This document shows, in pieces, positions 1 to 64,000 of a DNA stretch of 64,000 nucleotides (its first letter is position 1; every line of letters begins with the position of its first letter). Origin of the DNA: Nonomuraea angiospora (lineage in GTDB: Bacteria > Actinomycetota > Actinomycetes > Streptosporangiales > Streptosporangiaceae). The notes beneath the pieces are model-generated. The model was not told where the DNA came from. It did not search any database and saw only the letters and a list, made by a program, of their open reading frames with translations. The translations under genes and the position numbers were made by a program. The stretch is from NCBI RefSeq assembly GCF_014873145.1, contig NZ_JADBEK010000001.1, positions 4,650,001 to 4,714,000 on the forward strand, given 5' to 3'.

Positions 1-51
1 TTGGACCTGTGACGACGCGGGAAATGCCGATGACTGTCACAATGAGGGGCT

Positions 52-630
52 GTGATCCCCTTTGACGCGGTTCTGTCTGACCTTGATGGAGTGCTCCGGC
101 TCTTCGACCATGCCGCCCAGGCCGACATCGAGGCCCGGTACGGCCTGCCGCTCATGAAGACGGCTCTCGACCCCGCGCTGATCCTGCCCGCCACCCTGGG
201 TCAGGTCACCGAGGAGGAGTGGCTGGAGTCGGTCGTCGTCGCGCTCGGCGGCGGCGAGCGGGCCCGTCAGGCCGTGACCGAGTTCGCGCAGGTGCGCTTC
301 TGGGTGGACGAGGAGGTCAGGGCGCTGCTGGCCAAGGCGCAGCAGCACGTGCCCGTGGTGATCGTGACCAACGCCACGGACTCGCTGGAGCAGCACCTCG
401 ACCTGCTGGGGCTCACGTACTTCGCGGACGACGTGGTCAGCAGCGCCAGGGTGGGCGTGGCCAAGCCCGACCGGCGGATCTACGAGATCGCCGCGGAGCG
501 GGCCGGGGTCGCGCCGGAGCGCTGCCTGTTCGTGGACGACCGGCTGCAGAACGTGGAGGCGGCCAGGGCGCTCGGCATGACCGGCGTGCACTACCGCTCG
601 TTCCAGGATCTGGCGGCCGTACTGGGCTGA
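52..630 (+). CDS. HAD-family hydrolase
   Basis: 192-aa haloacid dehalogenase-like hydrolase, probably a small-molecule phosphatase. Motif I is present near the start (residues about 8-12, DLDGV; the first Asp would be the nucleophile), the Thr/Asn motif II region reads VTNA, the motif III lysine is in VAKPD and motif IV is FVDDR with paired acids. The start is GTG with GAGGGG just upstream. Its last 40 nt overlap the 3' end of the convergent tenA-like gene. In plants a HAD thiamin-phosphate phosphatase is fused to TenA, so a thiamin salvage role is possible, but the substrate cannot be read from the sequence. Confidence 0.9.
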   Translation: MIPFDAVLSDLDGVLRLFDHAAQADIEARYGLPLMKTALDPALILPATLGQVTEEEWLESVVVALGGGERARQAVTEFAQVRFWVDEEVRALLAKAQQHVPVVIVTNATDSLEQHLDLLGLTYFADDVVSSARVGVAKPDRRIYEIAAERAGVAPERCLFVDDRLQNVEAARALGMTGVHYRSFQDLAAVLG

Positions 631-1274
631 TGCTCGGTGGCCTGGTCGAAGAAGGCCCGTTCCAGCTCGACGGCCAGCCGGAAGACGTCCAGCGCCGCCG
701 TCCGGCGCTCCTCGTCCAGGTCCGCGCCGAGGCGGTCGAGCTCGCCGCGCAGGAAGGCCACCCAGGCCCGGAACTCCGGGCCCTCGTGCAGCTCGATCCA
801 CTCGCGGTGCACGAAGCCGTCCGGCAGCGGCTGCCCGGCCCGCGAGGCCCAGCCCAGGTAGCACCATTCGGCCACGCAGAGCACGGTGACGATCAGCAGG
901 TAGTCCTGTGACGTCCGCACCTCGTCCATGAGCTGCCTGAACGCGGCCGTCACCGGCTCGGGCGAGGCGTCGGTCCGCCCGCCCAGCGCGGCCAGCGCCC
1001 GGTGGAAGTACGTCTTCTCCTCGGTGGTCGCCACCTGACCGAGGAACTTCCCGTAGGGCACCCGCGCCTCGAACGTGTCCGCGCTCGCCACGGCCGCCCC
1101 GAGCAGGGCCGTGAACGAGTCCACGAACTGGAAGTCCTGCTCCAGGTAGCGCCGCATGCCGTCGGCGGGCGCCGTGCCCGTCGTGATCGCCATCGCGAAC
1201 GGGTGCGTCACCACCACCGTCCACTCGGGCTCGCACTGCTGCCTGAGCCATTCACTGAAGGATCGCTCGCTCAC
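591..1274 (-). CDS. TenA-family protein (thiaminase II / aminopyrimidine aminohydrolase-like)
   Basis: All-helical TenA/PQQC-fold protein. In Bacillus TenA hydrolyses the aminopyrimidine breakdown product of thiamin. The N-terminal helix, the EDF..VDSF region, and the segment VLCVAEWCYLGWA, whose Cys aligns with the TenA catalytic Cys, support the family, as does the EWIELHEGPEFRAWV segment. I chose the GTG at 1274 because family members start near SFSEWLR; an ATG at 1325 would add 17 residues with no family likeness. It overlaps the convergent HAD gene by 40 nt. The leader carries a strong inverted repeat (1311-1340) but no recognisable TPP riboswitch core. Confidence 0.85.
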   Translation of the reverse strand: MSERSFSEWLRQQCEPEWTVVVTHPFAMAITTGTAPADGMRRYLEQDFQFVDSFTALLGAAVASADTFEARVPYGKFLGQVATTEEKTYFHRALAALGGRTDASPEPVTAAFRQLMDEVRTSQDYLLIVTVLCVAEWCYLGWASRAGQPLPDGFVHREWIELHEGPEFRAWVAFLRGELDRLGADLDEERRTAALDVFRLAVELERAFFDQATEHQPSTAARSWNER

Positions 1275-1310
1275 GATCCGACCGTACCCAAAAGGGGACC
1301 TCAACCCCTT

Positions 1311-1340
1311 CCTCCCGGAGGACACCAGTTCTCCGGGAGG
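1311..1340. promoter_or_regulatory. Perfect 10-bp inverted repeat upstream of the TenA gene
   Basis: CCTCCCGGAG, a 10-nt spacer, then CTCCGGGAGG. It lies about 40 nt before the tenA-like start on the minus strand. TGAGGTCCC occurs on each side of it on the minus strand (around 1294-1302 and 1366-1374), and AAGGGG/CCCCTT form a further small stem at 1292-1310. This could be an operator or an RNA leader structure. The rest of 1341-1544 shows no gene. Confidence 0.5.
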
Positions 1341-1544
1341 AGCCAGCCCTCCCCTATTCCCTCAAAGGGACCTCAGCCGGGGTGCGGCGAGGAGTAAGGG
1401 TGCGGCGGGAAGCACCAACAAGGGGTTGTTTCCGGCGCGGCTCGCGCCAACCGCGCCGGAAACGTCCGCGTGACCGCCGCCCCCGGCCTTGCTCGGCGAG
1501 CTGCGCTTCTCGCCAGGCCGGGGGCGACGGCGAGCGAGCGCCGC

Positions 1545-2693
1545 TCAGTACCCGCCGTACGGGTTCTGGGAGGACGACCGGCTACTGGGGGCGCTCGTCT
1601 GGTGGCCCGACGGGTGGTTCGTCGGGGAGCTCGACGGCGTCGGCGTCGCGGTGGACGTCGGCTTGGTGCCCTGCGGGGCGATGATGCCGATCAGGCCGTG
1701 CTTGGTGCCGTCGATGCCCGCGGAGAACCACATGGAGTTCTCGCCGCCGTTGGTGGCGGTGCCGGGCTCCAGGTCCCACAGGCCGGGCAGCACGATCGGC
1801 TTGCCGTCCGCCGTGCTCAGCGCGCCCAGGTGGCGGCTGTTCTTGTACGCGTGCACGGTGCCGTCGCCGAAGTTGCCGATGAGCAGCGCGCCCCTGTACT
1901 GTCCCCAGCCCTTCGGCGCGGCGGTGATCCCCCAGGGGGCGTTGAGCCCGACCCTGGAGATGCGGCCGGTCAGGCGCCCGCCGGCGTTGAAGCGGCTCAC
2001 GAAGCCCTTGCCCTCGCCGAATTCGGGCTTGCCGGTGGACGGGTCACGCAGCGCCCAGGACACCCAGATGCTGCCGTTGGCGATCGCCACGTTGTAGGCC
2101 TTGTACGTCCTGGGGACGCCCGGGTCGCGGAACTGCCAGCTCTTCAGGCTGATGCGGCGGAAGTCCTCGTCGAAGGCGTGGATGCGCCCGCTCGCGAAGT
2201 CGGCGGCCAGCAGGAAGTCTCCGTCGTCGGTCTCGACGAGCTCCAGCCCCTTGTAGTCGGCGCCGCGGGTGAAGGCCCCGATGATCGCGTTCTTCGGGTC
2301 CACGTCCTTGTTCCAGCCCGTGATGGCTCCGCTCGGGCTGGAGAAGATGAACGTGGCGGGCTTGCCCTTGACGGTGAAGCCCTCGCCCGGGTTGAACACC
2401 TGGCCGGTGGGTGCTCCGCCGGGGATCCACACCTCGGTCTGCTCCTTCTTGCCCGTGCCGGAGTAGACGGTGGCGGTGCCGGTGCCGGTGTTCGAGACCC
2501 ACAGAGTCTTGCCCATGGCCAGGCCCCACGGGTTGACGACCTTGGCGTCGGTGACCGGGGCTTTGCCCTGAACGTCCGACACAAGGTTGATCACGTCGAA
2601 TCGGTTCCTGGTTGTGGTGGCGTGCGCGGGAGTAGGGAGAGTCGCTCCCAGCACAACCGCAACAGCGCAGAGTGTGATGATGCGTGGCCGCAT
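1545..2693 (-). CDS. Secreted TIGR03118-family beta-propeller protein
   Basis: 382 aa. An N-terminal signal peptide ([19 protein letters not shown], cleavage after PAHA) is followed by a repeat-rich domain with [23 protein letters not shown] and [13 protein letters not shown] segments, characteristic of the TIGR03118 family (an NHL/beta-propeller-like extracellular protein of unknown role). The last 45 residues are a Ser/Thr/Pro-rich tail ending NPYGGY, typical of a wall-exposed linker. GGAGGCAAC precedes the ATG. It stands alone, and no enzymatic function is claimed. Confidence 0.88.
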
Positions 2694-2770
2694 CCGTTGC
2701 CTCCTAGTTAGCGCTTGTGACGCGAGATACGTGGAGGGGTGTGGGGCGGTTCAGCCGGTTCCGGAAATAT

Positions 2771-2796
2771 CAGGACGGGAGTTTTTTCGTGTCCTG
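2771..2796 (+). promoter_or_regulatory. Hairpin in the ppgK leader
   Basis: CAGGAC and GTCCTG, 6 bp each, flank a loop containing a T6 run, ending 18 nt before the ppgK start. It could be a leader or attenuator stem; no known riboswitch class is recognised. Confidence 0.3.
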
Positions 2797-2814
2797 AAGG
2801 GGAGAGGGATTGAC

Positions 2815-3537
2815 ATGAACGTGTTGGGCATTGACATCGGCGGTTCGGGAATCAAGGGAGCCCCTGTCGACATCGAGGCCGGCGAACTGGTGCAGGAGCG
2901 CTTGCGCATTCCCACGCCCCAGCCGTCCAAGCCCGATGAGGTGGCGGAGGCGGTGGCGGAGATCGTCAAGCATTTCGGCTGGAACGGTCCGGTCGGGGTG
3001 ACGTTCCCCGGCGTGGTCAAGGACGGGGTCGTGCTGACGGCCGCCAACGTGGACCACTCGTGGATCGGCGTGGACGCGGCCAAGCTGTTCGGCGGGGCGA
3101 CCGTGCTGAACGACGCCGACGCGGCCGGCGTGGCGGAGGTGACCTACGGGCGCGGGCGCGGGGAGCGCGGGACCGTGCTCGTGCTGACGTTCGGCACGGG
3201 GATCGGCAGCGCGCTGTTCACCGAGGGGACGCTCGTGCCCAACACCGAGCTCGGGCACCTGGAGTTGCGGGGCAAGGACGCCGAGCACCGGGCGTCGGCG
3301 CGGGCGCGCGAGGAGCACGAGCTGAGCTGGGAGAAGTGGGCCGAGCGGGTGGAGGAGTACCTCCGGCACGTGGAGATGCTGCTGTCGCCCACGCTGATCG
3401 TCATCGGCGGAGGTGCGAGCAGGAAGGCCGACAAGTTCCTGCCGCACGTCCACCTCGACACGCCCGTGGTGCCCGCCGCCCTCCAGAACGAGGCCGGCAT
3501 CATCGGCGCGGCCCTGGCCGCCTCCCGCCGCTCATGA
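2815..3537 (+). CDS. ppgK: Polyphosphate glucokinase (ROK family)
   Basis: 240 aa. It phosphorylates glucose using polyphosphate and/or ATP. The N-terminal phosphate-binding motif [12 protein letters not shown], the catalytic Asp in [12 protein letters not shown], the second phosphate loop [12 protein letters not shown] and the adenosine/polyP segment [14 protein letters not shown] are all present in the order expected for actinobacterial PpgK, and the length matches. It lacks the ROK zinc site seen in the other sugar kinase at 33 kb. The start is fixed by GGGGAGAGGG 6 nt before the ATG; a longer open frame upstream has no family similarity. Confidence 0.94.
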
Positions 3538-3555
3538 GCCGCTCCCGGGCCGGAC

Positions 3556-4311
3556 TCAGTTCGTACGGGGCCGGCTCGGGGCAACCCACTTGAAGTCCTT
3601 AGCGTCGTCCGGCAGGGCCTTGCCTCCCTCGGGGTACTGGAACGTGGGGAACGCCGACTTGTCGATCTTCACGGTGGCGAAGTCGACCTCGCGCAGCCTC
3701 GCCCGCGGCCAGCCGTCCTGCTCGTAGGGCTCGGCCAGGTCGCCCAGCGCCTGCCCCTGCGCGATCAGGTAGGCGATGACGGTCGCCTGGCCCATGCAGT
3801 ACGTGAGGAGCGCGCCGATCATCACGGTCAGCACCTTGTCGGCGGCGTTGAGCAGCCATCTCAGGTACAGGCGGCCCTGGACGGCCCCCACGGGCGACAG
3901 CACCATCATCGACAGCCCGTACACGCTGGAGGCGGCGACCATCGTGGAGAAGGTCGCCATCGCCCCCTTGAAGATCCGGAAGGCGTTGGCCACGCCCTCG
4001 AGGATGTCGCCGATCTGGTCGAGGGAGTCGCGCGTGACCTCGGTGCCGGCGTGCATCTTGCCGGTCACCCGGGAGAACTCCCGCTGGTCGTCGGCGATCC
4101 AGCCGCGCCGGGACTCGGCGGGGATGCCGTCGAGCACCTCCACGGGGTGGTCGAGGTCCCTGGCCATCTGCTTCCAGACCTTGGCGACCTCCGAGACGCG
4201 GTCGACGTCCATCTGGAGGGACTCCAGGAGGGCGAGCGACACCAGCGGAACGCCCGCGTACAGCTGGAGCCCCTTGAGCGTCCGGATGATCGGCCACGGC
4301 GAGGGCGCCAT
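3556..4311 (-). CDS. WXG100/ESX-like protein with membrane segments
   Basis: 251 aa, not assigned to a named family. The N-terminal half is helical with a WXG-type helical hairpin feel (KVWKQMARDLDHPVEVL...FSRVTGKM). It is followed by GAMATFSTMVAASSVYGLSMMVLSPVG and VLTVMIGALLTYCMGQATVIAYLIAQ, two hydrophobic helices, then a soluble tail. Its ATG shares one base with the stop of the upstream 102-aa gene (TGATG), so the two are translationally coupled. Such pairs in actinomycetes are often annotated as ESX/type VII-associated; that link is inference, as no EccC or other secretion gene lies nearby. Confidence 0.75.
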   Translation of the reverse strand: MAPSPWPIIRTLKGLQLYAGVPLVSLALLESLQMDVDRVSEVAKVWKQMARDLDHPVEVLDGIPAESRRGWIADDQREFSRVTGKMHAGTEVTRDSLDQIGDILEGVANAFRIFKGAMATFSTMVAASSVYGLSMMVLSPVGAVQGRLYLRWLLNAADKVLTVMIGALLTYCMGQATVIAYLIAQGQALGDLAEPYEQDGWPRARLREVDFATVKIDKSAFPTFQYPEGGKALPDDAKDFKWVAPSRPRTN

Positions 4312-4619
4312 CACCGGTACTCCACGATGCTGGCCTCCTCGGCCCTGCGCCAGTTTCCCGCGCAGGTGGACAGGCTGTCGGAGATGCCGCGGGAGGCGAT
4401 GGCGCCGCCCCGCAGGGCCTCCGTGCAGCCTCGCTGCGCCGTCTCGTAGGCCGGGCCGAGGACCCTCGCCAAGATCGTCCCCAGCGTGCCGTCGCCGAGG
4501 TCGGTGTCGTAGACACGGTCTCCGGTCTTCATGAAGGCGGCCCAGACGTCGTTGTAGCGCTCGCCCATGCCGGTGATGACACGAGACGTGATGACCCTTG
4601 TCTCCTGCGGGGTGGACAT
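4311..4619 (-). CDS. Small WXG100-like protein
   Basis: 102 aa. GAAGGAGCAAC gives a strong ribosome site just before the ATG. The protein is helical, with YNDVWAAFMKTGDRVYD and a C-terminal CAGNWRRAEEAS, resembling EspC/WXG100-type partner proteins. It is the first gene of a two-gene operon with the membrane-helix protein that follows, and it is divergent from a YbaB-like gene. Function unknown; a secreted or membrane-surface partner role is inferred only from size and pairing. Confidence 0.75.
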   Translation of the reverse strand: MSTPQETRVITSRVITGMGERYNDVWAAFMKTGDRVYDTDLGDGTLGTILARVLGPAYETAQRGCTEALRGGAIASRGISDSLSTCAGNWRRAEEASIVEYR

Positions 4620-4785
4620 GTTGCTCCTTCAGGTGTTTTGCGTCGAAGGTCATCTTCGTAGCCCGGGAGGCGTTGATCATCTGGGTTCACCGGATGTTCG
4701 GCAGGGCGAAACCCATCGCTGTCAGCGGGTTCAGGAAATCTTGATCGACTCCGTGCGTCGCGCCCACGAACAGGAAGGTCATGGC

Positions 4786-5190
4786 ATGTTCGACTTCGAC
4801 CCGGCCGCCGTCACGCCCGAGGAGCTGGACCGGATCGGGCGGCGCGCGGACGAGGCCATGTCGAAGCTCGCCACCGCCATGGACGGGCTCGGCGAGGTCA
4901 CCGGGGAGGGCGCGGCGGCCGGGGGCCGGATCCAGGCCACCGTGGAGGCCGACGGCCTCGTCCGGGACCTCCGCCTGGACGCGCGGGTGCTGCGCACGAT
5001 GGGCAGCGAAGAGCTGGCCGAGGCGATCGTGGCGGCGCTGCGCGCGGCCCAGCTGTCGGCCCGGGGCCAGCTGGAGGAGCGCCTGGCCGCGGCCCAGGGC
5101 AGCGAGCGCCTGCCGTTCGACCTCGGGGACGTCGGCCGCCGCTTCGAGGCCGTCCAGTCCGCCTTCCTCGCGGCCCTGCCCCCGCGCTGA
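4786..5190 (+). CDS. YbaB/EbfC-family nucleoid-associated-like protein
   Basis: 134 aa. The layout is that of YbaB: an N-terminal helix (EELDRIGRRADEAMSKLATAM), a central beta meander (GGRIQATVEADGLVRDLRLDARV) and a C-terminal helix (ELAEAIVAALRAAQLSARGQLEERL). YbaB proteins bind DNA as dimers, but actinomycetes carry many paralogues next to WXG genes, as here, where the partner genes are divergent. The start was set at the ATG at 4786; AGGAAGG lies 8 nt upstream. An out-of-frame ATG at 4781 is ignored. Confidence 0.82.
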   Translation: MFDFDPAAVTPEELDRIGRRADEAMSKLATAMDGLGEVTGEGAAAGGRIQATVEADGLVRDLRLDARVLRTMGSEELAEAIVAALRAAQLSARGQLEERLAAAQGSERLPFDLGDVGRRFEAVQSAFLAALPPR

Positions 5191-5282
5191 CCGGCCGCGC
5201 GCCCCCGATCACCGGCCGGACTACCCTGCCTTCCGCGATAGCTCTTATGGTGGGTGTTCTCCATCCGATGAGGAGAGGGTGC

Positions 5283-5942
5283 ATGCGAAACGTCGCTCGG
5301 ACCTCGCTCGTGGACGCCGCCATCGACGAGCTCCGCCGAGAGATCGCGCGTGGTGTGTGGCCGGTCGGCACCAAGATCCCGTCCGAGAGCCAGCTCGCGC
5401 AGAGCCTCGGCATGAGCAGGCTGTCCGTACGCGAGGCGGTGCGGGTCCTGGCCCACGCCGGGCTGCTGCACACCCGCCAGGGCGACGGCACGTACGTGAC
5501 CGCCACCGACGAGTCCAAGGTCGCCCTGCGCCGACGGCTCGACACGGCGGCCGCCATGGACATCATCGACGTGCGCCGCGGCCTCGACCTCGTGGCCGCC
5601 CGGCTCGCGGCCGGCAGGCGCACGGAGGAGGATCTGACCGCGATGCGCCGGACGCTGGCCCGCCGCGACACGGCCGCCCGCGCCGGCGACCTCGACGGCT
5701 TCGCGGACGCGGACGTGGACTTCCACCTGCAGGTCGCGGACGCCGCGCACAACGCCCTGCTCGGCGACCTCTACCGGAGCATGAGCGACGCCCTGCGCGA
5801 CAGCGTCAGGGACCAGGAGCAGGCGGCCCTGACGCCGGACAGCTCCCACGACGACCTGCTGAGCGCGATCGAGGACGGCGACGCGGCCCGCGCGGTCGCC
5901 GTCTCCGTCGCCATCCTCGACCAGCAGGAACGCGACCTCTGA
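5283..5942 (+). CDS. GntR/FadR-family transcriptional regulator (FCD domain)
   Basis: 219 aa. The N-terminal winged helix (IDELRREIARGVWPVGTKIPSESQLAQ..GMSRLSVREAVRVL) ends with the wing HTRQGDGTYV. The C-terminal FCD effector domain carries DVDFHLQVADAAHN, with the Asp and His typical of its metal-ligand pocket. The FadR subgroup usually senses organic acids. The start is fixed by GAGGAGAGGG 4 nt before the ATG. There is no co-directional partner, so the target is unknown; the following DNA is a minisatellite. Confidence 0.92.
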   Translation: MRNVARTSLVDAAIDELRREIARGVWPVGTKIPSESQLAQSLGMSRLSVREAVRVLAHAGLLHTRQGDGTYVTATDESKVALRRRLDTAAAMDIIDVRRGLDLVAARLAAGRRTEEDLTAMRRTLARRDTAARAGDLDGFADADVDFHLQVADAAHNALLGDLYRSMSDALRDSVRDQEQAALTPDSSHDDLLSAIEDGDAARAVAVSVAILDQQERDL

Positions 5943-6028
5943 ACGCCCCCGCCCGGCACCGCGACGCGCCCCGGCCCCCGCGGTGACGGGACGCGCCACG
6001 GCCCTTCAGTGAGGGGACGCGTCCGGCT

Positions 6029-6163
6029 CGCCCGGCGTGGGGACGCGGCATGGCCCGCCCGGCGTGGGGACGCGGCGTGGCCCGCCCGGCGTGGGGACGC
6101 GGCATGGCTCGCCCGGCGTGGGGACGCGGCATGGCTCGCCCGGCGTGGGGACGCGGCGTGGCT
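6029..6163. repeat. 27-bp minisatellite, five copies
   Basis: Five contiguous 27-bp units beginning at 6029, 6056, 6083, 6110 and 6137. The unit starts CGCCCGGCGTGGGG, then ACGCGGCATGGC. Units differ only at an A/G (CATGG/CGTGG) and at the last base. A degenerate sixth unit follows. The unit is a multiple of three, so several fortuitous open frames run through it on both strands. It lies between the FadR-type gene and the 3' end of a secreted protein gene. Confidence 0.95.
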
Positions 6164-6258
6164 CGCGCGGCGGAACCGGGGTGAGCCTGCGACGCGGTGC
6201 CGCTCGGGAAAGCGACGCCGCAGACACACCCCGGCGCTCTCCCCGCCGGGCCGGCCGA

Positions 6259-7065
6259 TCACCTGCCGGAGATGACGATCGTCTCCCCCGGCGAGTCCCC
6301 CGCCCCAGACGGCTCCGCCGGCTCAGGCGAGCGCGGCCGATGCGGCAGGCCCGCCAGGCGGGACCGAGGCAGCAGCCACAGGGCCACCACCGCGACCAGC
6401 GGACCACCGAGGGCGGCGATCACCAGCGTGTAGACAGGCACCCCGCCGGACTCCTGCCTCGCACCTGGGCTTTCGCGGTCGGCACCGGCACCATCGGAGC
6501 TTTCCCGCCCCACACCGGCACTCGAGCCTTCCTGCCCCACCTCGGTAGCACCGGCACTCCCCTGCCCCTGCGGCGTCCGGGTAATCACCGCCGGCCCCCC
6601 ATCCGGGAACCCTGGCGGCCGCACGGCCCCCCAGAACGACTTCTCCGCCGACATCGGCGCCACCATCTCGGCGGGCACCGGCCTGACCTTCAGCCCGCCC
6701 GGAACGGTCAGCGTCCCCACCTCGTACGGCTGGAACAGCCCCTGGACGCCCTCCACCTTCCACACCCCCTCAGGCACGACCACCGACGTGGCGTAGTGCC
6801 CGGCCTCCGGCAGCGCCGTGCCGCCGAAGAGCAGGCTCTTCCCGTTCGCCCCGGTGAACCGCAGCCCGACCGCCCCAAGCTCCCCCTCGAACGGATGGGA
6901 GCCGTGCTGGAGCACCCAGAACCCCAGCGCGTACGACGTCCCGCCCTCGAACCGGGACGGCGCCGGATCCAGATAGGTCACCGCCCACCCCCCGGCAGCG
7001 GCGGCGGGCAGGCCGCCCAGGGCCAGCGCCGCCGCGGCGGCCAGCACGGCCAGAATCCTCTTCAT
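6259..7065 (-). CDS. Secreted, C-terminally membrane-anchored protein of unknown function
   Basis: 268 aa, family not recognised. A signal peptide (MKRILAVLAAAAALALGG, ending AAAA) is followed by a beta-rich domain of about 130 residues (TSYALGFWVLQHG, GLRFTGANGKSLLFGG, GTLTVPGGLKVRPVP). A low-complexity Gly/Glu/Ser linker then leads to one transmembrane helix (VYTLVIAALGGPLVAVVALWLL) and a basic cytoplasmic tail. This is the architecture of a surface-displayed sensor or binding protein held by a C-terminal anchor. CGGAGGTGG precedes the ATG. Its 3' end abuts the 27-bp repeat. Confidence 0.8.
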   Translation of the reverse strand: MKRILAVLAAAAALALGGLPAAAAGGWAVTYLDPAPSRFEGGTSYALGFWVLQHGSHPFEGELGAVGLRFTGANGKSLLFGGTALPEAGHYATSVVVPEGVWKVEGVQGLFQPYEVGTLTVPGGLKVRPVPAEMVAPMSAEKSFWGAVRPPGFPDGGPAVITRTPQGQGSAGATEVGQEGSSAGVGRESSDGAGADRESPGARQESGGVPVYTLVIAALGGPLVAVVALWLLPRSRLAGLPHRPRSPEPAEPSGAGDSPGETIVISGR

Positions 7066-7182
7066 GGGACCACCTCCGGTACAGATACACCGCAGGCGCG
7101 GCCCAGGTTCTGCCGGGCCTGCGGCATTTCCCGATACGGCGCGCACAATGGAGGAAAGGCGAGCGCGCCCTGGGGCGGATAC

Positions 7183-7329
7183 ATGATCGTCTCGCACGAG
7201 GGCGAGGAGATCAGGCTGACCGCGCGACAGGCGGAAACGTGGGCGCGGGGCGCCTTCGCCGTCTACCTGGCGCTGGTCGACCAGGGCCGCATCACCCCGC
7301 GCATCCCGCGCGGCACCGCGCAGTCGTAG
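7183..7329 (+). CDS. Small hypothetical protein
   Basis: 48 aa: starts MIVSHEGEEIRLTARQAE and ends PRGTAQS. The compact helical stretch QAETWARGAFAVYLALVDQG looks protein-like and the codon pattern has GC-rich third positions. A weak GGGGCGG lies before the ATG. It is divergent from the secreted protein gene at 6259-7065. Family not known. Confidence 0.45.
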   Translation: MIVSHEGEEIRLTARQAETWARGAFAVYLALVDQGRITPRIPRGTAQS

Positions 7330-7434
7330 CCCCGGACCGCCCATGGCGGGCTCGGTAAATCCATCACAGGATTCCCGCCATTCCCGGCGGACGTCCCGCA
7401 AAGGGCACGTGGTGCATGTCCAAGGCGCCGGCGG

Positions 7435-7971
7435 TCAGGACGACTGGTTGTTCATGAACTCCGAGATCTTCCACTTCCCGCCCTCCTTGCCGAGCAGGAA
7501 CAGCTCGCGGAAGCGCGCCTGCCCCTGCTTGCTCCCGGAGCGGACGACGGCGTTCTCGCCGCTGACGGTGCGCACGTCCACGATGGTGTGCGTGGCCGAC
7601 AGCAGGTCGGTGGCGCCGTGCAGCTGCTGCTGGTAGAGGCTGCGGATCGCCTTGGTGCCCTCCGCCGTGGCCTCCCCGTCTATCTCGACCACCGCGTTCC
7701 GCGCGAACGCGCCGACGATCTGGTCCACGTTCCCCGCCTTGAGCGCGTTGAAGTAGGACTCGACGGCGCCGCGCGGGTGCCCAGCCGTCGTCGCCGTCGT
7801 CGTCGCCGTCGCCGTCCCGGTCGGGGACGCGCTCGCGGTGTAGGGCCCGGTCGGGGTCACGGCCGCTTTCATCGCTTGCGTACTGTCACCGCCCACGTCG
7901 CAACCGGCGACCAGGAGGACGGGGACGGTCGCCGCCGGTAGAAGTGCCCAGCGCTGAAAAACCTTGCTCAT
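7435..7971 (-). CDS. Lipoprotein with NTF2/SnoaL-like domain
   Basis: 178 aa. A type II signal peptide ends in the lipobox LVAGC, followed by a Thr/Ala-rich spacer and then an NTF2-like domain of about 110 residues (AVESYFNALKAGNVDQIVGAFARNAVVEIDG ... FRELFLLGKEGGKWKISEF), as in SnoaL/DUF4440 proteins that bind small hydrophobic ligands. I chose the ATG at 7971 because the lipoprotein signal begins MSKVFQRWALL. It is a single gene; ligand unknown. Confidence 0.85.
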   Translation of the reverse strand: MSKVFQRWALLPAATVPVLLVAGCDVGGDSTQAMKAAVTPTGPYTASASPTGTATATTTATTAGHPRGAVESYFNALKAGNVDQIVGAFARNAVVEIDGEATAEGTKAIRSLYQQQLHGATDLLSATHTIVDVRTVSGENAVVRSGSKQGQARFRELFLLGKEGGKWKISEFMNNQSS

Positions 7972-8442
7972 GGCCGCTTTGATGCCCGCGCGCGTCATGA
8001 GCGAATGCGGCGTTTGGCCACTTCGCACGACGCCTTTAGCTCGTTGGGGTGTTACTCACGGTAACGGTTCACTGGATTTGCTGAGACCGGTCAGAGCTCC
8101 GATCGTTGCCGCCCCGAGACCAGCGCACCGGGCACCGCCGATAGCGTCCGTCCAGTGCTGCGAATCCAGGCGAACCCCGAACCCCTCCCCCAGCGCGAGG
8201 ACGCCGAACGTTGCGACAGCATCGATTCAGAACGGCGTTGCGTGTTGCCGCTGGCCCATCGAAGCCCGCACGTCTACCCCCCGGTGGAGACTGGAGCATA
8301 GCCCTCGGCTTGGCGTCGGCGCAGCCGATATGCCAGAACGGCATCACTCCCGTCTGAGAGGGAGGACGGCAAGCCCGCTCGGCCGCCGCTTCCCCCACGC
8401 GAGGGAGGCGTTCCCCGGGCCCGTCGGCTAGCTTCTGGACCC
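7972..8442. other. 470-bp non-coding interval
   Basis: No convincing gene. The only structure I see is GTTAC-TCACG-GTAAC at about 8051-8065, a short inverted repeat of the type bound by TetR/GntR-like regulators, upstream of the lipoprotein gene on the minus strand. Confidence 0.5.
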
Positions 8443-9606
8443 GTGACGGTTCCCTGGAAGCCCTGGAAGGCGGTGCTCTACCAGCTGCTCGGCGCGGCGT
8501 TGCTGACGCCGGTGGCGGCGGTCCTGGCGATGGCGCTCGTGACGGAGGTGTCCCTGGCGCGGGTGCTGCTGCTGTGGGCGGCGTGCCTGCCCGCGTCGGC
8601 GCTCGTGGCGTGCCTGCCCCTGGTGCCGCGGCTTGAGGCCGTCGCCCTGTCGGAGCTGCTCGGGGTGGCCGTGCCGGACCGCGCCGACCCGGTCTATCTG
8701 CGGGTGCTGACGGCGCTGCACCTGTTCGTGGGGGCGACGCTGAGTGCCGGGGTGCTGGCGCTGGCGCCCGCGCTCACCCGATGGCAGGCCGCCCAGGACG
8801 ACCTGGCGCAGGTGTCCGTCATGGCCGTGGCCGTGCTGGCGGTGATGGTGGCGGCGGGGGCCGGGCAGCAGCGGGTGGCGCGCCGGCTGCTGCGCTCCGA
8901 CCCGTCGCTGGTGATCGAGGAGCTCGGCCGCCGCCAGAGCCTGGCGCTGGAGCTGCACGACTCGGTGGGGCACGCGCTCAGCGTCGTCCTGGTGCAGGCC
9001 ATGGCGGCCCAGGCGGCCCTGGGGCGGCCGGAGACGGTGCCGGTGGCCGGGCGCTCGCTGGAGCACCTGGTGGGCACCGCACGTGGCGCCCAGCAGGAGC
9101 TGGACGTGCTGCTTCGGGTGCTCGACGAGGGCGGTACGGCGCAGGCGCCCACGCTGGCCGCCCTCGGCGCGCTCGTTCAGGGGCTGGACGTGGAGTGCCG
9201 GGCCGATCCGGTGGACCGGGTCCCGGAGGCGGCGTCGCGGGCCGCGTACGCGATCGCCAGAGAAGCGGTCACGAACGCGCTCAAGCACGGGCGGGGGCGG
9301 GTCCGGGTGGACCTCACCGTCCGGCACCGCACCGACCCCGAGGTGGCCGCGGTCAGGGGCTGCGGGCTTTCGAGGGCGAAGGAGGAGGTGGCCGCAGTCA
9401 GTGGCCGGGGTCGTTCGGCGGGCGGCGCCGGCGGGGCCGACAGGGAGGTCGTGCTGGTCGTGGAGAACGAGATGGCCGGGAGCGCGCCACCGGGGGAAGG
9501 ACGCGGTCTGGTGGGGATGCGGATGCGGGCGCGCCTGGCCGGCGGGGTGTTCGAGCGGGAGGAGGTGGAGGGCGCATGGCGGGTGAAGGCGACACTGCCC
9601 GCGTGA
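8443..9606 (+). CDS. NarL/DesK-type sensor histidine kinase
   Basis: 387 aa. About five hydrophobic segments fill residues 8-150. The dimerisation and phosphoacceptor motif SLALELHDSVGHALS (His about residue 172) follows, then HATPase with the N box EAVTNALKHGRGRV and the G box GEGRGLVGMRMRARLAGG. Between the N and G boxes lies an unusual insert of about 35 residues with an internal repeat (EVAAVRG / EVAAVSG, DNA copies at 9340-9356 and 9385-9401). The GTG start overlaps nothing. The stop overlaps the GTG of the response regulator (GTGA), so the pair is coupled. The signal is unknown. Confidence 0.93.
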   Translation: MTVPWKPWKAVLYQLLGAALLTPVAAVLAMALVTEVSLARVLLLWAACLPASALVACLPLVPRLEAVALSELLGVAVPDRADPVYLRVLTALHLFVGATLSAGVLALAPALTRWQAAQDDLAQVSVMAVAVLAVMVAAGAGQQRVARRLLRSDPSLVIEELGRRQSLALELHDSVGHALSVVLVQAMAAQAALGRPETVPVAGRSLEHLVGTARGAQQELDVLLRVLDEGGTAQAPTLAALGALVQGLDVECRADPVDRVPEAASRAAYAIAREAVTNALKHGRGRVRVDLTVRHRTDPEVAAVRGCGLSRAKEEVAAVSGRGRSAGGAGGADREVVLVVENEMAGSAPPGEGRGLVGMRMRARLAGGVFEREEVEGAWRVKATLPA

Positions 9607-10226
9607 GCGGGGGCATCCGGGTGGTGCTGGCCGACGACGAGCCGCTCATCCGCTCCGGCTGGGCCACCATGCTCTCCCCGTACGACGACATCGAGGTGAT
9701 CGGGCAGGCGGCCGACGGCCACGCCGCCGTCGAGCTGGGCCGCGCGGCCGACGTGGTGCTCATGGACATCCGCATGCCCGGCATGGACGGCCTGCGCGCC
9801 ACCCGCGAGCTGGCCCGCCTCTCGCCGCGCACCCGGGTCGTCGTGGTCACGACGTTCGAGAACGACCAGCTCGTCTGGGGCGCGCTACGCGCCGGCGCGG
9901 CCGGCTACGTGCTCAAACGCTCCCCCGCCGCCGACCTCGTCACCGCGATCCGGCTGCGGGACGGCGTGCTCTTCCCCGACGCGCTGCGCCGCATCGCCGC
10001 CCCGCGCCCGCGCGCCGCCGCCCACGACCTCACGCCCAGGGAGCTGGACGTCCTGCGCCACCTGGCCCGCGGGCTGAGCAACGCCGAGATCGCCGCCGCC
10101 CTGTACGTCACCAGGGAGACGGTCAAGACACACGTCGGCAACGTCCTGGACAAGCTCGGCGCGAGGGACCGCACCCAGGCCGTCGTGCGAGCCTACGACC
10201 TGGGTTTGGTCCTGGCGGGCGACTAG
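9603..10226 (+). CDS. NarL/FixJ-family response regulator
   Basis: 207 aa. The receiver domain carries the acidic pair in LADDEP, the phosphoacceptor Asp in VLMDIRMPGMDGL, Thr in VVTTF and Lys in YVLKR. A LuxR-type HTH follows (LTPRELDVLRHLARGLSNAEIAAALYVTRETVKTHVGNVLDKLGARDRTQAV). It is translationally coupled to the kinase by GTGA. Its stop overlaps the convergent nirD stop by 4 nt. The position next to the nitrate operon is suggestive, but control of that operon is not shown by the sequence. Confidence 0.95.
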   Translation: MSGGIRVVLADDEPLIRSGWATMLSPYDDIEVIGQAADGHAAVELGRAADVVLMDIRMPGMDGLRATRELARLSPRTRVVVVTTFENDQLVWGALRAGAAGYVLKRSPAADLVTAIRLRDGVLFPDALRRIAAPRPRAAAHDLTPRELDVLRHLARGLSNAEIAAALYVTRETVKTHVGNVLDKLGARDRTQAVVRAYDLGLVLAGD

Positions 10227-10546
10227 GCGCCGACCTCCACGCCGCCGTCCGCCACCCGTACGCGGTAGACCGGCACGGACACCGCGTCCTCGTCCAGGCA
10301 CTGCCCGGACACCAGCGAGAACACCTGCTTGTGCAGCGGCGAGGCCACGGTCGGCTCGCCCTTCCTGGTGCCGACGATGCCGCGCGAGAGCACGTACGCG
10401 CCGGTGAACGGGTCGAGGTTGCCCAGCGCGTGCACCGTGCCGTCGTGCGTGCGGAAGACGGCCACCTGCTCGCCGCCCACCAGGGCGCAGACGCCGCGCT
10501 CCGGCAGCATGGCCTCGTAGTCGCAGATCCGCGTCCAGCCGTTCAT
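10223..10546 (-). CDS. nirD: Assimilatory nitrite reductase small subunit
   Basis: 107 aa Rieske-like NirD. It partners NirB in NADH-dependent reduction of nitrite to ammonium in the cytoplasm. The fold is seen in WTRICDYEAMLPERGVCALVGGEQVAVFRTHDGTVHALGN and SPLHKQVFSLVSGQCLDEDAV. As usual for NirD, the Rieske Cys/His cluster ligands are absent (SPLHKQ, no Cys-x-His). It is the last gene of the nitrate operon; its ATG overlaps the nirB stop (ATGA). Confidence 0.95.
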   Translation of the reverse strand: MNGWTRICDYEAMLPERGVCALVGGEQVAVFRTHDGTVHALGNLDPFTGAYVLSRGIVGTRKGEPTVASPLHKQVFSLVSGQCLDEDAVSVPVYRVRVADGGVEVGA

Positions 10547-12969
10547 CGGGCCATCACCGGCTTGATCTGGCCGCGCTCGCTGGCGAAGACGATCGACGGG
10601 TCGGGCACGCCGGGGGCGTTGACGAAGGTGACGAACCTGTTCAGCTTCTCGGGGTCGTCCAGCGTGGCCGCCCACTCGTCGGCGTACGTGGCGATGTGGT
10701 TGTCCATCTGCGCGTCCAGGTCGGCGCAGATGCCGAGCGAATCTTCCATGATCACCTCGCGGAGATAGTCGAGCCCGCCGTCCAGCGACTCCAGCCAGGT
10801 GGAGGTGCGCTGCAGCCGGTCGGCCGTGCGGATGTAGAACATGAGGAACCGGTCGATCGTCCTGATGAGCTCCTCCGAGCTCAGGTCCGTGGCCAGCAGG
10901 TCGGCGTGGCGGGGCTTGAAGCCGCCGTTGCCGCCGACGTACAGGTTCCAGCCCTGCTCGGTGGCGATGATCCCGAAGTCCTTGGACCTGGCCTCGGCGC
11001 ACTCGCGGGCACAGCCGGAGACGGCCGACTTGAGCTTGTGCGGCGAGCGCAGGCCGCGGTAGCGCAGCTCCAGCGCGATGGCCATGCCCACCGAGTCCTG
11101 CACGCCGTAGCGGCACCAGGTCGAGCCCACGCACGACTTCACCGTGCGCAGCGCCTTGCCGTAGGCGTGGCCGGACTCGAACCCGGCGTCCACCAGCCGC
11201 CGCCAGATCTCCGGCAGCTGCTCGACCCGGGCTCCGAACAGGTCGATGCGCTGCCCGCCGGTGATCTTCGTGTAGAGGCCGAAGTCACGGGCCACCTCGC
11301 CGATCACGATCAGCTTGTCGGGGGTGATCTCGCCGCCGGGGATGCGCGGGACGACCGAGTACGTGCCGTTCTTCTGCATGTTGGCGAGGAAGTGATCGTT
11401 GGTGTCCTGCAGCGTGACCCGCTCGCCGTCGAGCACGTGGCCGTTGTAGAGCGAGGCCAGGATCGAGGCCACGGCCGGCTTGCAGATGTCGCAGCCCCTG
11501 CCCTGCCCGTGTTCGGTGATGAGCTGGGAGAACGTGGTGATCTTGCGGACCCGTACGATGTCGAACAGCTCGGCCCGCGAGTACGTGAAGTGCTCGCACA
11601 GCGCCTTGCTGACCTCGACGCCCGACTTCTCCAGCAGCTGCTTGAGCATCGGCACGCAGCTGCCGCAGGTCGTGCCGGCGCGGGTGCAGGCCTTGATGCC
11701 GGGCACGTCGGTGACGCCCTTGTCGGCGATGGCCGTGCGGACGTCGCCCGCGCACACGTTGTTGCAGGAGCACACCTGCGCCTCGTCGGGCAGGTCGAGA
11801 CTGGCCCCGGCCCCGCTGAAGAGCAGGTCGGACGGCGAGGCGGGCAGCGCCTTGCCGACGAAGGGCCGCAGGGACGTGTACGGCGAGGCGTCGCCCACGC
11901 AGATCCCGCCGAGCAGCGTCTTGGCGTCGTCGCTGATGAACAGCCTCTTGTAGACGCCGCCCACCGGGTCCATGTAGGTGACGTCGAGCGCCCCCGACAT
12001 GGCCCCGAACTGCGCCACCTCCACACCCAGCAGCTTGAGCTTGGTGGACATGTCGGCGCCCTCGAAGGCCGAGGACCCGCCCATGATCCGGTCGGCCGCC
12101 ACCTCGGCCATCGAGTTGCACGGCCCGACCAGGCCGTAGACCATGCCGCCGACGAGCGCGCACTCGCCGACCGCGTAGATCGAGGGGTCGGAGGTGAGCA
12201 TCGAGGAGTCGACCACGATGCCGCCCCGCTCCCCGACCTCCAGCCCGGACGACCTGGCCAGCTCGTCACGCGGCCTGATGCCCGCCGAGAAGACCACGAC
12301 CTGCGCGTCCAGCACCGTGCCGTCCGGCTTGCGCAACCCGGTGACCTCGCCGTCCACGGTGACGATCTCCTGGACGCCCGCCCCGGCGTGCACGCCGAGC
12401 CCGAGGCCCTCGATGTGGGACTTCAGCACCGCGCCGCCGCCCTCGTCCACCTGCCGCGGCATCAGCCAGGGGCTCATCTCGACGATGTGCGCCTTCAGCC
12501 CGAGCGCGCGCAGCGCGTCGGCGGCCTCCAGTCCGAGCAGCCCGCCGCCGACCACGACGCCCTCGGCCGCGTCCTTGGCGGCCACCCGGATGGCGTCCAG
12601 GTCGTCGATGGTGCGGTAGACGAACGCGTGCTCGGCGCCCGGCACCGGCGGCACGAACGGCGCCGACCCGGTGGCCAGCACGAGCACGTCATACGGCTCG
12701 GTGGCGCCGTCGGCCAGGGTGACCTCGCGGGCCTCCCGATCGATCCCGATGACCCGGCTGCTCAGCCGCGTCACGACCCCCGCGGGCACCTCGTAGGTGA
12801 GGTCCTCCACGGTGACGCCGGAGAGGTAGGAGGTGAGCGCCACCCGGTCGTAGGCCGGGCGCGGCTCCTCCCCGATCACGGTGATCCGGCCGTCGAAGCC
12901 CTTGTCCACCAGGGTTTCGACGAGCCGGTGGGCCGTCGGCCCGTACCCAACGACGACGATCCTGCTCAT
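10543..12969 (-). CDS. nirB: Assimilatory nitrite reductase large subunit
   Basis: 808 aa. The N-terminal FAD/NAD(P)H pyridine nucleotide-disulphide reductase module starts VVVGYGPTAHRLVE and has a second Rossmann motif (VVVGGGLLGLEAADALR). It is followed by a BFD-type [2Fe-2S] domain (CSCNNVCAGD ... CTRAGTTCGSC), a second similar Cys region (GRGCDICKP), and the C-terminal sulphite/nitrite reductase ferredoxin-like half with the siroheme/[4Fe-4S] cysteines in GSTWCRYGVQDS and SGCARECAEA. Both junctions are ATGA overlaps, with the reductase upstream and nirD downstream. Length and order match NirB. Confidence 0.96.
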   Translation of the reverse strand: MSRIVVVGYGPTAHRLVETLVDKGFDGRITVIGEEPRPAYDRVALTSYLSGVTVEDLTYEVPAGVVTRLSSRVIGIDREAREVTLADGATEPYDVLVLATGSAPFVPPVPGAEHAFVYRTIDDLDAIRVAAKDAAEGVVVGGGLLGLEAADALRALGLKAHIVEMSPWLMPRQVDEGGGAVLKSHIEGLGLGVHAGAGVQEIVTVDGEVTGLRKPDGTVLDAQVVVFSAGIRPRDELARSSGLEVGERGGIVVDSSMLTSDPSIYAVGECALVGGMVYGLVGPCNSMAEVAADRIMGGSSAFEGADMSTKLKLLGVEVAQFGAMSGALDVTYMDPVGGVYKRLFISDDAKTLLGGICVGDASPYTSLRPFVGKALPASPSDLLFSGAGASLDLPDEAQVCSCNNVCAGDVRTAIADKGVTDVPGIKACTRAGTTCGSCVPMLKQLLEKSGVEVSKALCEHFTYSRAELFDIVRVRKITTFSQLITEHGQGRGCDICKPAVASILASLYNGHVLDGERVTLQDTNDHFLANMQKNGTYSVVPRIPGGEITPDKLIVIGEVARDFGLYTKITGGQRIDLFGARVEQLPEIWRRLVDAGFESGHAYGKALRTVKSCVGSTWCRYGVQDSVGMAIALELRYRGLRSPHKLKSAVSGCARECAEARSKDFGIIATEQGWNLYVGGNGGFKPRHADLLATDLSSEELIRTIDRFLMFYIRTADRLQRTSTWLESLDGGLDYLREVIMEDSLGICADLDAQMDNHIATYADEWAATLDDPEKLNRFVTFVNAPGVPDPSIVFASERGQIKPVMAR

Positions 12970-14360
12970 ACTGAAATCCCTTCCTGCTCGCACAGCCAGC
13001 CGACGATGCCCTCCACGGCGTCGCGGCAGGTTCCGCATCCGGTCGTCGCCCTGGTCGCGGCCGCCACTCCGGCCACGTCGCGGGCCCCGGCCTCCCAGCA
13101 CGCCCTGATCTGGCCCTTGGTCACGTTGTTGCACTGACAGACCTTGGCCGCGTCCGGCATCAGCGTCGGGCTGTCGGCCACCGGCGCCGACGACAGCCCG
13201 GGGAACAGCAGCCCTGCCCGGTCCCCCGGCACCGGCGCGCCCCGGTCGAAGAGCTGGGTGAGCGTGCCGACGGCGTCGCTCTCGCCCAGCAGGATCGCGC
13301 CCACCAGCCGACCGTCGCGGATGACGAGCTTGCGGTAGGTGCCGCGGGCCCGGTGGCTGAAGCGCACCACCTCGGCGTGCTCCTCGGTGAGCTGGGTCTC
13401 GCCCATGGCGGCCAGCTCGACGCTCCTGGCCTTGAGCCGGGTGACCAGGCGGGAGCCCCGGTAGAGGGCCTTGCCGCCGGTGATGACGTCGGCGGCCACG
13501 GCGGCCTGCTCCCAGGCGGGGGCGACCAGGCCGTACACGGTGCCCTCGTGTTCGGCGCACTCGCCGATGGCGAAGATCGACGGGTCGTCGGTGCGCAGCT
13601 CGTCGTCCACGACGATGCCGCGCCGCACCTCCAGCCCCGCCGCGGCGGCCGGCCCGGTGACGGGGCGGACGCCGCAGGCCAGCACGACGAGGTCGCCCTC
13701 GATCAGCTCGCCGCCGGCCAGCAGGACGCCGTCCTCCCGCACCGACTCGGCGCTGACGCCGGTGCGGATCTCGACGCCGAGCCCGGCGAGCGTCTCGCCG
13801 AGCACCTCGCCCGCCTCGACGTCGAGCTGGCGCTCCATGAGGTGCCCGGCCAGGTGCAGCAGCGTCACGGGCAGGCCGCGCCCGGCCAGCCCGCGGGCGG
13901 CCTCGATGCCGAGCAGGCCGCCGCCGACGACCACGGCCCGGCGGGCCTGGTCCGCGGCCTCCATGATGCGCTCGCAGTCGTCGAGCGTGCGGAACGGGAT
14001 GGCCCGCTCCACGCCCGGGATCGGCGGCACGATCGCCTCGCTGCCCATGGCCAGGACCAGCAGGTCGTACGGCTCGCGCCGCCCGCCCTCGGTCACCACG
14101 TGCCTGGTCTCCCTGTCGATGTGGGCGACCGCGTCGCCGAAGGCGGCCTCGACGTGGTGGGCGTCGTACCAGGAGGATTCGAGCAGCCTCACCTGCTCGG
14201 GACGCGAGCTGCCGGCCAGCACGTTGGACAGCAGCACCCTGTTGTACGGCTGGCGCGACTCCGCGCCGAAGATCGTGATCCTGATGTGCGGGTCCCTGGT
14301 CCGTACCTCGCTGACCAGCCGCGACCCGGCCATCCCGTTGCCGACGACGACGAGCCTCAT
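12966..14360 (-). CDS. FAD-dependent reductase with BFD [2Fe-2S] domain (nitrate reductase electron-transfer subunit-like)
   Basis: 464 aa. An FAD-binding fold (VVVGNGMAGSRLVSEV), an NAD(P)H fold (AVVVGGGLLGIEAARGLAGRG) and the GECAEHEG FAD-pyrophosphate region are followed by a C-terminal BFD domain (CQCNNVTKGQIRACW ... TRATTGCGTCRDAVEG). This resembles the N-terminal half of NirB and the NasC/NasB electron-transfer subunits. Placed between nasA and nirB, it most likely feeds NAD(P)H electrons to the nitrate reductase; that is inferred from position. It is joined to its neighbours by ATGA overlaps at both ends. Confidence 0.9.
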   Translation of the reverse strand: MRLVVVGNGMAGSRLVSEVRTRDPHIRITIFGAESRQPYNRVLLSNVLAGSSRPEQVRLLESSWYDAHHVEAAFGDAVAHIDRETRHVVTEGGRREPYDLLVLAMGSEAIVPPIPGVERAIPFRTLDDCERIMEAADQARRAVVVGGGLLGIEAARGLAGRGLPVTLLHLAGHLMERQLDVEAGEVLGETLAGLGVEIRTGVSAESVREDGVLLAGGELIEGDLVVLACGVRPVTGPAAAAGLEVRRGIVVDDELRTDDPSIFAIGECAEHEGTVYGLVAPAWEQAAVAADVITGGKALYRGSRLVTRLKARSVELAAMGETQLTEEHAEVVRFSHRARGTYRKLVIRDGRLVGAILLGESDAVGTLTQLFDRGAPVPGDRAGLLFPGLSSAPVADSPTLMPDAAKVCQCNNVTKGQIRACWEAGARDVAGVAAATRATTGCGTCRDAVEGIVGWLCEQEGISV

Positions 14361-16384
14361 ACGTCCCTCTCCACCCTGACAGCGCAGACCTTGAACTCCG
14401 GCATCCTGGAGGTCGGATCAAGGGCCGGGTTGGTGAGCCGGTTGGCGCCCTCCCAGTGGAAGGGCATGAAAACGGTGTCGCGCCTGATGGCGTCGCTGAT
14501 CCTGGCCACGGCCTTCCCCTCGCCTCTCCTGCTGCTGACCCGTACGACGTCCCCGGGCGAGATGTCGAGCTGCTCGGCGAGGTCCGGGTGCAGCTCGACG
14601 AACGGCTCGGGAGCCGCCTGGACGAGCGGCGCGATCCTGCGGGTCTGGGCGCCGCTCTGGTAGTGGGCGAGCACCCGTCCGGTGCTCAGGTAGATCGGGT
14701 AGTCCTGGTCGGTCTCCTCGGCCGCGGGCCGGTGCTGGACGGGGACGAACCTGGCGCGGCCGTCCGGGTGGGCGAAGGAGTCGAGGAACGGGCGCGGCGT
14801 GCCGGGGTGCTCCGGCTCGGGGCAGGGCCAGAAGACGCCCTTCTCGGCGGCGATGCGCTCGTAGGTGATGCCCGAGTAGTCGGCCGTCCCGCCCTTGCTC
14901 GCCCGGCGCAGCTCGTCGAAGATCTTGACCGGCTCGGTCTCGAGGTGGTGCCCGAGCCGCTCGGCGAGCCCGGCGAGCACGTCGAGGTCGCTCCTGACGC
15001 CCTCGGGCGGCGCCACGGCCCGGTTGCGGAGCAGGACGCGGCCTTCGAGGTTGGTCATGGTGCCGCTCTCCTCGGCCCACTGCGTGACCGGGAAGACCAC
15101 GTCGGCCAGCGCCGCGGTCTCGGACATGACGAAGTCGCAGGTCACGAGCAGGTCGAGGGAGGCGAGGCGCTCGGCCACGTGCTCGGCGGCGGGTGCGGAG
15201 ATCACGGGGTTGGAGCCGAACAGCAGCAGCGCCCGCGGCCCGCCGGGGGTGCCGAGGGCGTCGAGCAGCTCGTACGCCGACCGCCCCGGCCCCGGGAGGC
15301 TGTCGGCCGGGACGCCCCACACGCCGGCCACGTGCTCGCGGGCCGCCGGGTCGTCGATCTTGCGGTAGCCGGGGAGCTGGTCGGCCTTCTGCCCGTGTTC
15401 CCTGCCGCCCTGGCCGTTGCCCTGCCCGGTCACGCACCCGTACCCGGAGCCGTGCCGGCCGGGCAGGCCCAGCGCCAGCGCCAGGTTGATGAACGCGCTG
15501 ACCGTGTCGGTGCCCTTGGCGTGCTGCTCGGCGCCGCGCCCGGTCAGGATGTAGGCGTTGCCCGCCGCTGCCAGCGCCCGGACCGCCTGCCGCATCCGGT
15601 AGACCGGCACCCCGGTGATCCGTTCCACCCGCTCCGGCCACCAGGCGGCCAGCGAGGTGCGGACCTCGTCGAAGCCGGTGGTCCTGGCGGCCACGTACGC
15701 CTCGTCCACGAGCTCGTCGGCGATGGCCAGGTGCAGCATCCCGAGCGCGAGGGCCAGGTCGGTGCCGGGCGTGGGCTGCAGGTGCAGCCAGGCCAGTCTG
15801 GCCGTCTGGGTGCGCCGCGGGTCGATGACGATCATCCGGGGGCCGGACAGGTGGCGCACGAACGGCGGCATGGTCTCGGCGACGTTCCCGCCGGCCAGCA
15901 GCACGACGTCGGCCTCGGCCAGGTCGGTGATGGGGAACGGCATGCCGCGGTCCATGCCGAACGCCTTGATGGAGGCGGCGGCGGCCGACGACATGCAGAA
16001 GCGGCCGTTGTAGTCGATCTGGCTGGTGCCCAGCGCGACCCTGGCGAACTTGCCGAGCGTGTAGGCCTTCTCGTTGGTGAGCCCGCCGCCGCCGAACACG
16101 GCCACGCCGTCGGGGCCGTGTTCGGCGCGGATCGCGGACAGCCGCTCGGCCACGTGGTCGAGCGCGACCTCCCACTCCACGGGCTCGCCGTGCAGGAGCG
16201 GGGTGGTCAGGCGCTCGCCGTTGGTGAGCAGCTCGCCCGCCGTCCAGCCCTTCTGGCACAGCGCGCCGGAGGCGTTGGCGGGGATGTCGGTCCTGGGGCT
16301 GATGGCCAGCCCCGGGCCGATCTCCATGCCGCACTGGAGTGCGCAGTACGGGCAGTGTGTCCTGGTCACGTCAGACCCGGGCAT
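14357..16384 (-). CDS. nasA: Assimilatory nitrate reductase, molybdopterin catalytic subunit
   Basis: 675 aa bis-MGD oxidoreductase reducing nitrate to nitrite in the cytoplasm. The N-terminal [4Fe-4S] site is CPYCALQCGM with the fourth Cys in GALCQKGW. The Mo-ligand Cys is in DYNGRFCMSSAAAA. The C-terminal molydopterin dinucleotide-binding domain holds YLSTGRVLAHYQSGAQTRR and GDVVRVSSRRG. There is no Tat signal, as expected for Nas. The ATG at 16384 overlaps narK by 14 nt; a GTG at 16369, 1 nt after the narK stop, would give a start five residues shorter and is a fair alternative. Confidence 0.95.
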   Translation of the reverse strand: MPGSDVTRTHCPYCALQCGMEIGPGLAISPRTDIPANASGALCQKGWTAGELLTNGERLTTPLLHGEPVEWEVALDHVAERLSAIRAEHGPDGVAVFGGGGLTNEKAYTLGKFARVALGTSQIDYNGRFCMSSAAAASIKAFGMDRGMPFPITDLAEADVVLLAGGNVAETMPPFVRHLSGPRMIVIDPRRTQTARLAWLHLQPTPGTDLALALGMLHLAIADELVDEAYVAARTTGFDEVRTSLAAWWPERVERITGVPVYRMRQAVRALAAAGNAYILTGRGAEQHAKGTDTVSAFINLALALGLPGRHGSGYGCVTGQGNGQGGREHGQKADQLPGYRKIDDPAAREHVAGVWGVPADSLPGPGRSAYELLDALGTPGGPRALLLFGSNPVISAPAAEHVAERLASLDLLVTCDFVMSETAALADVVFPVTQWAEESGTMTNLEGRVLLRNRAVAPPEGVRSDLDVLAGLAERLGHHLETEPVKIFDELRRASKGGTADYSGITYERIAAEKGVFWPCPEPEHPGTPRPFLDSFAHPDGRARFVPVQHRPAAEETDQDYPIYLSTGRVLAHYQSGAQTRRIAPLVQAAPEPFVELHPDLAEQLDISPGDVVRVSSRRGEGKAVARISDAIRRDTVFMPFHWEGANRLTNPALDPTSRMPEFKVCAVRVERDV

Positions 16385-17681
16385 AGGCGAGGCTCGCCAC
16401 CACCGAGGCGCCGACCTTGCGGGTGTAGCACCACCAGGTCAGGGCGAAACAGGACACGTAGAAGACGCCGAAGGCGAGGAAGGCGGGCGCCGGGGTCCCG
16501 GCGGCGGCGAACGACATCCCGAACGCCCGGTTGATGAGGAACCCGCCCAGCGCTCCCACCGCCGAGATGATGCCGATGGCGGCCGAGGCCTGGCGCTTGC
16601 CGTACAGCAGGGACTCCTCGCCCTCGCCGCGCTCGGCGACGGCCTTGGCCTGGAAGATGGCCGGGATCATGCGGTACGTGGAGCCGTTGCCGATGCCGGC
16701 GGTGATGAAGAGGAGCTGGAAGGCCAGGAAGAACATCCAGAAGCCGCCGGAGGTGCTGGCCAGCCAGACCAGCAGCACGCCGCCGCCCATCCCGGCGAAG
16801 TTCCACAGCGTGACGGGGGCGCCGCCGAGCTTGTCGGCCAGCCAGCCGCCCACCGGCCTGATCAGCGAGCCCAGCAGCGGCCCGACGAACGCCACGGCGG
16901 CGAAGGGGGCGTCGGGGAAGAGGCTCTTGCTGAGCAGCGGGAAGGCCGTGGAGTAGCCGATGAACGAGCCGAAGGTCCCGATGTACAGGAACGACATGAT
17001 CCAGGTCTGGGCCTTGCCCGCCACCGCGAGCTGCTCGCGCGGGTTGGCCCTGGCGCTGGTGAGGTTGTCCATGAAGAAGAAGGCGCAGGCGCCGGCCACG
17101 ACGACGAACGGGATCCAGAACCACCCGGCCGCGGCCAGCCCGAACGCGCCGATCACCAGCGGCATGACGAGTTGGACCGAGCTGACGCCGATGTTGCCGC
17201 CCGCGGCGTTCAGCCCCAGGGCGATCCCCTGCTTGTGGCGGGGGTAGAAGTAGGTGATGTTGGCCATGCTGGAGGCGAAGTTCCCGCCGCCGACCCCGGC
17301 CAGCGCCGCGATCACCAGGAACAGCCAGTACGGCGTGTCCGGGTTGCCGACCGCCACGCCGAGCAGCACGGCCGGGATGAGCAGCAGCGCCGCGCTCACC
17401 ACGGTGAAGTTGCGCCCGCCGAACCTGGCCGGGCCGAACGTGTAGGGGACGCGCAGCACCGAGCCGACCAGGTTGGGCAGCGCGACCAGCCAGAAGAGCT
17501 GGTCCGTGGAGAACTTGTAGACCCCCATCTTGGTGGCCACGATGCTCCACAGCGTCCACACGGTGAAGCCGAGGTGCTCGGCGACGATCGAGAAGATCAG
17601 GTTGCGCCGTGCGACGCGCTTGCCTGAGCTCTCCCAGAAAGCTGGGTCATCGGGGTGCCACTCGGCGATCCAGCGCGCCAT
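16371..17681 (-). CDS. narK: NarK-family nitrate/nitrite transporter (MFS)
   Basis: 436 aa with 12 predicted helices. The nitrate signatures of the NNP family are present: GVGGGNFASSMANITYFYP in helix 5 and AGIGNGSTYRMIPAIF in helix 11, with conserved arginines in VLRVPYTFGP and LIRPVGGWLAD. It is the first gene of the operon and supplies substrate to NasA. AGGAGAAAG lies before the ATG at 17681. The upstream leader has a GTTAC/GTAAC repeat resembling part of a GlnR box. Confidence 0.95.
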   Translation of the reverse strand: MARWIAEWHPDDPAFWESSGKRVARRNLIFSIVAEHLGFTVWTLWSIVATKMGVYKFSTDQLFWLVALPNLVGSVLRVPYTFGPARFGGRNFTVVSAALLLIPAVLLGVAVGNPDTPYWLFLVIAALAGVGGGNFASSMANITYFYPRHKQGIALGLNAAGGNIGVSSVQLVMPLVIGAFGLAAAGWFWIPFVVVAGACAFFFMDNLTSARANPREQLAVAGKAQTWIMSFLYIGTFGSFIGYSTAFPLLSKSLFPDAPFAAVAFVGPLLGSLIRPVGGWLADKLGGAPVTLWNFAGMGGGVLLVWLASTSGGFWMFFLAFQLLFITAGIGNGSTYRMIPAIFQAKAVAERGEGEESLLYGKRQASAAIGIISAVGALGGFLINRAFGMSFAAAGTPAPAFLAFGVFYVSCFALTWWCYTRKVGASVVASLAYARV

Positions 17682-17768
17682 CGACTTTCTCCTACACTCG
17701 GCGTCCGGGGGGAACTCCAAAGTAGGAAGCGCGCGTTACGCACTTTGACGATCCGTGGCTGTGCGTTC

Positions 17769-17793
17769 GTTACGTGTGATTCACCGGCGTAAC
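17769..17793 (-). promoter_or_regulatory. Candidate GlnR-like element upstream of narK
   Basis: On the minus strand GTTAC, 6 nt, GAATC, 4 nt, GTAAC. GlnR, the actinomycete nitrogen regulator, binds GTnAC-n6-GAAAC pairs. The first pair matches in spacing with one changed base; the second pair is poor. It lies about 90 bp before the narK start. Suggestive only. Confidence 0.3.
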
Positions 17794-17888
17794 AAGCCAC
17801 GCACATGCGTCACGAAGGAAACATGCTCGTAATACGGCCTGACGATCAGGCGTAATCTTCTGCGCGGCTTGTCACGATACGTGAGCGA

Positions 17889-18365
17889 TCAGTCCTGGCG
17901 GCCGGCCAGGCGCCGCAGCGGCTCGTCGGTCAGCCGGTACTTCAGCCACTCGTCCTGGCGCACCGCGCCGAGCTTTTCGTAGAAGCCGATGCTGGGCTCG
18001 TTCCAGTCGAGCACCGACCATTCGAAGCGCTGGTAGCCGCGCTCGGCGCAGATCGCGGCCAGCTCCTTCATGAGCGAGAGGCCGTGGCCGCCGCCCCGGT
18101 GCTGGGGGCGTACGTACAGGTCCTCCAGGTAGATGCCGTGCACGCCCCGCCACGTCGAGAACGTCAGGAACCAGAGCGTGAAGCCGGCCACCTCGCCGTC
18201 GTGCTCGGCGATGTGGGCGAAGGCGGCCGGCTGGTCGGAGAAGAGCGCGGTGTGCAGCTGCTCCTCGGTGACCCTCGCCTCGTGCGCGGCCTTCTCGTAC
18301 TCGGCGAGCTCACGGATCATGTTGACGATTTCGGGCACGTCGGCGGGTGTCGCGGGGCGAATCAT
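17889..18365 (-). CDS. GNAT-family N-acetyltransferase (diamine/SSAT-like)
   Basis: 158 aa. The GNAT fold is seen in MIRPATPADVPEIVNMIRELAEYEKA, the strand GIYLEDLYVRPQHRGGGHGLSLMKELAAIC containing the acetyl-CoA loop (HRGGGHG, a variant of Q/R-x-x-G-x-G/A), and WSVLDWNEPSIGFYEKLGA. The ELAEYEKA and YLEDLYVRP stretches are typical of spermidine/diamine acetyltransferase-like members. The true substrate is not known. It stands alone and is divergent from the TPR regulator gene. Confidence 0.9.
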   Translation of the reverse strand: MIRPATPADVPEIVNMIRELAEYEKAAHEARVTEEQLHTALFSDQPAAFAHIAEHDGEVAGFTLWFLTFSTWRGVHGIYLEDLYVRPQHRGGGHGLSLMKELAAICAERGYQRFEWSVLDWNEPSIGFYEKLGAVRQDEWLKYRLTDEPLRRLAGRQD

Positions 18366-18491
18366 GGCACCCAGCGTATGGCCCTCCCCGATTGAACCCG
18401 CCCAGTGTGTCGAACGTCGTAGTTCTCAGAACGGTATTCGGGGACCGTGGCAGACGCTCAGTCAAGGCATCGGACAGGGGGAGCGGAACCG

Positions 18492-20265
18492 ATGGGCGTT
18501 GCGCAGCGAACGGGGGTACTCCTGCCCTCGTGCCCCGATCTCAAGCTGGCCCTCGTGCTGGGCGAGCGGGCGCTGTTCGTGAACGGCGACCTGCAGACCG
18601 CACGGCGCTGGTTCGACTCGGCGTACCGGCTGGCCGAGCTCTGCGGCGACCCGTCGTCGCTGGCGCGGGCGGCCCTGGGCCTGGACGGGATCTGGGTCCA
18701 CGAGCACAGGACGTGTGCGGAGTCGGAGATGGTACGCGCCCGCCAGCGGCACGCGCTGGCCGAGGCGCTGAGCCTGGCGCACCACTGCCTGCTCGGCCCC
18801 GGGCACGCGGCGATCAGGCTGGAGCTGGCGAGTGAGCTGATCGGCCAGGCCGCCGTCACCGAGCGCGGGGGCGACCTGCTGATGGGCCTGCTGTGGCGGA
18901 CGGTCGACCTCTACCTGGCCGCCGACCCGCACGCGGAGCGCGGCCTGGAGGAGCTGCGCGGCCTGCTGGCCGGCCACGACCACCTCGCGGTCGGGTACGT
19001 GGCCGACGCGATCGAGGTCATGCTGACCATCCGGGCGGGCCGCTTCGCCGAGGCCGAGAAGCGGGCCGGCGAGTGCTTCGAGCGCGGCGTGGCCGCCGGC
19101 GACATGGACGCGACCGGCTGGTACGGCGGCCAGCTCGGCGCCATCCGCTGGTTCCAGGGCCGGGCCGCCGAGCTGCTGCCCGTGCTGTCGGACCTGGTCA
19201 GCTCGCCCACGCTGAGCCCGATCGACAACTCCTACCTGGCGGGCCTGGCGCTGGCCGCGGCCGTCGCGGGCGACCGGCGCGCGGCGGCCGGGCACCTGGC
19301 CAGGCTGCGTGTGGAGGAGATGCCGGGGTCGAGCACCTGGCTGGTCTCGATGTACTGCGTCGTGGAGACCGCCCACCTGCTGCAGGACCCGGACACGGCC
19401 GCGCGGGCGTACGCGCTGCTGCGCCCGTTCGCGGACCTGCCGGTGGTCGCCAGCCTGGGCGTGGCCTGCTTCGGCTCCGCGCACCACTCGCTGGGCATGG
19501 CCGCGCTCACCACCGGGGACCTGCCGACGGCGGTGGAGCACCTGCGGGCGGCCGTGCGGGGGAACCTCGCCCTGGAACACTGGCCGGCCGCCGCGCTGTC
19601 GAGGTGGCGGCTGGGCCAGGCGCTGGCGCTGCGCGACGGGGTGCGGGACCAGGCGGCCGCCCGGGAGCAGGCCGTCGCCGCGCGGGAGGCCAGGGAGCTG
19701 GGCATGGTGCTGCCTGCCGTGGTCGGGCGCTCGTCCGCGGGGCGGGACGGCTGCCGCCTGCGCAGGCACGGGCGGCGCTGGCAGGTCGAGCTGGGCGGGC
19801 GGCTCGCGCTCGTCGACCACAGCGTGGGGATGGGGGCACCTGGCCACGCTGGTCGCCAATCCGGGCCGGGAGATCCTCGCCGCCGACCTGGCCGCGGGGG
19901 CCTGGACGCGCGAGCCGGAGGGCGGGTCGGCCCAGCCGCTGCTGGACGAGCAGGCCAGGGACGCCTACCGGCAGCGGCTGGGCCGGCTGGAGGCGGAGAT
20001 CGACGAGCTGGAGTCGATGAACGACCTGGAGCGGGCGGCGGGGCTGCGGCTGGAGCGCGAGTGGCTGGTGGCGGAGCTGGCGGCGGCGACGGGCATCGGC
20101 GGGCGGGCGCGGCCGTTCACGGGGAGCGAGGAGCGGGCCAGGATCGCCGTGGGCAAGGCGATCAGGCGGGCGCTGGCGCGGATCTCGGCGGTGGACCCGG
20201 CGATCGGGGAGGAGCTGCGCGCCACGGTGCAGACGGGGCTGCGCTGCTGCTACCGGCCCCGATAG
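18492..20265 (+). pseudogene. TPR-rich regulator-like protein interrupted by a +1 frameshift
   Basis: The first frame codes about 445 residues of helical tetratricopeptide-like repeats (ALFVNGDLQTARRWFDSAYRLAELCGD ...; SLGMAALTTGDLPTAVEHLRAAV), as in the C-terminal part of AfsR/LuxR-type actinomycete regulators. At the run ATGGGGG near 19828-19834 the conserved reading continues in the next frame: HLATLVANPGREI, then LLDEQARDAYRQRLGRLEAEIDELE and a conserved end RATVQTGLRCCYRPR at 20265. Removing one G restores a single protein of about 590 aa. This is either a true disruption, slippage at a G5 run, or a sequencing error. The ATG at 18492 is preferred (AGGGGGAGCGG upstream); a GTG at 18447 is possible. 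There is no NTPase or HTH domain. Confidence 0.8.
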
Positions 20266-20293
20266 TGGACCGGTGGTGGAACGGAATGTCACG

Positions 20294-20332
20294 CCCCAGG
20301 TGAAGGGGGCCGCGTAGCACTTTCACCTGGGG
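20294..20332. promoter_or_regulatory. Perfect 11-bp inverted repeat before the MocR-like gene
   Basis: CCCCAGGTGAA, 17-nt spacer, TTCACCTGGGG. The right arm ends 8 nt before the ATG at 20341 and includes the likely ribosome site (GGGGG). It could be an operator that blocks translation or transcription of the regulator, or the terminator of the upstream gene. Lack of a T tract argues for an operator. Confidence 0.6.
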
Positions 20333-20340
20333 GATGTCTC

Positions 20341-21795
20341 ATGCGTAGTCCGCGAAGGCTCAGCGTGCCGATCCAGCTCGATCGCGACCTGCCGGAGCCG
20401 CTGCACGACCAGCTCGCCGCCCAGCTCCGGCGGGCCATCGCCGGGGGCCGGCTGATCGGCCGGATGCCGTCCACCCGCACCCTGGCCGCGGTGCTGGGGG
20501 TCTCGCGCGGGGTCGCGCTGGCGGCGTACGAGGTGCTCCTGGCCGAGGGGCACATCACGGGCCGGCACGGCTCGGGCACGTACGTGTCGGGGCCGGAAGA
20601 CGGCGCGGTCCCGCGGACGTTGGCCAGGCGCTCGGGCCAGGAAGACGGCGCGGCTCCGCGGGCGGTGGCCGGGCGCTCGGGCCCGGTGGACGCCCGCGAG
20701 GCGGTGGTGGACCTGCGGTGGGACCGGCCGAGCACGCAGGCGTTCCCGCTGGCCGCGTGGCGGGCGGCGTGGCGGCGGGCCAGCCACCAGGCGCCGCCCG
20801 TGGACGAGCCGCCGGCGGCCGGGCTGCCGGAGCTGCGCGCGGCGATCGCCGCGTACCTGCGCGAGTCGCGCGGCCTGGTGCTCGACGGTCACGAGGTGGT
20901 CGTCACGGCGGGCTACGCCGACGCGCTGGCGCTCATCCTGCGGGCCCGGCACGGCGCGGGCGGGGCGCTGATCGCCCTGGAGGACCCGGCCCCGCCGGGG
21001 CTCAGGCGGGCGCTCGCCCGGCTCGGCACCGTGCTCCCGCTGCGCACGGACGGTTCGGGCGCGCGTCCCGACCTCGTCCCCGCCGGGTGCGACGTGGTGG
21101 CCGTCCTGCCCGAACGCGGCGCGCTCGGCGCCCGGATGCCCACGGAACGCCGCCTGGCCCTGGCCGCGTGGGCGCGTGAGAGTGGCGGCCTCGTGCTCGA
21201 ACCCGCCTTCGACGGCCTGTTCAACCCCTCGCTCAGCCCGCGCCCCAGCGTCCTGGCCCTGGGCGAGGCGGGGTCCACGGCCATGGTGGGCTCGTTCTGC
21301 GACCTGCTCACGCCGACGCTGCGGCTGGCGTTCGCGGTGGTGCCGCGGCGGCTGGCGGGGGCGATCGAGGAGGGCATGTCCGCGGGCCACGGCCAGCCGT
21401 CGTCCACCTGCCAGCTCGCGGTGCGCGACCTGCTCGCGTCGGGCTGCGTGGCCGGGCGCGCGGAGCGGCTGTCGGTCCTGTACGGGGCCAAACGGGCGTT
21501 CGTCCGGCAGGCGCTCGGGGCCTACCCCGACACCCGCCTGCTCGGGGCCGGCACCGGCGCGGCCGCCGCGCTGCTGCTTCCCGCGGCGGTCAGGGCCGGG
21601 TCGGTCGTCGCCGGCCTGCTGGCGCGCCGCGTCCTGGTGGCCGACCTCGCGGAGTTCTGCCACGAGCGCGGGGTCCGGCACAACGGCATCGCCTTCGGCT
21701 ACGGGCATCTGGACCCGGTCACGCTGCGCAGAGCGCTGCACGCCCTGACCGGCACGCTCGACGACCACCGCCTCCCCCGCCGCTCGGCCGCCTAG
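20341..21795 (+). CDS. MocR/PdxR-like GntR regulator with degenerate aminotransferase domain
   Basis: 484 aa. The N-terminal GntR winged helix (LHDQLAAQLRRAIAGGRLIGRMPSTRTLAAVLGVSRGVALAAYEVL) is joined by a linker to a fold-type I aminotransferase-like domain. In family members the PLP Schiff-base lysine sits in GSFSK. Here the same place reads GSFCDLLTPTLRLAF, so the lysine is gone, and the usual DDYD motif is EPAFD. The domain may bind no PLP. The linker holds a 45-bp in-frame tandem duplication (20596-20640 and 20641-20685). A perfect inverted repeat precedes the start, which suggests autoregulation. Confidence 0.9.
   Translation: MRSPRRLSVPIQLDRDLPEPLHDQLAAQLRRAIAGGRLIGRMPSTRTLAAVLGVSRGVALAAYEVLLAEGHITGRHGSGTYVSGPEDGAVPRTLARRSGQEDGAAPRAVAGRSGPVDAREAVVDLRWDRPSTQAFPLAAWRAAWRRASHQAPPVDEPPAAGLPELRAAIAAYLRESRGLVLDGHEVVVTAGYADALALILRARHGAGGALIALEDPAPPGLRRALARLGTVLPLRTDGSGARPDLVPAGCDVVAVLPERGALGARMPTERRLALAAWARESGGLVLEPAFDGLFNPSLSPRPSVLALGEAGSTAMVGSFCDLLTPTLRLAFAVVPRRLAGAIEEGMSAGHGQPSSTCQLAVRDLLASGCVAGRAERLSVLYGAKRAFVRQALGAYPDTRLLGAGTGAAAALLLPAAVRAGSVVAGLLARRVLVADLAEFCHERGVRHNGIAFGYGHLDPVTLRRALHALTGTLDDHRLPRRSAA
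20596..20685 (+). repeat. 45-bp tandem duplication inside the MocR-like linker
   Basis: Two adjacent 45-bp copies encode EDGAVPRTLARRSGQ and EDGAAPRAVAGRSGP. They keep the frame and lengthen the hinge between DNA-binding and effector domains by 15 residues. Confidence 0.9.
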
Positions 21796-21836
21796 CCCCG
21801 GGCCTGGGTACGGTTCCCATCCGGGAGACTGTTCCC

Positions 21837-22814
21837 ATGGAACAACGCACGTTGGGACGAACAGGACGCCAGGTGGGCACGGTCGGCCTCGGCGCGTGGC
21901 AGCTCGGCGCCGACTGGGGCCAGGTGACGGAGGACGAGGCGTTCGCCACCCTGGGGGCCGCCGTGGACGCCGGGGTCACCTTCATCGACACGGCCGACGT
22001 CTACGGCGACGGCCGGAGCGAGCAGATCGTCGGCCGCTTCGCCAAGGGGCGGCCGGAGCTGACCGTGGCCACCAAGATGGGCCGCCGGCTGGAGCAGATC
22101 CCGGCCAACTACGTGATGTCCAACTTCCGGGCCTGGAACGAGCGCTCGCGCCAGAACCTCGGTGTGGACACCCTCGACCTGGTCCAGCTCCACTGCCCGC
22201 CGACGCCGGTGTACTCGACGGACGCGGTGTTCGACGCCCTGGACACGCTGGTGGCCGAGCAGAAGATCGCCGCGTACGGGGTCAGCGTGGAGACGTGCGA
22301 CGAGGCGCTGACGGCGATCGCGCGGCCCGGGGTGGCGTCCGTGCAGATCATCCTCAACGCGTTCCGGCTCAAGCCGCTGGAGCGGGTGCTGCCCGCCGCC
22401 CGGGCCGCCGGGGTGGGCATCATCGCGCGGGTCCCGCTGGCCAGCGGCCTGCTGTCCGGCCGGTACGACGAGCACACGACCTTCGGCGCGGACGACCACC
22501 GCACCTACAACCGGCAGGGGGAGGCGTTCGACGTCGGCGAGACCTTCTCGGGCGTGGACTTCCGCACGGGCCTGGAGGCGGTCCGCCGCCTGGCTCCCCT
22601 GGTCCCGGAGGGCCTGACGATGGCCCAGTTCGCGCTCCGCTGGATCCTCGACCAGCCCGGCGTGTCGGTGGTGATCCCCGGCGCCCGCAACGCGTCCCAG
22701 GCCACCGCGAACGCGGCCGCCGCGTCGTCCCCGCCGCTGCCGCCGGCCACGCTCGAAGCAGTCTCGGCCGTCTACGACGACCTGATCCGGCCGCAGGTCC
22801 ACGACCGCTGGTAG
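21837..22814 (+). CDS. Aldo/keto reductase
   Basis: 325 aa TIM-barrel NADPH-dependent oxidoreductase. The catalytic tetrad is visible: Asp51 and Tyr56 in FIDTADVYGDG, Lys80 in VATKMG and His119 in DLVQLH. The C-terminal SVVIPGARNASQATANAAA binds the NADP phosphate. It belongs to the Tas/YhdN-like branch; substrate unknown. The gene lies 41 nt after the MocR-like gene on the same strand, so it may be its target, which is inference. The frame starts at the ATG with GGGAGA upstream. Confidence 0.94.
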   Translation: MEQRTLGRTGRQVGTVGLGAWQLGADWGQVTEDEAFATLGAAVDAGVTFIDTADVYGDGRSEQIVGRFAKGRPELTVATKMGRRLEQIPANYVMSNFRAWNERSRQNLGVDTLDLVQLHCPPTPVYSTDAVFDALDTLVAEQKIAAYGVSVETCDEALTAIARPGVASVQIILNAFRLKPLERVLPAARAAGVGIIARVPLASGLLSGRYDEHTTFGADDHRTYNRQGEAFDVGETFSGVDFRTGLEAVRRLAPLVPEGLTMAQFALRWILDQPGVSVVIPGARNASQATANAAAASSPPLPPATLEAVSAVYDDLIRPQVHDRW

Positions 22815-22815
22815 C

Positions 22816-22852
22816 CGTCCCCGTCCCCGTCCCCGTCTCCCCGTCCCCCCGT
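22816..22852. repeat. CCGTCC-type simple repeat
   Basis: Short imperfect hexamer repeat of CCGTCC/CCCGTC directly after the aldo/keto reductase stop. The interval to 23079 holds no gene that I can support. Confidence 0.6.
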
Positions 22853-23079
22853 CCTCGTTCCCGCCTCCCCCACCGGCGAGCACCGCATCCGGGTCCCGCT
22901 ACGGCGTTTCCCGCCCGAGGCCGGCCTGATCCCGGTCGAAGACCGCCGGCACCGGTGGGCCGGGACCCGAGGATGGCCTGCCCGGTGCGGTGAGAGCCCT
23001 ATGGCGAAGGGGTGAGGCACGCGTGGCGGGGACGGCCGGCGGACCATGATTGTCGGTGGCGGCGCGTAGCGTCGCCGCT

Positions 23080-23811
23080 GTGAATCGTACCGACCGGCTC
23101 TACGCGCTCGTCGAAGACCTGCGCGCCATCGCGCCCCGCTGCCGCTCCGCCCGCGAGCTGGCCAAGCGGTTCGAGGTGAGCGCGCGCACGATCGAGCGCG
23201 ACATCACCGCCCTGCAGGAGTCAGGGGTGCCGATCTACGCCGAGCCGGGCCGCAAGGGCGGTTACGCGATCGACAAGAAGATGTCCCTGCCCCCGCTCAA
23301 CTTCACCCCGGCCGAGGCGGTGGCCATCGCGGTGGCGCTCAGCCAGGCCGGCGACCAGCCGTTCGGCCGGCAGGCCCGCAGCGCGTTACGCAAGGTCGTG
23401 GCCGCGATGCCGGGCTCCGAGGGCGATCTGGCCAGGGAGCTGGCGCGGCGCGTGCAGCTCGTCCACCCCCCGCCGGAGCCCGGCTCCGCCGAGATCCGGC
23501 CGCTCGGGGGCGAGGGCATCTCCCGGGCCATCGAGGAGGCGCTGCTGCGGCGGCGCGTGCTCAGGCTCGAATACGCCGACGCCAAGGGCGCGCTGACCTC
23601 GCGGGACGTCGAGCCGGGGGTGTTCCTGGGCGGGCGGGGCGGGTTCTGGTATCTCGTGGCCTGGTGCCGGTTACGCGATGACGTGCGGGTCTTCCGCCTC
23701 GATCGCATCGCCGCCGCGACCGTGACCGCCGAGCGCAGCCCCGACCGGCCGCTCGAAGGCTTCGCCGCCGACGTGCCCAACATGATCGTGGACACCGCCA
23801 TGCTCGATTAG
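23080..23811 (+). CDS. HTH/WYL-domain transcriptional regulator
   Basis: 243 aa from the GTG at 23080. The N-terminal DeoR-like HTH (RLYALVEDLRAIAPRCRSARELAKRFEVSARTIERDITALQESGVPIYAEPGRKGGY) is followed by a WYL effector domain (LRLEYADAKG...DVEPGVFLGGRGGFWYLVAWCRLRDDVRVFRLDRI), with YLVAWC in place of the WYL motif. WYL domains bind nucleic acid or nucleotide ligands. It precedes a VOC protein gene on the same strand; similar regulator-VOC pairs suggest local control. A small hairpin (TCGATT/AATCGA, 23804-23819) spans the stop. Confidence 0.9.
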   Translation: MNRTDRLYALVEDLRAIAPRCRSARELAKRFEVSARTIERDITALQESGVPIYAEPGRKGGYAIDKKMSLPPLNFTPAEAVAIAVALSQAGDQPFGRQARSALRKVVAAMPGSEGDLARELARRVQLVHPPPEPGSAEIRPLGGEGISRAIEEALLRRRVLRLEYADAKGALTSRDVEPGVFLGGRGGFWYLVAWCRLRDDVRVFRLDRIAAATVTAERSPDRPLEGFAADVPNMIVDTAMLD

Positions 23812-23896
23812 TCAATCGAAAACACCGACATAGGGTTGTCGCCCTCGCGTTAGATCGTTGTTTTGTTCGAGAAAGATCAGTGACGAGGAGACGACG

Positions 23897-24253
23897 ATGG
23901 ACAACACCGTGACCTGGTTCGAGATCGCGACCGACGATCCCGAAGGCGCCCAGGCGTTCTACGGCGGGTTGTTCGGCTGGACGTTCAGCGCCGGCGAGGG
24001 GCCGATCGACTACCGGATGATCGGCTACCCGGGCGGCGAGCAGGTCGGCGGCGGGCTGTTCAACACCAAGGGCGAGTTCCCGGCGCACGCGATCTTCCAC
24101 GTGCAGGTGGCCGACGTCGAGGCGGCCTGCGCCAAGAGCGAGTCGCTGGGCGGCAAGGTGATCACGAAGGTGATCGACGACGGCGCCGGCACCGACTTCG
24201 CCTACCTGCGTGACACGTCCGGGAGCGTCTTCGGGGTCTTCCACCGCAGGTGA
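23897..24253 (+). CDS. VOC-family protein (glyoxalase/bleomycin resistance-like)
   Basis: 118 aa. The two babbab modules of the vicinal oxygen chelate fold are seen: VTWFEIATDDPEGAQAFYGGLFGWTF and AIFHVQVADVEAACAKSESLGGKVI, ending TSGSVFGVFHRR. The type is the CFP-30/lyase-like VOC protein without an obvious full metal triad. GAGGAG precedes the ATG. It follows the WYL regulator by 85 nt and may be co-regulated. Ligand unknown. Confidence 0.88.
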   Translation: MDNTVTWFEIATDDPEGAQAFYGGLFGWTFSAGEGPIDYRMIGYPGGEQVGGGLFNTKGEFPAHAIFHVQVADVEAACAKSESLGGKVITKVIDDGAGTDFAYLRDTSGSVFGVFHRR

Positions 24254-24417
24254 GCTTCCCTCACAGGTGAATCACCCGTTCGAGGGCCGGGGAGAACGCC
24301 TTCCCCGCTGACCCCCGGCATCCGGACGGGCCGCTTCCGAGGAGCGGTTTCACCCCGTGCCCTGGACACGCCGCCGATCGCCGAGCGGCGGCGCGTCCAG
24401 GGCCACCATCTCCTTCG

Positions 24418-25161
24418 TCAGAAGGCGGCCTTGGACAGCCAGCGCTTGAGGAGGTCCGCGTCGCCGTAGACGGTCAGCGCCTCGGGCGAGCGCCGGCCGT
24501 AGATCATGAGCAGCAGGTCCTGGGCCGTCCCCTGCACGGCGCAGTCGCCCTTGGCGTGCCCGCGCGCCCACTCGACCGTCCCGGCCGGGCCCTGGGTGAT
24601 GGTCCACTCGCCGTCGGCGTCGTTCGCATGGAGGTGGATCGTGGCCCCCTCCGCCTCGAGCTCCGCCAGCGACCGGGTCACCCAGGTCGCGGACGGCAGG
24701 TTGTGCAGAAACTCCTCGATGCCGTCGATCGCGACCCCGGCCGGGACGACCGGGTCGATGCCGAGCGCGAGCTCCGCGTCGACCCGGTGGATCACCAGCT
24801 CGAAGAGCATCCGGCGGGGCCACCACGACGCCTGCCGGTCCGGGCCCCACGTCCACACCGCCGTCGAGGGGTCGGTGTCGCGGAGCGTGCCGAGCAGCTC
24901 GGCCGCCCCGGCACGCAGCCAGGCCGCGTCGCCGCTCTGGCCCTCGGCCAGCCCGCTGGGCACCTGGCGCGACCAGATCCGCTCCTGGGCCTGGTTGCGC
25001 AGCACGTGGACGGCCCACCGGTGCGTCTGGCCGACGTGCGTGATCAGCTCGGCGAGCGTCCATCCCGGGCACGTGGGCACCGGGACGGACAGATCCGTGG
25101 CCAGGGCCGCCAGGCGGGCGGTCTCGGCGTCGATGAGCGAGTCGTATGTCACAGGCCCCAC
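24418..25161 (-). CDS. Maleylpyruvate isomerase/DinB-fold (mycothiol-dependent type) protein
   Basis: 247 aa. The N-terminal DinB-like four-helix metal-binding domain shows CPGWTLAELITHVGQTHRWA and MLFELVIHRVDAELALG, where the His residues and the acid form the usual metal triad. The C-terminal sterol-carrier-like lobe carries the AWARGHAKGDCAVQGTAQDLLLMIYGR-type end common to actinomycete members. These use mycothiol or an unknown thiol cofactor. The start is GTG at 25161, 1 nt after the stop of the secreted hydrolase, so the two are co-transcribed; a GTG at 25152 is also possible. Confidence 0.88.
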   Translation of the reverse strand: MGPVTYDSLIDAETARLAALATDLSVPVPTCPGWTLAELITHVGQTHRWAVHVLRNQAQERIWSRQVPSGLAEGQSGDAAWLRAGAAELLGTLRDTDPSTAVWTWGPDRQASWWPRRMLFELVIHRVDAELALGIDPVVPAGVAIDGIEEFLHNLPSATWVTRSLAELEAEGATIHLHANDADGEWTITQGPAGTVEWARGHAKGDCAVQGTAQDLLLMIYGRRSPEALTVYGDADLLKRWLSKAAF

Positions 25162-25162
25162 C

Positions 25163-26656
25163 CTAGGCCGCCGGGCAGGTCGCGCCCTTCTGCGGCAGCT
25201 TGCCGTCGATCAGGAACGAGTCCACGAGCTCCAGCACGCACTTGCTGCCCGACAGGTAGGCGCCGTGCCCCTCGCCCTCGTACGTCACCAGCCTGGCGGT
25301 CTTGAGCTGGGCCGTCAGCCTGGGCGCCCACTCGTACGGCGTGGCGGGGTCGCCCTTGCCGCCGATCACGACGATCGGGGCGGAGCCGGTGGCGTTCACG
25401 TGCCGCGCCTGATCGCTGCCCTTGGCCGGCCAGACCCGGCACAGCCCGCCGGACCCCTCGCTGCCGAACAGCGGCGAGATCCTCATGGCGGCCGCCTCGG
25501 TGCGGCGCAGCTCGGCCTCGCTGGGCCGTTCGGAGGTGTCCACGCAGGTGATGGCCGGGAAGCTGGTCATCTGCGTGGAGTATTTGCCGTCCTGGGAGCG
25601 GCCGGTGTAGGAGTCGGCCAGGTAGAGCAGCGCGTCGCCGTGCCCCTTGATCGCCTCCGAGAGCGCCTGCTCCAGGAACGGCCAGGTCAGCTCCGAGTAC
25701 AGCGCCGCCGCCACGCCCGTGCCGGCCAGGCCCTGGGTGAGCTCGCGGGTGCCGACCTTCAGCGGCTGGGTGGTGAGCTGCTTCATCAGCTTGTCGACGT
25801 TCGCGTTGGCGCTCTGCTGGTCCGTGCCGAAGTCGCACTTGTTCTTGACGCACGAGCGCAGGAAGCTCTCGTACGCCTTCTGGAACCCGCGCGTCTGCAC
25901 CAGCGTGCGCTGCTCGAACGTCACCGTCGGGTCGAGCGGCGCGTCGAGCACCATGCGGCCCACCATCTTGGGGAACTCGGTGGCGTACACGGCGCCGAGC
26001 TGCGTGCCGTACGACATGCCGACGTAGTTGAGCTTGGGGTCGCCCACCGCGGCGCGGATCCGGTCCATGTCGCGGGCGGCGTTCACGGTCCCGATGTACG
26101 GGAGGATCTTGCCGGAGTGCTGCTGGCAGGCGGCGGCGAACTGCTTGTTGGCCGCCGCGGTCTCCTGGCGGGTCTGGTTGTTCGACGGCAGCGTGTCCAG
26201 CGCGGTGAACCTGTCCATCTCCGCGGAGTCGCCGCAGCGCACGCCGGAGCTGCGCTCCACGCCGCGCGGGTCGAAGCTGATCAGGTCGTATCGGGCGCGC
26301 AGCCCGGTGAGCGCCTTGGCGGCCTGGTCGAGCGTGTCGACGCCGGAGGCGCCGGGACCGCCGAAGTTGAACACCACCGAGCCCAGCCGGTTCTTGCCCG
26401 TGGTGGGCAGCTTGATGAGCGCCAGGTCCAGCTTCTCACCGTCGGGCTTGTTGTAGTCCAGCGGGACGGCCAGCTTCCCGCACCGTACCGAACTGTCCTG
26501 GCTGGCCGGTGGCTCGCCGCCGGGACGCTTGATGTCGGTGCACGGCCCCCAGCTGATCGTGCCGGGGTCCGCCGTCGACTGCGTGGCGGGCTCGGCCGGC
26601 ACGGTGGAGCAACCGGCGACGACCGGGATGAGCAGGGCGGCTAGGACGCGTCGCAT
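25163..26656 (-). CDS. Secreted alpha/beta-hydrolase lipoprotein (tripeptidyl aminopeptidase/SlpD-like)
   Basis: 497 aa. The lipoprotein signal MRRVLAALLIPVVAGCS (lipobox VAGC) is followed by an alpha/beta-hydrolase: oxyanion region FNFGGPGASG, the DPRGVERSS strand, the nucleophile Ser in YVGMSYGTQLGAVYA, and a C-terminal TAP-like domain with IGGKGDPATPYEWA (Asp) and EGEGHGAY (His). The family cleaves N-terminal tripeptides or small amides outside the cell. I chose the ATG at 26656, where the signal begins; GGGAGAAG precedes it. The next gene begins 1 nt after its stop. Confidence 0.92.
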   Translation of the reverse strand: MRRVLAALLIPVVAGCSTVPAEPATQSTADPGTISWGPCTDIKRPGGEPPASQDSSVRCGKLAVPLDYNKPDGEKLDLALIKLPTTGKNRLGSVVFNFGGPGASGVDTLDQAAKALTGLRARYDLISFDPRGVERSSGVRCGDSAEMDRFTALDTLPSNNQTRQETAAANKQFAAACQQHSGKILPYIGTVNAARDMDRIRAAVGDPKLNYVGMSYGTQLGAVYATEFPKMVGRMVLDAPLDPTVTFEQRTLVQTRGFQKAYESFLRSCVKNKCDFGTDQQSANANVDKLMKQLTTQPLKVGTRELTQGLAGTGVAAALYSELTWPFLEQALSEAIKGHGDALLYLADSYTGRSQDGKYSTQMTSFPAITCVDTSERPSEAELRRTEAAAMRISPLFGSEGSGGLCRVWPAKGSDQARHVNATGSAPIVVIGGKGDPATPYEWAPRLTAQLKTARLVTYEGEGHGAYLSGSKCVLELVDSFLIDGKLPQKGATCPAA

Positions 26657-26790
26657 AGACAGACTTCTCCCTCGTCTCTCAGGGGGAAGTAGTGCCCACA
26701 ATACGTGACGCCGCACCATACCTGGGTGAGGCGGCACGTACCCCTCCTGAACGTGCCGCCTCACAGGCCGTACGCCGCGGGCGGAAATGA

Positions 26791-26826
26791 CGGCGCCCCC
26801 GCGAGAAGTTCTTCGCGGGGGCGCCG
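26791..26826 (-). terminator. Strong hairpin terminator after aceE
   Basis: Perfect 14-bp stem CGGCGCCCCCGCGA / TCGCGGGGGCGCCG with an 8-nt loop, 13 nt beyond the aceE stop. There is no U tract, as is common in actinomycetes; it could act in both directions, though the upstream hydrolase operon points the other way from it. Confidence 0.85.
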
Positions 26827-26838
26827 CTCCTGGATGAC

Positions 26839-29586
26839 TCAGACGCCCATCGACTGGGTGTCGTTGCTCTCCGCGCCGCCCGCCTCGGTGACGCCGTTCT
26901 TGAGGTGGTAGCGGGCGATCGCCTCGCGCAGCACCTCGCCGTCGAGCTCGCCCCGCTTGACCAGGCTGGTCAGCACGGCCAGCGTGATCGAGGCGGCGTC
27001 GACGTGGAAGTGGCGGCGCAGCGCCGAGCGGGTGTCGGACAGGCCGAACCCGTCGGTGCCCAGCGAGGACCAGTCACCCGGCACCCACTGCGCGATCTGG
27101 TCCTGCACGGCCTTCATGTAGTCGCTGACGCCCACGAACGGGCCCTGCGCCTGGGAGAGCGCCTGGGTGACGTACGGGACGCGCTGCTCGGCGTCGGGGT
27201 TGAGCAGGTTGTGCTCCTCGCAGGCCAGCGCGTCGCGGCGCAGCTCGGACCACGACGTCGCCGACCACACGTCGGCCGAGACGCCCCAGTCCTCGGCCAG
27301 CAGCCGCTGCGCCTCCATCGCCCACGGGCCCGCCACGCCGGAGGACAGGATGTTGGCCTTCGGACCCTGGGTCTGCGGCCCGTCGGCGAACTTGTACAGG
27401 CCCTTGAGCAGGCCCTGCACGTCGAGGTTGGCCGGCTGGGCGGGCTGCAGGTAGGGCTCGTTGTAGACGGTCAGGTAGTAGAAGACGTCCTCCGGCTGGT
27501 CGCCGTACATCCTCCGCAGGCCGTCCTTGACGATGTGGGCCACCTCGAACGCCCACGACGGGTCGTAGGAGATCGCGGCCGGGTTGGTGGAGGCGATGAG
27601 CGGCGTGTGGCCGTCCTCGTGCTGCAGGCCCTCACCGTTGAGCGTGGTGCGGCCCGCGGTGGCGCCGAGCAGGAAGCCGCGGCCCATCTGGTCGCCCATC
27701 TGCCACATCTGGTCGCCGGTGCGCTGCCACCCGAACATCGAGTAGAAGATGTAGATCGGGATCATGTGCTCGCCGTGCGTGGCGTAGGCGGTGCCGGCCG
27801 CGATGGCCGAGGCCATCGAGCCCGACTCGCTGATGCCCTCGTGCAGGATCTGGCCCTGCGTGGCCTCCTTGTACGACAGCAGCAGATCCCTGTCGACGGC
27901 CTCGTACGTCTGGCCGTGCGGGGAGTAGATCTTGGCCGTCGGGAACATGGCGTCGAGACCGAACGTACGCGCCTCGTCCGGGATGATCGGCACGAACCGG
28001 TGGCCGATCTCCTTGTCGCGCATGAGGTCCTTCAGCAGCCGCACGAACGCCATCGTGGTGGCGACCTGCTGCTTGCCCGAGCCCTTGGCGAAGCCGCCGT
28101 AGACCTCGTCGCCGGGCAGCTTGACCGGCTTGGCGCGCATGACCCGCTTGGGCAGCACGCCGCCGAGCGCCGCGCGGCGCTCCTTCATGTACTGGATCTC
28201 GGGGTCGTTCTCGCCCGGGTGGAAGTACGGCGGCAGCTCCCCCTCCAGGGCCGAGTCCGGGATCGGCAGGTAGAGCCGGTCGCGGAACTCCTTCAGCTCG
28301 GCCTTGGTGAGCTTCTTCATCTGGTGGGTGGCGTTGCGCGCCTCGAAGTCCTTGCCCAGCGTCCAGCCCTTGATCGTCTGGGCGAGGATCACGGTCGGCT
28401 GGCCGACGTGCTCGCGGGCCGCCTTGAACGCCGCGTAGACCTTGCGGTAGTCGTGGCCGCCGCGCGACAGCTTGCGGATGTCGTCGTCGGTCAGGTGCTC
28501 GACCATCTTGCGCAGGCGCGGGTCGCCGCTGAAGAAGTTGTCGCGGATGTACTCGCCGGACTCGACCGAGTAGGTCTGGAACTGGCCGTCGGGCGTGGTG
28601 TTCATCTGGTTGACCAGCACGCCGTCGACGTCGGCCGCCAGCAGCGGGTCCCAGTCGCGGCCCCACACGACCTTGATGACGTTCCAGCCGGCGCCGCGGA
28701 AGTAGGACTCCAGCTCCTGGATGATCTTGCCGTTGCCGCGTACGGGACCGTCGAGCCGCTGCAGGTTGCAGTTGATCACGAACGTGAGGTTGTCGAGCTC
28801 CTCGCGGGCCGCCAGGCCGATCGCGCCGAGCGACTCGGGCTCGTCCATCTCGCCGTCACCCAGGAACGCCCACACGTGGCTGCGGCTGGTGTCCTTGATC
28901 TGCCGGTTGAGCAGATAGCGGTTGAACCGCGCCTGGTAGATCGCGCCGATCGGGCCGAGGCCCATGGAGACCGTCGGGAACTCCCAGAAGTCCGGCATGA
29001 GGCGCGGGTGGGGGTAGGAGGGCAGGCCGTGGAAGCCGTGCGACAACTCCTGCCGGAACGCGTCGAGCTGGGCCTCGTTGAGGCGGCCCTCGAGGAAGGC
29101 GCGGGCGTAGATGCCCGGGGCGGCGTGCCCCTGGAAGAAGACCTGGTCGCCCGACTCGCCGTGGTCCTTGCCGCGGAAGAAGTGGTTGAAGCCCACTTCG
29201 TAGAGGGAGGCGGCGGAGGCGTAGGTGGCGATGTGGCCGCCGACGTTGGTGCGGGCGTTGGCCCTGGACACCATGATGGCCGCGTTCCAGCGGATGTAGG
29301 CGCGGATGCGGCGTTCGACGTGCTCGTCACCGGGGAACCAGGGCTCGCGCTCCGGCGGGATCGTGTTGATGTAGTCGGTGCTCCGCAAACCCGGCACGCC
29401 GACCTGGTGCTCGCGGGCCCGCTCCAGCATGCGCAGCATGAGGTAGCGGGCTCTGGTGCGGCCTTCGGTCTTGACGACGTTGTCGAGAGACTCGAGCCAC
29501 TCGTTGGTCTCGCTGGGGTCGACATCAGGCAGCTGGCTGGGTAGGCCGTCGCTGATGATCGAGAATCGCTGGCGTCCGGAAGCCAC
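26839..29586 (-). CDS. aceE: Pyruvate dehydrogenase E1 component, homodimeric
   Basis: 915 aa from the chosen GTG. It decarboxylates pyruvate with thiamin diphosphate and passes acetyl to lipoyl-E2. The ThDP motif is [36 protein letters not shown] (GDG...NCN). The active-site [12 protein letters not shown] and the C-terminal [14 protein letters not shown] are as in AceE. The GTG at 29586 gives the family N-terminus ([21 protein letters not shown]); GGAAGG lies 9 nt upstream. ATGs at 29637 and 29664 would add 17-26 residues without family likeness. It is monocistronic, closed by a strong hairpin. Confidence 0.96.
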
Positions 29587-29664
29587 TGGGTCTCGCCTTC
29601 CGAGGATGACTGATGTCTGGTCTGGGTCGTCTTCCATCCTGGTCGCTAGCCGTAGAAAACGCAT

Positions 29665-30302
29665 CTCTACTGACCGGTAACCAGTGGTGTCCCTGCTGGC
29701 AGAGACAGATCAGATGGCCTAGACCACCGATGGTAGGACGAATCGCCACCAAAGGTTACATCCCGGGAGCAATTTAACAAGACAGGAAAACGAACGAAAT
29801 TTCGCTCGAATGTCTCTGGACTCCTGGTCCCCGCCTCCCTCCACTCTCCCCCGAAGGGAGGGGGTTCTCACCCCACGACGGCGCGGCGTGACGGGCGAGT
29901 CTAGCGGCCATCCTCCCGGTCCGGCTCCGACAGGGGCCGCCGGACGGAGAACCGGCCGTGGGCGCATCGTCGCTGATCATGCCCCTTGCACCGGCTTGCG
30001 CCCCGCGCCGCCTCTCACGACTTGTGACGCCCCTCACGACTCGCCTCGCCGCCTGTCACCGCTGATCGCCTCGGATCCATGTGGCCCCTTAGCCCCCAAT
30101 TGACTCTCACCACCCCCAAGACCCTTGCGCTCCCATCCGCCCCGGCACACCCTGCCGCCCCGGTCCGTTCGGCACCCGCCGGGCGCCCACCCACCTCACC
30201 CCCGCGTAACGTTTCGGTCATTTTTCTCCGCCCCTCCGGAGGGGGAGCAAAACTTCCGAATCACTCTTTTCGGACGGCCTCCCACGTACCAATGTGGGTT
30301 GT
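29665..30302. other. 640-bp gene-free interval between aceE and the DUF1918 gene
   Basis: Divergent promoter region. Structures seen: the palindrome CGAAATTTCG at 29795-29804 and CCCCTCCGGAGGGG at 30231-30244, the latter about 60 bp before the DUF1918 start. No ORF here has recognisable protein character on either strand. Confidence 0.6.
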
Positions 30303-30485
30303 ATGAATGCTGCGGTAGGAGACCGGCTCCTGGTGCACGGGCATGCCGTTGGCGAGGGGGACCGGAGTGGTGTGATTGTGGAGGTCCAGGGCCTCGACGG
30401 GGGGCCTCCCTACATGGTGCGCTTCGACGACGGGCACACCGGCCTGGTGTTTCCCGGGCCGGACGCCGTCGTGGTGCATAAGTAA
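30303..30485 (+). CDS. DUF1918-domain protein
   Basis: 60 aa. MNAAVGDRLLVHGHAVGEGDRSG and MVRFDDGHTGLVFPGPDAVVV are the hallmark of DUF1918, a small SH3-like barrel protein common in actinomycetes, function unknown. The ATG at 30303 is preferred; a GTG at 30294 is in frame. There is no clear ribosome site, so a leaderless message is possible. It ends 9 nt before the YjbQ-family gene and is likely co-transcribed with it. Confidence 0.88.
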   Translation: MNAAVGDRLLVHGHAVGEGDRSGVIVEVQGLDGGPPYMVRFDDGHTGLVFPGPDAVVVHK

Positions 30486-30494
30486 GATTTCCCT

Positions 30495-30902
30495 GTGAGA
30501 TCTGAAATCATCTCCGTGGCTACAGGGTCACGAGAGACTGTGCACGACATCACCACTGAATGCGCTGATTTCGTGCACAGGCAGGGCGAAGACGGGCTGT
30601 TGCATATCTTTGTGCCCCATGCGACCGCCGGTGTCGCCCTGCTCGAGTTGGGCTCGCGCAGCGACGACGATCTTCTCGCCGCGCTGCGCGACCTGTTGCC
30701 GGCCGATGATCGCTGGCGTCACGCCCACGGCTCACCCGGTCACGGACGGTCACACGTCATGCCCGCGCTGATCCCGCCGTACGCCACGGTCCCCGTGCTG
30801 GGCGGGCGTCTGGCGCTCGGCACGTGGCAGTCGATCGCACTCGTCGACCTGAACGTCGACAACCGGCAACGTCAGGTTCGCCTGTCGTTTTTGTCTGATT
30901 GA
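30495..30902 (+). CDS. YjbQ/UPF0047-family protein (secondary thiamine-phosphate synthase-like)
   Basis: 135 aa. The family signatures HIFVPHATAGVALLE and HGSPGHGRSHVMPALIPPYATVPV are complete, including the clustered histidines that suggest metal binding, and the end is LALGTWQSIALVDLNVDNRQRQVRLSFL. E. coli YjbQ has weak thiamine phosphate synthase activity, but the true role is unsettled. The start is GTG, following DUF1918 closely. Confidence 0.92.
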   Translation: MRSEIISVATGSRETVHDITTECADFVHRQGEDGLLHIFVPHATAGVALLELGSRSDDDLLAALRDLLPADDRWRHAHGSPGHGRSHVMPALIPPYATVPVLGGRLALGTWQSIALVDLNVDNRQRQVRLSFLSD

Positions 30903-31019
30903 TTCTGGCCGACTACGGCCGCACCCGTGGCGACCGTTGACGACTGAGGGTCACAGCGTGTGGACTGTGCCGAAGCGATAAACCGCATAAGCGGGGCCAC
31001 TCAAGCAGGAGGGATAAAC

Positions 31020-31448
31020 GTGAGCGCGACCGCGGGTCAGGCGCAGGGCGAGCGCGGCCTGGCCGAACGGCTCGGCCTCAAGCCGGGTCAGGTGGTGCAG
31101 GAGATCGGTTGGGACGAGGACGTCGACGACGAGCTTCGCGACTCCATCGAGGACCTGACCGGTAACGAGCTGCTGGACGAAGAGAGCGACGACGTCGTGG
31201 ACGTCGTGCTGATGTGGTGGCGCGACGGCGACGGAGACCTCTTCGACGCCCTCAGCGACGCCATGCGAGCACTCGCCGACGGTGGCCAGATCTGGCTGCT
31301 GACTCCCAAGGCAGGACGCGAGGGCCACGTGGAGCCGAGCGACATCGGGGAGGATGCCACTACCGCGGGCCTCTCACAGACCAGCAGCATCTCCGCCGCA
31401 CCGGACTGGTCCGGGACCAGGCTCGTCACGCCCAAGGGCAAACGGTAG
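31020..31448 (+). CDS. DUF3052-family protein
   Basis: 142 aa from the GTG at 31020 (GGAGGG upstream). It shows the DUF3052 pattern: LAERLGLKPGQVVQEIGWDEDVDDELRDSIEDLTG, then VVDVVLMWWRDGDGDLFDALSDAMRALADGGQIWLLTPKAGR and the ISAAPDWSGTRLVTP end. The family is confined mostly to actinobacteria and its function is not established. It is acidic, with an N-terminal region that is probably unstructured. It precedes a peroxiredoxin gene by 36 nt, an arrangement I recall as conserved in mycobacteria and Streptomyces. Confidence 0.92.
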   Translation: MSATAGQAQGERGLAERLGLKPGQVVQEIGWDEDVDDELRDSIEDLTGNELLDEESDDVVDVVLMWWRDGDGDLFDALSDAMRALADGGQIWLLTPKAGREGHVEPSDIGEDATTAGLSQTSSISAAPDWSGTRLVTPKGKR

Positions 31449-31484
31449 GGAGTCCGAGCGCCTTCCGTACGGCAGGATGAAGCC

Positions 31485-31940
31485 GTGAACGCACATCCTG
31501 CCGAGGTCGGCGCCCTGGCTCCGGATTTCGAGCTGCAGGACCAGCACGGCACCCCGGTGAGCCTGTCTCAGTTCCGGGGCTCCAAAGTCGTGCTGGTCTT
31601 CTACCCGCTTGCCTTCAGCGGGATCTGTCACGGCGAGCTGTCCGCGCTGCGCGACCGGCCGATCGACGGCGCACAGCTGCTGACCGTCTCCGTCGACTCC
31701 ATGTTCACGCACCGTGCGTGGGCAGATCGCGAGGGTTATACGTTTCCGCTGCTCTCCGATTTCTGGCCACATGGACAGGTCGCGCGGGCGTACGGTGTGT
31801 TCGATGAGGCGAAGGGGTTCGCTCTTCGGGGGACCTTCATCATCGACGGCGAGGGCGTGATCCGGTGGTCGGTGGTCAATCCGGCCTCCGCCGCACGCGA
31901 CCTCGCCGACTACGCCAAGGCACTCGCCGACATTTCTTGA
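31485..31940 (+). CDS. AhpE-like peroxiredoxin
   Basis: 151 aa thioredoxin-fold peroxidase reducing peroxides. The active-site loop is FYPLAFSGICHGELSALRD, with the peroxidatic Cys and the preceding P...T/S pattern; no resolving Cys is visible, so it is of the 1-Cys AhpE type that uses mycothiol or mycoredoxin for recycling (family knowledge). FPLLSDFWPHGQVARAYGVFDEAKGFALRGTFIID is typical of the family. Start GTG. It lies between DUF3052 and a zinc-ribbon gene, all in the same direction. Confidence 0.92.
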   Translation: MNAHPAEVGALAPDFELQDQHGTPVSLSQFRGSKVVLVFYPLAFSGICHGELSALRDRPIDGAQLLTVSVDSMFTHRAWADREGYTFPLLSDFWPHGQVARAYGVFDEAKGFALRGTFIIDGEGVIRWSVVNPASAARDLADYAKALADIS

Positions 31941-31954
31941 CCTCGGAGGGAACG

Positions 31955-32278
31955 ATGCCCTGCTACCGATGCGGGGCCCGGCAGACCGACCCGGTGCGCG
32001 GCGCCAGCCCGTGGCAGCGCGGGGTGCGCCACGAAACGCAGGTGTTGATCTGCCCGGACTGTCAGCGGCTGCACGACCTCGACCTCGACGCGTGCGCGAC
32101 CTGCGGGTCGGTCGCGCTGATCTGCCGGCTGGGCGAGGTGGAGTGCCGGTCCTGCGGCGACGTACGGCTGGCGCGCTCCGACGCGCTCGCGGGCTCTCCC
32201 GTCTCCCCACCGCCCTCACCCCCCGGCCTCTCGGCGGAGGTGGAAGCGGCCCTCAACCGCGTACTGGGCCGCACCTGA
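31955..32278 (+). CDS. Zinc-ribbon protein
   Basis: 107 aa. Four Cys pairs (CYRCG, CPDCQ, CATCG, CRSCG) make two zinc ribbons within the first 75 residues. A short Ser/Pro linker and a C-terminal helix (LSAEVEAALNRVLGRT) follow. GGAGGG precedes the ATG, 14 nt after the peroxiredoxin stop, so it is an operon partner. Function unknown; it may be a scaffold or nucleic-acid contact protein. Confidence 0.8.
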   Translation: MPCYRCGARQTDPVRGASPWQRGVRHETQVLICPDCQRLHDLDLDACATCGSVALICRLGEVECRSCGDVRLARSDALAGSPVSPPPSPPGLSAEVEAALNRVLGRT

Positions 32279-32567
32279 GCCCTGGGGACCGGATCCGAAG
32301 GCACGGAGCCCTGAGGCCGGGCACGAACGCGCGGGAGCCTGGATACGGGAACCGGCGGAGACACTGAGGCCTTCACAGCGCCGTGAGCCGCTCTGAGCCC
32401 TCAGTGGGGTGCCCTGAGCCCTGGGGCCTGGACCGGATCCCTCGACGGAGGGCGGGGCTTGCGCAAAGCTCAGCTCCGGTAATCCCGGCAGCGAATCCCT
32501 ACGACTTATCCCCTGCAGCGAAGGGACTCTTTCCAGACATTTGCTGAGCTGCGCTATCGTCTCCTGC

Positions 32568-33578
32568 GTGTCCGACATGACTCCGAGCGTGAGCGACAGC
32601 CCGAACCCGAGTGTGAGCGTGAGCCCGAACCCGGCTCCGAGCTCGTTCGTCGTCGCGCTCGACGTCGGCGGCACGTCCATGAAGGGCGGCCTGGTCAGCG
32701 ACTCCGGCGTGGTGCTGCTGAGCGAGCGGCGCCCGACCCCGCGGGCGGAGGGCCCGGAGGCGGTCGTGTCCGCCATCTCCGACTTCATCAGCCACCTGGC
32801 CTCCTCGGGCGACGGCACCCCGGCGGGCGTGGGCCTGGCCGTCCCCGGCCTGGTCTCCGACAACGCCGCCGTCTACGCCGCGAACCTGGGCTGGCGCGAC
32901 GTCCCCGCCACGAGCTTCACCACCCTGGACATCCCCGTCCTGCTCGGACACGACGTACGCACCGGCGGCCTCGCCGAGAGCATCCTCGGCGCGGGCCGGG
33001 GCCTGTCCGACTTCCTCTTCCTCCCCATCGGCACGGGGATCGCGGGCGCCTCGATCATCCGCGGCGAACCGTACGGCGGCTCCTCCGGCTGGGCCGGCGA
33101 GATCGGCCACACCCCGGTCTTCCCGGACGGGGAGCAGTGCGCGTGCGGCCAGTTCGGCTGCCTGGAGACGTACGCCTCGGCCGCCTCGGTGGGCCGCCGC
33201 TACAGCCAGCGCGCCGACGTGGAGGGCGTCAAGGCGGAGCAGGTGGTCTCCTCCGACGACCCGATCGCCATAGAGGTCTGGGACGAGGCCGTGGAGGCCC
33301 TGTCGCTGGCGCTGGCCACGTACACGCTCCTGCTGGACCCCACGGTGATCGTCCTCGGCGGCGGCCTCGCCGAAGCCGGCCCCGCCCTCTTCGACCCGGT
33401 ACGCACCCGCCTCGTCAAACGCCTCGCCTTCCGCGACGCACCCCCACTGGTGCCGGCCGCACTCGGCGTCGACGCCGGCATGCTCGGAGCCGCCCTCCTG
33501 GGCTGGCGCGCCGCCGGCCACCCCGAACTGGGCCCGGGGTGGACAGTGGATGTGCGATCGGGCCCCGTGGTGTCGTAA
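32568..33578 (+). CDS. ROK-family sugar kinase (glucokinase-like)
   Basis: 336 aa. The ATP loop ALDVGGTSMKGGLV, catalytic GHDVRTGGLAE, the second phosphate loop PIGTGIAGASII and the ROK zinc-binding signature GHTPVFPDGEQCACGQFGCLETYAS (EIGH His plus three Cys) are intact, with IVLGGGLAEAG near the end. It differs from PpgK at 2.8 kb, which lacks the Cys cluster. The first 25 residues are a low-complexity Ser/Pro/Asn/Val tail (PSVSDSPNPSVSVSPNPAPS). No Shine-Dalgarno is seen; TATCGT 7 nt before the GTG fits a leaderless transcript. An ATG at 32577 is also possible. Confidence 0.9.
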   Translation: MSDMTPSVSDSPNPSVSVSPNPAPSSFVVALDVGGTSMKGGLVSDSGVVLLSERRPTPRAEGPEAVVSAISDFISHLASSGDGTPAGVGLAVPGLVSDNAAVYAANLGWRDVPATSFTTLDIPVLLGHDVRTGGLAESILGAGRGLSDFLFLPIGTGIAGASIIRGEPYGGSSGWAGEIGHTPVFPDGEQCACGQFGCLETYASAASVGRRYSQRADVEGVKAEQVVSSDDPIAIEVWDEAVEALSLALATYTLLLDPTVIVLGGGLAEAGPALFDPVRTRLVKRLAFRDAPPLVPAALGVDAGMLGAALLGWRAAGHPELGPGWTVDVRSGPVVS

Positions 33579-33595
33579 GGTGTAGTGCCGATCAG

Positions 33596-33667
33596 GGGCG
33601 GTTAGCTCAGCGGTAGAGCACTCGCCTTACAAGCGAGGGGTCACTGGTTCGAACCCAGTACCGCCCA
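33596..33667 (+). tRNA. tRNA-Val (anticodon UAC)
   Basis: A complete cloverleaf: acceptor GGGCGGT/ACCGCCC, D arm GCTC/GAGC, anticodon stem CTCGC/GCGAG with loop CTTACAA, T arm ACTGG-TTCGAAC-CCAGT, discriminator A. CCA is not encoded. The anticodon stem-loop to 3' end is repeated three more times downstream, so the gene is the integration site of an element array. Confidence 0.96.
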
Positions 33668-33672
33668 CCTGC
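33624..33672 (+). repeat. att copy 1 (within tRNA-Val)
   Basis: 49-bp direct repeat from the anticodon stem through the tRNA end plus CCTGC. It is identical over all 49 bp to copy 4 at 41581-41629. Confidence 0.9.
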
Positions 33673-33708
33673 GTGAACATTTGATCTCTGATCTTGAAAA
33701 CGGCGTCT

Positions 33709-33730
33709 GAGTGACTAAGTGAGTGACTAA
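33709..33730. repeat. Arm-type repeat, copy beside att 1
   Basis: GAGTGACTAAGTGAGTGAC, a nested GAGTGAC repeat 37 bp from att copy 1 and overlapping the end of the first integrase. Near-identical units lie before att copies 2 and 4. Confidence 0.6.
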
Positions 33731-34161
33731 CTCCCGAAGATCTTGTCCATCGCCGCAGCTCCTTGCATGATCACGGGCCGGATCTGGTGCCGGTAGACCG
33801 TCTCGGTGACCACCGTGTTGGAGTGCCCGACCAGGCGCGAGATGTCCTCGATGGGGACGCCGGAGTCTGACAGCACGGACACAAAGCTGTGCCGCAGCTC
33901 GCGAGGGGACCACTCCCGCCCGGTGAGCCCCGCCCCCTCCACCACCTTCCGGAAGTCATGCCGTACGTTGTGGGCCGTGACGGGTGTACCGGTCCGCGTG
34001 CAGAACACGAGATCCGTACCCTTCCAGCGATCTCCCGCCTTCTCCTGAGCGATCTCTTGGGCTTCCTTGAGCAGGCGCAGCGCCTCCACGCAGCGCCGGG
34101 GCAGCTTGAGCGACCGGCGGGACTTCACCGTCTTGGTGTCGCCCTTCTGCCGGACGGACCG
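33727..34161 (-). pseudogene. Tyrosine-recombinase integrase, C-terminal remnant 1
   Basis: About 145 residues of the catalytic domain of an actinomycete site-specific integrase: KTVKSRRSLKLPRRCVEALR, TGTPVTAHNVRHDFRKV, the ELRHSFVSVLSDSGVPIEDISRLVGHSNTVVTETVYRHQIRP end with the Arg, His and Tyr of the active site. The N-terminal arm-binding and first catalytic Arg portions are missing. Homology stops where the divergent GntR gene begins, so that end was replaced. Its stop lies 60 bp from att copy 1, as expected for an integrase of an element in this tRNA. Confidence 0.88.
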
Positions 34162-34174
34162 AGGAAGGCGCACC

Positions 34175-35050
34175 ATGGAGACCAACACCGACGGCAAAGA
34201 CGCCCGCTGGCGCGTCATCGCCACCGACCTACGAGCCGCCATCCTGGACGGCCGCTACCCCCCCGGCGGCGCGCTGCCCAGCGAACCCGAACTCGTCAGG
34301 AAGTACGACGTCTCCCGCCCAACCGTCCGCAAGGCCATCGACACCCTCGTCTCCGAAGGCCTGGCTTACGTCATGAGCGGACGCGGCTCCTTCGTCCGCC
34401 CCATGCCCGAACGCCGCACCATCCTCATCACCGACCACGACCGACCCGACCTCGCAGCCCCCGGAAACCACCCCGATGTCCAGGCATTCGGCTGGGACCT
34501 CGCCCAACGCGACCGCGAACCCGAAGCCCCGCTCTTCACCAGCGAGAAGACCACCGCCAACCGCGACGTCGCGGTCATGCTCAGCGTCCGCCCCGGCCAC
34601 CCGGTCATCCACCGCCGCAGCATGTGGCACCGAGGCCACACCGCCGCCATCCACGGTGTATCGGCCTGCCTGGAGATCAACTCCTACACCAACGCCGACA
34701 TGCTCCCTGACTGGGACGACCCCAAGCGCCACGCCCAGTACCGCAAGCGCCCCGGCTTCTTCTACCAGTCCCTCATCCGCGAACACGGCCCCGTCCGCTG
34801 GATGACCCTCACCACCGCCCGCATCGCCTACGAAGACGAACGCACCGCACTCGGCATGGACTACGCCGAAGCCGTCCTCATCATCCGCCGCACCATGGCC
34901 CACCCCAACGGCCACCCCATCGAAGTCACCGAGGTCAAGGCCCCCGCCAACCGCTACGAGATCGGCTACCATCGCGAACTCGCCGACGACGCCGAAGCCG
35001 CGCTGACGTCGCAGGAACTCAGCGACAACGGCATTGATCTGGTGATCTAA
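34175..35050 (+). CDS. GntR/HutC-family regulator (KorSA-like, UTRA domain)
   Basis: 291 aa. The N-terminal winged helix is WRVIATDLRAAILDGRYPPGGALPSEPELVRKYDVSRPTVRKAIDTLVSEGLAYVMSGRGSFV, and a UTRA effector domain follows (LSVRPGHPVIHRRSMW, EDERTALGMDYAEAVLIIRRT, VTEVKAPANRYEIGYH). GntR regulators of this type (KorSA of pSAM2) control actinomycete integrative elements and sit next to int, as here; no rep or tra gene remains. GAGGAAGG precedes the ATG. The stop overlaps the convergent DUF4240 stop by 4 nt. Confidence 0.9.
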   Translation: METNTDGKDARWRVIATDLRAAILDGRYPPGGALPSEPELVRKYDVSRPTVRKAIDTLVSEGLAYVMSGRGSFVRPMPERRTILITDHDRPDLAAPGNHPDVQAFGWDLAQRDREPEAPLFTSEKTTANRDVAVMLSVRPGHPVIHRRSMWHRGHTAAIHGVSACLEINSYTNADMLPDWDDPKRHAQYRKRPGFFYQSLIREHGPVRWMTLTTARIAYEDERTALGMDYAEAVLIIRRTMAHPNGHPIEVTEVKAPANRYEIGYHRELADDAEAALTSQELSDNGIDLVI

Positions 35051-35634
35051 GTGCGACCGTAGAACGCGCGGATGAATCGATGGCTGCGTGGCACCCTGCG
35101 GGCCGCCTCCTCATCATCTTCTGGATCCCAACGCTCGTCGGTGGAATGAGGCGTTTCGTGGAACGCATGACCACGAGCCTCAAGAGCATCGAACAAGGCG
35201 TCGCTGCCTGTGCCTGTAACTTTCTCCCAAGCTGTGAGAGCCACGTAGGACAGGGATTCGAGCTCCGGCCAGTCGTCGTTAGTTCGGGGGATTCGATCTC
35301 GTTGCATAGTGAGAAAGCGCTGGACCTCTGGCACGTCCGCAAGTGTGTCCGGGTCGCCGGCGACCTTCTCGAAGGTCTCACGGCCGAGGCCGACCAACCA
35401 CATCTGGAAATACCGAAAGCTGTCGTTGCCGCCTATCAGGTGTAAGAGGGTGGCTGTGCCCCACATCAAGTTGGTGTCAACCTTGCGCCGAGCTTCCAGA
35501 ATCCACGACTCGAAGTCGATGATTTCTTCGGCGGAACGCGACGCCAACCGCTGTTCCAGCCACCTCAGGCGCGCTTCGTTCGGCCGGTGTCGTGCCGAAT
35601 GCTCGATCAGATGCCAGAACTCGTCGATGTCCAC
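35047..35634 (-). CDS. DUF4240-domain protein
   Basis: 195 aa from the GTG at 35634. It begins VDIDEFWHLIEHSAR, the usual DUF4240 start, and holds LMWGTATLLHLIGGNDSFRYFQMWLVGLGRETFEKVAGDPDTLAD and LSYVALTAWEKVTG. The C-terminus is charged (RWDPEDDEEAARRVPRSHRFIRAFY). DUF4240 proteins are frequent orphan genes in actinomycete accessory regions, function unknown. An ATG at 35682 would add 16 residues. Confidence 0.85.
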   Translation of the reverse strand: MDIDEFWHLIEHSARHRPNEARLRWLEQRLASRSAEEIIDFESWILEARRKVDTNLMWGTATLLHLIGGNDSFRYFQMWLVGLGRETFEKVAGDPDTLADVPEVQRFLTMQRDRIPRTNDDWPELESLSYVALTAWEKVTGTGSDALFDALEARGHAFHETPHSTDERWDPEDDEEAARRVPRSHRFIRAFYGRT

Positions 35635-36234
35635 CCCGGCGATCCTGGCATGGATCGACGACAGAACCGACAGTGGGCACATTCCGATCTGGCTCAGAGT
35701 TTCTTTACTGGTTCAAGGCGACGGCGCTCCGCGCCGTGCGCACGGCCCCGCGCCTGCCTGCCGTCCCCGGCATGCGGCCTGGAGGCCGGTCCCGGGCGGC
35801 AGCGGCTCGGGCCGTACCACCGCACGGCCGCCGCGCCGCCGTACACCCTCCGTGGCCGACCTCCGCACCGTCGCCGCCGCTCCGCCGCCGGCCCCCACCG
35901 CTTCGCGGCCCTTCGGGTGCTTCGCATGGGCGCCGGCCGCTCCGCTCGCACAGGACAGGACGACTCTTCAAGCCTTATGCCTCCGGCGGGAGCGCTCAGG
36001 CACCGAGGTGGTCACCTCGCACACCATCAACTCAGGCAATCCCAGCAGCCCGACTCCTCCGCATCAAGCCCGGCCCTGATCGCAGGACAAAGCATGATCG
36101 AGGAACGGCGACCGGCGAACGTACACGCGAAGCCGGGCTTGACACTCCGTCCCCGGCCCGCTGCCGCTACGCGGTGAGTCGACGGCGTACGAGGTGAGTA
36201 CGAAGCTGCCTCCCACCGGAACACGGTTGAGCGG
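35635..36234. other. 600-bp gene-poor interval with GC-rich hairpin A
   Basis: No convincing gene. Holds the dispersed hairpin (35757-35801) and some very GC-rich low-complexity DNA with fortuitous open frames on both strands. The end near 36.1 kb reads through the 3' end of the divergent small gene. Confidence 0.55.
35757..35801. repeat. Dispersed GC-rich hairpin, copy A
   Basis: Outer stem TGCCGTCC (35759-35766) with GGGCGGCA (35794-35801), inner stem CGGCCT/AGGCCG, loop region carrying GCATGCGGCCTGG. Two related copies lie at 38441-38478 and 42185-42240; the loop sequence is conserved while stems differ. Confidence 0.7.
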
Positions 36235-36729
36235 CTATCGCGACGAGGGAAGAGGGGACGCGGGACGCACCGCCCTCTCTTCCGCGGGCGGTGCGGCCAG
36301 ATGAACGCAGGCCGGGCAGGCGCGCGTAGCTGTGGGCAGGAAAGGCAAGCACCAGCCGAGGGTCGGCAGCGGACGCACTGCCTCGCCGCACAAGCTGACC
36401 TTCTGCTCGGCCCATACGGCATGCTGTATGGAGTTCCTCTCGTGGTGGGACAGGCCGAGCCGGTAGTCGCATGCTGGCTTCTCCGGTCTTGCCAGATCTT
36501 TGTGTATAAGCAGGTCATCCCAGTGGAATGCCCAGCGCTGCACCCCTCCGGGCAGTTCGTGCGGCTGTCCGTCGAGTTTGAGCAAGCCCAGGGTGCCGTT
36601 ACGCAGCACAGCTACCACGGTCCCGCGACGACCGAGCAGCGCTGAGCCCCACGCTCGTGTCTGCGCTGGGCTGTGGAGCATGTCCACGATCTCGGCATGA
36701 CAGCCGATTCGGAACGAAGGGCTTCTCAC
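36235..36729 (-). CDS. Small protein with SH3-like and Cys-rich parts, partner of the XRE module
   Basis: 164 aa, not assigned to a family. The N-terminal half looks like an SH3/KOW barrel (LLGRRGTVVAVLRNGTLGLLKLDGQPHELPGG..WAFHWDDLLI). The C-terminal half has CGEAVRPLPT...GWC and CPACVHLA, a likely zinc site. The GTG start overlaps the stop of the 71-aa gene (GTGA). This pair, divergent from an XRE-DUF5919 regulator, recurs in actinomycete genomes to my knowledge, but its role is undescribed. Confidence 0.7.
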   Translation of the reverse strand: MRSPSFRIGCHAEIVDMLHSPAQTRAWGSALLGRRGTVVAVLRNGTLGLLKLDGQPHELPGGVQRWAFHWDDLLIHKDLARPEKPACDYRLGLSHHERNSIQHAVWAEQKVSLCGEAVRPLPTLGWCLPFLPTATRACPACVHLAAPPAEERAVRPASPLPSSR

Positions 36730-36941
36730 AGCGCCTGCTCCGCTGCTTCCTGCTCCTTCAACCGCTCGGCCAGTTGAGCGACGTCATCCGCGTCGATCGT
36801 CTGGCAGAGACCGTGGTCTACCTCGTACTGGGATAGGCGCCGGCTGTTTCGAGTTGCCCAGAGACGTCCCCCAGAACTACGCCAAATGCACCAACCAGGA
36901 AAAGCCTCTTGGAGGTCTCCGAGAATTACCGGGGTTGACAT
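36726..36941 (-). CDS. Small conserved protein, first gene of the divergent XRE-module pair
   Basis: 71 aa from the ATG at 36941: MSTPVILGDLQEAFPGWCIWRSSGGRLWATRN, then a C-terminal acidic helix (DADDVAQLAERLKEQEAAEQAL). The FPGW-x-I-W-R-S-x-G-G-R-L-W-A-T-R core looks like a small beta sheet followed by a helix. It is coupled to the next gene by GTGA. A longer start at 36977 is possible but runs into the promoter. Function unknown. Confidence 0.72.
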   Translation of the reverse strand: MSTPVILGDLQEAFPGWCIWRSSGGRLWATRNSRRLSQYEVDHGLCQTIDADDVAQLAERLKEQEAAEQAL

Positions 36942-36989
36942 GGGATCAGCGTGCTTACCTTTGCGTGACGAACCCACCGCGTTATAGAG

Positions 36990-37036
36990 ACGTCCAGGAC
37001 GTTATGGCGTTACGCTCAAAAACGTCCCTGACGTCC
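36990..37036. promoter_or_regulatory. ACGTCC operator array before the XRE-DUF5919 gene
   Basis: A perfect palindrome ACGTCC-A-GGACGT at 36990-37002, then ACGTCC at 37022-37027 and GACGTCC at 37030-37036. It lies in the divergent promoter, 19-65 bp before the GTG at 37055, as expected for sites of a HTH repressor that controls itself and the two small divergent genes. Confidence 0.6.
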
Positions 37037-37054
37037 TCCGTCCCGAGGTGTACC

Positions 37055-37831
37055 GTGGCCAACGTCGCCCTACGCAGCGCCATGCTGAACGCCAAGGTCA
37101 CGAACCAGAGCTTGGCCGACCGGTGTGGCGTGGACGTCAAGACGGTGGAACGCTGGCTGCAGGACGAGGCTCGCGTCCCGCACCTGCGGCACCAGTGGGC
37201 CGCCGCAGAGGCACTAGGAGTTGAGACAGGCGTGCTATGGCCAGACGCAATTCGCAATACGGTGAAAACAGGGCCGGACAAGGAAGTATTGACCGTTTAT
37301 CCGTATCGCTCCGCGTGCCCGAAATCAATCTGGCGCAACCTCATAAACGCGGCGCGCAACGAGATCGTGTTCGCCGGTTATACGAACTACTTCCTGTGGC
37401 TGGAACACCCGAACCTGGCGAAGGTCCTCAAGCGGAAAGCGCAGCAGGGCTGCAAGATCCGGTTTCTCGTCGGCGACCCGGACAGCGAGGTCACCCGTCG
37501 CCGCGAGGAGGTGGAGAACGTCCCGCTAACCGTGTCCACGCGCATCCGGATCACGCTGGCGGAGATCGAGCAGCTACGCGACGTCCCCGGCATCGAGGCC
37601 CGGTACGGCGACGAGCACATAGCCATGAGCGTGTTCCGCTTCGACTCGGAGATGCTCGTCACGCCACACCTGGCCAATCTGGTCGGACACGACTCACCCA
37701 TGCTGCACCTGCGGCGCTACCAGGACGACGGCTTGTTCGACCGATTCGCCTACCACGCCTCCGAGCTGTGGAGCAACGGCCGTGACGTATGGCAGCAGCC
37801 GCAGCCCACGGGCCAGATGCTGGGTGACTAA
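37055..37831 (+). CDS. XRE-family regulator with DUF5919 (PLD-like) sensor domain
   Basis: 258 aa. The N-terminal HTH is VALRSAMLNAKVTNQSLADRCGVDVKTVERWLQDEARVPHLRHQWAAAEALGV. The C-terminal domain has the phospholipase D-like pattern NEIVFAGYTNYFLWLEHPNLAKVLKRKAQQGCKIRFLVGDPDS and HIAMSVFRFDSEMLVTPHLANLVGHDSPMLHLRR...DRFAYHASELW, but no HKD motif, so ligand sensing is likelier than catalysis. The GTG start fits family length. The gene ends just before the right arm repeat of the first integrated element. Confidence 0.85.
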   Translation: MANVALRSAMLNAKVTNQSLADRCGVDVKTVERWLQDEARVPHLRHQWAAAEALGVETGVLWPDAIRNTVKTGPDKEVLTVYPYRSACPKSIWRNLINAARNEIVFAGYTNYFLWLEHPNLAKVLKRKAQQGCKIRFLVGDPDSEVTRRREEVENVPLTVSTRIRITLAEIEQLRDVPGIEARYGDEHIAMSVFRFDSEMLVTPHLANLVGHDSPMLHLRRYQDDGLFDRFAYHASELWSNGRDVWQQPQPTGQMLGD

Positions 37832-37840
37832 GTGAGTGAC
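37824..37840. repeat. Arm-type repeat, copy before att 2
   Basis: GTGACTAAGTGAGTGAC, identical to the unit beside att copy 1, overlapping the stop of the XRE-DUF5919 gene, about 100 bp before att copy 2. Confidence 0.6.
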
Positions 37841-37936
37841 AATCGCCCCGGACGGCCCTGGACTCCAGAGGACCGCACGGGACCATAACTCCAGGTGGGG
37901 GCGGGTATCGGCCAAGATCCCGCCCCCTCCTGATGT

Positions 37937-37986
37937 GCCTTACAAGCGAGGGGGTCACTGATTCGAACCCAGTACCGCCCACCTGC
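37937..37986 (+). repeat. att copy 2 (tRNA-Val 3' half)
   Basis: 50-bp copy of the tRNA-Val 3' part; one extra G in the G run and GGTTC changed to GATTC relative to copy 1. Only the 3' half is present, so no functional tRNA. Confidence 0.9.
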
Positions 37987-37992
37987 GACAAG

Positions 37993-38022
37993 AGCCCCGT
38001 CTCCGATCATGGAAACGGGGCT
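37993..38022 (-). terminator. Hairpin after integrase remnant 2
   Basis: AGCCCCGT / ACGGGGCT, perfect 8-bp stem with a 14-nt loop, between att copy 2 and the stop of integrase remnant 2. A diverged copy lies at the same place beyond att copy 4. Confidence 0.6.
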
Positions 38023-38023
38023 T

Positions 38024-38045
38024 CGTGCCATTAACGTGCCATTAG
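38024..38045. repeat. CGTGCCATTA arm-type repeat, left
   Basis: Two tandem CGTGCCATTA units beside integrase remnant 2; matching tandem units lie at 39408-39429 at the other end of the same element. Confidence 0.65.
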
Positions 38046-38065
38046 CCGGGGCGAGAGAGCCCTGA

Positions 38066-38392
38066 TCAAGATCCATTGGGGTTGTTTGCGATCTTCGCGT
38101 TCATCGCGTCGGCGATCCTGCGGTCAGCCTCAGCCGTGCTGTGCTGATAGATCAGCGCGGCCCGGACCGAGTCATGCCCCATGCGCTGCATGAGATCTTT
38201 GAGACTCTCGCCGGAGCTCGCGGCGATCGTGTTGCCGGTGTGCCGGAGATCATGAAAGTGCAGACCCGGGAAGCCGATCTTTCTCGTGCTCTCGTCCCAC
38301 TTGGCCGCGCGCCGGAAGTTGCTCCGACGGAGGATGCCGCCCTGCGAGCCGGTGAAGATCAGCGCGTCGGCCTCTGGGGCGGTGAACTGATC
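38066..38392 (-). pseudogene. Tyrosine-recombinase integrase, C-terminal remnant 2
   Basis: About 108 residues: LDQFTAPEADALIFTG, GGILRRSNFRRAAKW, FHDLRHTGNTIAASSGESLKDLMQRMGHDSVRAALIYQHSTAEADRRIADAMN. The HxLRH, GH and Tyr (ALIY) motifs of the catalytic end are intact. It differs in sequence from remnant 1 and is close to remnant 3. Upstream of LDQF the coding sequence is lost in the GC-rich hairpin B region. The stop lies 80 bp from att copy 2. Confidence 0.88.
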
Positions 38393-38440
38393 AAGCGGCG
38401 GCGCGGCGCGCCGCCATACCCCCGGCCCCCCGCCCGCCCG

Positions 38441-38478
38441 CCGTCCGGGCATGCGGCCTGGGGGCCGGTCCCGGACGG
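38441..38478. repeat. Dispersed GC-rich hairpin, copy B
   Basis: Perfect 9-bp stem CCGTCCGGG / CCCGGACGG around GCATGCGGCCTGGGGGCCG, which itself folds (CGGCC/GGCCG). It lies just past the broken 5' side of integrase remnant 2. Confidence 0.75.
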
Positions 38479-38801
38479 CGGCGGGACACCGGGCCGGACA
38501 TCGCACGCCAGCCGCGCCGTACCGACCGAACGCTCCGACCGGGGTTGCCACGCCGCCGCACAGGTGCAGCCCTACGATCGCCACTGCATGGTCGGCCACC
38601 GTATGTGCTTTGGGGCGGTCGAAGGTCCAGGGCTTCGTTCCTCAGCCCTGGCCCACCGTATTCCCGTGTGCGGGTAGTGATCTCCAGACGCGGGCGGAAC
38701 CGCGGCACGAGTCGCGGATCTCTACCAGCTATCCGGGCACGGGGCAGGAGCAGATACAGAGCTGCCGATTGAGATGCAGATGCTCGGAGCCGTACGGCAT
38801 C

Positions 38802-39119
38802 ATGACGGATATGACCCATCTCAGCATCGAGGAGATCCGCGAGCGGAAGCGATGGGTCTTGTCTGTGATGGCGGAACAGGGCGGAAACTTCCTTCGACTA
38901 CCGCCGCGCGATCAGCCGTACACGTGCCCATGCTGCTTCCACCCGACCCTTCAGTACCGCGGCGGCTTCCAGATGTGTGATGAATGCTGTTGGGAGGACG
39001 ACGGACAGGATGATCACAACGCCGATGTCGTCATGGGTGGCCCCAACGGGTCGGATAGCTTGACCACAGAGCGGCGGCGCTACCGAGAGATGCGGGGACT
39101 GCCGCCGCTAGAGCTGTGA
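38802..39119 (+). CDS. CPCC-family cysteine-rich protein
   Basis: 105 aa. YTCPCCFHPTLQYRGGFQMCDECCWEDDGQDDHNAD followed by GGPNGSDSLTTERRRYREM is the Cys_rich_CPCC domain signature, a small zinc-binding protein frequent in accessory DNA and near toxin immunity genes. The N-terminus is a helix (LSIEEIRERKRWVLSVMAEQGG). The start is the ATG at 38802; one at 38811 is also in frame. It is the only cargo gene I see in the second element. Function unknown. Confidence 0.85.
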   Translation: MTDMTHLSIEEIRERKRWVLSVMAEQGGNFLRLPPRDQPYTCPCCFHPTLQYRGGFQMCDECCWEDDGQDDHNADVVMGGPNGSDSLTTERRRYREMRGLPPLEL

Positions 39120-39328
39120 CAGCAGCGGCCACGAACGAAGGCAGATCCTTAGATCGGTTGGCTCCGACTCGCGGGATATACGCGGGATGGTCTTCCCCCA
39201 GCGGGGATGTCTGAGAGCCATATCCAGAGGTCAGTGGCCTGATGTATCTAGCAACGTCGACCCGCTGTAAAACCGTCGGCAGTTCAACTCCATGCGGTGG
39301 ATCGCCCGTGGGGCGCCGGGTTCGCTTC

Positions 39329-39429
39329 CGTGCCATCTGCGTGCCGCAAGGCCGTGCCATACCGTGCCAGGTCCCGCAAGCGAGCGTCACGTCAGAGGCA
39401 TGATCGCCGTGCCATTAGCGTGCCATTAG
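39329..39429. repeat. CGTGCCA repeat array (putative integrase arm sites)
   Basis: CGTGCCA at 39329, 39353, 39363, 39408 and 39419, plus CGTGCCG at 39340. The last two are extended to CGTGCCATTAG. The array ends 80 bp before att copy 3, at the opposite end of the element from integrase remnant 2, which has the same units. Confidence 0.7.
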
Positions 39430-39508
39430 ACAGAATCGATCATGACGTAGCGAGCGCACTACGAGTGCGGGGGTGCAGGTCCAGACGTACAGCCAAGGGA
39501 TCATGGCT

Positions 39509-39556
39509 CCTTACAAGCGAGGAGTCACTGGTTCGAACCCAGTACCGCCCACCTGC
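39509..39556 (+). repeat. att copy 3 (tRNA-Val 3' half)
   Basis: 48-bp copy of the tRNA-Val 3' part with GAGGAGTC in place of GAGGGGTC. Flanked on the left by the CGTGCCA array. No integrase remnant is visible on its right. Confidence 0.9.
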
Positions 39557-39724
39557 ATCAGAAACCCGTGGCGATCACCCTTTGGGGCTGTCGGGTCATT
39601 GGCCCGCGCAAGTGGGTTTCGGCGAGATTGGCCTGATCAGTCGTCGCCCAACTGGACAACTCCTAGGCATCAGGGCCTGTCTTGTCCGGCTGGCGAACTG
39701 GCGCGCAAGGGCATCAGCCTCCCC

Positions 39725-41167
39725 CTATTCCGAGAGTCTCCGGTAGGTTGTTGACCGTCCTTGGCCCCCCAGTTGCTCGACGAGTCCTCTCAATCTCAGT
39801 TCGCGGAGTGCCTTGCGGATGTTGGGTGCGGACAGGTTCAGTTCCTGCTTGAGTTCAGCGACACTGCGCGTCCCGGCCGCCAAGGCGTCGTAGACGCGTA
39901 GCTCCGTCTCGTTCAGGTCGGAGCCCGGACGGATGACGGGACCTGCCTGCTGCCGTAGGACGACAGTGAATCGGATGGCGGCATCGATGTAATGCGCAGG
40001 TGGGAGCTCGGCCTCTGCCAGGGCGTTGGCCACGATCGGAATGCCGGTTGCCAGCGCCTCGATCACTCGCGCGCCTGTTTCTGGCGTGCGAGCGTGTTGG
40101 CAGATCGCAACGAGTCGCGCATTGCGTGCGGAGGTGACAGCATCCCGGCCGAGCCGATCGACCGTGATGCCGTACAGGCCGCCCGGGTTGGAGACGATCA
40201 ACCGGTCACGGCGGAGCCGAACCTCTACGGCCATGCCGGCCGACCAATGATCGAGGTCGCGATGGATAAGAGCATTCGCGATGATCTCGCGGAAGGCGAT
40301 GTACGGATAGGCGGGCTGATCACGAACGGTCCCGTCCGGAGCCGACACGACGCTGGTGTCAAAGGTTCGCCGTGCCCAGTGCAAGGCGTCTTCCAGCATC
40401 CGCGGAATGGCCCCGGTGATCGTCGTCTGATTCCGAGCCCGCGATCCTGCGGGATCGGTCGGCAATGGCTCCGCCGAAGCCTGGATGACGAAGCGCGGAA
40501 ACCACTCCTGTGGATGGACCCCCAAAGCCAACAGACCTGCGACGGTCGGAGTGCCGTCGGGCAGAGTCACTCCGGCACGCCGGAGCAACTCGACATCGTC
40601 AGGGAAACGGCCGAGGCCGTGGGGATCCCGTTCGCGCACCGAACGTAGGAATGCTGTGACAAGGTCGCCGTCCAGGTCCTCACGGGTGGCGCCTGTCACG
40701 GGTTGCCGGTCGAAGAGCGGTGGCTTACGGGCGGCAAGGAATGCCTGCTCTTCCAAATCCGACAGTGGGAAGTCCCCGTCGTACCCCCGCATGTATGCCG
40801 TGCCCGACGCCGCGATCCGACACGGCTTGGCCGACGGATCGCATTCATGCACTCTGGCGACGATGACCGGCGCCCCGTCCACTTCTGCGTCGCTGATCGT
40901 GAGCTGAACAGGCGGTGAGAACGAGCGAGCCTTGTGAGCGAGGCCCTGCTTGAGAGCTTGCGGATCTGAAAGCTGTACCGGACGAAAGCCGGTGGCCTCG
41001 TCGAGGCCGAGGATGATCGTCCCGCCACCTGGATGGTTTGCGAGCGCGCTCAGAGTTGAGGCGAGCGACTGCGGCAGCCCTCCTGCCGCCGACTTGACCT
41101 CGACATCGTCGTAGTCTCCCCCGGTCGTGCGGAGACGTGCGACCAACTCGTGCACGTGCTGGCTCAT
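39725..41167 (-). CDS. AlbA_2/Schlafen-type ATP-binding protein with C-terminal winged helix
   Basis: 480 aa. The N-terminal AlbA_2 (Schlafen AAA_4-like) domain shows DDVEVKSAAGGLPQSLASTLSALANHPGGGTIILGLDE. A middle part resembles the HATPase_c_4 family (YPYIAFREIIANALIHRDLDHWSAGMAVEVRLRRDRLIVSNPGGLYG). The C-terminal winged helix (LNETELRVYDALAAGTRSVAELKQELNLSAPNIRKALRELRLRGLVEQL) binds DNA. Homologues are called ATP-dependent DNA helicase RecG-like or putative transcription regulators; some belong to defence islands. The ATG at 41167 sits 2 nt from a perfect palindrome, which suggests self-repression. It is the sole cargo of the third element. Confidence 0.88.
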   Translation of the reverse strand: MSQHVHELVARLRTTGGDYDDVEVKSAAGGLPQSLASTLSALANHPGGGTIILGLDEATGFRPVQLSDPQALKQGLAHKARSFSPPVQLTISDAEVDGAPVIVARVHECDPSAKPCRIAASGTAYMRGYDGDFPLSDLEEQAFLAARKPPLFDRQPVTGATREDLDGDLVTAFLRSVRERDPHGLGRFPDDVELLRRAGVTLPDGTPTVAGLLALGVHPQEWFPRFVIQASAEPLPTDPAGSRARNQTTITGAIPRMLEDALHWARRTFDTSVVSAPDGTVRDQPAYPYIAFREIIANALIHRDLDHWSAGMAVEVRLRRDRLIVSNPGGLYGITVDRLGRDAVTSARNARLVAICQHARTPETGARVIEALATGIPIVANALAEAELPPAHYIDAAIRFTVVLRQQAGPVIRPGSDLNETELRVYDALAAGTRSVAELKQELNLSAPNIRKALRELRLRGLVEQLGGQGRSTTYRRLSE

Positions 41168-41169
41168 AG

Positions 41170-41219
41170 GTAAATGTAACCATGGACTGGTTACATTTAC
41201 TCGAGTTCTGGTTACATTT
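41170..41219. promoter_or_regulatory. Perfect 12-bp palindromic operator plus third half-site before the AlbA_2 gene
   Basis: GTAAATGTAACC (41170-41181), 7-nt spacer, GGTTACATTTAC (41189-41200), then GGTTACATTT again at 41210-41219. It is AT-rich in a GC-rich genome and abuts the start codon. Confidence 0.8.
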
Positions 41220-41465
41220 CGTCCTGTTCCGATCCGGCGCCCCCAGACGCGTAGCCGCCCAGCGAGTCCGGCATCCCGGAGCCGACCGTCCAAGCACCAC
41301 GCGGCCTGACGAGTTCCCGATCGACGTGATGCCGAGCCGCTCCATCCGGCGCCGCCGACTTCACCATCCTCCTGTTCGAGCGCCTTGCCAGTCCTCTCAA
41401 AGCCGCAACCACCGCTCGTTCGCCAGGGGACAGCCCATCTGAAAACACGGCCACGTCGTCCCACT

Positions 41466-41484
41466 GAGTGACTATCTGAGTGAC
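41466..41484. repeat. Arm-type repeat, copy before att 4
   Basis: GAGTGACTATCTGAGTGAC, about 100 bp before att copy 4, like the units at 33709-33730 and 37824-37840. Confidence 0.55.
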
Positions 41485-41580
41485 AACAGCCAGGGACGAG
41501 CGTGGACGGCCGAGGACTTGGGCGGAGCGTTTGCCGAGACCAGAACCCACGTCACCCAAGATCCCACCTTCTCCTGACGA

Positions 41581-41629
41581 GCCTTACAAGCGAGGGGTCA
41601 CTGGTTCGAACCCAGTACCGCCCACCTGC
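41581..41629 (+). repeat. att copy 4 (tRNA-Val 3' half)
   Basis: 49 bp identical to att copy 1 in the intact tRNA gene. Followed by integrase remnant 3 and a diverged copy of the GCCCCG...CGGGG hairpin. Confidence 0.9.
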
Positions 41630-41696
41630 ATCAAGAGCCCCGTCTCCGATCACGGAACCGGGGTTTCGCGCTATTAGCCGGTGCGAGAGACCGTTT

Positions 41697-42130
41697 GAAG
41701 ATCCATCGGAGTGGTTCGCGATCTTCGCGTTCAGGGCGTCGGCCATCCTGTGGTCAGCCTCCACCGTGCTGTACCGGTAGATCAGCGCTGCCCGGACCGA
41801 GTCATGTCCCATGCACTAGATGAGCCCCTTTGAGACTCACGTCGAAGCTCGCGGCTATCGTGTTGCCGGCCTGCCAGGGATCATGGAGCGCAGACCCGGG
41901 AAGCCGATCCCTCTCCTGCTCTCATCCCCCGTGGCCGCGCGCCGGAAGTTGCTGCGACGAAGGATGCCGCCTCGCGAGCCGGCGAAGATCAGCACGTCGG
42001 TCTCTGGGGCGGCGAACTGGTCGAGGTGGTCGCGGAGCACCGGGATGGTCACTTCCGGGATCGCGACCGTACGAACTCCCGCACGGCCCACGAGGAACTC
42101 GCCCATGCCGAGCACGACGTGCTGTTGCCG
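41697..42130 (-). pseudogene. Tyrosine-recombinase integrase, remnant 3, multiply broken
   Basis: Close to remnant 2. Pieces include RTVAIPEVTIPVLRDHLDQFAAPETDVLIFAG, GGILRRSNFRRAA and MGHDSVRAALIYRYSTVEADHRMADALNAKIAN. Defects seen: a one-base frameshift after GFPGLR (near 41.88 kb), an in-frame TAG at 41816-41818 where remnant 2 has CAG, and loss of the stop (TGA to TCA), so the frame runs on into the att copy. It keeps about 40 residues more on its N-terminal side than remnant 2 before hairpin C. Confidence 0.85.
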
Positions 42131-42184
42131 AACGCGGACGGCCCGGGCCGCGAGTCGAGCAGCGGCGCGGCGTGCCTCCGTACG

Positions 42185-42240
42185 CCCCGCGCCGCGCGTG
42201 CGGCCTGGGGGTCGTTCTCGCGCGAGCGCCGCGCGGGGCA
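42185..42240. repeat. Dispersed GC-rich hairpin, copy C
   Basis: Stem GCCCCGCGC / GCGCGGGGC (perfect 9 bp) with inner CGCGCG pairs and loop GTGCGGCCTGGGGG. It lies at the broken 5' side of integrase remnant 3. Confidence 0.65.
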
Positions 42241-42398
42241 CCGCCGTACGCCCGCCCCACCCGTACGCCCCTGACCCGCCGACCAAGCGCCGCACCGCCG
42301 CAGAGCGGACTGGCCCGTGATGCCAACCACCCAGCGGACCAAGGCCTGGGGCGACGGCGACGGCGACGGGGTGATCGGCCTGGAGGTCTGTACGCGAC

Positions 42399-43598
42399 TC
42401 AGCCGCGTTCGCGCATCGCGAGGAAGCAAACGACAGCCGCCACCGTCAAGACCGGAACTCCAACGAGGATCGGCGCTCTCAACCCCCACTCGGCCGCCAG
42501 CAGGCCACCGAGGAGGGCTCCCAGCGGAGACGCGCTCATCACCGCGGTCATCGCCGCGCTGCTCACTCGACCGAGCATCTCGGCTGGAGTAAGCCGCTGA
42601 CGAGTAGTACGGGCCACGACGGCCCACACGCCGAACGCAGCACTCGTGATGACCAGACCCACGGCCACCACGACGGCAGAAGCGGTAAGGCCGATCATCA
42701 GTTGCCCGATCGCGGCGAAACCGAGGCACCCAGCCAGAGCCCCCCCAGGTCCGATCATTCGCGTGACCCGTGTCGCGAAGAACCCTCCGGCGAGCCCCCC
42801 AACGGCGCCGACGCCCAGCAACACGCCATAGCCCCAAGCCGGTAGACCGAGGACCTGAGGCACGTAGAGCACGAGCACGGCGAACCAGGCACTGTCCATC
42901 GCCGCGAACACGGCACCCAAGCCCACGATCATTCGCAAGCGAGGATGTTTGATCAGCCACCGCAGACCGGCGCGCGTGTCACTCCAGATCCGGCCCTTGG
43001 TGCCGTACGAACCGGCTTTCGGCGCGAACACGTCAGGCAGGCTGAAGATCAGAGCGGCCGCCAAGGCCAGGGCTCCGCCGTTGACTGCGAACGGGAGCAC
43101 CAGCGCCACGCCGAATAGATATCCACCGATCGGCGGCCCCACTAATTCGTTCCCCGCGACCTCGGCGTTGACCAATCCACCGTTGGCCCGGTCGAGATCG
43201 GCGTCTTTCACCAGAGGCGGAAGGAGCGTGGCCGTTGCGGTGTCGCGCAGCGTCTCGCCTACACCGCAGACGAACGCCACCAGGTAAAGCAGCGCGATCC
43301 CGGCAAAATCCAGAGAAACCGAAACGACCAGGACGGCCAGCATCGATACCCGAACCACATCGACGGCCGCAGCAAGGCGACGCTGGTCAAATCGATCAAT
43401 GATCGCCCCGGCGAACAGCCCGAACAACAACCACGGGCTCTGCCCGGCGATGGCGACACCAGCCACCGCGACCGGATCAGAGGTGATGGCGGCTGCCAAC
43501 AACGGCAAGGCGGCCATCCGAATCCCATCGCCCAGATTGGACAGCACCGTCGCCAGCCATAACCGGTGGTACGCCGGTCCCAATGACGCCGAAACCAT
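42399..43598 (-). CDS. MFS transporter (EntS/MFS_3-like exporter)
   Basis: 399 aa with 12 predicted helices. The N-terminal LWLATVLSNLGDGIRMAALPLLA, GAIIDRFDQRRLAAAVDVVR (the A-motif region) and AFVCGVGETLRDTATATLLPPLV, with RANGGLVNAEVAGNELVGPPIGGYLFG, are typical of the MFS_3 family that includes EntS and macrolide-type exporters. Substrate unknown. GGGAGAGGGAG precedes the ATG. The upstream inverted repeat (43616-43667) suggests a dedicated repressor, but none is adjacent. It may be cargo of the fourth element. Confidence 0.92.
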   Translation of the reverse strand: MVSASLGPAYHRLWLATVLSNLGDGIRMAALPLLAAAITSDPVAVAGVAIAGQSPWLLFGLFAGAIIDRFDQRRLAAAVDVVRVSMLAVLVVSVSLDFAGIALLYLVAFVCGVGETLRDTATATLLPPLVKDADLDRANGGLVNAEVAGNELVGPPIGGYLFGVALVLPFAVNGGALALAAALIFSLPDVFAPKAGSYGTKGRIWSDTRAGLRWLIKHPRLRMIVGLGAVFAAMDSAWFAVLVLYVPQVLGLPAWGYGVLLGVGAVGGLAGGFFATRVTRMIGPGGALAGCLGFAAIGQLMIGLTASAVVVAVGLVITSAAFGVWAVVARTTRQRLTPAEMLGRVSSAAMTAVMSASPLGALLGGLLAAEWGLRAPILVGVPVLTVAAVVCFLAMRERG

Positions 43599-43615
43599 CG
43601 GCTCCCTCTCCCGTA

Positions 43616-43667
43616 GATCTGATCATCTATGTGCAGGCAACCCGAGGCAGGCTTAGAAGATCAGATC
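43616..43667. promoter_or_regulatory. 13-bp inverted repeat upstream of the MFS gene
   Basis: GATCTGATCATCT (43616-43628) and AGAAGATCAGATC (43655-43667), complementary at 12 of 13 positions with a 26-nt spacer; the outer 9 bp are perfect. It starts 18 bp before the MFS start codon. The rest, to 44113, holds no gene I can support. Confidence 0.55.
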
Positions 43668-44113
43668 ACAGTGCCGTTCGAGAGGTCTATCTTGATCCAC
43701 TCTCGGCGAACAAGCCGAAGTAGCCGCAGAAGGGATCACGCAGCCCTGGGCGTGCGCTGTCGGCTCGGCTTGTCGGTCGAGAGCAAGCCATGGTTTCTCC
43801 CGGTGCGACGAGGCAGGCGAACGGCTCAACATGCCCCTTGGACACCGGAACAAGGCCGAGACTCAAGATCCGGGATATGCGCGGGATGAATTGCGGACTG
43901 CCGGCGCCGCGGTCAATCAGAAGTGCAGGTCGTAGTGCTGACTGGACGCGCTGACACAGAAGGTGCGCGAGGGCGGGCGTAGGCAAGGCCATGGTCTTCG
44001 CCGCTCGGCGATCAGCCCTCGGATCGACTCGGCCGATCCGGTCGCGGTGGCCACGACTCATCGCACCGCCGTTCGCGTACATCTCGTGCCGCCATATGGG
44101 GAGATGTCCACCC

Positions 44114-45307
44114 ATGGGCGATAGGTGGAGACATTTAACCGCATCGGCCGAGCGACAGGTCGCCTATGTCCGGGCGCAGCTCGCAGGGCTGGCCAGGCCG
44201 GATTCGCACCAGCGGTTACAGGTGCGGCAGATCGCCAAGGCCACCCTGGCGGCGGTGCTGGCCTGGCTGGTGGCCAGCCGGCTGTCGCTGTCCCAGGCGG
44301 CCTGGATCGCGCCGGCCACCGCCGTGATCATGGTGCACGCCACCGTCTACCAGACGCTGACCAACGGGCTGCGCCGCGTCGCGGCCGTGGCCACCGGGGT
44401 CATCCTGGCCGGCGCCGTCGGATACGTGATGGGCCTGGGCGTGCTGAGCCTGGTCCTCATCGTGCCGCCCGCGCTGCTGGCCGCGCGCTGGCGTCGGATG
44501 GGGCGTCACGGCAGCGACGTCGCCACCACCGCCGTGCTCATGCTGTCCTTCGGCGCCGCCTCCGAGGAGGGCTATCTGCTGGGCTACGTCGTGGCCACCG
44601 CCATCGGCGCGATGAGCGGGATAAGCGTGAACCTGCTGCTGTGGCCGCCGCTGTATCGCGACCGTCCCGTCCTGGCGGTACGCCGCCTCGGCCGTGAGAC
44701 CGCCGCCCTGCTCGGTGCCATGGCCGAAGGGCTGCGCGACGGCTGGGATCTGTCCGAGCTGCCGGAATGGGAACGCCAGGCCGTACGCCTGGACGAGCAT
44801 CTGGCCGCGGCCACCACCGCGGTGGCCGACAGAACCGAGAGCCGTCGCTACAACCTGCGCCTTCGCCTCCATCCGCGATCCGGCGCCGCCGACCCGAGCC
44901 CGGTGCTGCGGCTGCTGACGTCGGCGGCGGCGCACGTGCACGCCATCGTGCACGCCCTGTCCTACCTCGACCACCCCGCCGCTCCGGGGACCGGCCCCGG
45001 GCAGCCGGCCGACGTCAGCGACGACTACGCCCGCGACTACGCCGACCTGCTCGACCTGCTGGCCGAGGCGCTGGCCAGCAAGGTACGCCGCGGCGACCCC
45101 GCCCATACGCATGAACTGATCGGCCGCGCCCAAGCCCATGCCGCCCGCATCCATGAGCGGATGACCAGCGAGATCCGCCACGGCGAGATCGAGCACCCCG
45201 GCGGCTGGGCGCTCAGCGGCAGCCTGCTCACCGACGCCGACCGCATCCTGGCCATCCTCTCCGACCACCAGGACACCCTGCCCGGCTACGGCCGAGCGAA
45301 GACGTAA
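44114..45307 (+). CDS. FUSC-family (aromatic acid exporter-like) membrane protein
   Basis: 397 aa. The N-terminal cytoplasmic helix leads to six hydrophobic segments (IAKATLAAVLAWLVASRLSL, GVILAGAVGYVMGLGVLSLVLIVPPALLA, YLLGYVVATAIGAMSGISVNLLLWPPLYRDRP), then a long helical cytoplasmic domain, the layout of the FUSC/ArAE_1 family (AaeB and YccS relatives). Its substrate is unknown. I chose the ATG at 44114 with GGGGAG upstream rather than a longer frame from 43991. Confidence 0.88.
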   Translation: MGDRWRHLTASAERQVAYVRAQLAGLARPDSHQRLQVRQIAKATLAAVLAWLVASRLSLSQAAWIAPATAVIMVHATVYQTLTNGLRRVAAVATGVILAGAVGYVMGLGVLSLVLIVPPALLAARWRRMGRHGSDVATTAVLMLSFGAASEEGYLLGYVVATAIGAMSGISVNLLLWPPLYRDRPVLAVRRLGRETAALLGAMAEGLRDGWDLSELPEWERQAVRLDEHLAAATTAVADRTESRRYNLRLRLHPRSGAADPSPVLRLLTSAAAHVHAIVHALSYLDHPAAPGTGPGQPADVSDDYARDYADLLDLLAEALASKVRRGDPAHTHELIGRAQAHAARIHERMTSEIRHGEIEHPGGWALSGSLLTDADRILAILSDHQDTLPGYGRAKT

Positions 45308-45314
45308 GGCGCGT

Positions 45315-45668
45315 TCAATCGAGCAGCCCGCCCGCCTTCCTCCGGATCGAGCGTGGCCGGCTCGGCCCGCAATGCCACCCAGAGCTTCGGATACGCAGTT
45401 CCGTACGGGCCCGCTCGAACAGCCGGCCGCCCCGCAGATGCAGCCGAAGCGCCTGTTCGGAATACCGCTCGGCCTCCTCGTCCGAGGCCGGCAGCACCCG
45501 GCAGCGCAGCGCCACCGCGCCGGCCCAGGGCACGGGGGTCTGCGCGGCCCACAGCTGCACCCGTTCGGACGCCGCCGTCGCGAAGTCGTCCGCGGCGCCA
45601 CCAGGCTGCACCGACAGGAGTCGAGGAGGGGCAGTACCTGAGATGCGCGAAAGGGCACGCCCGATCAC
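45315..45668 (-). pseudogene. Remnant of a LuxR/AAA-type regulator TPR domain
   Basis: AADDFATAASERVQLWAAQTPVPWAGAVALRCRVLPASDEEAERYSEQALRLHLRGGRLFERARTEL matches the C-terminal TPR segment usual in large LuxR-family regulators (LxxDDEEAExxFxxALRLHxxxGRPFERARTEL). After RARTEL the frame decays, and a further fragment seems to continue in another frame. There is no ATPase or LuxR HTH. A decayed fragment. Confidence 0.65.
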
Positions 45669-45725
45669 GGCCGGTTGTGCTTCATGACCATCTCGGTGCT
45701 GCTCCCTCGGCTTGACTGACGCAGG

Positions 45726-46451
45726 TCACCGGGGCCGGTGGCCCTTCCTTTTACGGTCGGCCGCGACCGCCCGGCGGCCGGAGCGGTTCTTCGCGGGTTT
45801 CTGTGGCTGCCGCTGTGCCGGTTTCTCCGCAGGGGAGGCAGGGGTACGGCCCCGCGAGCTGTTCACTGTCCGGCCACGCACGATGCCGATGAAGTCCTCC
45901 ACCAGGTCGGTGGTCGCGTCCGTGGGCCAGGCCAGGGCGACCTGGGACTGCGGCGCGTCCGACACCGGCCGGTAAGTGAGGTCCCTGCGGTGGTGGAGGC
46001 GGGCCAGCGACTGCGGAACCAGGAGAAGCCCGGCGCCGGCCGCTACGAGCTCGATCGCCTCCGCCGTCGTGGCCGGGCGGGTGAAGGCGGGCAGTCCGGG
46101 CCGGACCGTCCACTCGATGGTGTCGTCCAGAGGATGGAGCACCTCCTCGTCGGCCAGGTCGGCGGCGGACACCTCGTCGACGGCGGCCACCGCGTGGTCC
46201 TTGGGCACCACGACCACCGTGGTCTCCACGTAGAGCGGAATCACGCTGAGCCCGTCCCTGTCGACCGGCAGCCTGACGAAGCCGGCGTCGGCGCCGCCGT
46301 CCCGGAGGAGACCCACCGCCTCGGCCGCGGCAACCGTGGCCAGGGTGATCGGCACGTCGGGCATCCTCTCCGACCAGATGTTGACCCATTTCGCGGGTGT
46401 CACCCCAGGCACGTACGCCAGCCGGAACACCTTGGTCTCCCCGTCAGTCAC
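45726..46451 (-). CDS. LysR-type substrate-binding domain protein without HTH
   Basis: 241 aa. It begins directly at the effector domain (FRLAYVPGVTPAKWVNIWSERMPDVPITLATV), with the two Rossmann-like lobes (DAGFVRLPVDRDGLSVIPLYVETTVVVVPKDHAVA; AGAGLLLVPQSLARLHHRRDLTYRPV). No DNA-binding HTH precedes it; the region upstream is the short promoter shared with the divergent DUF5997 gene. The C-terminus is a 40-residue basic Lys/Arg/Pro tail (KPAQRQPQKPAKNRSGRR...), perhaps nucleic-acid binding. The pairing with DUF5997 recurs in actinomycetes to my knowledge. Confidence 0.85.
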   Translation of the reverse strand: MTDGETKVFRLAYVPGVTPAKWVNIWSERMPDVPITLATVAAAEAVGLLRDGGADAGFVRLPVDRDGLSVIPLYVETTVVVVPKDHAVAAVDEVSAADLADEEVLHPLDDTIEWTVRPGLPAFTRPATTAEAIELVAAGAGLLLVPQSLARLHHRRDLTYRPVSDAPQSQVALAWPTDATTDLVEDFIGIVRGRTVNSSRGRTPASPAEKPAQRQPQKPAKNRSGRRAVAADRKRKGHRPR

Positions 46452-46506
46452 GTCCTCAGGGTATCGATGTCATGGAAACCCGTTCCGACTGACTACTCTT
46501 GACGTC

Positions 46507-46887
46507 ATGACCTCGTCCAAACCGAAGAGCATCCAGACGATGAAGCCCGAGACGGCGGCCAAGAAACTGGGTGTCCTCCTCTCGGCCACTCCCGCCGAGT
46601 TCCAGGCGGGCGTCGTCTCCAGGGACGAGCTGAACGAATTGCAGTCGAGGCCGCCCGCCTGGCTCACTGAGCTGCGCCGCAACGGCCCGCACCCCAGGCA
46701 GGTCGTCGCCGCGAAGCTCGGGGTCTCCAATTCGGGCCTGATCAGAGCCGGGATCACCGAACCGCTCACCACCGCCGAGATCGATGCGCTGAAGGCGGAG
46801 AACCCGGCGTGGCTGGAGCACGAGCGGTCCGTCCAGGCCGAGGCCCGCAAAGAAGCACTCCGCCTCAAGCAACGGCAGGACAGCTGA
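46507..46887 (+). CDS. DUF5997-family protein
   Basis: 126 aa. KPETAAKKLGVLLSATPAEFQAGVVSRDELNELQSRPPAWLTELRRNGPHPRQVVAAKLGVSNSGLIRAGI is the family core; the second half resembles an HTH (QVVAAKLGVSNSGLIRAG), and a charged helix ends the protein. Divergent from the LysR-effector-domain gene with a 55-bp gap. One attractive idea is that the pair forms a split LysR-like regulator, with DUF5997 supplying DNA binding; this is inference. Confidence 0.85.
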   Translation: MTSSKPKSIQTMKPETAAKKLGVLLSATPAEFQAGVVSRDELNELQSRPPAWLTELRRNGPHPRQVVAAKLGVSNSGLIRAGITEPLTTAEIDALKAENPAWLEHERSVQAEARKEALRLKQRQDS

Positions 46888-47191
46888 GATCCCGCTCGTC
46901 TCCGGCCCGAGACAAGCCCGTCGAAACCAGAGAGCCGGTGATTTCACTCCGAGCCGCGCGATCGCCTGGTGATCGGCGTGATTCAGCGCATTGATGTATT
47001 GGTCAACAGCGACGCGGGGTCAGAGGCGCCATTCTCGGATTGGGGTGCACAGCCGATCAGGGCCGAGCACCCGACAAAAAAATGGATACCCACGCAGGAG
47101 CCAAGAGTGCAGGGAAGGTGTGGGCGTCACGCATACCAGGATTGCGTTGCGTCAGACTTCTGCAGCCCAGCGCCGTATCCGGTCTCGCCGG
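46888..47191. other. 300-bp interval without a gene
   Basis: Between the DUF5997 stop and the end of the FtsX-like gene. No hairpin or gene stands out. Confidence 0.5.
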
Positions 47192-48679
47192 CTACAGACT
47201 CTTTGCCGTGCTTTTCGCGGAGAGGCCGCTGCCGGCTTGCTCGCGGGTGAGCAGGCCGCCCAGGGCAGCGGCGAGGACGGGCAGCCCTACGACCATGGCC
47301 GCGATCGCCGGCCATGGGGTTTCGAAGGACACCCGTGGCAGCGAATCCCATGAGGTCGACGCTGTCCACGGCCATATCAGCAACAGCCCGATGGGGCACC
47401 CGGCGACCGCGCCCAGCACCGTGCCGCACGCCGCGCTGAGCCCCGCGCGGCAGGCCCCGAACCACCGGACCGTCGCGGCCGAGCCGTCCCCGGCCCGCCT
47501 CAGCACACGGTCCAACCGTGGACGCGTGGCCTTACCGCCACCGGCGGCCATCGCGCCGCTGAGTGCGGCAAGGAGCGCCGCCGCAACGACGACCTGCCAG
47601 CCGGTCGAAGGCTGGAATCCTCGCTCGACATAGGTGTCCGAGACATCGCCCAGCCGGCTGTCGAGCCGTTCCTGCTCGTCCGCCGAGATACGACGGAGAG
47701 AGGGATCCACGATCAGCTCGTCCGGCTCCGTCCGGTAGCCGATGTTCCGGAGGACCTCCGCCGGGACGAAGATCGTCTGCATGTGAGGGTCGACGGTTCT
47801 GGCGACGATCGCCGGAATGGTCTTGCTCGTCAGCGGGTCGTCGTTCCCGGTGACGTCGTAGTGGATCTTGACCGTGTCCACCTTCACGTCAGCGGTCGTG
47901 ATCACCACGGCCGCGCCCTCGTCGTACGGCGTCGACTGGTCACCTGTGAGATACCGCAGCAGCGTCTCGTCACCGATGACCTCGTTCGGGTAGACGGATT
48001 CGTCTGGCGGCTCGACGTTCTCGGCGACCACGCCGAAGTGCCGGAATTCACCCGCAGGATGGCTCGGAACCTCGCTTTGAGTGATGGGCACTCCGGGTAA
48101 CTCCCGTTGGATCGCCGTACGCACGGAATCAGCGTGCTCCGCCGAAAAGTGCCCCACCAGGAGGGTGCCTGGCCGGGCCAGGGGAGAGTAGGCGGCTTCG
48201 CTCTGCGCCGTCACGCCGACCGCGATGATCGTCAACGCGACGCCGAGGGCTGTCGTCATCATCGTCATCGTGATCGCCGGCGCCGTGGCCACACGACGAC
48301 CGGCCAGGTCGCGGGCCGCCAGGCGAACGGGCAGCGGCAGCCGCTCCGCGTACCGGCCGAGGATTTCCAGCAGCCACGAGGCGAACGGCCCCAAACCCAA
48401 GAGGAGCAAACCCGCGCCCGCCAGAGTCGCCAGCATGATCCTGGCCCATTCGATGATGCCGTAGCGCGACTCTTCACGCGCCGCCCACGCACCGAACGCC
48501 ATCATGTAGACGCCGCCGAACGACGCGAACAGACCCCCGACCACATATCGCCGGCGTACACGCAGGTGGCGGTTGCGCGGTGCCGACAGCACCGCGACCG
48601 CCATGGATCCGAATGCCAACACCACGGGAATGCCCACGAAAACGGCGATTATCAGGAGCCCGCCAAGCTCGAAGATCAT
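47192..48679 (-). CDS. FtsX-like permease, possibly a half-size protein
   Basis: 495 aa. Three hydrophobic segments at the N-terminus (LIIAVFVGIPVVLAFGSMAVAVLS, YVVGGLFASFGGVYMMAFGAWA, MLATLAGAGLLLLGLGPFASWLLEIL) precede LPVRLAARDLAGRRVATAPAITMTMMTTALGVALTIIAVG, the usual start of the second repeat of actinomycete FtsX/MacB-like permeases, then a large extracellular domain and three C-terminal helices. Full-length relatives have about 800 aa and an ATPase partner; neither the first half nor an ATPase gene is present here, so it may be a remnant or a diverged short form. Confidence 0.8.
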   Translation of the reverse strand: MIFELGGLLIIAVFVGIPVVLAFGSMAVAVLSAPRNRHLRVRRRYVVGGLFASFGGVYMMAFGAWAAREESRYGIIEWARIMLATLAGAGLLLLGLGPFASWLLEILGRYAERLPLPVRLAARDLAGRRVATAPAITMTMMTTALGVALTIIAVGVTAQSEAAYSPLARPGTLLVGHFSAEHADSVRTAIQRELPGVPITQSEVPSHPAGEFRHFGVVAENVEPPDESVYPNEVIGDETLLRYLTGDQSTPYDEGAAVVITTADVKVDTVKIHYDVTGNDDPLTSKTIPAIVARTVDPHMQTIFVPAEVLRNIGYRTEPDELIVDPSLRRISADEQERLDSRLGDVSDTYVERGFQPSTGWQVVVAAALLAALSGAMAAGGGKATRPRLDRVLRRAGDGSAATVRWFGACRAGLSAACGTVLGAVAGCPIGLLLIWPWTASTSWDSLPRVSFETPWPAIAAMVVGLPVLAAALGGLLTREQAGSGLSAKSTAKSL

Positions 48680-48791
48680 GGCCGAATGGTACTGAGCGCC
48701 GGCATTCTTTCGCGTTGGACTTCAGGCATGATGCCTCGCTTACCTGTGGTCCGCGAGCTGTGCCCGGCGCCTGATCAGGACCTCCGGCGGC

Positions 48792-49394
48792 TCACATGAT
48801 CCGGTTTCGGCCGCCGAACGGATTCCACTGGACGACGATGAGCCCGCCGAATTGATCGGCCAGCCTTCGGCGCAGATCCTGATCGAAGGCATTGGCCTCG
48901 AGGACGACCCGGTTGAGCTCCGCGCGGATCCCCGTGCCAAAGGCGCCGGGTTCGCGAATCGGCCAGTCGCCATCGGCCGCCCGGCTCAGCGCCGCCTGGC
49001 TGTTCGCCACCGGCCGCACCTCCGGCACGATCTCGTACGTGACCCGTTTCCCCTCGGACCGGTACGCACCCGAGATCACCGGAGAGGCCAGTGCACGTCC
49101 CCGCGTCGTGACATAGGGAGCGACGAGCCGGTACGACCCTCCGTGGGCGATATAAGGGGGCGCGAGATCGTCCGGATAGGTCTCAGCCCTTAGCCGGGCT
49201 ATTTCGTGCGCCCGGTTGAACGGCTCGATCCCCTCGTACGACCTGAGCAGGACGGGCGGAATGGCTTCGTAATACACCTCGACCGCATCATCCGTGGCGG
49301 GTTGGACGACCACCCGCCACTCACCGGGTAGAAACAAGGGCGCCGCCGTGACGGCGTAGACGACGAAAAGCGCGAAGATCATCTTTAATCGCAT
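48792..49394 (-). CDS. Membrane-anchored or secreted hypothetical protein
   Basis: 200 aa from the ATG at 49394. One N-terminal hydrophobic helix (MIFALFVVYAVTAAPLFLPG) acts as signal or anchor; the rest is soluble, with YVTTRGRALASPVISGAYRSEGKRVTYEIVPEVRPVANSQAAL. Family not recognised. It lies 110 nt beyond the FtsX-like gene on the same strand and ahead of it in transcription, so the two may be linked. Confidence 0.7.
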   Translation of the reverse strand: MRLKMIFALFVVYAVTAAPLFLPGEWRVVVQPATDDAVEVYYEAIPPVLLRSYEGIEPFNRAHEIARLRAETYPDDLAPPYIAHGGSYRLVAPYVTTRGRALASPVISGAYRSEGKRVTYEIVPEVRPVANSQAALSRAADGDWPIREPGAFGTGIRAELNRVVLEANAFDQDLRRRLADQFGGLIVVQWNPFGGRNRIM

Positions 49395-49540
49395 GCGCGC
49401 CGAGTGTAAGCGAGATCGGACCAAAGGCAAGGCGATCGGGTTCCGATGACACGCGCACGCCCCGCCCCCAGGAGCGGCTTCGCCCGGCATGGCCGATCTG
49501 GATCAACCTATCCTTCATCGTCTGTGGCCTGTTCGTCCTC

Positions 49541-49750
49541 GTGACCCAGACCCTGGGGCTGCTCACAGGCGAGCCCTGGCCTGGCTATTCATTGCTGTTC
49601 GACTGGAACCTGGGTTCATGGTGGTGGTTGGGGCGGCTCGTGGTGATCGTCGGCTGGGTCCTGCTCGTTCACCTGCATGTTCGAGATCTGCTGCGGAAGC
49701 GCAAGAAGAGCGGGGCGGACGTTACGGCCGTACCTTCACCTCGCCGGTGA
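49541..49750 (+). CDS. Small membrane protein or fragment
   Basis: From the GTG, 69 aa with one clear helix (WWWLGRLVVIVGWVLLVHLHV) and a basic tail. The open frame continues upstream with protein-like hydrophobic sequence (WPIWINLSFIVCGLFVL) but no start codon, so this may be a gene cut at its 5' end. Its stop codon lies inside the 49725-49761 hairpin. Confidence 0.4.
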   Translation: MTQTLGLLTGEPWPGYSLLFDWNLGSWWWLGRLVVIVGWVLLVHLHVRDLLRKRKKSGADVTAVPSPRR

Positions 49751-49761
49751 AGGTACGGCCG
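49725..49761. terminator. Perfect 16-bp stem hairpin
   Basis: CGGCCGTACCTTCACC, 5-nt loop TCGCC, GGTGAAGGTACGGCCG. Very stable, placed between convergent genes (the small membrane protein and the LacI gene operon), so it is a likely bidirectional terminator. Confidence 0.85.
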
Positions 49762-49825
49762 CCGGTCGGGTGACCGGTGATGGTCGCGGCGACTCGTGCA
49801 CGCCGACCCTCGCCGTCGGGCTGCC

Positions 49826-49841
49826 TGGAAAGCGCTTGCCA
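49826..49841. promoter_or_regulatory. LacI-type operator-like palindrome at the 3' side of the lacI gene
   Basis: TGGAAAGCGCTTGCCA, symmetric at all but one pair, the classic LacI/CcpA-class shape with a central CG. It lies 27 bp beyond the lacI-family stop, not at a promoter, so its use is unclear. Confidence 0.45.
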
Positions 49842-49867
49842 AGGCTTGCGTCTGGAGCGCCGATCGA

Positions 49868-50956
49868 CTAGCGCGAGGCCGGCGGAGCGACCGAGGCGCG
49901 CTGGATGAGCTCGGAGCGCAGGGTGTGCATGGTGCGGGCCGGCTCGGCGCCGCCCAGGATGTCGAGCAGGACCTCTGCCGCCTTGGCTCCGAGCTGGTGC
50001 ACCGGCTGGGCGATCATCGTCAGGGGCGGGTCCATGACCGCCGCCCACGCGCTGTCGTCGAACCCGATCAGCGCCACGTCGTCCGGATAGGACAGCCCCG
50101 CCTTGCGCAGGGCGCGCAGGGAGCCGGTCATGCCGTCCGTCTCCGTGCAGAACACGGCGGTGACCCGGTCGGGGAGGGCGAGCATGCGGCCGACCTCCCC
50201 CACCACCCGCGCCTCCGTCTTGGGCCCGACCATCACCAGCTCGGGATCGAACGGGATGTGCGCGTCGTCGAGCGCGTCGAGGTAACCCCGCAACCGCTCG
50301 CCGTCGGTCCACAGGTTGCGCGAGGCCGCAGCCAGCAGCTCGCGCCTGGTCGCCGGCGGCTGCGCCACCGGCGGCCCCCACACGAACCCGATGCGCCGGT
50401 GACCGGCGGCGATCAGCACCTCGACCGCCTCGCGGGCCGCGTCGCGGTTGTCGATGACGACCGCGTCGAGGTCGAGGGCGGCCACCGCGCGGTCGACGAG
50501 CACGACGGGGATGCCCCGGTCCATGGCCGCCCTGATGTGGGCGACCTGGTCGCGGTCGAGCGCGGCCGAGGCGACCACGACGCCGTCGACCCGCTTGTCG
50601 ATGAGCACGTCGGTGGCCGCGATCTCCGCCTGGAGGTTCTCGTACGTGCTCAGCACGATCACGTCGAACCCCCGCGCCCGCGCGGTGTCGGAGATCCCCC
50701 GCAGCAACCCCGCGAAGAACGGGTTGCCGATGTCGGCCACGATCACGCCCAGGGTGTGGCTCACGCCCGTCGACATGCTGCGCGCGAGCGCGTTGGCGCG
50801 GTAGCCGAGCTTCTCGGCCGCCGCGAGCACCCGCGCGCGCAGCTCCGGGCTGACGTATCCGTAGCCGCCGAGCGTACGGGCCGCCGTGGCGCGGCCCACG
50901 CCGGCCTCGGCCGCGACCTCGGAGATCGTCGGCCCCTGGCCACGGTCAGCTGGCAT
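49868..50956 (-). CDS. LacI-family transcriptional regulator
   Basis: 362 aa. The N-terminal HTH TISEVAAEAGVGRATAARTLGGYGYVSPELRARVLAAAEKLGYRANALARSM with its hinge helix, then a periplasmic-binding-like effector domain (LGVIVADIGNPFFAGLLRGI, DGVVVASAALD, VIDNRDAAREAVEVLIAAGHRRIGFV, VALIGFDDSAWAAVMDPPLTMIAQP). It is the last gene of the frlB-like, frlD-like, lacI minus-strand operon and most likely represses this and the divergent ABC importer through the TGATACCGGTATCA sites; the effector would be an Amadori sugar or its phosphate. The ATG at 50956 is 30 nt from the kinase stop. Confidence 0.93.
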   Translation of the reverse strand: MPADRGQGPTISEVAAEAGVGRATAARTLGGYGYVSPELRARVLAAAEKLGYRANALARSMSTGVSHTLGVIVADIGNPFFAGLLRGISDTARARGFDVIVLSTYENLQAEIAATDVLIDKRVDGVVVASAALDRDQVAHIRAAMDRGIPVVLVDRAVAALDLDAVVIDNRDAAREAVEVLIAAGHRRIGFVWGPPVAQPPATRRELLAAASRNLWTDGERLRGYLDALDDAHIPFDPELVMVGPKTEARVVGEVGRMLALPDRVTAVFCTETDGMTGSLRALRKAGLSYPDDVALIGFDDSAWAAVMDPPLTMIAQPVHQLGAKAAEVLLDILGGAEPARTMHTLRSELIQRASVAPPASR

Positions 50957-50986
50957 GGATCCCTTCCCCCGTTCCTGATCGGCCCA

Positions 50987-51847
50987 TCACATCGTAGTCA
51001 GCCGGCCGCGGCCGAAGGCGCCCTCGACGAAGCACTGATCGCGCGCCGATTCGGCCCCCCGGGCCAGCGCCCGCGCGACCCGGCCGAGCCCCGGCCGCTC
51101 CCCGGAGGTCCAGCCGTCACGCAGCAGCGAGACGGCGAACCCGGCGAGGAAGGCATCGCCGCAGCCCATCGTGTCCACGATGCCGTCGGCGCGCCGCGCG
51201 GGAGCGCTCACCAGGGCGTGGCCGTCGTGGGCGATGGCGCCGTCCACGCCGCGCGTGCCGACCGCGAGCCGGGCGCCCCGCCGTACCGCCTCGGCCAGGA
51301 GGTCGCCGGTGGCGGCCGCGTCGAGGCCGGAGCAGGACAGCAGCACGAGGTCGGCGTGCGGGCAGACGCGGTCGAGGTAGGCGGGGCTGCGGTACTCCTC
51401 CTCGCTGGACAGGTCGAAGCTGACCAGCGTGCGGAGCCCGGCCAGCTTCGGCAGCTCCGGCTCGCTGCGGGAGTAGACGCTCGAATGCACGAGGTCGAAG
51501 CCGCCCACATAGCCGAGCAGGCCGTCGTCGAGCACGAGAGGCTCGCGTACGGTGACGCCGCCGCCGTTCCAGCCGAGGAAGACGCGGTCGCCGTCGTCCA
51601 CCCGCAGGTGCGAGACGCCGCTCTCGCCCTCCCGTACGACGCAGGCGTCGATCGAGACCCCCTCCGCGGCGATCGACTCCCGCAGGAAGCCGCCGAGCGA
51701 GTCGTCGCCGAAGACGCCCAGGTAGGCCGACTCGAGGCCGAGGCGGCGGGCGTAGACGGCGACGTTGACGCTGTTGCCGCCGGGGTAGTCGACGCCCCGG
51801 TCGATGAACCGGTCGACGATGTTGTCGCCGAAGCCGAGCACTCGCAT
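50987..51847 (-). CDS. PfkB-family carbohydrate kinase, fructoselysine 6-kinase (FrlD)-like
   Basis: 286 aa. It starts VLGFGDNIVDRFIDRGVDYPGGNSVNVAVYARRLG, where GDN-x-VD and the GGNSVNVAVY substrate loop are those of FrlD. The C-terminal VDTMGCGDAFLAGF holds the catalytic Asp and anion hole of PfkB kinases. E. coli FrlD phosphorylates fructoselysine at C6. The gene lies 7 nt after the FrlB-like deglycase gene. The exact amine moiety (lysine, other amino acid, asparagine) cannot be told. Confidence 0.88.
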   Translation of the reverse strand: MRVLGFGDNIVDRFIDRGVDYPGGNSVNVAVYARRLGLESAYLGVFGDDSLGGFLRESIAAEGVSIDACVVREGESGVSHLRVDDGDRVFLGWNGGGVTVREPLVLDDGLLGYVGGFDLVHSSVYSRSEPELPKLAGLRTLVSFDLSSEEEYRSPAYLDRVCPHADLVLLSCSGLDAAATGDLLAEAVRRGARLAVGTRGVDGAIAHDGHALVSAPARRADGIVDTMGCGDAFLAGFAVSLLRDGWTSGERPGLGRVARALARGAESARDQCFVEGAFGRGRLTTM

Positions 51848-51854
51848 GCGGGCC

Positions 51855-52856
51855 TCAGTAGTCCATGACCCGGTAGTAGCGGCGCAGGTCGAGGGAGTGG
51901 TCCCGGACCCGCTCCAGGTGCTTGCTGACGCGGCTCATCACGGTGTCGAGCACGAGCGGCGCGAGCAGGCCGCGGAACTCGGGGCTGATCCCGGTGAGCG
52001 GGTAGTCGCGGGTGTCGAAGACGGTGACGTCCTTGGAGACGCGCCGGGCGAACGCCTCGGCGCGGTCGGTGAGCGGCCGCGTCTCGTCCTCGCCCTGGAA
52101 GATGATCACGCTGGTGTCCTCTTCGAGCAGCTCGAGCGAGCCGTGGAAGAACTCCGCGCTGTGGACCCTGGTCGTGCGCAGCCACTGCATCTCCTCGAGG
52201 ATGCACATGGAGTAGAGGTACGTGAACCCCCAGAGGTTCCCGCCGCCGACGAGGAAGTGGTAGTCGCTGTCCTTGTGGGCCTCGGCGAACGCGGCGGCCA
52301 CCGGCTCGGCCTGCTTGGCGACCTCGACGAGGATCTGCGGGATGCCCTCGAACTCGGCGGCGAACTTCTCGTACCCGTCGAACTCGCCCCGGCGCGCGAG
52401 CAGCCGGGTCATGAACAGCAGCAGCTGCATGTCGAAGGGCCAGGTCTTGGGCTGCGAGACGAGCGCCGCGTCCACCTTCGTGGCCACGGGCGAGTCCGGG
52501 TGGCCGGTGAAGGAGACCGTGAAGGCGCCCTTGGACTTGCAGTACTCGATCGCGCGGACGGTGTCGTCGGTGGTGCCGGAGACCGAGGTGAAGATCGCCA
52601 CGGTGTCCTCGCCCAGGCGGGCGTCACCGGAGACGATCAGCTCGGCGGCGATCGCGGCGCGCACGTCGAGCGTCGAGGCGCGCCGGGCCAGGTGCTCGTA
52701 CGGCCACATCTGGGCGTAGGTGCCGCCGGCGCCGACGAGGAGCACGTGCTTGAACCCCTCGTCCACGAGCCGGTCGACCAGCTCCTCGATCCGTGGGCGC
52801 AGGCCCACCGCGCTCGTCACCTGGGAGAGAAATTCCGGCTCGTTGAACCCGAGCAT
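51855..52856 (-). CDS. SIS-domain fructosamine-6-phosphate deglycase (FrlB)-like
   Basis: 333 aa with two SIS sugar-isomerase domains: VLLVGAGGTYAQMWPYEHLARR and AIFTSVSGTTDDTVRAIEYCKSKGAFTVSFTG, then FLVGGGNLWGFTYLYSMCILEEMQWLRTTRVHSAEFFHGSLELLEEDTSVIIF. The EFFHG segment holds the Glu/His region used by FrlB/FraB deglycases, and the C-terminus DHSLDLRRYYRVMDY is like theirs. It splits a 6-phosphofructosamine into glucose 6-phosphate and the amine. It is the first gene of the minus operon, divergent from the ABC importer. Confidence 0.88.
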   Translation of the reverse strand: MLGFNEPEFLSQVTSAVGLRPRIEELVDRLVDEGFKHVLLVGAGGTYAQMWPYEHLARRASTLDVRAAIAAELIVSGDARLGEDTVAIFTSVSGTTDDTVRAIEYCKSKGAFTVSFTGHPDSPVATKVDAALVSQPKTWPFDMQLLLFMTRLLARRGEFDGYEKFAAEFEGIPQILVEVAKQAEPVAAAFAEAHKDSDYHFLVGGGNLWGFTYLYSMCILEEMQWLRTTRVHSAEFFHGSLELLEEDTSVIIFQGEDETRPLTDRAEAFARRVSKDVTVFDTRDYPLTGISPEFRGLLAPLVLDTVMSRVSKHLERVRDHSLDLRRYYRVMDY

Positions 52857-52893
52857 CTTCGCATCCTTTCGAAGAAATGTCGCGCGACCGACC

Positions 52894-53009
52894 TGATACC
52901 GGTATCACGCGGCAGTCACGTTGACACAGAAGCCCTCGATACGTCAAACAACCAGCTACTTCAGGAGGACGACAAAAGATCTTGGCGACTGGGGCTGGTA
53001 CCGGTATCA
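52894..53009. promoter_or_regulatory. Paired palindromic operators in the divergent frl/ABC promoter
   Basis: TGATACCGGTATCA (52894-52907, perfect 14-bp palindrome) and TGGTACCGGTATCA (52996-53009, one changed base), centres 102 bp apart. The ACCGGT core is like that of LacI-family GntR/IdnR operators. One site sits by each divergent start, so looping or joint repression by the local LacI regulator is likely. Confidence 0.8.
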
Positions 53010-53066
53010 GATGCACTGTAAGGTCGGCCAACACCAAAAGGCGTTCCTGAAAGAGAAAGGAAGCCC

Positions 53067-54380
53067 ATGCGCCCTCGCGCACTGCCGACGTTCGCGGCAC
53101 TCCTCGGGACACTCACGCTGGCCGCCTGCTCGGGCGGCGGGCCCGCCCAGGCCCCGGCGGCCGACGCGGCCGCCACGCCGGAGTTCTCCGGCACGCTGAG
53201 CATCCTCACCAAGTTCGCCGGCGACCCGACGGGTCCCTACTTCGAGAACCTCGCGGCCGAGTACCAGAAGAAGCACCCGCAGGTGAAGGTCGAGCTGATC
53301 CAGGAGACCGACCAGAGCGTCAAGGACAAGCTCAAGACGCTCACGGCCTCGGACGCGCTGCCCGACGTCTACTTCACCTGGACCGGCAACTGGGCGGACA
53401 ACTACATCCGCGGCGGCCGCGCCGCCGACCTCACCAAGGTGATCGGCCCGGACACGGAGTGGGGCAGGACGTTCAGCCCGGGCTCGCTGGCGGCCTTCGC
53501 CCGCGACGGCAAGAACTACGGGATCCCGCTGTACGGCAACGGCAAGTTCATGGGCTACAGCAAGAGCGCCTTCGCCAAGGCCGGGGTCGAGGTGCCGAAG
53601 ACGTTCGAGGACCTCATCGCCGCCTGCGGCCCGCTGCGCAAGGCCGGGTACGAGCCCGTCGCCTTCGGCAACAAGGACGGCTGGCCCGCCCTGCACTACC
53701 TGCAGCAACTGTTCGCCTACAACGTGCCGGACGCCGTGCTGCAGGCCGACTTCGTCCCGGCCACGGCCAAGCTGGACGATCCGGGCTACGTCACCGCGCT
53801 CAAGCAGTTCAAGACGCTGGTCGACCAGTGCACCGACACGAAGAGCGGCACGAACGGCGTGCTCTACTCCTCGGCGCAGGAGGCCTTCGCCAACGGCAAG
53901 GCCGCCATGTACTACCAGGAGATCCTGGAGTTCGACAACGCGACGTCGGGCAAGCTCAAGCCCGCCGACTTCGGCATCTTCCAGCTCCCGGTCCCGGTCA
54001 ACCACCCCGGCGACCCGGCGGTGCTGGAGGGCTCGCCCGAGGGATACCTGGTCAACGCCAAGTCGCCCAGGATCGCCCTGGCCGTCGACTTCATGAAGTT
54101 CGCCACGAGCGCGCAGAGCGCCAAGACGCTGTCCGCGCCGCCGTACGGGCAGCCCAGCACGGTCGTCGGGGCGGTCACGCCCGAGACCTCCAGCAAGGCC
54201 GTCTACGAGGGCGTCCAGCTCGTCAACAAGGCGCCGAAGCTCGCCATCTGGCTCGACATGGTCACCGTGCCCGAGGTGGCCGACGCCTGGCTGGCCGGCG
54301 GTGAGGCCATGGTCAGCGGTGGCAAGACCGCCGAACAGGTGCTCGAGAGCGTGCGCCAGGCCTCGGCCGAAGCCAAGTAG
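53067..54380 (+). CDS. CUT1 ABC transporter substrate-binding lipoprotein
   Basis: 437 aa. Lipobox LTLAACSG near residue 21, then an extracellular solute-binding family 1 fold (LSILTKFAGDPTGPYFENLAAEYQKKHPQVKVELIQET, VYFTWTGNWADNYIRGGRAADLT, YGIPLYGNGKFMGYSKSAFAKAGVEVPKTFEDLIAAC). GAAAGGAAG precedes the ATG. By context it binds an Amadori compound or related sugar amine outside the cell. It is followed by two permeases. Confidence 0.94.
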   Translation: MRPRALPTFAALLGTLTLAACSGGGPAQAPAADAAATPEFSGTLSILTKFAGDPTGPYFENLAAEYQKKHPQVKVELIQETDQSVKDKLKTLTASDALPDVYFTWTGNWADNYIRGGRAADLTKVIGPDTEWGRTFSPGSLAAFARDGKNYGIPLYGNGKFMGYSKSAFAKAGVEVPKTFEDLIAACGPLRKAGYEPVAFGNKDGWPALHYLQQLFAYNVPDAVLQADFVPATAKLDDPGYVTALKQFKTLVDQCTDTKSGTNGVLYSSAQEAFANGKAAMYYQEILEFDNATSGKLKPADFGIFQLPVPVNHPGDPAVLEGSPEGYLVNAKSPRIALAVDFMKFATSAQSAKTLSAPPYGQPSTVVGAVTPETSSKAVYEGVQLVNKAPKLAIWLDMVTVPEVADAWLAGGEAMVSGGKTAEQVLESVRQASAEAK

Positions 54381-54391
54381 GGAGTCCGCAC

Positions 54392-55267
54392 GTGCGCGCC
54401 ACGCTCAGGCTCGTATGGGTCCTGCCCGCCCTCGTGCTGGTCGGAGTGTTCGTCTACCTGCCGCTCGTGCAGAACCTGCAGTTCAGCACGCTCAAGTGGG
54501 ACATCTACAGCGGCAGCCAGGAATACGTCGGGCTCGACAACTACGCCAAGCTCGTCGACGACCCGGTGTTCTGGTCGTCGCTGGGCAACAACGCGCTGTA
54601 CGCGGTGGTCTCCATCGTGTTCCAGGTGTTCGGGGCGCTCCTGCTCGCCGCGCTCATCGAGAGCATCGGCAGCGAGCGCTGGCGGCGCGGCCTGCGCGCG
54701 GTCTACTTCATCCCCTCGGCGATCTCGCTGACCGTCGCGGGGCTGCTGTTCTACTTCGTGTACGAGCCGAACCTGGGCCCGCTCAACCACGCGCTCCAGG
54801 CCGTGGGCCTGGGCGAGTTCGCCCAGGCGTGGCTGGGCCAGGAGAGCACGGCCATGCCGGCGATCATCGCGATGAGCCAGTGGCAGGGCTTCGGCTACTC
54901 CACGCTGCTGTTCGCGGTCGCCATCCAGCGCATCCCCTCGGAGATCTACGGCGCCGCAGCCATCGACGGCGTCGGCCCGATCCGCCGGTTCGTCCACGTG
55001 ACGGTGCCGCTCGTGCGCGAGATGACCGGGCTCATGGCGATCGTCACGATCTCGGGCGCGTTCCAGGTGTTCAACGAGGTCATGGTGATGACCGCCGGCG
55101 GGCCCAACAACTCGACGCAGGTGCTGGGCACCTGGCTGTACCGCAGCGGGTTCGTCCGCAACAACTTCGGCTACGCCGCCGCGGTCGCGACCGTCCTGTT
55201 CGTGATCACGCTCGGCATCGCGGTGGCACAGCTGTGGGTCACCCGCAGGAGAAGGGTGGAATGGTGA
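54392..55267 (+). CDS. CUT1 ABC transporter permease (MalF-like)
   Basis: 291 aa with six helices (LVWVLPALVLVGVFVYLPLVQNLQFSTL at the start). The EAA loop for the ATPase is EIYGAAAIDGVGPIRRFVHVTVPLVRE. MTAGGPNNSTQVLGTWLYRSGF is typical of MalF partners. The start is GTG, 11 nt after the binding protein stop. Its stop overlaps the next permease start. Confidence 0.94.
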   Translation: MRATLRLVWVLPALVLVGVFVYLPLVQNLQFSTLKWDIYSGSQEYVGLDNYAKLVDDPVFWSSLGNNALYAVVSIVFQVFGALLLAALIESIGSERWRRGLRAVYFIPSAISLTVAGLLFYFVYEPNLGPLNHALQAVGLGEFAQAWLGQESTAMPAIIAMSQWQGFGYSTLLFAVAIQRIPSEIYGAAAIDGVGPIRRFVHVTVPLVREMTGLMAIVTISGAFQVFNEVMVMTAGGPNNSTQVLGTWLYRSGFVRNNFGYAAAVATVLFVITLGIAVAQLWVTRRRRVEW

Positions 55268-56097
55268 CGCGCCTGAGCTTCCTCGCGGTGATCGCCCGCG
55301 TCTTCATGTGGGCCTTCCTGCTGGCCCTCGCGGTCGTCGTGGTCTATCCGCTGCTGTGGATGACCCTCAACGGGTTCAAGACCAACGCCGAGCTGTTCGG
55401 CGACCCGTTCGCGCTGCCCCTGCACTGGAGCTTCGACAACTACCAGAAAGCGTGGAACCGCGGCGTCAGCGACTACCTGACCACCAGCGTGCTGGTCACG
55501 CTGACCTCGACGGTCGCCACGGTGTTCGTCAGCGCGTGGGCCGCCTACGGCCTCACCCGCGTGAACGTCCCGCTCAACCGGACGCTCACGGCGGCGATCC
55601 TCGGCGGGCTCATGCTCGCCCCCACCGTGGCGCTCGTGCCGCTGGTGAAGATGTTCCAGGCGATGGGGCTGTACAACACGTTCTGGGCGCTGCTCATCCT
55701 CTACACCGCCTTCCGCGTCCCGTTCACGACCTTCCTCATCCGGGCGTACATGATCGACCTGCCCCGCGAGGTGGACGAGGCGGCCGAGATGGACGGCGCG
55801 GGCCGGTGGACGGCGTTCTGGCGGATCATCCTGCCGATGTGCAAGCCGATCCTGACCTCGACGGTGCTGCTGCACATCCTCTTCACCTGGAACGAGTACC
55901 TCTTCGCGATGATCTTCACCAGCGGCACCGGCGTGCAGACCCTCCCCGTGGGCCTGACCAGCCTGATGAGCAAGCACGGCACCGAGTACCCGGTCGTCTT
56001 CGCCGGGATGGTGATCGCGGCGCTCCCCGTGGTCCTGCTGTTCTTCCTGGGCCAGCGCTACATCGTCAAGGGGCTCGCCGACGGGGTCGGCAAGTGA
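55261..56097 (+). CDS. CUT1 ABC transporter permease (MalG-like)
   Basis: 278 aa with six helices. EAA loop EVDEAAEMDGAGRWTAFWRIILPMCKPIL, C-terminal QRYIVKGLADGVGK typical of MalG. The ATG at 55261 overlaps the previous gene by 7 nt; a GTG at 55264 is an alternative. No ATPase follows; CUT1 importers of actinomycetes often share one MsiK-type ATPase encoded elsewhere. It ends 3 nt from the convergent PHP gene. Confidence 0.94.
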   Translation: MVTRLSFLAVIARVFMWAFLLALAVVVVYPLLWMTLNGFKTNAELFGDPFALPLHWSFDNYQKAWNRGVSDYLTTSVLVTLTSTVATVFVSAWAAYGLTRVNVPLNRTLTAAILGGLMLAPTVALVPLVKMFQAMGLYNTFWALLILYTAFRVPFTTFLIRAYMIDLPREVDEAAEMDGAGRWTAFWRIILPMCKPILTSTVLLHILFTWNEYLFAMIFTSGTGVQTLPVGLTSLMSKHGTEYPVVFAGMVIAALPVVLLFFLGQRYIVKGLADGVGK

Positions 56098-56100
56098 CGC

Positions 56101-57135
56101 TCAGGCGGCCGTCCAGCCGAGCAGCCGCTCCAGCGGCCAGGTGTTGACGACGCGGTCGGCCTCGATGCCGCACCGCGCCGCCCGTTCGCAGCCGTAGTGC
56201 TGCCAGTCGAGCTGGCCGGGCGCGTGGGCGTCGGAGTCGATCGCGAACACGCACCCCATCTCGTACGCCAGCCGCAGCAGCCTCTTGGGCGGGTCCAGCC
56301 GGTCCGGCCGGGAGTTGATCTCCACCGCCACCCCGAACCGCCGGCAGGCCTCGAAGACCAGCTCGGCGTCGAACGACGACTCCGGGCGGCGCTCGCCGCG
56401 CCTGCCGCCGGCCTTCACGACCCGCCCCGTGCAGTGGCCGAGCACGTCCACCAGGGGGTTGGCGACGGCGGTGACCATGCGGCGGGTCATCTCGTCGCCG
56501 TCCATGCGGAGCTTGGAGTGCACGCTGGCCACCACCACGTCCAGCCGCTCCAGCAGCTCGGGTGACTGGTCGAGGGAGCCGTCCGCGTTGATGTCCACCT
56601 CGATGCCGGTCAGGATCCGGAACGGGGCCAGCCGCTCGTTCAGCTCGGCCACCACGTCGAGCTGACGTTCGAGGCGCTCGGCCGACAGGCCCTTGGCCAC
56701 GGTCAGCCGGGGCGAGTGGTCGGTCAGCGCCAGGTAGTCGTGGCCGAGCCCGCGGGCCGCCTCGGCCATCTCCTCGATCGGCGAGCCGCCGTCCGACCAG
56801 TCGGAGTGGCTGTGCAGGTCGCCTTTCAACGCGCCGCGCAGCGCCTGCGTCTCCTCGTCGAGCTGCACGCCGTCGGTCGCCTGCAACCGCCGCAAATACG
56901 TAGGAACCTGCCCATCGAGGCTTTCGTTGACCACAAGGGCGGTGACCTTCCCGATGCCGGGCAGGTCGCCGAGACCGCCGGTGCGGGCCAGCCGCACGAG
57001 CTCGTCCCTGGGCAGGTCGGCGACGACCTGGGCGGCGCGACGGAAGGCACGTACGCGGTACGTGGGCTCTCCTGCGCGCTCCAGCAGGAAGGCGATCTCG
57101 CGCAGGGCCTCAACCGGTTCCATGTGAGCGAACAT
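56101..57135 (-). CDS. PHP-domain protein with PolX-like helix-hairpin-helix region
   Basis: 344 aa. The N-terminal 100 residues carry HhH-type DNA-binding sequence (LREIAFLLERAGEPTYRVRAFRRAAQVVADLP; LGDLPGIGKVTALVVNESL), as in family X polymerases, but no polymerase palm. The PHP phosphoesterase domain follows: DLHSHSDWSDGG, ALTDHSPRL, GIEVDINADGSLD, VASVHSK, GHCTGR, EINSRPDRLDPP and DSDAHAPGQL, all metal ligands. This is the C-terminal half of bacterial PolX on its own, a likely nuclease or phosphatase. A GTG/ATG at 57123 (MEPVEAL) is a shorter start. Confidence 0.9.
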   Translation of the reverse strand: MFAHMEPVEALREIAFLLERAGEPTYRVRAFRRAAQVVADLPRDELVRLARTGGLGDLPGIGKVTALVVNESLDGQVPTYLRRLQATDGVQLDEETQALRGALKGDLHSHSDWSDGGSPIEEMAEAARGLGHDYLALTDHSPRLTVAKGLSAERLERQLDVVAELNERLAPFRILTGIEVDINADGSLDQSPELLERLDVVVASVHSKLRMDGDEMTRRMVTAVANPLVDVLGHCTGRVVKAGGRRGERRPESSFDAELVFEACRRFGVAVEINSRPDRLDPPKRLLRLAYEMGCVFAIDSDAHAPGQLDWQHYGCERAARCGIEADRVVNTWPLERLLGWTAA

Positions 57136-57213
57136 ACCTCGGGGTCACGACACAGGATTGAACGGGGACAAGGGCCGCCGATAGGCTGAGCGGCCCATGA
57201 AAGCAGGATCTTG

Positions 57214-57615
57214 ATGGCACAACCTCCGCAAACCCATCCCACGCCGCCGCCGCCCGCGCGCAAGGCGTCCAAGGCCATCCCGCTGACCATTCTCGGTGTT
57301 CTGTCCATCATGCTGGTCGGCTACTGCGCGGCCACCCAGGATGACGACGACGTCACCGCGGACTGCGTCATCCAGCTGGAGGACGGCACGTACGAGGTCG
57401 TCGACGACGACTACTGCGACGATGACGACAACGGCTCGTACCACTACTACGGCGGTTCGCGCGGGGCGTACATGTGGTACTACGGGGGCACGAGGTCGGG
57501 CAACAAGGTGCACGGCGGCACCACGTACCGGCCCTCTGACGTGAACATCTCCACCCGCAACGGGAAAGAGATCCAGCGGGGCGGCTTCGGCAACCACTGG
57601 GGCGGCGGGAGCTGA
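57214..57615 (+). CDS. YgiB-like membrane-anchored protein
   Basis: 133 aa. One N-terminal helix (AIPLTILGVLSIMLVGYCAATQ), then an acidic extracytoplasmic stretch (DDDDVTADCVIQLEDGTYEVVDDDYCDDDDNG) and a Tyr/Gly-rich tail (YHYYGGSRGAYMWYYGGTRSGNKVHGGTTYRP...RGGFGNHWGGGS). The C...DDDYC pattern and RGGFG end are like the partner of YgiC-type synthases in other genomes. It ends 3 nt before the YgiC-like gene. Function unknown. Confidence 0.78.
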   Translation: MAQPPQTHPTPPPPARKASKAIPLTILGVLSIMLVGYCAATQDDDDVTADCVIQLEDGTYEVVDDDYCDDDDNGSYHYYGGSRGAYMWYYGGTRSGNKVHGGTTYRPSDVNISTRNGKEIQRGGFGNHWGGGS

Positions 57616-57618
57616 CAG

Positions 57619-58761
57619 GTGCGCCGTGAGCATGGCACTCCCAGGGACGGCTGGGAGAAGACGATCGAGGGTCAGGGCCTGGCCTACCACCGGGTGGCGC
57701 ACCCGTCGGGGCTGAGCAGACCGTACTGGGACGAGTCCATCCATTACATCTTCTCCATGGACGAGGTCGAGGCGCTGGAGGAGCAGGTCGAGGAGCTCCA
57801 CGAGATGTGCCTGCGCGCCGTCGAGCACGTGGTCTCGGCCCGGCGCTTCGCCGACTTCGCGATCCCCGAGTGGGCGTGGGACGAGGTGGCGCGCTCATGG
57901 GAGCGCCGCGACTCCCACCTGTACGCCCGCTTCGACCTGCGCTACGACGGCACCGGGCCGGCGAGGCTGCTGGAGTACAACGCGGACACGCCGACCTCGC
58001 TCGTGGAGTCGTCGGTCGTGCAGTGGTTCTGGCTGCAGGACGTCCACCCGGGCGCCGACCAGTGGAACTCCGTGCACGAGCGGCTCATCGAGCGCTGGCG
58101 CGAGCTGCGACTGCCGCCCGGGCCCACCCACTTCGCGTTCACGAACATGGACGAGACGGGCGAGGAGGCCATGACCGTGGCCTACCTGCAGGAGACCGCC
58201 GAGCAGGCGGGCCTGCAGACCGTCGCCGTCGCCATGGAGGACATCGGCTGGGACTCGCTCAACCGCCGCTTCGTGGACGTCGAGAACCGCGTGATCCGCT
58301 CGGCGTTCAAGCTCTACCCGTGGGAGTGGATGCTGGCCGACGACTTCGGGCGGCACGCCGTACGGCACTCCACCTGGATCGAGCCGCTGTGGAAGACGCT
58401 GCTGTCCAACAAGGCGCTGCTGGCGATCCTGTGGGAGCTCAACCCGGGCCACCCCAACCTGCTGCCCGCCTACCTCGACGGGCCGCGCGACCTGACCTCC
58501 TACATCGCCAAGCCGCTGCTGGGCAGGGAGGGCGCCTCCATGCGCATCGTCACGCCCGAGGGCACCCAGGAGACGCCGGGCGTCTACGGCCGGGAGGGGT
58601 ACGTCTTCCAGGGCTTCGAGGCGCTGCCCCAGTTCGAGGGGCAGCGGCCGGTGCTCGGCGCCTGGGTGGTCGCCGACGAGGCCGCCGGGCTGGGTATCAG
58701 GGAGACGACCGGCCTGATCACCGATGACACCTCCTCGTTCGTCCCCCACCTCATCGCCTGA
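57619..58761 (+). CDS. Glutathionylspermidine synthase-like (YgiC/YjfC family) ATP-grasp enzyme
   Basis: 380 aa. Family pattern: YWDESIHYIFSMDEVEALEEQVEELHEMCLRAVEHVV, YARFDLRYDGTGPARLLEYNADTPTSLVESSVVQWFW, KLYPWEWMLADDFG, PLWKTLLSNKALLAILWELNPGHPNLLPAYLD, YIAKPLLGREGASM and GAWVVADEAAGLGIRETTGLITDDTSSFVPHLI. These are the ATP-grasp synthetase domain residues of Gsp synthase without the amidase domain. Actinomycetes lack glutathione, so the true acid and amine are unknown. Start GTG. Confidence 0.92.
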   Translation: MRREHGTPRDGWEKTIEGQGLAYHRVAHPSGLSRPYWDESIHYIFSMDEVEALEEQVEELHEMCLRAVEHVVSARRFADFAIPEWAWDEVARSWERRDSHLYARFDLRYDGTGPARLLEYNADTPTSLVESSVVQWFWLQDVHPGADQWNSVHERLIERWRELRLPPGPTHFAFTNMDETGEEAMTVAYLQETAEQAGLQTVAVAMEDIGWDSLNRRFVDVENRVIRSAFKLYPWEWMLADDFGRHAVRHSTWIEPLWKTLLSNKALLAILWELNPGHPNLLPAYLDGPRDLTSYIAKPLLGREGASMRIVTPEGTQETPGVYGREGYVFQGFEALPQFEGQRPVLGAWVVADEAAGLGIRETTGLITDDTSSFVPHLIA

Positions 58762-58792
58762 CTCCCCACCGCATCCCCCGATAGGAATCAAC

Positions 58793-59224
58793 GTGACTCT
58801 TCTCGAGACCCTCGCCCGCGGCGCGGGCGCCATCGCCGCGTACGCCGCCGTCGGCGTGATCCTGATGATCGTCGGCTTCTACGTGATCGACTGGGCCACC
58901 CCCGGCAAGCTGAGCGAGATCATCCGCACCCAGCGCAACCCCAACGCCACCCTGCTCGCCACCTCCGCCCTGGCCGCCGTCGGCCTGATCGTGGCCGCCT
59001 CCATCTGGTCCTCCGGCGGCCGGCTGGCCGAGGGGCTGGCGGGCACCGCGGTGTTCGGCCTGGTCGGCATCGTGGTGCAGACCGTGGCGATGCTGCTGTT
59101 CGACCGGGTCGTGGGCATCTCCGTACGCGATCTCGTGAAGGAGCCCCAGCTGCAGCCGGGCGCGCGGCTGCTCGCGGTCACGCACATCGCGATCGGCCTC
59201 ATCACGGCCGTCGCGGTCATCTGA
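58793..59224 (+). CDS. DUF350 membrane protein (YjfL-like)
   Basis: 143 aa with four helices (AIAAYAAVGVILMIVGFYVIDWATPGKL; NATLLATSALAAVGLIVAASIWSSG; GTAVFGLVGIVVQTVAMLLFDRVVG; LLAVTHIAIGLITAVAVI). The pattern is DUF350. In E. coli DUF350 (yjfL) also lies with a YjfC-type synthase, so the association crosses phyla. Start GTG, 31 nt after the synthase. An 18-bp repeat of its last codons (59204-59221) recurs at 59249-59266. Confidence 0.9.
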   Translation: MTLLETLARGAGAIAAYAAVGVILMIVGFYVIDWATPGKLSEIIRTQRNPNATLLATSALAAVGLIVAASIWSSGGRLAEGLAGTAVFGLVGIVVQTVAMLLFDRVVGISVRDLVKEPQLQPGARLLAVTHIAIGLITAVAVI

Positions 59225-59292
59225 CGCCGGTCGCCCGGCCGCAGGAGAACGGCCGTCGCGGTCATCCGAACGGAGCTGGCACTCTAGGAGGC

Positions 59293-60465
59293 GTGACAGA
59301 CCGGACCCGGGAGGACACCACCCGCAGGCTCGAGCGGGCCATGGGCTCGCTCGGCACGGCGGCGATGGCGCGCATGGAGGAGCAGCTGCCGTGGTTCCGC
59401 GCGCTCAGCGCGGAGGACCGGTCGTGGGTGGGGCTCGTGGCCCAGGCCGGCATCGCGGCGTTCGTCGAGTGGTTCTCGATCGCCGGCGAGGATCGCCCCA
59501 CCCCCAGCATCGAGTTCTTCGGCACGGCTCCGCGCGAGCTCAAGCGGTCCATCTCGCTGCAGCAGACCGTCGACATCGTCAGGATCGTGGTCGAGGTGGT
59601 CGAGGCGCAGGCCCACGAGCTGGCCGCGCCCGGCGGCGAGGACCAGCTCCAGCAGGCCATGCTCCGCTACACCCGCGACGTCGCCTTCGCCGCCGCCCAC
59701 GTCTACGCCCGCGAGGCCGAGGCCAGGGGCTCGTGGGACGCCCGCCTCGAGGCCCTGATCGTGGACGCCCTCGTCCGCGGCGAGGTCGACGACGGCCTGC
59801 ACTCCTGGGCGGCCGCGCTCGGCTGGACCTCCTCCCCCGTGGTCGTCATCGCCGGCCACGCTCCCGACGACGACCCCCGCGCGGTCATCGACGGGCTGCG
59901 GGAGAAGGGCCGCCGCATCGGCATGGACCTGCTGGCCGGCGTGCAGGCCGACCGGCTGATCGTCATCGTGGGCGGCGCCGAGAGCGTCAACGACGCGGCC
60001 AAGCAGGTCGTGCACCGCTTCGGGATGGGCCCCATCGTCATCGGCCCCGAGGTCCCCGACCTGCACGCCGCGGCCAGGTCGGCCAGGGCGGCGCTGGCCG
60101 GGCTGAAGGCGTCGTCCGGCTGGCCCGACGCGCCGCGCCCGGTGCACGCCGAGGACCTGCTGGCCGAGCGGGCGCTCGACGGCGACGACGACGCCAGGCA
60201 GCAGCTCATCGAGAACGTCTACCAGCCGCTCGCGGGCACGCCCCTGCTCGACACCCTCGCCACGTACCTGGAGCAGGGCACCTCGCTGGAGGCGACGGCG
60301 CGGCTGCTGTTCGTCCACCCCAACACCGTCCGCTACCGGCTGAAGAAGATCACGGAGCTGACCGGCTACCAGCCCACGGAGGGCAGGTCCGCCTTCACCC
60401 TCCAGGTCGGCCTGATCCTCGGCCGGTTGTCAGAGAGTGCCGAAATGTGGCGTGCCCTAACGTAA
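59293..60465 (+). CDS. fasR: PucR/CdaR-type regulator, FasR-like activator of fatty acid synthesis
   Basis: 390 aa. It has an N-terminal helical region with WVGLVAQAGIAAFVEWFS, a central GGDEF-like CdaR lobe, and the C-terminal PucR HTH (LLDTLATYLEQGTSLEATARLLFVHPNTVRYRLKKITELTGYQPTEGRSAFTLQVGLILGRL). It lies directly upstream of fabD-fabH-acpP-fabF, the position of FasR in Streptomyces, where it activates that operon. GTG with AGGAGG upstream. The name rests on family and synteny. Confidence 0.92.
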   Translation: MTDRTREDTTRRLERAMGSLGTAAMARMEEQLPWFRALSAEDRSWVGLVAQAGIAAFVEWFSIAGEDRPTPSIEFFGTAPRELKRSISLQQTVDIVRIVVEVVEAQAHELAAPGGEDQLQQAMLRYTRDVAFAAAHVYAREAEARGSWDARLEALIVDALVRGEVDDGLHSWAAALGWTSSPVVVIAGHAPDDDPRAVIDGLREKGRRIGMDLLAGVQADRLIVIVGGAESVNDAAKQVVHRFGMGPIVIGPEVPDLHAAARSARAALAGLKASSGWPDAPRPVHAEDLLAERALDGDDDARQQLIENVYQPLAGTPLLDTLATYLEQGTSLEATARLLFVHPNTVRYRLKKITELTGYQPTEGRSAFTLQVGLILGRLSESAEMWRALT

Positions 60466-60483
60466 TGCCGCCGAAATCCCCAC

Positions 60484-60536
60484 TGTAGGCTTCCTACAAA
60501 ACCCCCCGGACGAAGTTCGTGCGGATCATTATCCGC
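60484..60536 (+). promoter_or_regulatory. fab operon promoter region with two inverted repeats
   Basis: TGTAGG-CTT-CCTACA (60484-60498) and GCGGAT-CATT-ATCCGC (60521-60536), both perfect, with CGAAGTTCG between. They fill the gap between fasR and fabD and are the natural candidates for the FasR binding site and promoter. Confidence 0.5.
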
Positions 60537-60568
60537 GTGTCGGAGTTCTACAGGGCAAGGTGGGTTTT

Positions 60569-61465
60569 GTGCTTGTACTCGTCGCTCCGGGCCAAGGTGC
60601 CCAAACGCCAGGCTTCCTTTCTCCCTGGCTCGAGCTCCCCGGTGTGGCCGACAGACTCGGCGCCTGGTCGGAGGTCGTCGGGCTCGATCTGATCGCCTAC
60701 GGGACCACCGCCGACGCCGACGAGATCCGTGACACCGCCGTCGCCCAGCCGCTTCTCGTGGCCGCCGCGCTGGCCTCCGCCGAGGTGCTCGGCGTGACGC
60801 CGGACGTGCTCGCGGGCCACAGCGTGGGCGAGTTCGCCGCCGCCGCGCTGGCCGGGGTGCTCACCCCCGAGCAGGCGCTCAGCCTGATCCGCGAGCGCGC
60901 CCAGGCCATGGCCAAGGCCGCCGCGGTCACCGAGACCGGCATGACCGCCGTGCTCGGCGGCGTCGAGGACGACGTGCTGGCCGCCCTCGACAAGCACGGC
61001 CTGACCCCCGCCAACATCAACGGCGCCGGCCAGATCGTCGCGGGCGGCACGCTGGAGCAGCTGGCCGCGCTCAAGGACGACCCGCCGGCCCGCGCCCGCC
61101 TCATCCCGCTGAAGGTGGCCGGCGCCTTCCACACCCGCCACATGGCCCCCGCCGTGGAGAGCCTGCGCGAGGCCGCCGCCGGCGTGGCCCCCGCCGACCC
61201 CGCCGTCACGCTCCTGTCCAACTCCGACGGCCAGGCGGTCGCCTCCGGCGCCGAGTTCGTGGAGCGGCTGGTCAAGCAGGTCAGCAGCCCCGTCAGGTGG
61301 GGCGCCTGCATGGAGACCATGGCCGGGCTCGGCGTCACGACGATGATCGAGCTGCTGCCCGGCGGCACGCTCACCGGCCTGGCCAAGCGCGGCCTGTCCG
61401 GCGTGCGGACGGTGGCGCTGAAGACCCCCGACGACCTCGACGCGGCCAGGGAGCTGACCAAGTGA
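60569..61465 (+). CDS. fabD: Malonyl-CoA:ACP transacylase
   Basis: 298 aa. Loads malonate on ACP. GQGAQ motif at residues 8-12, nucleophile Ser85 in LAGHSVGEFAAA, His in GAFHTRHM and the INGAGQIVAGG region are those of FabD. I chose the GTG at 60569 (VLVLVAPGQGAQTPGF), with AAGGTGGG upstream; a GTG at 60560 is three residues longer. The stop overlaps fabH (GTGA). Confidence 0.96.
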   Translation: MLVLVAPGQGAQTPGFLSPWLELPGVADRLGAWSEVVGLDLIAYGTTADADEIRDTAVAQPLLVAAALASAEVLGVTPDVLAGHSVGEFAAAALAGVLTPEQALSLIRERAQAMAKAAAVTETGMTAVLGGVEDDVLAALDKHGLTPANINGAGQIVAGGTLEQLAALKDDPPARARLIPLKVAGAFHTRHMAPAVESLREAAAGVAPADPAVTLLSNSDGQAVASGAEFVERLVKQVSSPVRWGACMETMAGLGVTTMIELLPGGTLTGLAKRGLSGVRTVALKTPDDLDAARELTK

Positions 61466-62418
61466 AGATTCCCGACGTCGCCCCTGGCGGCAGGATCCTG
61501 GGCCTCGGCCACTACCAGCCGGCCAACATCGTCACCAACGACGACCTGGCCAAGAACATGGACACCAACGACGAGTGGATCCAGTCCAGGGTCGGCATCA
61601 AGGAGCGCCGCGTCGCGCCCGACAGCGAGTCGCTCGAGGACATGGCCACCATCGCTGGCGGCAAGGCGCTGGCCGCGAGCGGCCTGTCGCCCGAAGAGGT
61701 CGACCTCGTCATCGTGGCCACCTGCACGCTCGAGACCCAGATCCCCAACGCCAGCGCCGTCGTGGCCCACCGCCTCGGCATCAAGGCGCCGGGCGCGTTC
61801 GACGTCAACGCCGCCTGCGCCGGGTTCTGCTACGCCCTCGCCACCGCGAGCTCCGCCGTGCGCGGGGGTGCGGCCCGCCACGTGCTGGTCATCGGCGCGG
61901 AGAAGCTGTCGCAGTGGGTCGACTGGACCGACAGGTCCACCGCCGTGATCTTCGCCGACGGCGCGGGCGCCGCGGTGGTGGGTCCCTCCGACGTCCCCGG
62001 CATCGGCCCCGTGGTGTGGGGCAGCGCCGGCGACAAGTCCGAGGCGATCGCCATCAAGGACCGCCAGGACTTCCTCCGCCAGGAGGGCCAGACGGTGTTC
62101 CGCTGGGCGACCACCGCGCTCCACCCGGTGGCGCTCGAGGCCTGCGAGCGCGCGGGCGTGGACCCGTCGGAGCTGACGGCGTTCGTGCCCCACCAGGCCA
62201 ACCTGCGCATCATCGAGGCCATCGCCCGTAAGCTGGGCGCCGACAAGGCCGTGATCGCCCGCGACATCGTCAACGCCGGTAACACCTCGGCCGCCTCGAT
62301 CCCGCTGGCGCTCTCGCGCATGCTGGAGCGCGGCGAGGTCCGCTCCGGCGGTCTCGCGCTGCTGCTCGGCTTCGGCGCGGGGCTGACCTATGCCGGCCAA
62401 GTGATCGAGATCCCTTAG
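61462..62418 (+). CDS. fabH: 3-oxoacyl-ACP synthase III
   Basis: 318 aa. Starts fatty acid chains by condensing acyl-CoA with malonyl-ACP. The active-site Cys119 is in FDVNAACAGFCYAL, His in FVPHQANLRIIEA and Asn in VNAGNTSAASIPLAL. In actinomycetes it prefers branched starters. GTG start coupled to fabD. Confidence 0.96.
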   Translation: MKIPDVAPGGRILGLGHYQPANIVTNDDLAKNMDTNDEWIQSRVGIKERRVAPDSESLEDMATIAGGKALAASGLSPEEVDLVIVATCTLETQIPNASAVVAHRLGIKAPGAFDVNAACAGFCYALATASSAVRGGAARHVLVIGAEKLSQWVDWTDRSTAVIFADGAGAAVVGPSDVPGIGPVVWGSAGDKSEAIAIKDRQDFLRQEGQTVFRWATTALHPVALEACERAGVDPSELTAFVPHQANLRIIEAIARKLGADKAVIARDIVNAGNTSAASIPLALSRMLERGEVRSGGLALLLGFGAGLTYAGQVIEIP

Positions 62419-62494
62419 CCTCCCCCCGCACTTCATCCAGAGCTTGTACGGCACAGCCGTGCAGAAACCAGAAATCAAAAGGAGAACCAGCGAC

Positions 62495-62734
62495 ATGGCT
62501 GCCAACGAGCAGGACATTCTTGCCGGCCTCGGCAAGATCATCAACGAGATCACCGGCATCCCGGCCTCGGACGTGACCCCCGAGAAGAGCTTCGTCGACG
62601 ACCTCGACATCGACTCCCTGTCCATGGTCGAGATCGCCGTGGCCGCCCAGGACGAGTTCGGCGTCGAGATCCCCGACGACCAGCTCAAGAACCTGAAGAC
62701 GGTCAAGGACGTCCTCAACTTCATCCAGGGCTGA
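62495..62734 (+). CDS. acpP: Acyl carrier protein
   Basis: 79 aa, acidic. Phosphopantetheine Ser41 is in DDLDIDSLSMVEIAVAAQDEFGVEIPD. AAAAGGAGA lies ahead of the ATG; the strong ribosome site fits its high expression. 76 nt separate it from fabH, so it may have its own promoter. Confidence 0.97.
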   Translation: MAANEQDILAGLGKIINEITGIPASDVTPEKSFVDDLDIDSLSMVEIAVAAQDEFGVEIPDDQLKNLKTVKDVLNFIQG

Positions 62735-62771
62735 CAGAGAAAACCAAACTGACTAGCAAGGAGCGCGAAAC

Positions 62772-64000
62772 GTGAGTGCGAACCGGGTACGTGTCGTCGT
62801 CACCGGGCTTGGCGCGACGACGCCCGTCGGTGGAGACGTCACCTCGACCTGGTCGGCGCTCCTCGCCGGTCAGTCGGGTGTCGAGACCCTCACCACGGAC
62901 TGGATCGACACCGTCCCCGTGAAGTTCGCGGGGACGGCCGCGGTGGACCCCACCGAGGTGCTGCCGCGGCCGGAGGCCCGCCGGCTCGACCGCAGTGAGC
63001 AGTTCGCGATGGTCGCCGCCCGGGAGGCCTGGCAGGACGCCGGCGCCCCCGAGGTCGCGCCGGAGCGGCTGGGCGTCGTGGTCTCCAGCGGCATCGGCGG
63101 CATCAACACCACGCTGAGCGCGTACGACACCTACCGGGAGCGCGGCTGGAACCGGCTGTCGCCGTTCACCGTGCCGATGCTCATGCCCAACGGCCCGGCC
63201 GCCTGGATCGGCCTCGACCTGGGCGCCCAGGCCGGGGTGCACGCCACCGTGTCGGCGTGCGCGTCCGGCGCGGAGGCGATCGGCCACGCGATGGACATGA
63301 TCAGGGTGGGCCGCGCCGACGTGGTCGTGGCCGGCGGCACCGAGGCCGCCATCCACGGGCTCAACATGGCGGCCTTCGCCGCCGCGCGGGCCATGTCCAC
63401 CCGCAACGACGACCCGCAGGGCGCGTCCAGGCCGTGGGACCGCGACCGCGACGGGTTCGTGCTCGGTGAGGGCGCCGGCATCGTGGTGCTGGAGTCCGAG
63501 GAGCACGCCAAGGCGCGTGGCGCGCGCATCTACGCCTACTGCGCCGGGGTCGGCTACTCCGCCGACGCCCACCACATCACGCAGCCCGAGCCCGAGGGCC
63601 GGGGCATCATCATGGCGATGACCCAGGCGCTCAACGACGCCGGCCTGACCGGCCTCGACATCAAACACGTCAACGCGCATGCCACCTCCACCCCTGCCGG
63701 CGACGTCGGCGAGGTGCAGGCCGTGGCCAAGGCCATCGGCACCCACCCGCTCGTGACCTCGACCAAGTCGATGACCGGTCACCTGCTCGGCGGGGCCGGC
63801 GGCATCGAGTCCGTCTTCACCATCAAGGCGCTGCAGGAGCGGATCGTCCCCGCGACCATCAACCTCGACGACCTCGACGACGGCATCGAGGTGGACCTGG
63901 TCTACGGCAAGAACCGCCCCCTGCCCGACGGAGACATCGCCGCGGTCAACAACTCGTTCGGATTCGGGGGCCACAACGTGGCCGTCGTGTTTAAGGGGGC
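62772..64000 (+). CDS. fabF: 3-oxoacyl-ACP synthase II (incomplete at window end)
   Basis: 409 codons visible and no stop before position 64000, so only the last few residues should be missing. Elongating condensing enzyme: active-site Cys163 in VSACASGAEA, His in NAHATSTPAGD and GHLLGGAGGIESVF, and the C-terminal NNSFGFGGHN. AAGGAGCG precedes the GTG. Last gene of the fatty acid synthesis group in this window. Confidence 0.95.
   Translation, partial: MSANRVRVVVTGLGATTPVGGDVTSTWSALLAGQSGVETLTTDWIDTVPVKFAGTAAVDPTEVLPRPEARRLDRSEQFAMVAAREAWQDAGAPEVAPERLGVVVSSGIGGINTTLSAYDTYRERGWNRLSPFTVPMLMPNGPAAWIGLDLGAQAGVHATVSACASGAEAIGHAMDMIRVGRADVVVAGGTEAAIHGLNMAAFAAARAMSTRNDDPQGASRPWDRDRDGFVLGEGAGIVVLESEEHAKARGARIYAYCAGVGYSADAHHITQPEPEGRGIIMAMTQALNDAGLTGLDIKHVNAHATSTPAGDVGEVQAVAKAIGTHPLVTSTKSMTGHLLGGAGGIESVFTIKALQERIVPATINLDDLDDGIEVDLVYGKNRPLPDGDIAAVNNSFGFGGHNVAVVFKG

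Follow-up and report, generated by a model that had tools for sequence, protein, structure and literature searches.

The tRNA-Val(UAC) gene in a 64,000-nucleotide stretch of the genome of the soil bacterium Nonomuraea angiospora (the window; contig NZ_JADBEK010000001.1, positions 4,650,001 to 4,714,000) is followed by what is very probably an accretion array of remnants of AICEs (actinomycete integrative and conjugative elements) from two families, later shrunk partly at the nick-like site of a putative replication origin. That elements accreted at this tRNA is itself close to certain. The array, its two integrase classes, the paired arms, the complete relatives, the partial arrays and the positions of the deletion junctions are direct observations. 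According to the proposed mechanism, two element families, each with its own arms and its own tyrosine integrase (A and B, unrelated to each other), would have recombined with the same tRNA 3' half, and the elements would then have shrunk by internal deletion to an att site, the 3' end of the integrase gene, cargo, and a second att site.

The array at tRNA-Val and its relatives

An earlier note on this DNA described an intact tRNA-Val(UAC) followed by three further direct copies of its 3' half, and ARAGORN and a repeat finder agree on this arrangement (four direct copies, starting at 33625, 37939, 39509, and 41582; Table 1). Sequence comparison bears out that copies 1 and 4 are identical across 49 bp and that the inner two deviate, copy 2 by one added G and one G-to-A change and copy 3 by a single G-to-A change. 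A 23-base att core, searched with up to two mismatches, matches four places in the 13.09 Mb genome, all at tRNA-Val, and the reversed core used as a control matches none; the scattering of repeats away from the tRNA that would have spoken against the note is not seen. In positions 33400-46000, no Rfam family besides tRNA was found. The array extends past 41629, where it had been supposed to stop: copy 4 is followed by a fourth segment that has no distal att, and the variable region continues to about 45720, where the LysR-like flank (LysR_substrate domain in the L055 homologue) resumes.

Table 1. Features of the tRNA-Val array (window coordinates; L and G numbers denote compared loci and genomes)
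Feature	Position	Strand	Basis or remark
tRNA-Val(UAC), integration site	33596..33669	+	ARAGORN (tac anticodon); Rfam RF00005
att core copy 1, within tRNA 3' half	33624..33672	+	repeat search
Type-A arm repeat, segment 1 left end	33711..33727	+	arm-repeat comparison
Class-A integrase fragment, codons 251-394 of 394	33730..34161	-	tblastn, 95% aa to L055; PF00589
GntR-UTRA regulator	34175..35050	+	Pfam; 92% aa to AICE gene of L069
DUF4240 cargo gene	35047..35682	-	Pfam
Origin-like GC-rich element, segment 1; TCAAG at 35713	35713..35838	+	type-A left context intact
XRE/DUF5919-like cargo gene	37055..37831	+	within ORF 36854-37831; Pfam, sub-cut-off
Type-A arm repeat, segment 1 right end	37824..37840	+	arm-repeat comparison
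att core copy 2, extra G and one substitution	37937..37986	+	repeat search
Type-B arm repeats, segment 2 left end	38025..38044	+	arm-repeat comparison
Class-B integrase fragment, codons 233-341 of 341	38069..38395	-	tblastn, 84% aa to L062; PF00589
Origin-like element, segment 2	38391..38658	+	integrase gene directly abuts TCAAG 38391-38395
CPCC cargo gene	38811..39119	+	Pfam
Type-B arm repeats, segment 2 right end	39409..39428	+	arm-repeat comparison
att core copy 3, one substitution	39509..39556	+	repeat search
AlbA_2/HATPase/wHTH protein, segment 3	39725..41167	-	Pfam; 480 aa, start codon as chosen in the analysis
Type-A arm repeat, segment 3 right end	41468..41484	+	arm-repeat comparison
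att core copy 4, 49 bp same as copy 1	41581..41629	+	repeat search
Degraded class-B integrase, segment 4	41699..42127	-	tblastn, 58% aa to L062 codons 195-341
Origin-like element, segment 4	42155..42301	+	TCGAG replaces TCAAG; integrase gene joined at element edge
MFS transporter	42399..43598	-	Pfam; at tRNA-Val site also in G022, 97% aa
FUSC/ArAE-like gene	43991..45307	+	Pfam; at tRNA-Val site also in G022, 96% aa
Conserved LysR-like chromosomal flank, beyond array	45720..46925	-	in 29/56 fetched loci

The gene labels first given to the cargo hold for GntR-UTRA, DUF4240, CPCC, SLFN_AlbA_2, and MFS, but the DUF5919 match, at 20.8 bits, stays under the curated cut-off of 23.5 bits. Elsewhere in this genome, a tRNA-Arg locus carries a second copy of the CPCC gene that is 99% identical.

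Segments 1 to 3 are bounded by direct repeats that include the tRNA 3' end, as is characteristic of AICEs. The supposed loss of rep, tra, and integrase genes is correct for the first two, since tblastn with four RepSA and four FtsK proteins gave no match in the array; PF20199 matches from a genome-wide profile search lie elsewhere in the genome. It is only partly correct for the integrase: no complete integrase gene lies beside an att copy in the window, but truncated 3' ends persist beside copies 1, 2, and 4, in segments 1, 2, and 4. Of this genome's 33 integrase matches, 30 were inspected and none of these proved to be an intact integrase of either class, and thus integrase-driven excision would need a helper.

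Across the genus, all 54 of 54 Nonomuraea genomes carry between 1 and 5 copies of the att core, and 28 of the 54 carry at least two. At the same tRNA-Val, sibling genomes harbour complete AICEs of the pSAM2 type, with integrase, RepSA, and FtsK. Those of L059, L062, and L096, whose genes were identified by Pfam, each combine att and all three genes in a single element; others were recognized by tblastn, and the elements of L055 and L069 have integrase and RepSA. The window segments are internally deleted relatives of these complete AICEs. By its ROK gene, G022 is the nearest relative (97.5%), and its array is partial, lacking segments 2 and 3. The partial arrays that the earlier note proposed to look for therefore exist, and together with the complete siblings and the variable copy number they support its reading that one site was used in succession before rep, tra, and integrase genes were lost.

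The two integrase classes found at this site are only 20-23% identical, and each has its own type of arm repeat. Of 40 segments, 27 allowed a decision, and in 25 of these the arms at both ends fit the integrase class (Fisher p 6e-6); classes were assigned by hand from tblastn, and 12 of the 40 segments were dropped for want of an assigned class. In each of the two exceptions, a class-B integrase stands with type-A arms. An intact integrase gene is present in 11 of 30 first (tRNA-proximal) segments and in 0 of 16 later ones (p 0.008; loci L081 and L105 and matches below 50% identity left out). Insertion therefore appears, on these counts, to be tRNA-proximal, which we consider likely: a newcomer would enter beside the tRNA, rebuild it, and displace older elements outward, and the order in the stack would approximate age, rising from the tRNA outward. 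Mismatches in the att core were rejected as a clock, as they show no significant rise with position (rho 0.26, p 0.11, with the value of window copy 2 set by hand).

The origin-like element and deletion junctions

Segments 1, 2, and 4 contain a GC-rich hairpin element that resembles a rolling-circle origin and is regarded here as a putative one. TCAAG lies 30-90 bp from the core of this element in 92 of 100 copies of a first set and in 31 of 40 copies of a second, and pMR2 shows the order GCCGAATTG-N12-TCAAG-hairpin. Single-strand folding gave z of -3.7 to -4.0 for two of the elements and -2.4 for that of segment 1. No covariation was found in the hairpin, whose apical stem is invariant, and a search for the origin-like element gave nothing in three type-A elements, those of L077 and L079 and the first segment of L096. 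Two other identities were considered for the GC-rich repeat and rejected: the 5' end of ftsK (the repeat overlaps an ftsK frame in L062, in which similarity to other FtsK proteins stops at residue 117), and a discrete transposable element (most copies show a conserved left context and no clean end).

The deletions in segments 2 and 4 have left the integrase gene fused precisely to the nick-like CTTG^A site of the origin-like element; in segment 2 the predicted nick falls on the minus strand of TCAAG 38391-38395. Among junctions with core genes, in the window segments and other genomes, 12 of 20 lie at TCAAG and 8 of 20 elsewhere; the chance of such clustering is 1e-10 over a 190-bp span chosen by the analyst. 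At the opposite end of the deletion, the intact homologue carries TCNAG (CTNGA) at 7 of 9 distinct endpoints against 181 of 32158 positions, a look-alike being scored as present if at least one intact homologue carries it; for ftsK it is one homologue (L059) among six listed. A prediction set before the second copy set was drawn up held only in part: it was borne out in two of the three copies that retain TCAAG with a core gene no more than 100 bp away, whereas in three further copies, which lack TCAAG, the gene runs into the origin-like element. L311, one of the two exact junctions of that set, has no TCNAG and a native CCGAG.

In plasmid pC194, Michel and Ehrlich reportedly showed by experiment in 1986 that deletions end at the nick site. 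By analogy, the junctions suggest that the elements are pruned by their own replication initiator. The simplest account of the scars in segments 2 and 4 is that RepSA would mis-cleave and join at a CTNGA look-alike, and we hold with moderate confidence that Rep-mediated deletion made such scars. Alternatively, they may be ordinary microhomology deletions that were retained since defective elements with an intact origin would last longer. The native sites do have TCNAG in common with the origin-like element, the segment 1 deletion is an ordinary 4-bp microhomology junction away from the nick-like site, and some junctions lie elsewhere inside the element. Ordinary microhomology should, however, spread junctions over many positions rather than place 12 of 20 at the same five edge bases, and selection for an intact origin should retain the conserved left context that is lost at those junctions. 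We regard this alternative as somewhat doubtful. Rep-mediated deletion could also be read more broadly, as a possible though tentative extension: RepSA initiators would prune their own elements by cutting both the origin and CTNGA look-alikes within int, rep, or ftsK, leaving small satellites (att, arms, origin, cargo) that helpers could replicate and integrate and that would form strata behind tRNA genes genus-wide.

Segment 3 and independent insertion

Segment 3 has att on both sides and neither integrase nor transfer genes, the sequence make-up of a CIME; tblastn revealed no integrase remnant in it. Its arm types mismatch each other, and 39555-41581 looks like a hybrid, type-A at its right end and type-B-like but degenerate at its left. 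It encodes a protein with SLFN_AlbA_2, HATPase_c_4, and wHTH domains (Pfam). The AlbA_2/ATPase part of this protein matches a PADLOC pAgo model (E 3.6e-16) and its wHTH part matches Csa3/CasR models; a defence role was considered and set aside.

Such a segment raises the alternative that the locus is a cassette-like platform, on which integrase-free att-flanked units move singly and are mobilised in trans. In G023, segment 3 is conserved from att to att at 94.8% between other neighbours on either side, compared with 88.2% identity for the ROK gene, and among 53 genomes seven of the eight matches with at least 82% identity lie at tRNA-Val. Insertion and loss of neighbours would, however, explain these contexts without movement of segment 3 itself. 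The differing arms, a copy in G011 that is located away from this tRNA, where 18 kb of sequence contains no att core, and the lack of an intact class A or B integrase among the matches noted above also make the cassette reading unlikely. Tandem duplication of one element followed by divergence, in place of independent insertions, is suggested by blocks of 83-90% identity around the att copies of segments 2 and 4, but is highly improbable given the unrelated integrase and other arms of segment 1 and the complete elements of each class in other genomes.

Comparison with known systems

Tandem accretion and CIMEs are known from streptococcal ICESt1-type elements. As in those CIMEs, att-flanked integrase-free remnants adjoin one site here, although the conjugation system is another and segment 3 has unmatched ends. 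The scars share with pC194 one deletion endpoint at an origin nick, here a putative one, but the pC194 case comes from plasmid experiments, whereas here the process is deduced from natural scars. If RepSA makes the scars, decay would be non-random: a specific reaction would produce satellites with the potential for mobilisation and would reshuffle cargo genes.

For rolling-circle plasmids, parts of PMC5037232 describe the mobility of qacC as a DSO-gene-SSO unit. The cargo here would likewise travel with a putative rolling-circle origin at its edge; unlike the staphylococcal plasmids, these are integrated elements, in which no SSO was identified. Tandem AICEs are described in portions of PMC3218068 for Frankia (tRNA-Lys) and Streptomyces avermitilis (tRNA-Arg). 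There too, two elements occupy one tRNA, the S. avermitilis pair with different integrase sub-families, but they are counted as AICEs, whereas the window holds remnants only. In its passages on such arrays, that 2011 paper did not settle whether different AICEs are prevented from occupying one site together in tandem arrays; arrays with two unrelated integrases in genomes across the genus bear on this question, and segment order and arms make array history partly readable.

A close parallel, in the relevant parts of PMC9513070, comes from a Streptomyces population in which AICEs accrete at tRNA-Arg and decay. Both cases have several AICEs or remnants behind one tRNA, direct repeats, differing integrases (39-88% identical there), and decayed copies that retain partial integrase and cargo. 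The present array differs in its tRNA-Val site, its genus, integrase classes of far lower identity with matched arms, and scars at a nick-like site. AICE accretion and decay are thus already published; scars at the nick-like site of an origin-like element are less expected.

Occupancy of the tRNA-Val site

The tRNA-Val(UAC) gene, the only one reported in the window (positions 4650001–4714000 of the contig), lies in a 13.09 Mb genome on one contig. As the earlier note had claimed, it is followed by three further direct copies of its 3' half: the four copies begin at 33625, 37939, 39509 and 41582, and comparison confirmed that copy 1 matches copy 4 without a difference over 49 bp. The att core was found nowhere else in a whole-genome scan allowing up to two mismatches, so the repeats are confined to the four array positions and are not scattered away from the tRNA gene. 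The copies part the array into segments 1 to 4, numbered outward from the tRNA gene.

A LysR-like stretch lies downstream in 29 of 56 loci fetched from the genus (81–96% identity); the others were cut off earlier by the 20 kb limit or the end of a contig, or gave no match. A ROK gene flanks the array on the opposite side. The variable region therefore extends from position 33673 to roughly 45720. In its outer part lie a degraded integrase (int) and genes for MFS and FUSC proteins; of the 56 loci, only G022 has these two genes at high identity (97% and 96% at the amino acid level), and locus L083 has an MFS match at 27%. The open frame of the LysR-like gene (45726–46451) is 241 aa long here versus 409 aa in L055, and the gene may be truncated.

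Allowing up to three mismatches, the 41-base core was found in all 54 genomes compared, Nonomuraea by their names, and at least twice in 28 of them, with a maximum of five; the window's copy 2 escapes this count owing to an extra base. In 25 of these 28 genomes the listed copies are all on a single contig and no more than 27 kb apart; in G031, G039 and G050 they are split over two contigs. The partial arrays sought in related genomes thus exist: besides the varying copy number, G022, the closest relative by its ROK gene, has the right part of segment 1 joined to segment 4 via a single core and lacks segments 2 and 3 as well as the first bases of segment 4.

Features and deletion junctions (plain coordinates are window positions)
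Feature	Position or locus	Remark
tRNA-Val(UAC)	33596–33669	
LysR-like flank stretch	45720–46925	
Origin-like GC-rich element	35713; 38391; 42155	three copies
Second origin-like element and CPCC copy	L188:7393–8285	same genome, beside integrase remnant and tRNA-Arg
Junction, int to TCAAG	segment 2 (L203); L094; L104; L253	
Junction, rep to TCAAG	L239; L260; L266; L280	
Junction, ftsK to TCAAG	L215 (same as L062)	
Junction at TCAAG, second set	L331 (rep); L311 (int)	
Junction not at TCAAG	L284; L298; L322; L328	inside element
Junction not at TCAAG	L271; L269; L308	40–77 bp left
Junction not at TCAAG	L289	weak

Two element families and their remnants

The integrases fall into two classes, A and B, which are 20–23% identical to each other, versus 70% for two A members and 78% for two B members. 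Type-A elements carry GTGAC repeats (arms) at their ends, and type-B elements GTGCCATTA repeats. Among 40 segments bounded by two att copies, integrase class could be assigned for 28: A with A arms in 13, B with B arms in 12, B with A arms in two, and B undecided in one (Fisher p 6e-6). Since arms mostly fit the integrase class, a segment delimited by two adjacent att copies usually represents a single element. L056, one of the two exceptions, contains pieces of both integrases. Integrase, RepSA and FtsK occur together in L059, L062 (5.14 kb) and L096 by Pfam, and in more loci by tblastn; in L055 and L069, integrase and RepSA are accompanied by GntR, with no FtsK match found in either.

Segment 1 is type A. 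DNA comparison with the 16.6 kb element of L069 gives 95% identity for the left 492 bp and 93% for the GntR stretch; rep and the remainder of int are lacking in segment 1, and the junction lies inside an ACCG match. The XRE/DUF5919-like protein (37055–37831) has matches of at least 88% identity in 15 other genomes of 53 searched, mostly off the tRNA-Val site. A stretch at 36007–36197 with a AAGCCCGGC...GCCGGGCTT inverted repeat recurs in class-A and class-B elements alike (L055, L059, L068, L069, L077, L096, L103). Segment 2 belongs to type B: identity to L062 is 84–88% for the int end, the origin-like element and the right end. Segment 4 is likewise a type-B remnant and looks older.

Segment 3 holds a single AlbA_2/HATPase/wHTH gene between a degenerate B-like left end and an A-type right end. 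It is 94.8% identical from att to att in G023, where it has other neighbours and the ROK gene is 88.2% identical. Its protein has ten matches in 53 genomes, eight at 82% identity or above: seven at the same tRNA (three partial) and one elsewhere, in G011. There, the AlbA_2 gene and upstream repeats (L186:7867–9364) are 89% identical at an unrelated place, with no att core within 18 kb. Directly upstream of the gene in the window, 41168–41220 carries a TGTAACCA...TGGTTACA inverted repeat and a third TGGTTACATTT, largely kept in L072, L054, L093, L078 and the unlinked copy; judging from the sequence, these repeats are likely an operator.

Uninterrupted integrase matches over 95% or more of the query were found in 11 of 30 first segments and in none of 16 later segments (p 0.008). 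From the tRNA outward, the int remnants in the window show 95, 84 and 58% identity to the nearest query; the first is of class A and the other two are of class B. There is no significant increase in core mismatches with position. New elements likely insert next to the tRNA. No intact class A or B integrase was found among 30 of the source genome's 33 integrase matches; four full RepSA genes lie elsewhere in it.

Origin-like element and deletion endpoints

Of 53 genomes, at least 47 contain a 19-base pattern from the origin-like element; the reversed control gave 0. TCAAG lies 30–90 bp to the left of the pattern in 92 of 100 distinct copies and in 31 of 40 further copies. Single-strand folding relative to shuffles gives z of -3.7 to -4.0 for segment 2 and L070 and -2.4 for segment 1; RNAalifold found no covariation in the hairpin.

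A first set comprised 102 copies (the 100 plus segments 1 and 4), many with less than 3 kb of sequence leftward. In 30 of them a match to int, rep or ftsK is present up to 3 kb left of the element, the nearest match always in the same orientation, and in nine of these the homology extends to TCAAG. In segment 4, int homology reaches this site at the element's edge at the DNA level. Of 20 junctions, taken from all copies in which such homology comes within 100 bp of the element or continues into it, 12 fall at TCAAG; over a 190 bp span of our choosing, the chance estimate is 1e-10, a guide only because the genomes are related. For seven of nine distinct endpoints, TCNAG stands at the break in one or more intact homologues, versus 181 of 32158 positions; the others are L104 (GCGAG) and L311 (CCGAG), and for the ftsK endpoint TCNAG stands in one of six listed homologues. 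Segment 2 shares its endpoint with L094, and L260 with L280; each pair may be a single old event.

On sequence evidence, the simplest reading is that a replication initiator would cut at its own origin and at look-alike sites, and that joining of the cut ends would leave a deletion scar at the nick-like site.

Comparison with known elements

CTTG^A is the nick sequence of the pC194 family, and the strand opposite TCAAG reads hairpin-CTTG^A, a likeness by sequence. The AICE pMR2 has the same layout as Nonomuraea, GCCGAATTG-N12-TCAAG-hairpin. PMC3218068 states that te Poele et al. assigned pSAM2 to this family on the basis of Rep motifs and nick site. AICEs that have accumulated behind one tRNA and differ in integrase, and decayed AICEs that retain cargo and part of the integrase, have both been described (PMC9513070, PMC3218068); our searches of open-access papers turned up no description of AICE deletions anchored at a nick.

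The stretch from the nick-like site through the CPCC gene (38390–39280, 891–894 bp) is 96.4% identical to the second copy in the same genome, which lies at a second AICE remnant beside tRNA-Arg. Near that tRNA, an integrase-bearing stretch occurs twice in opposite orientation, about 36 kb apart and 99% identical over ~1 kb (L188:5666–6677 and L189:7858–8869). The presence of this stretch at two sites recalls the DSO-gene-SSO model for qacC (PMC5037232).
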